Positions 1 through 22,548 of a stretch of DNA of 22,548 bases are shown in pieces. Every line of letters starts with the position of its first letter. Position 1 is the stretch's first letter. This DNA is from an uncultured Paracoccaceae bacterium (GTDB taxonomy: Bacteria > Pseudomonadota > Alphaproteobacteria > Rhodobacterales > Rhodobacteraceae): contig CAJXHQ010000005.1 in the NCBI GenBank assembly GCA_913054485.1, forward strand, positions 1-22,548, given 5' to 3'. Under the pieces are notes generated by a model. It did no database searches, had not been told where the DNA came from, and was given only the letters and a program-made list of their open reading frames with translations. A program made the translations under genes and the position numbers.

Positions 1-134
1 AGCCGAACAAGGTCGCGGATTTTGCGAGCCTGTCACAAAATCCCCTGATTGATCCGGAGCGGCTGGCGCAGACGCAGGTGCTCGAGACCATCCGCAGGGG
101 GCGGACGGTCTATACCGCTGGTGCGCCGGTATGA
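1..134 (+). CDS. C-terminal end of an amidohydrolase-family protein (partial)
   Basis: An open frame enters from the left edge (first full codon at position 3) and stops at TGA 132-134, giving 43 residues. The tail contains NPLIDPERLAQTQVLETIR followed by RGRTVYTAG. This resembles the end of YtcJ/amidohydrolase-3 type metal-dependent hydrolases, in which a D-P-x-R-I/L segment precedes a strand ending in G-R-x-V-Y. No catalytic residues fall inside the window, so the substrate cannot be judged. The stop codon overlaps the start of the next gene by ATGA, which implies one transcript and translational coupling with the MlrC-like protein. The frame and the overlap are seen directly; the family call rests on a short tail. 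Confidence 0.6.
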   Translation, partial: PNKVADFASLSQNPLIDPERLAQTQVLETIRRGRTVYTAGAPV

Positions 135-1621
135 GCCGTAAACGCATCGCCATTGCCGGCTTTCAGCACGAGACCAACTGTTTTGGCGTCACCAAGGCAG
201 GACTGGCAGAGTTCCAAATGGCGGATTCCTGGCCCGGGCTGCTGCAGGGGGCGGACGTCATCGAACAGACCCGCGGCATGAACCTGCCCATCGCCGGCTT
301 TGCGGCGGCGGCCGAAGTCGCGGGGCTGGAGCTGCACCCGATCCTGTGGTGCGCGGCGGAGCCTTCGGCCCATGTGACAGATCATGCGTTTGAGACGATC
401 ACAGGTATGATCCTCGACGGGCTGCGCTGCGCCGGGCCGCTGGACGGAGTCTATCTCGACCTGCACGGTGCCATGGTAACCGAAAGCCTGGCCGACGGCG
501 AGGGAGCGATCCTTGCACGGGTGCGCGAGGTGGTCGGGCCGGATACTCCCATTGCTGCCAGCCTCGATCTGCATGCCAACGTTTCTGCCGCAATGGTAGA
601 ACAGGCCGATTTCCTCGCCCTGTTCCGCACCTACCCGCATCTGGATATGGCAGGCACCGGCGTGCGCTGCCTGCCGGTGATGCAACGCCTGTTAGAAGGC
701 ACACGATTCCATAAGTCTTTCCGCCAGGCCCCCTACCTGATCCCGCTTCATGCGCAATACACCGGCGACGGGGCCTGCAAGATGCTCTACGATGCCCTGC
801 CGCCTTTGGAGGCGGGTGGCGTTCTGGCGGATATCGCGCTGGGTTTCACCGCGGCGGATTACCCCGGTACCGGCCCGTCCTGCGTTGCCTATGCCGCCAC
901 ACAAGCGGCGGCGGAGGAGGCCGCAGACGGTATCATTGCACTGTTCGAGGAGCTGGAACCGCAGGTGGAGACCGCGATGCTGCTGCCGCTGCAAGCCGCG
1001 CAGATCGCGCAGATCACCGGCGCGCGGCCCATCGTGCTGGCTGACGTTCAGGACAATCCCGGGGCAGGGGGCACTTCCGACACCACAGGCCTGCTGCAAG
1101 CGCTGATCGGTGGCGGCGTGACTGGCGTTCTGATGGGGTTGTTTCACGACCCCGAGGTGGCGCAACAGGCCCATGAAGCGGGCAGCGGCAGGCGTTTCCG
1201 CGCAGCGCTGGGCGGCAAATCCGGCTTGCCGGGCCAGCAGCCGGTTGCAGCGGACTTCGAGGTTTTGGCGCTGAGCGACGGCATCTGCCGCTACACCGGC
1301 GAGATGTACGGCGGAGGTGTGGCGACCATGGGCAAGACTGCTGCTCTGCGGCTCACCGGCACGGATGCGCAGATTGACCTTGTGGTGACCTCGATCCGAA
1401 ACCAGTGTCTTGATCTCGCGCAGTTCCGCCATATCGGGCTGGAGCCGGCAGGCTACGCAGTGATCTGCGTCAAAAGCACGGTGCATTACCGCGCCGATTT
1501 CGGCGCGATCGCTGCGGAAGTCTTTCCCGTGGCCGCCCCGGGTGCCTTTGCCTGCGCGCTGGAGGAAATCCCCTACCGCAACCTGCCCGCGGGCCGCAGG
1601 ATCTCTCCGGTCCGCGGCTGA
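131..1621 (+). CDS. M81-family (MlrC-like) metalloenzyme
   Basis: The 496-residue product matches the usual length and layout of M81 proteins, named after MlrC of microcystin breakdown. The N-terminus has the family opening (IAGFQHETNCF, about residues 7-18). A central segment has LHGAMVTES (111-119), then DLHAN with Asp146 and His148, then YPHLD with His170; these fit the Asp-x-His...His zinc ligands of the family. The C-terminal domain begins near DNPGAGGTSDTT. Most environmental homologues are not microcystinases, and some are thought to act on cyclic amides or small peptides, so the substrate is open. The start overlaps the stop of the amidohydrolase gene (ATGA) with only a weak ribosome site, so coupled translation is likely. 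Pairing with an amidohydrolase suggests hydrolysis of a cyclic amide or similar nitrogen compound (inference). The gene ends 2 nt before the stop of the convergent flavoprotein gene. Confidence 0.85.
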   Translation: MSRKRIAIAGFQHETNCFGVTKAGLAEFQMADSWPGLLQGADVIEQTRGMNLPIAGFAAAAEVAGLELHPILWCAAEPSAHVTDHAFETITGMILDGLRCAGPLDGVYLDLHGAMVTESLADGEGAILARVREVVGPDTPIAASLDLHANVSAAMVEQADFLALFRTYPHLDMAGTGVRCLPVMQRLLEGTRFHKSFRQAPYLIPLHAQYTGDGACKMLYDALPPLEAGGVLADIALGFTAADYPGTGPSCVAYAATQAAAEEAADGIIALFEELEPQVETAMLLPLQAAQIAQITGARPIVLADVQDNPGAGGTSDTTGLLQALIGGGVTGVLMGLFHDPEVAQQAHEAGSGRRFRAALGGKSGLPGQQPVAADFEVLALSDGICRYTGEMYGGGVATMGKTAALRLTGTDAQIDLVVTSIRNQCLDLAQFRHIGLEPAGYAVICVKSTVHYRADFGAIAAEVFPVAAPGAFACALEEIPYRNLPAGRRISPVRG

Positions 1622-1623
1622 AG

Positions 1624-3669
1624 TCAGATGTCCTTCATCAGGCGCAGCGCGTCATAGATGGCGGCGTGGGTGTTGCGGGCGCTTACCGCATCGCCGATCC
1701 GGAAGAGCGAAAAAGCTCCGTCCGGGTTGCGCATCATGTCCTGCGGGCGGCCTTCGATCAGTGCGTCGTGATCCACCGCGCCGCCGTTGGACGACAGCGG
1801 TTTGAGGTCAAAATACAGTTCGTCCAGCGGCAGGGTTCCGTAGTTCACAACGACCTGGTCATATCGCTGCTGCGACGTCAGATCGCTGTAATCGGTGCCC
1901 AGGGTGGCGGTCAGCTGGTTGCCGTCGCGGGCCACATCCAGCAGCCGCCGGGTGACGGTGAAACGCACGTCCTTCTCTTGCTGCGACCGCATGTAGGGCA
2001 CCAGGTTCATAGCCATAATATCAGGGGAAAACACCCGGTCGGGCGTCATGATCTCTACCTTCGATCCTGCTGCTGCGGCGATCTCGGCGGCCTGCAGGGC
2101 AGGGTGGCCACCGCTTTCATCGTTGATCAGCACCGAGGCGGCGGGTTTCACGCTGCCCGCGATTATGTCCCAGCTTGAGACCACGTTGGGCTGCTCGCAC
2201 TCAGACTCGAACAGTTCGGTATTGGGCAGTCCGCCGGTGGCGACGATGACCACGTCGGGCTCAAGTGCGATGACGTCTCCGGCTTCGGCCCAGGTGTTGA
2301 AACGGAAGGTCACTTCCCGCGCCGCACATTGCGCCATGCGCCAGTCGATGATGCCGATCATCTCCCTGCGGCGCGGGGTCTGCGCGGTCAGCCGCACCTG
2401 TCCGCCGGGATCAGCCTGGGCCTCGAAGACGGTCACCTCATGGCCGCGTTCGGCGGCCACGCGGGCGGCCTCCAGCCCGGCGGGGCCGGCGCCGACAACC
2501 ACCACTTTCTTGCGGGTTTCTGCCGGGGGGATGTCATGCGGCATGGTCAGCTCGCGCCCCGTGGCGGCATTGTGCAGGCAGAGCGCATCGCCCGCCTGGT
2601 AGATCCGGTCCAGGCAATACGTGGCCCCGACGCAGGGCCGGATATCATCCTCGCGGCCCTGCATGATTTTGCGCACAATATGCGGATCGGCCATATGGGC
2701 GCGGGTCATGCCCACCATGTCCAGCTTGCCCTCGGCAACCGCATGGCGCGCCGTGGCCACATCCGGGATGCGGGCGGCGTGGAAGGTGGGCATGCCGGTT
2801 GCAGCGCGGACCCGCCCGGCAAAGTCCAGATGCGGCGCAGAGGCCATGCCCTGTACCGGGATCACGTCTGTCATCGCCGGATCGGTGTGGATGCGGCCGC
2901 GGATCAGGTTCAGGAAGTCCAGCTGGCCGGTGGCGGCCAGCTGCTTGGAGATCGCGATGCCCTCGTCTTCGGTTATGCCGCCCTTTTGCGCCTCATCAGC
3001 GGTGTAGCGGAAGCCGACAATGAAGGCATCGCCGACCCGTTTGCGGATGGCGTCCAGAACCTCCAAGGGGAAGCGCAGGCGGTTGTCCAGCGTGTCGGCA
3101 CCATATGGCCCGCTGAGGTCATTGGTCAGCGGCGACCAGAACTGGTCCAGCAGATGGCCGTAGACCTGCAGTTCGATCCCGTCCATGCCGCCGGCCTGCA
3201 TCCGTTCGGCAGCATCGGCGAAGTCATTGATGATGCGTTCTATATCCCAGTCTTCGATCAGCTTGGGGAAGGCACGGTGGGCCGGCTCGCGGTGTTTTGA
3301 CGAGGATACGGAGGGCAGCCAGTCGCCCTTGTTCCAGCCGGTGCGGCGGCCCAGATGGGTGAGCTGGATCATCACCGCGCAGCCATGTTCGTGACAGCCG
3401 TCTGTGAGCTGGCGGATCCAGGGGACCACCTCGTCCTTGTAGGCCAGGATATTGTTAAAGACCGGCGGGCTGTCGCGGCTGACGGCTGCTGATCCAGCCG
3501 TCATCGCCAGCGCCACACCTGCTTTGGCGCGTTCGGCGTGATAGGCCGCATAGCGCTCCTTCGGCATGCCGTCTTCGGGGTAGGCTGGCTCATGGCTGGT
3601 GGTCATGATCCGGTTCCTCAGGGTCAGATGCTTGAGCTGGAACGGCTGCAGCAGCGGATCGGTCGTCAT
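1624..3669 (-). CDS. TMADH-like FMN/FAD oxidoreductase (dimethylglycine / N-methylproline demethylase type)
   Basis: This 681-residue protein has an N-terminal OYE-like TIM barrel (about residues 5-340), a cysteine-bearing linker (346-364) and a C-terminal dinucleotide-binding module with GAGPAG at 393-398. That is the layout of trimethylamine dehydrogenase and 2,4-dienoyl-CoA reductase. The active-site segment VYGHLLDQFWSP (169-180) carries a Tyr170/His172 pair like that of TMADH-type enzymes, and the overall wording resembles the subfamily annotated as DgcA or N-methylproline demethylase. I infer oxidative N-demethylation of a tertiary amine in the cytoplasm. The linker has Cys346, Cys352 and Cys364, but Ala349 stands where TMADH has its second cluster cysteine. 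An AGGA element lies about 9 nt before the ATG. The gene sits just downstream, on the same strand, of a broken CocE/NonD hydrolase gene, and a decayed paralogue lies at 8540-10240. The family is secure, the substrate is not. Confidence 0.85.
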   Translation of the reverse strand: MTTDPLLQPFQLKHLTLRNRIMTTSHEPAYPEDGMPKERYAAYHAERAKAGVALAMTAGSAAVSRDSPPVFNNILAYKDEVVPWIRQLTDGCHEHGCAVMIQLTHLGRRTGWNKGDWLPSVSSSKHREPAHRAFPKLIEDWDIERIINDFADAAERMQAGGMDGIELQVYGHLLDQFWSPLTNDLSGPYGADTLDNRLRFPLEVLDAIRKRVGDAFIVGFRYTADEAQKGGITEDEGIAISKQLAATGQLDFLNLIRGRIHTDPAMTDVIPVQGMASAPHLDFAGRVRAATGMPTFHAARIPDVATARHAVAEGKLDMVGMTRAHMADPHIVRKIMQGREDDIRPCVGATYCLDRIYQAGDALCLHNAATGRELTMPHDIPPAETRKKVVVVGAGPAGLEAARVAAERGHEVTVFEAQADPGGQVRLTAQTPRRREMIGIIDWRMAQCAAREVTFRFNTWAEAGDVIALEPDVVIVATGGLPNTELFESECEQPNVVSSWDIIAGSVKPAASVLINDESGGHPALQAAEIAAAAGSKVEIMTPDRVFSPDIMAMNLVPYMRSQQEKDVRFTVTRRLLDVARDGNQLTATLGTDYSDLTSQQRYDQVVVNYGTLPLDELYFDLKPLSSNGGAVDHDALIEGRPQDMMRNPDGAFSLFRIGDAVSARNTHAAIYDALRLMKDI

Positions 3670-3723
3670 GGCGGGGCATCCTTGAGGCGGGTTGGCGAGA
3701 CGGGGGCAGGCCCCTGCCGGCAG

Positions 3724-4920
3724 TCAGGAAAGCTTGCGGGCGGTGGAGAAGTTCCACTCCCGGACGGCGATGATTTCTTCGTCCCAGGTGGCGGTGCACC
3801 GGGCCGTGACATGGTAATTGCCTGCATCCGGGGTCACCTCCACCCCGCAAGCGACACGGGCGGTGCCATCAGGGCGCTCATAGGCCATTTCGTGATTAAG
3901 ACGGCAGGCCGCCGAAAGGCAGTCCTCCGGATCGATCCGGAAGGCTGCGCGGGACTCAAAGCCGAAGGTGGTGCCGGTTGCGTGGTAATGCCGCGCGGTC
4001 CAGGGCTGGTGCCAGCCAGTGATCGGCGCCCCGTCCGCCATATGCGGGGCCTTCCGGCGCAGGGGGGGGCGTGTTCCGTCACCTCGTAAGACGCCTGCCC
4101 GGGCAGGGCGCGCACAGCCGGCAGCGGGGTAGCCGGCGCGTCCAGATTGTCATCCAGTGTCAGGTTCAGAATGCCCCAGGTGATCCGCGACGAGGTCCCG
4201 TCCGGCACCACATCGCAGAGCCGGTCACAGAGCTGCCGGCGGGGTGCATCGGTCTGCAAGGTCAGGCTCAGCCCGGCGGCACCATAGAGGTCCAGATCCT
4301 GTTCCAGCGGTGCAGTGTCAAGACAGAGCGAGGCCGCATCGTCTTCGCGCTGGTCCGGCGGCAGGCGTCACAGTGGCGAGGCTGGCGGGCAACCGGGTCA
4401 GGCCCGCAGGGGCGAAATGCCAGGTCTCAGCGCGGGCGGCCGCGGCAGGACTTTCAACCCAGCGCCCGGCGCGGGTATCGATCGCATCCCCTGGTATTTC
4501 GAAGGTGTGCAGTCAGCCGCTGCGCCTGGTGGGTGACCGAACTGTGACGCCAGAGTGCGCCCCGGGCCTTTTCGCGCAGCCAGTGCTCCAGCGGGAAGGA
4601 CAGCGTGTCCAGCCGCTCCTGCCACTGGCTGCGCCAGCCGTCACCGGTATTGGGCGTTGGCGGTGAACCGAGGATCGCAGGCAGGGTTGCGCCCCATTCG
4701 ATACTGTCGGTCAGCAGACAGCCGCCATGTGGTGGATGTCATCCTCGTACCGGTTGTGGGTGGCGCAGACCGCGATGATGGCCTTTAGCGCCTCGGGCGC
4801 GTCAGGTTTGGCCTGCAGGCTCGCCGTGCCGCCCCAGGAGGTGCCGCCCCTTCCGTTGCACCAGGGCTGCGCGGCAAGGCGATTGATCACATACCGGGCG
4901 TCCTCACCCTGCCGGTAAAC
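3724..4920 (-). pseudogene. CocE/NonD-family hydrolase remnant (serine ester/amide hydrolase)
   Basis: Fragments of one protein lie in order on the minus strand but in different frames. From 4920 downward: NRLAAQPWCNGRGGTSWGG with the nucleophile motif G-x-S-x-G, then KAIIAVCATHNRYEDDIHHM. A frame change near 4724 leads to LLTDSIEWGATLPAILGSP and SFPLEHWLREKARGALWRHSS. After a deletion come RAGRWVES and AETWHFAPAGL, then DRLCDVVPDGTSSRITWGIL of the C-terminal beta domain. A second large deletion and a frame change near 4040 precede ITGWHQPWTARHYHATGTTF, and the stop codon is at 3724-3726. An intact homologue has roughly 660 residues; here the first ~100, most of the lid and the core of the beta domain are gone. 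The gene is dead. It probably once preceded the flavoprotein gene 54 bp downstream. The X-Pro-peptidase/CocE-like assignment is strong because several conserved blocks are collinear. Confidence 0.85.
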
Positions 4921-4985
4921 TGTTTAGAAAGCCTATTTCTGCATATTGGCCGTGAATTGACCTTGCCAGCAGAAAGCCGGTTCCA

Positions 4986-5741
4986 ATGCCCCATGCCTCA
5001 TCCCTGTGGTCCAGCCTGCTGATCCTCTGCTTGGCGGCGTCCACTGTGCAGGCCAACAGTTTCACCCTGATCCAAAACGGGTTCTTCGCGCAGCGTGCCT
5101 CCCATACCGAGGGTGCCGCGCCGCTTGTGCCGCGCCGTGCTGCCCTGATTCAGCCGTCCGGCGCCGATGTCAGCCGCGGGGCGGTGCCGTTGCGCACCGG
5201 GGCCGCCAGCCTGTTCCGCGGACGCGCCAGCGGCAGTCTTTTTGCGCCGGTCCTTGCTGTGCCTTCCGCGGCCAAGCAGCTGATGACCCTGATCGCAGGG
5301 GCAGAAGCGGGCAAAGCCGGGTATGATGCCGTGCAGCACGGCGCCCGGACCCGGCCTGCAAGACGTCCGACGGAGATGACAATCGGCGAAATCTATCAAT
5401 GGATTGATGACACGCCGGGGCAACCTCATGCGATCGGGCGCTATCAGCTGATCCCCGCCACATTGCGCCGTCTCGTGCGCCATCAGGACGTGCCGCTCAG
5501 CAAGCGGTTCAGCCCGGATCTGCAAGATCAGCTGGCCCATCAGCTCCTGGAAGAGGCGGGGCTCAGCGACTTCCTGTCCGCTGACATGCAGCGCGGGGAC
5601 TTCATGCTCAATCTGGCGAAGATCTGGGCCGGCCTTCCCACAACAAGCGGCAAATCCTACTACGAGGGCTATGCCGGCAATAGCGCAGTCTACACCTGGG
5701 CCCATTTCGATGCCCGTTTCAAAGAGATCTTTCCAGGCTAG
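4986..5741 (+). CDS. Exported lysozyme-like (muramidase-fold) protein
   Basis: The 251-residue product begins with a clear Sec signal peptide (about residues 1-23, hydrophobic core SLLILCLAAS, likely cleavage after VQA). A low-complexity linker follows to about residue 95. The C-terminal part reads like a phage-type muramidase domain: LMTLIAGAEAGKAGYDAVQ, in which Glu107 is the candidate catalytic acid, then a glutamine-tryptophan segment and AIGRYQLIPATLRRL, matching the G-R-Y-Q-F/L-I-P-x-T block of that fold. I infer periplasmic or secreted peptidoglycan cleavage. The ribosome site is weak (AGAAAG). It stands alone on the plus strand, between a dead hydrolase gene and the convergent CoA-transferase gene, with no phage, secretion-system or lysis partner nearby. 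The fold call is from motif pattern only, and the family might be a small uncharacterised one. Confidence 0.7.
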   Translation: MPHASSLWSSLLILCLAASTVQANSFTLIQNGFFAQRASHTEGAAPLVPRRAALIQPSGADVSRGAVPLRTGAASLFRGRASGSLFAPVLAVPSAAKQLMTLIAGAEAGKAGYDAVQHGARTRPARRPTEMTIGEIYQWIDDTPGQPHAIGRYQLIPATLRRLVRHQDVPLSKRFSPDLQDQLAHQLLEEAGLSDFLSADMQRGDFMLNLAKIWAGLPTTSGKSYYEGYAGNSAVYTWAHFDARFKEIFPG

Positions 5742-5796
5742 GTCAGCGCCCTCTGGTAGCCCTTCTGCGGTCAGAGGCGGCTAGGGGCAACCATGG

Positions 5797-5816
5797 CCTC
5801 CCCTCAATCGGGGAGG
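5797..5816. terminator. Stop-codon hairpin between convergent genes
   Basis: A perfect 7-bp inverted repeat, CCTCCCC - TCAATC - GGGGAGG, lies at the 3' end of the DddD-like gene. On the minus strand the 6-nt loop is GATTGA and contains the TGA stop codon (5804-5806). There is no T-run, so it is not a textbook intrinsic terminator. It lies between two convergent genes and could slow or stop RNA polymerase from either side, or protect the 3' end of the mRNA. A weaker inverted repeat (CCTCTG...CAGAGG, 5750-5777) lies just beside it. Confidence 0.5.
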
Positions 5817-8272
5817 TACTTCTGCGCCCAATGATTGGCCGCAGCGCCAGAGGTGATCATCCGGTCAATGGTCGCCTCCTCCAGGCCGAGGCGGGCCAGA
5901 ACGGTGCGGGTGTGGGCGCCGTATTTCGGCATCCAGGAGGGGATGGTGATTGTGCCGCGCTCCGGGCGGACCGCGTTTGGGGCCACCAGATCGCACCAGC
6001 GGCCCATCGGGTGCTGGTCGTGGCGGATCACCCGGAAAGTGTCTTTAGTCAGGTCGATATCCCCCTCGCTTTCTAGCTGGAGTGCCGCGTCGCGGGTGCC
6101 GTGCAGCGAGCCGAGCCGCACCACCGCGTTGGAAGTGCCGGCAAAACCTGCCTGCCAGAAAGCGACGGGACGGGTGGCAAAGCGCTCTGCCAGGGCTGCG
6201 TGCATCTGCGCTTCGGGAAGGGCTTCAAGATCGCTCAGCTCTGCCCCGGCAGCCAGCGCTGCCCCGCGTTCTGCCGGGGCGGCAAAGAACATCCAGCCGT
6301 CTTCGGCCTGGTAGCAATGGTAGAAGGGGCCCGCGCCCAGGGCCTCGCGGCCCGACGCCTCGTCAAAGGGCGCGCGGCCGTCAAGGTCATACATGAACTC
6401 TGCCTGGATCAGATTGCCGGCCGAGGCCAGCGCGGCGCGGGCAATATCGCCTTCGCCAGTGCGGCCGCGTTTCAACAGGGCAGCACCCAGGGCGGCGCAG
6501 GCGCAAAAGCCGGTCAGCACGTCGATGGTGCCGAAATGCGCGTGTTCTTCCGGCGTGTCCATGCCGCCGCCAAAGCGCAGCATGACGCCGGTGGCCGCCT
6601 GCGCCAGATCATCATAGCCAAGATGGTTGGACTTCGGCCCCTGAAGCGGCCCGCCGAAGGCATCGAGCTGGACCAGGATCAGGCCCGGGTTGATCGCCTT
6701 CAGCCGCTCCGGCGACAGACCCAGTGCGTCGCGCTGCTGATCGGTGCCGTTCATGGTGATTACATCTGCCGCACCGATCAGCCGCGACAGAACCTCCTGC
6801 CCGTCTTCGCTGCGCAGGTTCAGCAGCACGCTTTCTTTGCCACGGTGGGCGTGCATGCCAAAGACAACGGCGTTCCAGGGGTCCACCGAAGGAGAGACCG
6901 GCTGCACCAGCGTCACCTCGGCCCCGAAACGCGCCAGGGTGGAGCCGATGGTCGGCCCTGCAATCACATTGGTCAGGTCCAGTACCTTCAGCCCATCCAG
7001 CCAGCCACCGCTGGCGGCCTCTGCCGCCGGAGCTGCGCGGGGCAATTCGGCCAGCAAGGCCGCCAGATCCGCCGGGCGGGCCGGGTATTTCACAGCAGCC
7101 TCGGCATCCCCGGCAAGCCAGGCGATATTGCCCATCTGGCGCATCTCGCCATGGTCCGGGTCTTCCACCGTCAGCACCAGCCCGGAGGCCAGCGCATGGG
7201 GGTCCTTCAGCCACTCCTGGGTGGAGCGCTGCGCCGTTGCCGGGGCCTTGGCGGCCCCAAACAGCTCCTCCCATTCATGAGCGGGGCGGGTCAGGAAAGC
7301 GGCCTTCATGGCGCTGGATACCCGCGCGCGGTCAGACACCCCCACGGGGTAGCTGCGCACGGACCATTCTGCCGGCCAGCGGGCCTGATCCAGATAGGCG
7401 TCAAAATCAGGCAGCGACCTGGCCAAATGCCCCAGGCCCAGTGTGTCCAGCGCCCGCTCCGGATGACCCTTGATGCTGCAGGCCACCACGTAAAAACCGC
7501 GCCCGTCGGCACAGGGGTAGGTGCGGTAGAACGGATCGAGAAACTCGGACAGTTCCGGGAACTCCAGGTTCATCGGCAGACCCTCTGCCGCGCGCCGTTC
7601 CAGCTCCACCTCGCGGGGGGATTTGTAGCGCTCCGGGTAGTCCTCTATCTGCTGGCAGTTGTAGACCAGACCCTCCAGCAAGGCCGAGGCCAGGGGCACT
7701 TCGATATGTTCCCCGGGGCCGTCTCCGCGGGCCTGCAACGCAAAAAGCACCGACATCGCGCCGAAGGTGGACCCGTAGGCCGAGGCCAGCGCCAGCGGCG
7801 TGAAAGACGGGTTGATCCCCATCAGCCGGCGGTTCAGCCCCATGTCGGTGAACTGCCCGGTGCGCGCCGCAATCACCGCCTCCCAGGCCGCGGTCTCAGC
7901 CAGCTCCGGATCGGTGGAGGCAAAGCCCGGCATCGACAGGGAAACAATGCCGGGATTGACTGCGCGCAGTGCTTGCGCACCGAGCCCCAGGCGCTCCATG
8001 ACGCCGGGGCGGAAATTGTCGATCACGACATCCGCACGTGCCACAAGGGCTTTTGCGGTTTCCAGGCCTGCGGCGGTCTTCAGGTCCAGTTCCAGCACCG
8101 ATTTGCCGCGCGACAGCATCGCGGCGGCCGGCGATTTCATCCGCGGCCCGCCGGGCGGATCCACGCGGATCACCTCTGCCCCCATGTCGGCAAGCATCAT
8201 GCCCACCAGCGGGCCGGCCAGGTATTGGCCGAAATCGAGAACGCGCAAATGAGACAGGGGGCGATCGGTCAT
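5804..8272 (-). CDS. dddD: Fused two-domain class III CoA-transferase, probable DddD (DMSP CoA-transferase/lyase)
   Basis: The frame is open for 833 codons, but the second ATG (8272, MTDRPLSHLRVLDFG) has an AGGA 9 nt upstream and the first has none, so I chose 822 codons. Two CaiB/BaiF domains are joined. The first starts at LRVLDFGQYLAGP and the second at LKVLDLTNVIAGP, about 420 residues later. The second keeps the catalytic-type aspartate in FGTIDVLTGF (Asp584 from this start, Asp595 from the longer one). At the matching place the first domain reads NPSFTPLALASAYG, with no aspartate. A long fused CaiB pair with its active aspartate only in the second half is the known design of DddD, which makes dimethyl sulfide and 3-hydroxypropionate(-CoA) from DMSP; segments such as QFTDMGLNRRLMGINPSF fit my memory of that family. 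The usual partners dddT, dddB and dddC are not in the window, so another fused CoA-transferase for a betaine or carnitine-like acid remains possible. Confidence 0.65.
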   Translation of the reverse strand: MTDRPLSHLRVLDFGQYLAGPLVGMMLADMGAEVIRVDPPGGPRMKSPAAAMLSRGKSVLELDLKTAAGLETAKALVARADVVIDNFRPGVMERLGLGAQALRAVNPGIVSLSMPGFASTDPELAETAAWEAVIAARTGQFTDMGLNRRLMGINPSFTPLALASAYGSTFGAMSVLFALQARGDGPGEHIEVPLASALLEGLVYNCQQIEDYPERYKSPREVELERRAAEGLPMNLEFPELSEFLDPFYRTYPCADGRGFYVVACSIKGHPERALDTLGLGHLARSLPDFDAYLDQARWPAEWSVRSYPVGVSDRARVSSAMKAAFLTRPAHEWEELFGAAKAPATAQRSTQEWLKDPHALASGLVLTVEDPDHGEMRQMGNIAWLAGDAEAAVKYPARPADLAALLAELPRAAPAAEAASGGWLDGLKVLDLTNVIAGPTIGSTLARFGAEVTLVQPVSPSVDPWNAVVFGMHAHRGKESVLLNLRSEDGQEVLSRLIGAADVITMNGTDQQRDALGLSPERLKAINPGLILVQLDAFGGPLQGPKSNHLGYDDLAQAATGVMLRFGGGMDTPEEHAHFGTIDVLTGFCACAALGAALLKRGRTGEGDIARAALASAGNLIQAEFMYDLDGRAPFDEASGREALGAGPFYHCYQAEDGWMFFAAPAERGAALAAGAELSDLEALPEAQMHAALAERFATRPVAFWQAGFAGTSNAVVRLGSLHGTRDAALQLESEGDIDLTKDTFRVIRHDQHPMGRWCDLVAPNAVRPERGTITIPSWMPKYGAHTRTVLARLGLEEATIDRMITSGAAANHWAQKYLPD

Positions 8273-8385
8273 GGGGCAGGATCCTAAGACTGGGTGAAGC
8301 TGCATCCGCAGGGATTCTGGGAAAGCTAGCCTTGAATGCCGCCGGGCTATTGTTCAAATCTGCCAAAACTATTCCGAAAAAGACA

Positions 8386-8400
8386 TGAGGACGTACCTCA
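8386..8400. promoter_or_regulatory. Interrupted palindrome upstream of the DddD-like gene
   Basis: TGAGG-ACGTA-CCTCA is a 5-bp inverted repeat around a 5-nt centre, 114 bp before the chosen start of the DddD-like gene. The stretch 8273-8539 between that gene and the flavoprotein remnant holds no believable coding region, so it must contain the promoter. I could not settle on convincing -35 and -10 boxes. An operator role is a guess from position and symmetry only; short palindromes are common by chance in GC-rich DNA. Confidence 0.25.
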
Positions 8401-8539
8401 CGGTCAGTAATCCCCTTTCGGGCAATACCCGGATACGGGATGCGGGACGCCGGCCCGGCGATCTGCAAGCGGCCGGGCATTCGGATCCCGCAGTGCCGAA
8501 GGCGGCGATTATGCCGGAAGGCCTTGGCACAGCCGGTTT

Positions 8540-10240
8540 TTACAGTGGCTGGCAGAGCCGTGCCGCATCCAGTACTGCTGCGTGAACGCCGCGCGCCGAA
8601 ACACAATCGCCGATCCTGAACAGGGCAAAATGCCCGTCTGTTCCCCGAACCCCGGTCAGACAGGGCTGCCGCTCGGCTGCTATTGTCGCTGCCGGGTCGG
8701 TGGTCCCTTATTGATGGCCCGGGCCCCCAATTCCTCATAGAGATCATTCATCGGCACAGTGCCTGTTTCGATCAGCACCTGATCAAAACAATTCTTTTCT
8801 GCCTAGCCGCCATATTCGGTGATCACCGTGGCAGAAATTCTTCCATCGCTGCGCTGCAGAGATGCCAGGCGCTTGTCGGGCCAGATGTCCACTCCGCCCG
8901 CATAGAGGTTGCGCAGGTGAATGGCATGGTTGGTGACGCCGGCGTCCTCGGCGATCATCCGGTCCGGGGTCATCAGTGTCACACGGGCGCCGGCAGCGGC
9001 CAGGAACTCGGCCGCGGTCGGCCCGCTCTGCCCGCCGGTTTCATCGTAGACCAGCACCTCGCCCTTGGGGGCCACTTCGCCGGAAAGGATTTCCCAAACG
9101 GAGTGCCCCAATGCCTCGCCGCCGGAAATCGGGCCCATCTCAGGCATGCCGCCCGTGGCCAGGATCACTACATCCGGCGATAGCTGAAGAATGTCCTCGG
9201 TCTCGGCATAGGTATTGAACCGGAAACTCACCCCCAGCGCTTCGCAGCGGGCGTAGAGCCAGCGGGTGATGCCGATTATGTTCTGGCGCCAGGGGATGCG
9301 GGCGGCATAGGCCACCTGGCCGCCTGGATCGGACTGGGCTTCCAGCACCGTCACGCTGTGGCCGCGCCCGGCGCAGAGCCGGGCGGCCTCCAATCCAGCC
9401 GGACCGGCCCCGGTTATGACAATCTTCAGGCGTCCGGGTGCTGTACCGGTGTTGTACGACAGCACTGTTTCGCGTCCTGTTGCCGCATTGTGCAGGCATA
9501 GCCCATCGCCGCCACGGAGGATCCGGTCGATGCAATAGCCTGCGCCGACACTGGGGCGTATCTCCTCATCTTTGCCGTCCAGATGCTTGCGCACCATATG
9601 CGGGCCGGCAATCTGCGCGCGGGTCATGCCGATCAGATCCACATGTCCCTCGCTGACCGCAAAATTGGCGGTGGCCAGATCGCCGACACCTGCCGCATGC
9701 AGCACCGGCAGGCCGGTGGCGCGGCGCACCTTGCCGGCCAGTTCCGCGAAACGCCCTGCCGGAAAGGCCATGGACGGCACCGTTTCGGCAACCCCCGCCT
9801 TGGTCCAATTCGCCGCGCCCGAGACGTTCAGGCAATCCACAAGGCCGCTGGCGGCATGGATCTTGGCAATGGCGATACCGTCCTCTTCGGTGATGCCGCC
9901 TTCAATGAACTCATTTGCGGTGAAGCGCAGGCTGATCAGGAACCCGTCGCGCACAGCGCTGCGGATGGCGTCCAGCACCTCCACCCCGTCCAGCCCGCCG
10001 TCCGGACAGCGCCGCGCGGCTTGGCTGAGCTGGCACATCATGGGCGTGGGCCCGGTTCGCAAAAGCGCTGAAATGCGGGAAGATCCGGTCAACTGGCACG
10101 TTCAGCTGGCCGAAGGAGGGTGGCGGATCCATCGAGACAGGAGAGGCGCCTCCGAACATGTCCATCGCCAGCCCGCCGCGGGCGTTGCCTTCGTGTTAGC
10201 GCTGGTAGCGCTCGCCCGGCAATCCGTCCTCGGTGCGCGC
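8540..10240 (-). pseudogene. Decayed second TMADH-like flavoprotein gene
   Basis: This is a wrecked relative of the gene at 1624-3669. From the upstream end: TEDGLPGERYQR, an in-frame TAA, then RGGLAMDMFGG and SFGQLNVPVDRIFPHF. A frameshift near 10036 leads to MMCQLSQ. A stretch matching about residues 106-152 of the intact paralogue is missing, then AARRCPDGGLDGVE is followed at once by VLDAIR, a second loss matching about residues 167-203 and including the Tyr-Gly-His active-site block. The middle (LRFTANEFIEGGI to ITEYGG) is an open frame of up to 429 codons ending at TAG 8803-8805. Homology continues beyond it (CFDQVLIETGTVPMNDLYEE), and after another frame change ends with HFALFRIGD and a TAA at 8540-8542. 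The linker reads RPSVGAGYC, so one more cluster cysteine is lost than in the intact copy. The N-terminus ends at the IS30 element. No active enzyme can be made. Confidence 0.9.
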
Positions 10241-10265
10241 TACTTCCAACTGCGACTCTTGTTAG
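10241..10265 (+). repeat. IS30 left terminal inverted repeat
   Basis: The left end begins TACTTCCAACTGCGACTCTT. Read inward from the other end, the right terminus begins TACTTGAAGCGCGACTGTTG. The two agree at TACTT and at GCGACT-x-TTG, with several mismatches and one extra base in the left copy. Confidence 0.7.
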
Positions 10266-10298
10266 AAAACAGTAGTTTATCTAAAAAGAGGAATCGGA

Positions 10299-11300
10299 AT
10301 GGGAGCCGTATACAGCCAGCTGAGTATCATAGAACGACGCAGAATTGAACGCTGGAGGCATGCAAAGGTCCCCGTTGACGAGACGGCACGTGTTCTCAAG
10401 CGCTGCAGATCAACGATTTTCCGGGAACTGAAACGTAATCATTTCAACGACGAGAGCATGCCAAAATGTGATGGTTATTACGGCGCTGCGGCCCATCAAA
10501 TGCAGGCTGATCGGCGGTTACGACAGCGCAAATTGATTAAACACCCGGATCTGTGCAAACGTGTTGTCGAGCGGCTCAAGAACGGTTGGACACCAGAGCA
10601 GATCGGCAACCGGATGATCCATGAAGGTGCGCCTGTGCGTGTCTGTCAGGAAACGATCTATCGCTACATTTACTCCAAAGAAGGTCAGCGCGATGACCTG
10701 TGGTGGTATCTTCCCACGCATCGTGTCACGCGCAGACCACGGCGTACCCGAAGACGCAGAGAACCGAAATTCCACCGTGATGTCAGCATCCTGTTCCGCC
10801 CTGATGATGTAGCCCATCGACGCCAGTTCGGGCACTGGGAAGGTGATTTGATGTTGTTCAAACAAAAGCTTGGACAATCGAATGTGACGTCTCTGGTCGA
10901 GCGGGTCAGCCGCTTCACCGTGATCCTGAAGAACCCGAACAAGCGGACCAAACCAGTCATGGGCAAGATCATGGATGCCATCCGCGATCTGCCCCTTTTT
11001 GCCCGCAGGTCGATCACATTCGACCGTGGCACAGAATTCGTCAGCTGGCCGCATCTGCAAGCTGAGATCGGCACGCAAACGTGGTTTTGTGACCCGTCAT
11101 CGCCCTGGCAGAAAGGCACCTTCGAAAATACCAACCGCCGCGCCAGACGCTGGCTGTCCCGAAAACGCGACATTCGAGGCATGACAGACCACGACATGAA
11201 GCAGATCTGCGACCGTCTCAACAATACACCCCGAAAATGCCTGGGGTGGAAAACGAAAGCCGAGGTCTTCCGCGAAAAGATGCTGGAGGGAATGCAATGA
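10299..11300 (+). CDS. IS30-family transposase
   Basis: The 333-residue protein starts with the IS30 helix-turn-helix (YSQLSIIERRRIERWR, then RCRSTIFRELKRN, residues 5-47). Its RNase-H-like catalytic core shows Asp183 in HWEGDLM, Asp242 in ITFDRGTEF and Glu276 in WQKGTFENTN. The last two are separated by 33 residues, the DD(33)E spacing of IS30. Basic stretches (RRPRRTRRRR, 145-154) fit DNA binding. GAGG lies 7 nt before the ATG. All catalytic residues and a normal length are kept, so it is probably functional. It cuts and joins the ends of its own element. Confidence 0.95.
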   Translation: MGAVYSQLSIIERRRIERWRHAKVPVDETARVLKRCRSTIFRELKRNHFNDESMPKCDGYYGAAAHQMQADRRLRQRKLIKHPDLCKRVVERLKNGWTPEQIGNRMIHEGAPVRVCQETIYRYIYSKEGQRDDLWWYLPTHRVTRRPRRTRRRREPKFHRDVSILFRPDDVAHRRQFGHWEGDLMLFKQKLGQSNVTSLVERVSRFTVILKNPNKRTKPVMGKIMDAIRDLPLFARRSITFDRGTEFVSWPHLQAEIGTQTWFCDPSSPWQKGTFENTNRRARRWLSRKRDIRGMTDHDMKQICDRLNNTPRKCLGWKTKAEVFREKMLEGMQ

Positions 11301-11316
11301 GCCCCCTACCCTGACC

Positions 11317-11340
11317 CCAGCAACAGTCGCGCTTCAAGTA
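11317..11340 (-). repeat. IS30 right terminal inverted repeat
   Basis: This is the partner of the left repeat. On the plus strand it ends CAACAGTCGCGCTTCAAGTA. It lies 17 nt after the transposase stop codon, as expected for a compact IS30 element. Confidence 0.7.
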
Positions 11341-11726
11341 TCGCTCACAAACTAGCCATCCCGCATATGATCGGCTCAGACTTCGAAACGGCGCGGGGCA
11401 TTCTGGAGGATTATTCGCGGCAGACCGAACCGGCCTTGTGGAGCGAACTGAACCTCCGTTTCCACCACGCGCTTTATGAACCCTGCTAAAACCCGCTGCT
11501 GTTGCAGATGATCACCGATCTGCAGCAAAGGATCGGCCCGCAGCTGCGCCTGCTTGTCACCGAAGTGAGCGGACTGGAGCGGCCTCAGGCGGACCACAGG
11601 GCAATCCTGGATGCCTGCGAAGCCGGAAACACGGCCGAAGCCGTTGCAGCGCTGCGCCTGCATATCCTGACGACACGGAAAGAAACCGCAGCCCAATTGA
11701 GGCGGGGGCTGGCTGGACCGGAATAG
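11341..11726 (+). pseudogene. GntR-family regulator remnant (FCD ligand domain only)
   Basis: In one frame the sequence reads FETARGILEDYSRQTEPALW, then ELNLRFHHALYEPC, an in-frame TAA at 11487-11489, and goes on as NPLLLQMITDLQQRIGPQLR and DHRAILDACEAGNTAEAVAA, ending at TAG 11724-11726. N-x-x-FH-x-ALY, NPLL...I and H-x-x-IL-x-A-x-x-AG-x-x-x-x-AV are the signature blocks of the FCD ligand-binding domain of FadR-type GntR regulators. The winged-helix DNA-binding half is missing and its place is taken by the IS30 right end. It cannot act as a repressor. Before the damage it may have controlled one of the neighbouring amine-catabolism genes (inference). Confidence 0.85.
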
Positions 11727-11783
11727 CCGCTTTCCAAGGGATTCTCGTACCAGGGTGAGCGATCTGCGTGGTTGCAGGCAGGA

Positions 11784-12713
11784 TTCGGCGACCAGTTCCT
11801 CCATGAAGCGCCATCCTTTCCGGAGCTGGTCCATATCGATATATTCATCCGGCTGATACGCCTGGGCGATATCGCCGGGGCCGCAGATTGCTGTGGAAAA
11901 TCCCCGCCGCTGGAGCAGCCTGCCTTCGGTGGCGCAGCTGACAACGCGGGGCGTATTGTCGCCAGTGAGGCGCCGGGCTAAGGCTTCGGCTGGGGGCCAG
12001 TCCCGGCGCGCTGAAGTCCTGAAACAGGGTAATTCCGGCTGCCGGGTGCACCGCCTTCATTTGTGCCTCCAGCCGGGCAGCGTCCCCTTCAAAGCGGGCC
12101 TCCCACTGGTGCTGATCCTCACCCGGAACCACACGGAAATCGATCTCGAAACGGCAGTCGCGGGCGGTGATGTTATGGGCGGTGCCGCCTTTATGGCCCG
12201 AGATCGCCTGCATCATCGAAGGTTCGCCTACGATCACCGCTTCCGCCTTGGGCAATCCGCTGGCCAGTATACGGTCGATCATCGGCGGCGCGCCGGTCAT
12301 GCCGGTCACTTCGTCAGTGCTCAGCGCGATCTGGATCGGGCGCTTCAGCGGGCTTTTCATCATCAGCGGCACCGCGGCCTGCGCCAGTGCCACTAACCCC
12401 TTTGTGTCGCAGGTGCCGCGGCCGTAGAGCCTGCCGCTGCGTTCCGTCACGGTGAAGGGATCGCTGCTCCAGTCCAGACCTGTCACCGCCACCACGCCGG
12501 TATGGCCCGACTGCATCACGTCGCCACCCACTTCGGGTCCGATATGGGCAAAGACCGACGCCTCGGTGCCGCAAGGCGACGGCACACAGGTTGGCGTTAC
12601 CCTTGGGACAGAAGGTATTTTTCAACGAAATCGACCAGCGCCAGATTGCTGTCGCTGCTGACAGTGGGGAGGGCCGCAAGCCGGTCAAGGATCTGGCGTG
12701 CGCTGAGGTCCAT
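11784..12713 (-). pseudogene. argE: Acetylornithine-deacetylase-like (M20 peptidase family) remnant
   Basis: Starting at ATG 12713, MDLSARQILDRLAALPTVSS and SNLALVDFVEKYLLSQG match the N-terminus of ArgE-like M20 enzymes. The frame is then lost. A second frame carries SVFAHIGPEVGGDVMQSGHT, FTVTERSGRLYGRGTCDTKG and AEAVIVGEPSMMQAISGHKG. It then jumps straight to GTAHNITARDCRFEIDFRV, so the dimerisation domain is deleted. After another frame change AICGPGDIAQAYQPDEYI and WRFMEELVAE form the C-terminus; the normal stop is lost and the frame runs on to 11376. Two catalytic sites are also worn: the usual SGHTD reads SGHTG, and the usual DEEVG reads DEVTG. These zinc enzymes deacylate N-acyl amino acids in the cytoplasm. 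Several unrelated lesions make this a clear pseudogene. Confidence 0.9.
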
Positions 12714-12717
12714 GATG

Positions 12718-12900
12718 TCAGCCTTCCGCGCGGGTCAGCATGCCGAACAGGTCGAGCGGGTTGTCCGGATCGGCCAGCAGACCCAGGTTGGTATAAAACC
12801 CGGTGCCCGACCAATGATCACCTGCCACAGCTTGGTCGTGGGGTGGCCTTCTTCCAGCTGCTGGATCTCGCCCTCGATCCCAGTTTGGGCTGGGCAGTAT
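12718..12900 (-). pseudogene. Unassigned frameshifted coding fragment
   Basis: One frame gives YCPAQTGIEGEIQQLEEGHP and TTKLWQVIIG. Shifting by one base gives GTGFYTNLGLLADPDNPLDL and FGMLTRAEG, then TGA at 12718-12720. The two halves join smoothly and have coding-like composition, which suggests the C-terminal end of a real gene with a single-base frameshift near 12800. The stop comes 4 nt before the start of the ArgE-like remnant, an operon-like spacing. I do not recognise the family. Nothing convincing is seen between 12901 and 13003. Confidence 0.45.
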
Positions 12901-13003
12901 CCCGCGGGGATCCGCCCTAGGCCCTATTGAAAGCCATCTGGATACTGATGCCGGTTACACCTGGTTTCATGGAATTGCATTTTGGGCTCCCAGGTATTCA
13001 GCT

Positions 13004-14677
13004 TCAGGCCTCTTTCTGCGGTGTTTTGAACAGGTCCTTGCGCAATGTCATCAGCGCGCCTGGGTCGATCTTGGCTTGAATGACCGTGGTTTCTTTCGAT
13101 GCTATAGCCTCCTGCAAGGCGGGTCCCATTCCGCCCGGGCCGTCGACCCAGATGCCTTTGCCACCGCATAGTTCCGCGAATTTATCATACCGCGGGCTTT
13201 GGATTTCTGCCCCCAGCAGACGGCCGCCATAGAATTCTTGCTGATAGGCTTTTTCCGCCCCCCACGCTTCGTTGTCCAGAACCACAATCACAATCGGCAA
13301 GTTGCTGGAAATGGCAGTCTGGATTTCGATCATCGTGTAGCCAACCGCGCCATCACCCATGACCGCTACAACCGGGCGGTCCGGCGCAGCGGCTTTGGCA
13401 CCAATCGCAGCTGCCAGGCCAAAGCCGACCAGCCCGAAATCAAGCGGCGTGATCAGCGACAGGGGGGCGTAATGAGCCAGACGGTCGGCGGCCTGCAGGC
13501 AGGTGTTGCCGGTGTCGAGTGTTACAATAGCGGTTTCAGGCAAGGCCTCGCGCAATTCGCCCAAGGCGCGGCGGGGATGCATGGGTAGGGACTCGATCTC
13601 CGCCTCGGCGGCGCGTTCAGCACGAAGGCTGTCCATATCGGCCCGGAAATTGGCGCGCCATGCGCTGCAATTGGGTTTCGCGGCGGCCTCGGTCAGCGCG
13701 TCAGCGGTCAGGCGGGCATCACCCTGAGCCGCAATCTCAGCGGGAAAATACCGGCCAACGGCAGCGCCCTCTACGTCAACATGCGCAATGCGGGTGTCCG
13801 CCCCAACATAATCATTACTGTGGAAGGTGGAGTTGAATCCAAGGCGTGCGCCCAGCACCACCATCACATCCGCCTCTTTCGTCAGCCGCGAGGCGACGCG
13901 ATTGCCGCGCGGCCCGGCCTGACCGGCAAACCACGGATGGCCGTGGCGCATCACATCTGCATGTCCGGTCGAGGCTACAACCGGCACTTCCAGCCTTTCG
14001 GCCAGAGCAGTCAGCGCATCGCGCCCTCGGCCCCATTTGAATCCGCCACCGGCAAAGATAACAGGGCGTTCGGCACCGGCAAGCAGATCGGAGATTGCGG
14101 CGATATCGACGGGTGCGGCGGGGCCGGGGCGGGCGATCTGCAGCGGCTTGGGGTCGAAGGCAGGGACTTCTTCTGCGAAGAGGTCGCGGGGCACATGCAG
14201 GACTACCGGGCCGCGGCGGCCCGTGTTGGCCAGCCGGATGGCATCCTCCAGCATCGGCGCCAATCGCGTGGGATCGGTGACCATGACCGAGCGTTTGCAG
14301 ATCGGCGCGAACAGGGCGACTTGATCGACTTCTTGAAAGGTGTCCTTGCATTGATCAGCGCGCGTGATTGCGCCGGCGATAACCACCATAGGCGAATAGG
14401 CCAGGTGTGCTTCGGCAACCGCGGTCACGATATTGACCACGCCCGGCCCGGCCTGCGCGCCCAGGACAACACCCGGCTTGCCCGTCATCCTGGCCCATGC
14501 ATCCGCCATGTGTCCCGCCGCGCGTTCGTCGCGCGCGCTGACATAGGCGATCTCTCCGCCTTTATACATCGCGTCATAAAGTTCGAGCATCGAGCCGCCC
14601 AGAAGGCCGAACACTGTGTCGATCCCATTGGCATTCAAAACGCGATAGAGGGCTTCACCGCCATTGATCGTGGTCAT
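13004..14677 (-). CDS. ThDP-dependent enzyme, acetolactate-synthase-like
   Basis: This 557-residue protein has the three-domain layout of the acetolactate synthase/oxalyl-CoA decarboxylase superfamily. The N-terminal pyrimidine-binding domain includes the activating Glu51 (SARDERAAGHMADAWAR). The central domain covers about residues 190-330. The C-terminal pyrophosphate-binding domain has GDGAVG (441-446), followed 27 residues on by Asn469 (VLDNEAWG), the magnesium/diphosphate motif. It is therefore expected to bind ThDP and cleave or join a C-C bond next to a carbonyl. No regulatory small subunit is beside it, and the sequence does not match sulfoacetaldehyde acetyltransferase as I remember it. 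AGGAGA lies 6 nt before the ATG. It is on the same strand as the MttB operon but separated by a 231-bp gap with a likely terminator, so it may have its own promoter. The substrate is unknown; a 2-oxo acid or hydroxyacyl compound from the nearby pathway is plausible. Confidence 0.8.
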   Translation of the reverse strand: MTTINGGEALYRVLNANGIDTVFGLLGGSMLELYDAMYKGGEIAYVSARDERAAGHMADAWARMTGKPGVVLGAQAGPGVVNIVTAVAEAHLAYSPMVVIAGAITRADQCKDTFQEVDQVALFAPICKRSVMVTDPTRLAPMLEDAIRLANTGRRGPVVLHVPRDLFAEEVPAFDPKPLQIARPGPAAPVDIAAISDLLAGAERPVIFAGGGFKWGRGRDALTALAERLEVPVVASTGHADVMRHGHPWFAGQAGPRGNRVASRLTKEADVMVVLGARLGFNSTFHSNDYVGADTRIAHVDVEGAAVGRYFPAEIAAQGDARLTADALTEAAAKPNCSAWRANFRADMDSLRAERAAEAEIESLPMHPRRALGELREALPETAIVTLDTGNTCLQAADRLAHYAPLSLITPLDFGLVGFGLAAAIGAKAAAPDRPVVAVMGDGAVGYTMIEIQTAISSNLPIVIVVLDNEAWGAEKAYQQEFYGGRLLGAEIQSPRYDKFAELCGGKGIWVDGPGGMGPALQEAIASKETTVIQAKIDPGALMTLRKDLFKTPQKEA

Positions 14678-14708
14678 GAGTTTTCTCCTGAAATCAAGCG
14701 CAGTCCAG

Positions 14709-14724
14709 GCCGGGGAAACCCGGC
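14709..14724. other. Short perfect hairpin in the ThDP-gene leader
   Basis: GCCGGG-GAAA-CCCGGC on the plus strand (loop TTTC on the minus strand) forms a 6-bp GC-only stem 31 nt upstream of the ThDP-enzyme start. A second small repeat, GGCT-TGAA-AGCC, lies at 14735-14746. Together they make the leader strongly structured. No known riboswitch consensus was found. Confidence 0.4.
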
Positions 14725-14782
14725 AGATCGGGACGGCTTGAAAGCCTGTTGATGGTCGCCCCGGTTTGATTTCGAGCCGGGT

Positions 14783-14835
14783 AAAAAGAATGTGGCACCG
14801 GGGCTTTCGCCCAGGAACGGACCAGGCCGTGCCAC
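14783..14835 (-). terminator. Likely intrinsic terminator after the four-gene operon
   Basis: On the minus strand a 7-bp outer stem (GTGGCAC...GTGCCAC) encloses a nested hairpin, GGGC-GAAA-GCCC, with an added C-C/G-G pair below it. ATTCTTTTT follows directly. A stem plus T-run placed 74 nt after the last operon stop codon fits rho-independent termination. The outer loop is long, so it may be partial, allowing read-through into the ThDP gene. Confidence 0.55.
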
Positions 14836-14908
14836 TTGTGATTGATAACCCAAGCCATGTGGGCGCAAGGCTATAGGGGTTGGCTTCGGGTCGCGCCGGG
14901 AAGACACG

Positions 14909-17320
14909 TTACATCTCCGATCTGGGGCGCTGGTTTTCGGGATCAAACAGCGCCTCTTCATGAACGGTTACGGCAATCTCGCGGTTCAGGATCTGCACGC
15001 TCAACCCTTCAGGCGGCGTGCCCTTGCGCACAAAGAGCCAGCCCAGGGACTTGCCGATGCGATAGCCATAGCCGCCCGATGTGGTCAGTCCGACAATCTT
15101 GCCATTCTGCACAACCAGCTCACCGCCGTGAATGTCGATGCTCTCATCATGAAGCTCGCAGTAAAAGAGCTCCCATTCGGGATCGCTGGCCAGCATCGCG
15201 TCTTTACCGGTGAAATCACGATCCTTGGTCACGATGAACCGCTCCAGCCCCACATCCCGCGGCCCGATATCCGTGGTCAGTTCACCGCTGGCGCGATAGG
15301 CTTTCTCCATCCGCATTCCATTAAAGGCATAGGATCCCAAATCGGTCAGCTGGTGCTTTTCACCCGCCGCGAACAGAGCATCATAGAGCTCGGCAATATG
15401 GTCGAGCGGGGCGTGCAGCTCCCATCCAAGCTCACCGGCAAAGGACACACGCAGCGCATAACACGGCACGCTGGCCACTGTGATTTCCTGTCCCGAAAGC
15501 CAGGGGAAGGCCGCGCTAGAAAGATCCGCATCTGTCAGCTCAGACAAGATGCGGCGCGAGGCTGGACCAGACATGGCCAGCATGCCCCAATCGGCGCTGC
15601 GGTCGATCATCTGCACGTCTTCGCCGGGCTTGATATGGCTTTTGATCCAGGCGAAATCGGGATTGGCGCGGGCCATGGGCGAACCGGTGAAGTACCTGTC
15701 GTCATTGATCCGCCAAATGGTGATTTCGGTTTGGAACCGGCCCTTTTCGGTCAACAGGTGGTTGAGGCTCATCCGCCCGTTTTTGCGCGGCACCCGGTTG
15801 GCCGAGATCCGATCCAGAAGCTTACCAGCGTCTTTGCCCGTGATCTCGAACTGGGCAAAGGCACAGAGGTCGATCACGCCAGCGGCGTCACGGGTGGCTT
15901 TTGCCTCGGCTAAGGCATTTGCATGCCAGGGCTGATGGCCCCAACCAATTTGCTCGCTCTCACCCGCTTCGCCGAAATACCGCGGACGTTCCCAGCCGGA
16001 CACCTCGCCGAACACAGCGCCTTTGGCGGCAAGGCGATCATAAAGCGGATGCCGTTTAAGCGGACGCAGGGCGTTGAACTGCTTGCCCGGGCAGGGTGTG
16101 TCATGACGGCGCATGAATTCATCTTTGGTGCGTTCCACGATGAAATGATCGGTGGTGAAATCGCCATAGCGGCGTGGATCCAATCCGCGGGTGTTGATCG
16201 CGGTTTCACCATGCACCATCCAATCAGCCAGCACTTTGCCCGCACCGCCCCCCCAAGCCAGACCAATGGAGGACCCGCAAGACAGCCAGACATTCGGCGC
16301 GCCCGACGGTCCGACCAGCATTCCGCCATCGGGCGTATGGGTGATCGCCCCGCGCACAACGCGTTTGATCCCAAGCTCGGCAAGGATCGGCATTTTGTCA
16401 AAGGCGACCATCAGGAAGTCCGCAATGCTGTCGTAGTCCGCCTCAAAAAGCTCATTTTCGGCCGCCCAGGGTGCGCCTTGCGGCATTTCCCAGACGGTTG
16501 GGCAGACATGGCCCTCGTATATGCCGATCAGACCCGACTTTTGTTCCTGGCGGATATAGCCGCCAAAGGAATTGTCCCGCATCACCGGCAGTTCCGGACG
16601 GCCCTGAAATTCAGGCACTGTATCGGTGACCAGATAGTGGTGCAGACAGCTGACCGACGGGATCTTCAGCCCGAACCACGCGCCGACCTGATTGGCGTAG
16701 GACCCGGCGGCGATCACGATATGTTCGGCCAGAACCTCGCCTTTTTCGGTCTTGAGCAGCCACATGTCACCCTTGCGGCTGGCGCCCAGAACCTGATTGT
16801 GACGTTCAATCCTAGCCCCGCGTGCGCGGGTGGCTGCGGCCAGCGCCATTGTCACGCCGGAGGGGTCGATATGCCCGTCCTCATAGGTGCGCACGGCAGC
16901 TTTCACGTTGTCGACTTTGTAAAACGGGTTGATCCTGGCAACCTCTTGCGGACCAACCAATTCCATCGGCAGATCAAGCAATCTGCCAACACCCATGATC
17001 GACTTCATCCAATCGACCTCGTCATCCGTGGTTGCGATGCGCAGCCCGCCGACTCCGTGCCAGCCAATGCCTTGGCCGGTTTCTTTTTCGACCTTTTTGT
17101 AGGTCTCGATCGAGGTCTTGTTGACCCAGCCCATGACGCGGGAGCCGACGGCATGAGCGATCTGGCCTGCCGCATGCCAGGTCGAGCCGCTGGTCAGCTC
17201 GGCCTTTTCAAACAGGATCGTGTCGGTCCACCCGGCTTCGGCCAGTTGGTATTGGGCGGCGACGCCCATGATGCCGCCACCGATAATGGCGACGCGCGTG
17301 GTGCGGAGCGTGTCTGACAT
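14909..17320 (-). CDS. FAD/GcvT-type dimethylglycine (sarcosine) dehydrogenase-like flavoprotein 2
   Basis: The product has about 803 residues. An N-terminal DAO domain starts at the dinucleotide motif GGGIMG. STWHAAG follows, whose histidine (His49 from the chosen start) is the residue that holds FAD covalently in mitochondrial dimethylglycine dehydrogenase. After a short FAO_M linker (near HPLYDRLAAKGAVFGEVSGW), the C-terminal half is a GcvT-like folate domain (from VIDLCAFAQFEITGKDAGKL to the end). Such enzymes oxidise an N-methyl amine and pass the one-carbon unit to tetrahydrofolate. An earlier ATG at 17353 exists. I chose 17320 because GGAGG lies 7 nt upstream and it overlaps the TGA of the previous gene by one base (TGATG), the same coupled style as the rest of the operon. 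It is a distant paralogue of its upstream neighbour, so the two probably act on different substrates or successive steps. Confidence 0.85.
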   Translation of the reverse strand: MSDTLRTTRVAIIGGGIMGVAAQYQLAEAGWTDTILFEKAELTSGSTWHAAGQIAHAVGSRVMGWVNKTSIETYKKVEKETGQGIGWHGVGGLRIATTDDEVDWMKSIMGVGRLLDLPMELVGPQEVARINPFYKVDNVKAAVRTYEDGHIDPSGVTMALAAATRARGARIERHNQVLGASRKGDMWLLKTEKGEVLAEHIVIAAGSYANQVGAWFGLKIPSVSCLHHYLVTDTVPEFQGRPELPVMRDNSFGGYIRQEQKSGLIGIYEGHVCPTVWEMPQGAPWAAENELFEADYDSIADFLMVAFDKMPILAELGIKRVVRGAITHTPDGGMLVGPSGAPNVWLSCGSSIGLAWGGGAGKVLADWMVHGETAINTRGLDPRRYGDFTTDHFIVERTKDEFMRRHDTPCPGKQFNALRPLKRHPLYDRLAAKGAVFGEVSGWERPRYFGEAGESEQIGWGHQPWHANALAEAKATRDAAGVIDLCAFAQFEITGKDAGKLLDRISANRVPRKNGRMSLNHLLTEKGRFQTEITIWRINDDRYFTGSPMARANPDFAWIKSHIKPGEDVQMIDRSADWGMLAMSGPASRRILSELTDADLSSAAFPWLSGQEITVASVPCYALRVSFAGELGWELHAPLDHIAELYDALFAAGEKHQLTDLGSYAFNGMRMEKAYRASGELTTDIGPRDVGLERFIVTKDRDFTGKDAMLASDPEWELFYCELHDESIDIHGGELVVQNGKIVGLTTSGGYGYRIGKSLGWLFVRKGTPPEGLSVQILNREIAVTVHEEALFDPENQRPRSEM

Positions 17321-19719
17321 CAGAACGCCTCCTTCGCGGGTTTGAGGGAGCACTTTGCGGTGAACCTGGTGCAGGCGATGTCAACTTCGAAACCGTGCAC
17401 GACGTCTTGCGCGCGAAGCTGGTCCAGCGGCGCGTCGATCAGCGCAAGCGCTATGGAGCGGCCAAACCTGTAGCTCCATGCAGCCGAGGTGATCTGACCC
17501 ACGACTTTACCGCCGGCATAGACCGGCTCATCATGGATCGGCACTGCATCCGGGTCATCAAAGATGAGCGATACGATCTGGCGTTTGGGGGGATTGGCGC
17601 CGGTCAGGGCCTCTTCGCCGACAAAGCCCGTGCCAAAGGCGCAGAATGCGCCCAATCCGGCCTCTTGAGGAGTCGTGCCCGGCGTCAGCTCATGCCCAAA
17701 GGCGCGGAATCCGCTTTCGATCCGCAACGAACCACTGGCATACAGTCCCGCATGGGTGCCGCCCGCGGCCACCAAAGCCTCATGCGCGGCCATGGCCATA
17801 TCGGCGGGGATGTAGAGTTCGTAACCTTCCTCGCCCGTAAAGCTCAGCCGTCCGGCCCAGCCACGTGCCAGACCGACCTCTACCGGGGCAAAGCCAAAGC
17901 GTTTCAGGTCCGGCACCGGGGCATTGCTGGTGGCTTGCAGCACGTCGCGCGCCTTGGCACCGGCAAGGCCGATCACCGCATAGCCGCTGGTCACGTCAGT
18001 GAAGGCGACACGGGAACCGCCCTTGGTGTCGCGCATCCGCTGCATGTCGCGCACCACTTCGCCAGCGCCGGTGATCATCAGATAGGTTTCCGGCCCATGA
18101 CGCTGCACCGTCAGGTCGCTTTCGATGCCGCCCCGCGCATTCAGGATCTGAGTATAGGCGATGCGGCCTGCTTCGATATCCATTTGTGCCGTGCACAGCC
18201 GGTTGAGGAAGCTGCAGGCATCTGGTCCCTGCACCAGGATCTTGCCAAAAGCCGATTGGTCCAGAATGGCCGCGCCATTGCGGCAAGCCTCCACTTCATG
18301 TGCCACTTGCCCGCGCCATTTTGGAGCGCCAAAGGTCAGTGGCAAATGGGCTGCCCCGCCCCCGAAATGCACCGCGCGTTCCCAGCCGCCGCGCCCTTCA
18401 AATTTCGCGTTAGCCGCAACCAGGCCGCTATGGATGGGCGAGCGGCGCTGACCGCGCGCGGTCTCCATCGTGCGGCCCGGATAGGGGTTATCGTAGTGAC
18501 GCCCCAGCACCTCGGGAATGCGGGCTTCCAACGCGCCAAGCACGTTCATCTCGGGGCTGAACCGTCGGATATCGGCCTCGTTCAGCTCCATCGTCGGCTC
18601 ACCCGCGATGATCCATTCGGCCATCGCCTTGCCCGCACCACCCGCCAGCGCGATGCCGGTAGAGTTCATACCGCCGATCAGGAACAGGCCCGGAACTTCG
18701 GGGCTTTCGCCCATCATGAATTGGCTGTCGAGGGTGAAACTCTCCGGCCCGTTTAACAGCATCCGCACTTCGGCCGTTTCAAGCGCGGGAATACGGCGCA
18801 GCGCATTCTCCATCATAGGCATGAAGTGGTCCCAATCTTCATCGAGCAGATCAAAGGAGAAATCGGCAGGCAGATCCTTGGTTGAGATGCCCTTGGCATG
18901 GGGCTCAAACGAGCCAACGAGCAGCCCCTCCACGTCGTCGCGGGCATAGAGGAACGCGTCCTGATCGTTGAGCGTCGGCAAATGCGCGCCCTTGCCTAGC
19001 GCCTGTACTTCCGCCAGCGGCTTGGTCAGCATGTAGAAATGCTCGCAGGCATAAAGCGGCATATGTGCCCCGGCCATCTCGGCAACCTCACGTGACCAAA
19101 GGCCGGAAGCGATCACCACCTCATCGGCTTCAATCACGTGGTCGCCGATCCCGACCCCGGAAATGCGGCCGTGCTTCTTCTGCAATCCGGTCACGCGGGT
19201 GTCTTCGAAGAACCTCACACCGCGTGCCTTGGCGCCTTTCGACAACGCCAGCGCCACGTCAGATGGGTTCACCCGCCCATCCGCTGGCGACCAGACCGCA
19301 CCGATGACGTCATCGGTTTCGATTAATGGCCAAAGCTCTTTGGCGCAGGCCGCATCGACCACCTCGGCCTCCAAGCCAAAGCCACGGCCAAGCGAGACCT
19401 GACGTTTGATATTGGTCAATCGGTCTTCGTTCGTCGCCAGAGTCAGAGATCCCGTCTGTATCCAGCCCGTGGCCTGCCCGGTTTCCACTTCCAGCTCGCC
19501 ATAAAGGTCGATGGAGTAGTTGATCAGCTTGGTGAGCGTCGCAGAGGGGCGCAGCCGGCGCACCAGCCCGGCGGCATGCCAGGTGGTGCCAGAGGTCAGC
19601 TTGGAACGTTCCAGCACCACGATGTCTTTGCGCCCTTCACGGGCGAGGTGATAGGCGATTGAGCAGCCGATAACGCCCCCGCCGATAATCACGGTGCGGG
19701 CGGTTGAGGGAAGTGTCAT
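17320..19719 (-). CDS. FAD/GcvT-type dimethylglycine (sarcosine) dehydrogenase-like flavoprotein 1
   Basis: This 799-residue protein has the full dimethylglycine-dehydrogenase layout. The DAO domain shows IIGGGVIG at 11-18 and SGTTWHAAGLVR, with His48 as the candidate covalent FAD site. An FAO_M segment follows (around YPGRTMETARGQRRSPIHSG). The C-terminal GcvT domain includes LVQGPDACSFLNRL, then LRIESGFRAFGHEL and WSYRFGRSIALALI. Expected role: oxidative demethylation of a methylated amine with methylene-tetrahydrofolate as product, in the cytoplasm; electrons would pass to an acceptor such as ETF, not seen here. A GGAG element lies 7 nt before the ATG. The start overlaps the aminotransferase stop by ATGA, and its own stop overlaps the next start by one base. 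The family is secure. Substrate preference (dimethylglycine, sarcosine or another N-methyl compound) is not readable. Confidence 0.88.
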   Translation of the reverse strand: MTLPSTARTVIIGGGVIGCSIAYHLAREGRKDIVVLERSKLTSGTTWHAAGLVRRLRPSATLTKLINYSIDLYGELEVETGQATGWIQTGSLTLATNEDRLTNIKRQVSLGRGFGLEAEVVDAACAKELWPLIETDDVIGAVWSPADGRVNPSDVALALSKGAKARGVRFFEDTRVTGLQKKHGRISGVGIGDHVIEADEVVIASGLWSREVAEMAGAHMPLYACEHFYMLTKPLAEVQALGKGAHLPTLNDQDAFLYARDDVEGLLVGSFEPHAKGISTKDLPADFSFDLLDEDWDHFMPMMENALRRIPALETAEVRMLLNGPESFTLDSQFMMGESPEVPGLFLIGGMNSTGIALAGGAGKAMAEWIIAGEPTMELNEADIRRFSPEMNVLGALEARIPEVLGRHYDNPYPGRTMETARGQRRSPIHSGLVAANAKFEGRGGWERAVHFGGGAAHLPLTFGAPKWRGQVAHEVEACRNGAAILDQSAFGKILVQGPDACSFLNRLCTAQMDIEAGRIAYTQILNARGGIESDLTVQRHGPETYLMITGAGEVVRDMQRMRDTKGGSRVAFTDVTSGYAVIGLAGAKARDVLQATSNAPVPDLKRFGFAPVEVGLARGWAGRLSFTGEEGYELYIPADMAMAAHEALVAAGGTHAGLYASGSLRIESGFRAFGHELTPGTTPQEAGLGAFCAFGTGFVGEEALTGANPPKRQIVSLIFDDPDAVPIHDEPVYAGGKVVGQITSAAWSYRFGRSIALALIDAPLDQLRAQDVVHGFEVDIACTRFTAKCSLKPAKEAF

Positions 19720-21005
19720 TCTAGGACTCCGTCGCGGATCATGTCCGACAGTGTTGCGCCGAAGGCTATGAGGGCCTCGTCAATCAAGTCTGGGGTATGG
19801 GCCGCGGAGGTCAGGCCCGAAGTGTAAGCCATCATATCCACCCCGCGCGACAGCATCCCGTCGCGATAGGCTTTGACCGTTGGTTTGGGCAGCCCGCGGA
19901 TTTCGGCGGGGCCAAGACCATCGAGACTGCCGCGGCCAAAATAGACGTGAAAAATGGAGCTTTCACCATAGGCAATGCCCGCCACTCCCTGCTCGGCCAT
20001 TGCGGTATTCATGCCACCCCGCATCCGGGCCGCCATCGCATCCGCTTGGCGCTGTGCCTCGCCGCTGGCCAGAAGCGGCATCGCGGCACAGGCTCCGGCC
20101 GCAACCAAGGGGGAGCCGTTAAACGTGCCCTTATGGCTGACCGCGGGTGCAATTCCATTGCGCTCAGTAGTGTTGTTCAGCAGCTCCATGATGTCAGCCC
20201 GGCCGCAGATCGCGCCACCAGGCAAGCCGCCAGTGACAATTTTGGCCAGGGTGGTCAGATCGGGCAAGATGCCATCACGCGCCTGCCGTCCGCCGGGAGA
20301 CCAGCGAAAGCCGGTAATGATTTCATCGAAGATCAGCACCACACCCGCCGCCCTTGCCACGTCGTGCAAGGCCCGCAGTGTTTCGGTGGCCATGGGCACA
20401 GAGCCGTAGTTCGCGCCCGAGGCCTCGATGATGACGGTGCCGATGCGCTCGTCCTGCAGCGCGCTTTCCATCGCCCGGGGGGAAGCGGCGCAGATATGGA
20501 TCAGATCATTGATCGCACCCGGAATGCCAAGCGACGGGGCCTGATCGCTGCCGGGTTTGGCACCTTTCAGGGCATGGTCATGCCAGCCGTGAAAATGGGC
20601 TTCAACGCGCAACACGTGATCTTTGCCGGAGTGCGCCCGTCCCAACCGCAGGGCCAGCATGGTGGCTTCTGTACCAGAGGCCGTAAAGCGTGTCCGTTCA
20701 GCAGAGGGGTAGAGCCTGTTGACCCATTCGGCCCACTCAACCTCAGCTGCGTGGCAATCGGCGCTGAAGATCGAACGTTCGGCTTGCTTTTGGATCGCCT
20801 CGACGATGGCCGGATGGCAATGCCCCAGCATCTGGCTGGCGCTGCCCATTTTGAAGTCAATGTAGCGGCGCCCATCCACATCCCATTTCTCGGCCCCCGA
20901 TGCGCGGTCTGTAAAAACCGAATACGGATCGCGATACCGCAGTTCATGGCTGACCCCGCCGGGCAATGCGGCACGGGCGCGGGTGCTCAGGTTTTGATTT
21001 TTCAT
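19716..21005 (-). CDS. Class III PLP aminotransferase / glutamate-1-semialdehyde aminomutase-like
   Basis: The 429-residue product has the class III fold type I motifs: FTASGTEATMLALRL (107-121) for the phosphate site, FDEIITGFR with Asp227 facing the pyridine nitrogen, and LAKIVTGGLPGGA with Lys255 as the Schiff-base lysine. Its N-terminus (RARAALPGGVSHELR) is close to the opening of GSA-aminomutase-like proteins. A true HemL is unlikely given the operon: this copy sits between an MttB-like methyltransferase and two N-demethylating flavoproteins, overlapping both neighbours by ATGA. I infer transamination or an amino shift on a product of the methylated-amine pathway. The amino donor and acceptor are unknown. 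Confidence 0.85.
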   Translation of the reverse strand: MKNQNLSTRARAALPGGVSHELRYRDPYSVFTDRASGAEKWDVDGRRYIDFKMGSASQMLGHCHPAIVEAIQKQAERSIFSADCHAAEVEWAEWVNRLYPSAERTRFTASGTEATMLALRLGRAHSGKDHVLRVEAHFHGWHDHALKGAKPGSDQAPSLGIPGAINDLIHICAASPRAMESALQDERIGTVIIEASGANYGSVPMATETLRALHDVARAAGVVLIFDEIITGFRWSPGGRQARDGILPDLTTLAKIVTGGLPGGAICGRADIMELLNNTTERNGIAPAVSHKGTFNGSPLVAAGACAAMPLLASGEAQRQADAMAARMRGGMNTAMAEQGVAGIAYGESSIFHVYFGRGSLDGLGPAEIRGLPKPTVKAYRDGMLSRGVDMMAYTSGLTSAAHTPDLIDEALIAFGATLSDMIRDGVLE

Positions 21006-22546
21006 TCCGGCCGTCCGGTTTGCGCCCGTGTGAGGCGTATGTCGAATTTCTCGCGCAGTGCGCGATCTACGTCGTCAGGCACATGCGACGGGAAGGAGCT
21101 GTTCAAGATCTCCCTTGCCTTATCACGCGCCACGTCTCCAATCCGTTGCCCGCCATCATCCTGCCAGTCGCGCGGCGCACGGCGATCGCCGATTTCGGGG
21201 TAGAAATAATCCGATTTCATCCGGCTGAATGTGTGTTTCTCGCCCAGATAGTGGCCTTCGCCCCGGCACACTCCGGCAATAACATCGGCGGCGATGTTCT
21301 CCGGCGTCACCTCGATTCCGCGAATGGTTCGCAGAATATTGCCCAGAAGGTCGTTGTCGCTGACATAGGCCGCGTGGCTGACGCCCAGAAGGCTCGACAT
21401 CATGCCCGCCGCTTGAGTGATGATGTTGGAGCCCGCATGCGCGGCCATCGTCACCGCCAGAGACTTCTCCGCGCCATATTGTGCATCCAGCCGCTTTGCA
21501 TCCGTGATCCCGGCAATCGAACTGGTCGGCAGGTCCCATCGCCGCCCCATCTGCGCGGCGCCTGCCATCAGAATGGCCTGCTCGCCGCCGCCGCCGCTCA
21601 TCGAGCCGGTGCGCAGATCAGCAACCAGCGGCTTGGGTGCAAAGATCGCCTTGACCCCGCTGTCGACCAGGCGCGCAAAGACGAGACCTGCCAGCGTTTC
21701 CGCCACCGCCTGTACCAGTGACCCGGCGATTGTGGCCGGGCTGGTGGCCCCGGCTTGCCCGGCGCTGATCAATTGCACCGGGAAGCCGGCTTTGATCGCC
21801 AGCTCCAGCACTTCGCAGGCCTCTTCCGCGAAGCGCATGGGCGGCACGACATGGCAGACCATAACCGTCAGGAAGGGCCTGGCGCGGAACGCCGCTTCGC
21901 TTCCCGCAAGCGTGTAGCAAAGCTCTGCAGTGTCAGCGACATTCTGCGGCTCTGTGATGGAAACCGATACATGTTTGGAGGTGCCCGCGAGGCAGGCATA
22001 GGCCGTGTTGATGTCCATCAGCGCGCTGTCTTCAATGTCGCGTGCTACAACCGAACGGCTGAAGTGGTGAATATTGTCCATCCGGTCCACGATGCGGGCC
22101 GCGTCATACAGATCCTGCAGCGTGGAGTCGCGGTAACAATGCGTGTCCAGATCAAACACGCCGGGGGCCGCCCCGCCCGTGGACATATGCACGCGGCCGG
22201 CTTCGATTTTCAGATCGCGCTCCGGCTGCTGTCCGCAAAGCGAAAATCCGCGCTGCGCTCCTTCAATCGCCCATTGCACCAGCTCGCGCGGAAACAGCAG
22301 CCTGCCGTCGCCGGTAACGGTCCCGCCCGCGCTGGTGACCCGGTCGATCATCGACGGGATCGCCTGGCTGAGCCCCAGGGTCTCCAAGAGCGAAAACGCC
22401 GCCTCTTCCACCAGGATGACCTCATCGGTGGTAAGCGGTTTCAGCCGGCCGCCCGCGACGCCTGGCCAGACAGGAGGAGAGGGGTCGGCCGTTGTGGCTT
22501 GCTTTAAGCGGTCTTTGCGACCGCGCCGCCGGTTTTCTTTGGTCAT
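21002..22546 (-). CDS. MttB-superfamily (trimethylamine/betaine) methyltransferase without pyrrolysine
   Basis: The 514-residue protein, near the usual length for the superfamily, reads through with no internal amber codon, so it belongs to the non-pyrrolysine branch. Known members of that branch demethylate glycine betaine, proline betaine or carnitine onto a corrinoid protein. Conserved-looking blocks include STGGAAPGVFDLDT, SVSITEPQNVADTAELCYTL, TGSMSGGGGEQAILMAGAAQ and YGAEKSLAVTMAAHAGSN, the last typical of the TIM-barrel core. A basic N-terminal tail (MTKENRRRGRKDRLK) precedes the fold. The ATG lies 2 nt from the window edge, so a longer start cannot be excluded. The stop overlaps the aminotransferase start by ATGA. 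No corrinoid-binding (MttC-like) or activating protein is in the window, so the methyl acceptor is unknown. It is the first visible gene of a four-gene coupled operon. Confidence 0.85.
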   Translation of the reverse strand: MTKENRRRGRKDRLKQATTADPSPPVWPGVAGGRLKPLTTDEVILVEEAAFSLLETLGLSQAIPSMIDRVTSAGGTVTGDGRLLFPRELVQWAIEGAQRGFSLCGQQPERDLKIEAGRVHMSTGGAAPGVFDLDTHCYRDSTLQDLYDAARIVDRMDNIHHFSRSVVARDIEDSALMDINTAYACLAGTSKHVSVSITEPQNVADTAELCYTLAGSEAAFRARPFLTVMVCHVVPPMRFAEEACEVLELAIKAGFPVQLISAGQAGATSPATIAGSLVQAVAETLAGLVFARLVDSGVKAIFAPKPLVADLRTGSMSGGGGEQAILMAGAAQMGRRWDLPTSSIAGITDAKRLDAQYGAEKSLAVTMAAHAGSNIITQAAGMMSSLLGVSHAAYVSDNDLLGNILRTIRGIEVTPENIAADVIAGVCRGEGHYLGEKHTFSRMKSDYFYPEIGDRRAPRDWQDDGGQRIGDVARDKAREILNSSFPSHVPDDVDRALREKFDIRLTRAQTGRPE

Positions 22547-22548
22547 CG

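Follow-up and report, generated by a model that had tools for sequence, protein, structure and literature searches.

A conserved MttB-type operon and its candidate role in the aerobic catabolism of a trimethylated amino compound

Five genes at the right-hand end of the window, by which we mean the whole 22,548-nucleotide stretch of DNA that was analysed (an entire contig from an uncultured Paracoccaceae bacterium), form one conserved operon, larger than the four-gene unit first seen. Judging by its content and by its layout in related genomes, it is modular in build and probably serves the aerobic catabolism of an N,N,N-trimethylated amino compound that is not glycine betaine; this judgement refers to the architecture and not to the substrate. 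The five genes, in operon order, are:

21002..22546, reverse strand: non-pyrrolysine MttB-superfamily methyltransferase (PF06253) of 514 aa, which opens the operon
19716..21005, reverse strand: class III aminotransferase (AT) of the glutamate-semialdehyde-aminomutase/D-phenylglycine-aminotransferase type, 429 aa
17320..19719, reverse strand: DG1, dimethylglycine-dehydrogenase-like (DMGDH-like) flavoprotein with DAO, FAO_M and GcvT domains, 799 aa
14909..17320, reverse strand: DG2, the other DMGDH-like flavoprotein, 803 aa when read from the ATG at 17320
13004..14677, reverse strand: thiamine-diphosphate (ThDP/TPP) enzyme of an Xsc-like clade, 557 aa

The window stops 2 nt before the MttB ATG, and the mechanical ORF of DG2 begins at a GTG 33 nt upstream of its ATG. 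The initial annotation had described four genes with overlaps of 4, 4 and 1 nt, and the ORF coordinates confirm these (MttB/AT, AT/DG1 and DG1/DG2, respectively). The four genes stand, but the extent of the unit does not, as the ThDP enzyme gene (13004-14677), separated from DG2 by 231 nt in this contig, had been missed.

Eighty loci in named genomes were gathered via MttB, which is therefore present in every locus by search design. The DG-type layout is found in 47 of the 80, and 43 hold all of MttB, AT, DG1, DG2 and TPP, which bears out the expectation that the four genes are kept together in Roseobacter genomes. Chance does not explain the operon, as dozens of genomes show the same gene order. 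Within these 43 loci, junction distances (estimated from tblastn ends) are −10 to +1 nt for DG1-DG2 in every case, −4 nt for AT-DG1 in 33 and −4 nt for MttB-AT in 24, while the gap between DG2 and the ThDP gene is ≤6 nt in 26. When DG1 was used as the seed, the three genomes other than its own with DG1 had the operon, one of them broken by a contig end inside AT.

We infer each reaction of the proposed pathway, and the order of the reactions, from gene content, which supports the earlier suggestion that a coupled operon demethylates a polymethylated amine stepwise and then deaminates it. MttB would pass one of the methyls to an MtgC-like cobalamin protein whose gene lies elsewhere and which RamA/RACo would re-activate; this protein would hand the methyl on to tetrahydrofolate. 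DG1 and DG2 would then oxidise the two remaining N-methyls, with the C1 units going to folate, after which the aminotransferase would convert the primary amine to an oxo compound and the ThDP enzyme would cleave it.

The methyltransferase and its probable corrinoid partner

MttB matches its Pfam family over positions 1-491 of the 500 in the profile (E 1.8e-146; 488.5 bits against a gathering threshold of 25), and its nearest solved structures, at 184.8 bits each, are 9yce, a glycine betaine methyltransferase, and 2qne, a putative methyltransferase. The likeness to the MtgB/MttB superfamily of anaerobes (MtgB 2qne/9yce and pyrrolysine MttB 7xcl) extends over nearly the full length, but no corrinoid gene adjoins the operon MttB, and Ile347 aligns with the pyrrolysine position of 7xcl. 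The frame is open and free of amber codons, and the score against the pyrrolysine MttB model TIGR02369 (322.7 bits) falls far below the cut-off of 525 bits; the protein was thus correctly called non-pyrrolysine.

The substrates of PF06253 proteins are diverse, and we know of no activity in the clade of the operon MttB. A different MttB reaction, e.g. on a tertiary amine or on a donor whose methyl is not bound to nitrogen, would mean that the compound is not a quaternary amine, but this is improbable, as two adjoining DMGDH-like demethylases fit the loss of two further N-methyls, and the MttB-superfamily enzymes that PMC12478193 lists in its discussion have quaternary amines as substrates. When an MttB member with another methyl donor was sought in PMC13222342, the terms occurred solely in the reference list.

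The initial annotation placed folate enzymes where a corrinoid protein would be expected. Such a route, in which the folate flavoproteins would themselves accept the methyl and bypass any cobalamin protein, is in keeping with the lack of a corrinoid gene in or adjoining the operon and of any PF02607 match in this MAG (75% complete). However, the corrinoid-binding domain PF02607 is encoded away from the operon in nine of ten operon-bearing genomes, this MAG being the exception (12 of 13 of all those searched, including 3/3 outside the operon-bearing set). Every positive genome has one or more stand-alone frames of 235-364 codons, and two (G005 and G065) have an additional long MetH-like PF02607 frame. 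The activase RACo_C_ter (PF14574) is present in 9/9 operon-bearing genomes, this MAG included. The two components that an MtgBCD-type system needs in the genome, a corrinoid protein and a reductive activase, are therefore found across the operon-bearing genomes, with the activase alone in this MAG. In R. pomeroyi, moreover, aerobic MttB-type demethylation of glycine betaine by MtgBCD depends on an unlinked, shared corrinoid subunit, MtgC (PMC12478193). The placement of folate enzymes in the corrinoid position is thus not supported, and a corrinoid-free pathway is highly improbable.

Transfer through an unlinked cobalamin protein, the reading that we prefer, would align the operon with MtgBCD, with which it has in common a PF06253 methyltransferase in aerobic Roseobacters and a corrinoid protein and activase encoded elsewhere. 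It differs in having another PF06253 protein, in a dedicated operon together with two DMGDH-like proteins, an aminotransferase and an Xsc-like enzyme. PMC12478193 shows MttB-type enzymes at work in an aerobic marine bacterium, where they share a cobalamin subunit; it leaves the roles of the bacterium's other MttB paralogues open and proposes other methylated compounds as the substrates of additional PF06253 proteins. The operon is a concrete and conserved candidate for the role of one remaining R. pomeroyi paralogue.

Alternative layouts behind MttB

Both DG1 and DG2 contain DAO, FAO_M, GCV_T and GCV_T_C domains (Pfam), and both keep the TWHAAG motif when aligned to DMGDH (4pab for DG1), the His of which is presumably the flavin-linked one. 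DG2 has DMGDH 5l46 as its nearest solved structure. The domain order DAO-FAO_M-GcvT-GcvT_C is common to dimethylglycine dehydrogenase (5l46, 4pab) over nearly the whole length, but here two unlike copies (29% identical) occur within one operon. The aminotransferase belongs to class III by its Aminotran_3 match (E 2.4e-47; 162 bits vs 30.5).

A second layout, unseen in the initial annotation, is found in 20 loci, where one OYE/trimethylamine-dehydrogenase-like (TMADH-like) flavoprotein stands in place of AT, DG1 and DG2. The two layouts do not mix: OYE is present in 0/47 DG-type loci, and AT, DG1 or DG2 in 0/20 OYE-type loci. TPP is kept in 18 of the 20, and the five TPP-less loci of either layout, including the other two, all stop at contig ends. 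With TPP as the seed, the three genomes other than its own with a ~60% identical TPP have adjoining MttB and OYE. The MttB tree shows two label changes: the DG type is nested within a grade of OYE-type loci, and a single OYE locus (L046) falls among the DG-type ones.

The alternative-layout protein is a full-length match to the OYE/FadH/TMADH long-form flavoproteins, scoring higher against dienoyl-CoA reductase (269 bits) than against TMADH (167 bits), with the nearest named model below its cut-off; it differs from these flavoproteins in replacing AT, DG1 and DG2 behind the same MttB. In these lineages it may perform both the remaining demethylations and the deamination, perhaps by direct C-N cleavage, and the module swap offers a direct test of the TMADH-like flavoprotein's role.

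The Xsc-like enzyme and candidate substrates

The best NCBIfam match of the ThDP enzyme is sulfoacetaldehyde acetyltransferase (Xsc; 407 bits), below the equivalog cut-off of TIGR03457 (392.2 against 676.4 bits). In a small tree of 31 of 32 rows (the over-long row L061 was dropped), drawn on 21 of the TPP-bearing loci and having long branches and few references, the operon enzymes form a sister clade to Xsc (100/98), with IlvB, IlvI, Gcl, PoxB and Oxc placed elsewhere. The operon enzymes share eleven positions with 4/4 Xsc that are absent from 5/5 other enzymes, among them W472, A474 and E475 of the WGAEK motif. The operon enzymes also differ from Xsc, consistently at 44 positions and in the RDER that surrounds the catalytic Glu in 21 of the 23 aligned.

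The catalytic Glu itself is kept in 23/23, where E. coli Gcl has Val in the alignment. Val at this position is a mark of glyoxylate carboligase, which makes that identity unlikely for the operon enzyme. The same residue weighs against glycine betaine as the substrate, a scheme in which MttB, DG1 and DG2 would yield glycine, the aminotransferase glyoxylate, and the ThDP enzyme would act as Gcl. Among marine betaines glycine betaine is a common one, the best solved relative of MttB is a glycine betaine methyltransferase, and SPOA0310 is listed under 'Glycine' in PMC9723723. However, the 25 models listed for the window's enzyme do not include Gcl, a relative (L062) scores 436 bits for Xsc against 274 for Gcl, and in R. 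pomeroyi proteomics on glycine betaine, choline and carnitine the induced PF06253 proteins are SPO2108 and SPO2134, with no SPOA gene named in the main text (PMC12478193). We regard glycine betaine as an unlikely substrate.

Our leading guess, and a tentative one, is a sulfonate betaine, for example taurobetaine (N,N,N-trimethyltaurine), which would be converted to taurine, sulfoacetaldehyde, and then acetyl phosphate and sulfite. A true Xsc is also encoded in 12/15 operon-bearing genomes, so that a second sulfoacetaldehyde enzyme would be redundant there. The fuller scheme, a cobalamin-dependent aerobic sulfonate-betaine pathway where the sulfonate is freed by an Xsc-like paralogue that has a substrate of its own, and where the OYE flavoprotein and AT + DG1 + DG2 are interchangeable modules, is somewhat more speculative still. 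If true, it would connect the cycles of methyl groups, nitrogen and sulfonate that run between marine animals or algae and their bacteria. The operon's substrate, once found, would in any case bring to light a methylated compound which bacteria in marine habitats can consume.

Neighbouring genes and distribution

The initial annotation suggested looking past the right edge for a corrinoid gene, activase or transporter. Relatives have there a divergent LysR gene (≤600 nt from MttB in 43/47 DG-type loci), neither a corrinoid gene nor an activase, and no recurrent transporter was found; among the neighbour ORFs scanned (45 of 74 and 65 of 155 listed), and within the first 25 of 50 and of 81 families, ABC_tran accounts for 4/65, DctM for 2/65 and others for one each.

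Among the flanking ORFs called for the 80 loci, two seeds each for pta and YeiH, and ComDE seeds, gave no match, and the best listed matches of two Xsc seeds were the operon ThDP enzymes themselves (32-35%). The two hints of a sulfonate link lie with distant homologues (MttB 41-43%): an Alisedimentitalea plasmid has MttB-DG-DG ~7 kb from xsc-YeiH, and genome G209 has TPP-DG2-CuyA (cysteate sulfo-lyase) with a convergent MttB, CuyA being found in only 3/133 checked loci, this one included. Taurobetaine leaves unexplained the recurrent TcuA-like FAD dehydrogenase (14/47 DG and 11/20 OYE loci), aldehyde dehydrogenase (16/47 and 4/20) and amidase (7/47 and 1/20) neighbours.

The aldehyde dehydrogenase features in the main rival, an Ehrlich-type route for an alpha-N-trimethyl amino acid, in which, once the methyls are gone, the aminotransferase would give a 2-oxo acid and the ThDP enzyme an aldehyde for that dehydrogenase. 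A BADH/aminobutyraldehyde/phenylacetaldehyde-type enzyme lies between MttB and AT in 14/21 loci with a second AT type, the ThDP enzyme's relatives include many 2-oxo acid decarboxylases or synthases, and the solved structure nearest to the aminotransferase is D-phenylglycine aminotransferase, which works on an alpha-amino acid. Against this, the dehydrogenase is between MttB and AT in 0/25 loci with the window's AT type, and the operon ThDP enzyme carries Xsc-only residues and groups with Xsc. We consider this route a rather doubtful alternative, less so than glycine betaine. Two aminotransferases had been considered for some loci and were rejected, as seed searches give an aldehyde dehydrogenase and then AT.

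Among the main texts of open-licence PMC articles, no paper was found that gives the R. pomeroyi operon a function. The operon is carried on the megaplasmid of Ruegeria pomeroyi DSS-3 (SPO_RS21380-21400, with SPO_RS21380 the ThDP enzyme and SPO_RS21400 the MttB), for which published knockouts exist, making it directly testable. Further carriers are Ruegeria halocynthiae, Halocynthiibacter, Paenihalocynthiibacter styelae and some Gammaproteobacteria. Some carrier names, e.g. Halocynthiibacter, in themselves hint at animal hosts.

Organisation and surroundings of the operon

The operon is best read as a variation on MttB catabolism that depends on cobalamin, and candidate substrates can be tested directly. 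The window is the whole of contig C5, so that the sequence ends at its right edge, and comes from a genome of 692 contigs that is 75% complete; nearest homologues suggest a Roseobacter related closely to Ruegeria. The operon genes are:

22546-21002, minus strand, ORF: MttB
21005-19716, minus strand, ORF: class III aminotransferase (AT)
19719-17320, minus strand, ORF: DMGDH-like flavoprotein DG1
17320-14909, minus strand, ORF: DMGDH-like flavoprotein DG2
14677-13004, minus strand like the other four: ThDP enzyme (TPP), a fifth gene 231 nt after DG2

The initial annotation described a four-gene operon, and the ORF coordinates bear this out, with overlaps of 4, 4 and 1 nt at the MttB/AT, AT/DG1 and DG1/DG2 junctions; the fifth gene and the exchangeable layouts described below extend that picture. 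The adjacent region (8803-12585) is remodelled. An IS30 transposase gene (10299-11300) lies there, flanked on one side by an OYE-type flavoprotein gene without its start (8803-10092) and on the other by a short fragment of an ArgE-like deacetylase gene (11845-12585). The product of 5804-8305 (833 aa) carries a pair of class III CoA-transferase domains, an arrangement known from the DMSP lyase DddD, and a gene 75% identical to it lies directly upstream of the operon in locus L032.

Conservation and exchange of layouts

Loci were gathered from named GTDB genomes by MttB alignment, keeping the best 80 of 139 qualifying, so MttB is present in all 80 by search design. In the DG type MttB is accompanied by AT, DG1 and DG2, and in the OYE type by one OYE/TMADH-like flavoprotein instead.

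Neighbouring genes in the 80 loci, counted by seed searches
DG type (n = 47): AT 46, DG1 47, DG2 46, TPP 44, LysR 45, aldehyde dehydrogenase 16, TcuA-like 14, amidase 7, OYE 0
OYE type (n = 20): OYE 20, TPP 18, TcuA-like 11, LysR 10, aldehyde dehydrogenase 4, amidase 1, AT 0, DG1 0, DG2 0
Neither type (n = 13): DG2-like 8, TPP 3, LysR 2, AT 1, TcuA-like 1

TPP is missing from five DG- or OYE-type loci, each of which stops at a contig end, and a divergent LysR gene lies no more than 600 nt from MttB in 43/47 DG-type and 10/20 OYE-type loci. Of the 43 five-gene loci, 26 have DG2 and TPP separated by 6 nt or less (distances estimated from alignment ends) and 10 have 15-207 nt between them; in the other seven, where an amidase gene intervenes, the gap exceeds 1300 nt. 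Searching 386 genomes of the class with the TPP seed gave 11 matches at 1e-130, the source genome included; MttB and OYE accompany all three non-source matches of ~60% identity, and MttB adjoins one of six inspected among the seven of 43-45% identity. The DG1 seed gave four matches in 150 genera of the family, again including the source genome, and the other three all carry the operon, one ending inside AT at a contig end. The MttB, TPP and DG1 seed sets partly overlap (genome G362 is apparently that of L076, and G034 that of L052). The proposed coupling of these genes is thus supported by gene content across genomes, with the order kept in the 43 five-gene loci among the 80 and the TPP and DG1 seeds concurring. 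The distribution is patchy but coherent, and in Ruegeria sp. THAF33 as well as R. pomeroyi DSS-3, where it sits on the megaplasmid, the operon is plasmid-borne.

Elsewhere, as layout labels on the MttB tree indicate, one FadH/OYE/TMADH-family flavoprotein occupies the place of AT, DG1 and DG2. OYE-type loci form a grade that encloses the DG type, apart from one (L046, Thiotrichales) that falls inside the DG type, and labels change twice versus 17.5-17.7 times in shuffles, a contrast inflated by near copies. Because AT was not seen within up to 10 kb either side of any OYE-type locus, this flavoprotein may yield the oxo compound directly, by analogy with trimethylamine dehydrogenase. An aldehyde dehydrogenase gene lies between MttB and AT in 14/21 loci whose AT is below 65% identity, and in 0/25 at 65% or above.

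A TcuA-like FAD dehydrogenase recurs beside both layouts in Alpha- and Gammaproteobacteria (25/80 loci, at ≥67% identity to the better of two seeds, L062 8280-9800 and L010 19349-20800). One OYE-type operon (L061) sits in a record titled Oceanobacillus, probably a mislabel or mixed culture; its genome (G541) is seemingly the same as G005, of the window's own family.

Corrinoid partners

The initial annotation placed folate enzymes where a corrinoid protein would be expected, a claim that the wider genomes do not support. B12-binding_2 (PF02607) was sought in 13 genomes, 10 with the operon and three without (G002, G032, G066), and is present in 12, including 9/10 operon-bearing; it was not found in the source MAG (75% complete), which has the activase and one PF02310 match. 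Each positive genome has at least one stand-alone frame of 235-364 codons with PF02607, and G005 and G065 have an additional match in a long MetH-kind frame. The activase domain RACo_C_ter (PF14574) occurs in 9/9 operon-bearing genomes and, among 14 controls, in Methanosarcina only. Taken with the R. pomeroyi glycine betaine system (PMC12478193), these partners indicate that methyl groups from the operon's substrate most likely enter the MtgBCD-like cobalamin core of that system.

The source MAG has 18 PF06253 (MttB family) matches, several of them fragments, on contigs C259, C71, C98, C254, C8, C30, C12, C3 and others, a large family for a 3.8-Mb genome; PMC12478193 speaks of up to seven such proteins.

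The ThDP enzyme and candidate substrates

The best NCBIfam matches of the ThDP enzyme are two Xsc models, at 407 and 392 bits (against cut-offs of 620 and 676, respectively), followed by acetolactate synthase at 361 bits. When a tree was built with four Xsc from plasmids and five enzymes of E. coli as references, the operon clade came out as sister to Xsc; support for this pairing is 100/98, although long branches were flagged. The catalytic Glu is retained, in an RDER context in 21/23 operon enzymes (RHEC in L076, HDER in L079); E. coli Gcl has Val there. Eleven positions are common to 4/4 Xsc and absent from 5/5 other enzymes, and 44 are consistently unlike Xsc in the operon enzymes. An Xsc-model search of 16 genomes (15 operon-bearing, plus G066 without the operon) gave matches above cut-off in 13. 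As true Xsc coexists in 12/15 operon-bearing genomes (it was not found in the source MAG, G540 (L046) or G065 (L064)), the ThDP enzyme of the operon probably acts on a substrate of its own.

Kinship with Xsc suggests, as a guess, a sulfonate betaine. On an Alisedimentitalea plasmid, an MttB (43%)-DG-DG set in the vicinity of xsc, YeiH and TRAP genes points the same way, as does genome G209 (L138 7442-14153), where TPP (43%), DG2 and CuyA stand in a row with MttB convergent. However, seed searches of the regions flanking the 80 loci turned up neither pta nor YeiH relatives, most genomes searched already have true Xsc, and the TcuA-like, amidase and aldehyde dehydrogenase neighbours are left without explanation. 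The main rival, in which an amino-acid betaine would be broken down through a decarboxylation step, better explains the aldehyde dehydrogenase.

In the R. pomeroyi literature, SPOA0309, which we infer from tag order and megL = SPOA0318 to be SPO_RS21380, is listed in part of PMC4334477 as sulphoacetaldehyde acetyltransferase, evidence not being given there; PMC9870897 gives the true xsc as SPO3561. SPOA0310 is listed as 'Glycine', higher late in diatom co-culture, in PMC9723723, and the operon goes unmentioned in the consulted portions of PMC9870897, PMC10041152 and PMC9038784.

At L138 7442-14153, CuyA scores above cut-off as D-cysteate sulfo-lyase and follows the DMGDH-like protein, a possible pathway for a methylated cysteate. 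In L134, L135, L136 and L139, more distant ThDP relatives (~44%) have in their neighbourhood an aldehyde dehydrogenase that is 37-39% identical to the one of the operon. These loci are another uncharacterised cluster; in L134, the annotated one, the two genes are separated by genes for an alpha/beta hydrolase and a monooxygenase of the luciferase-like kind.
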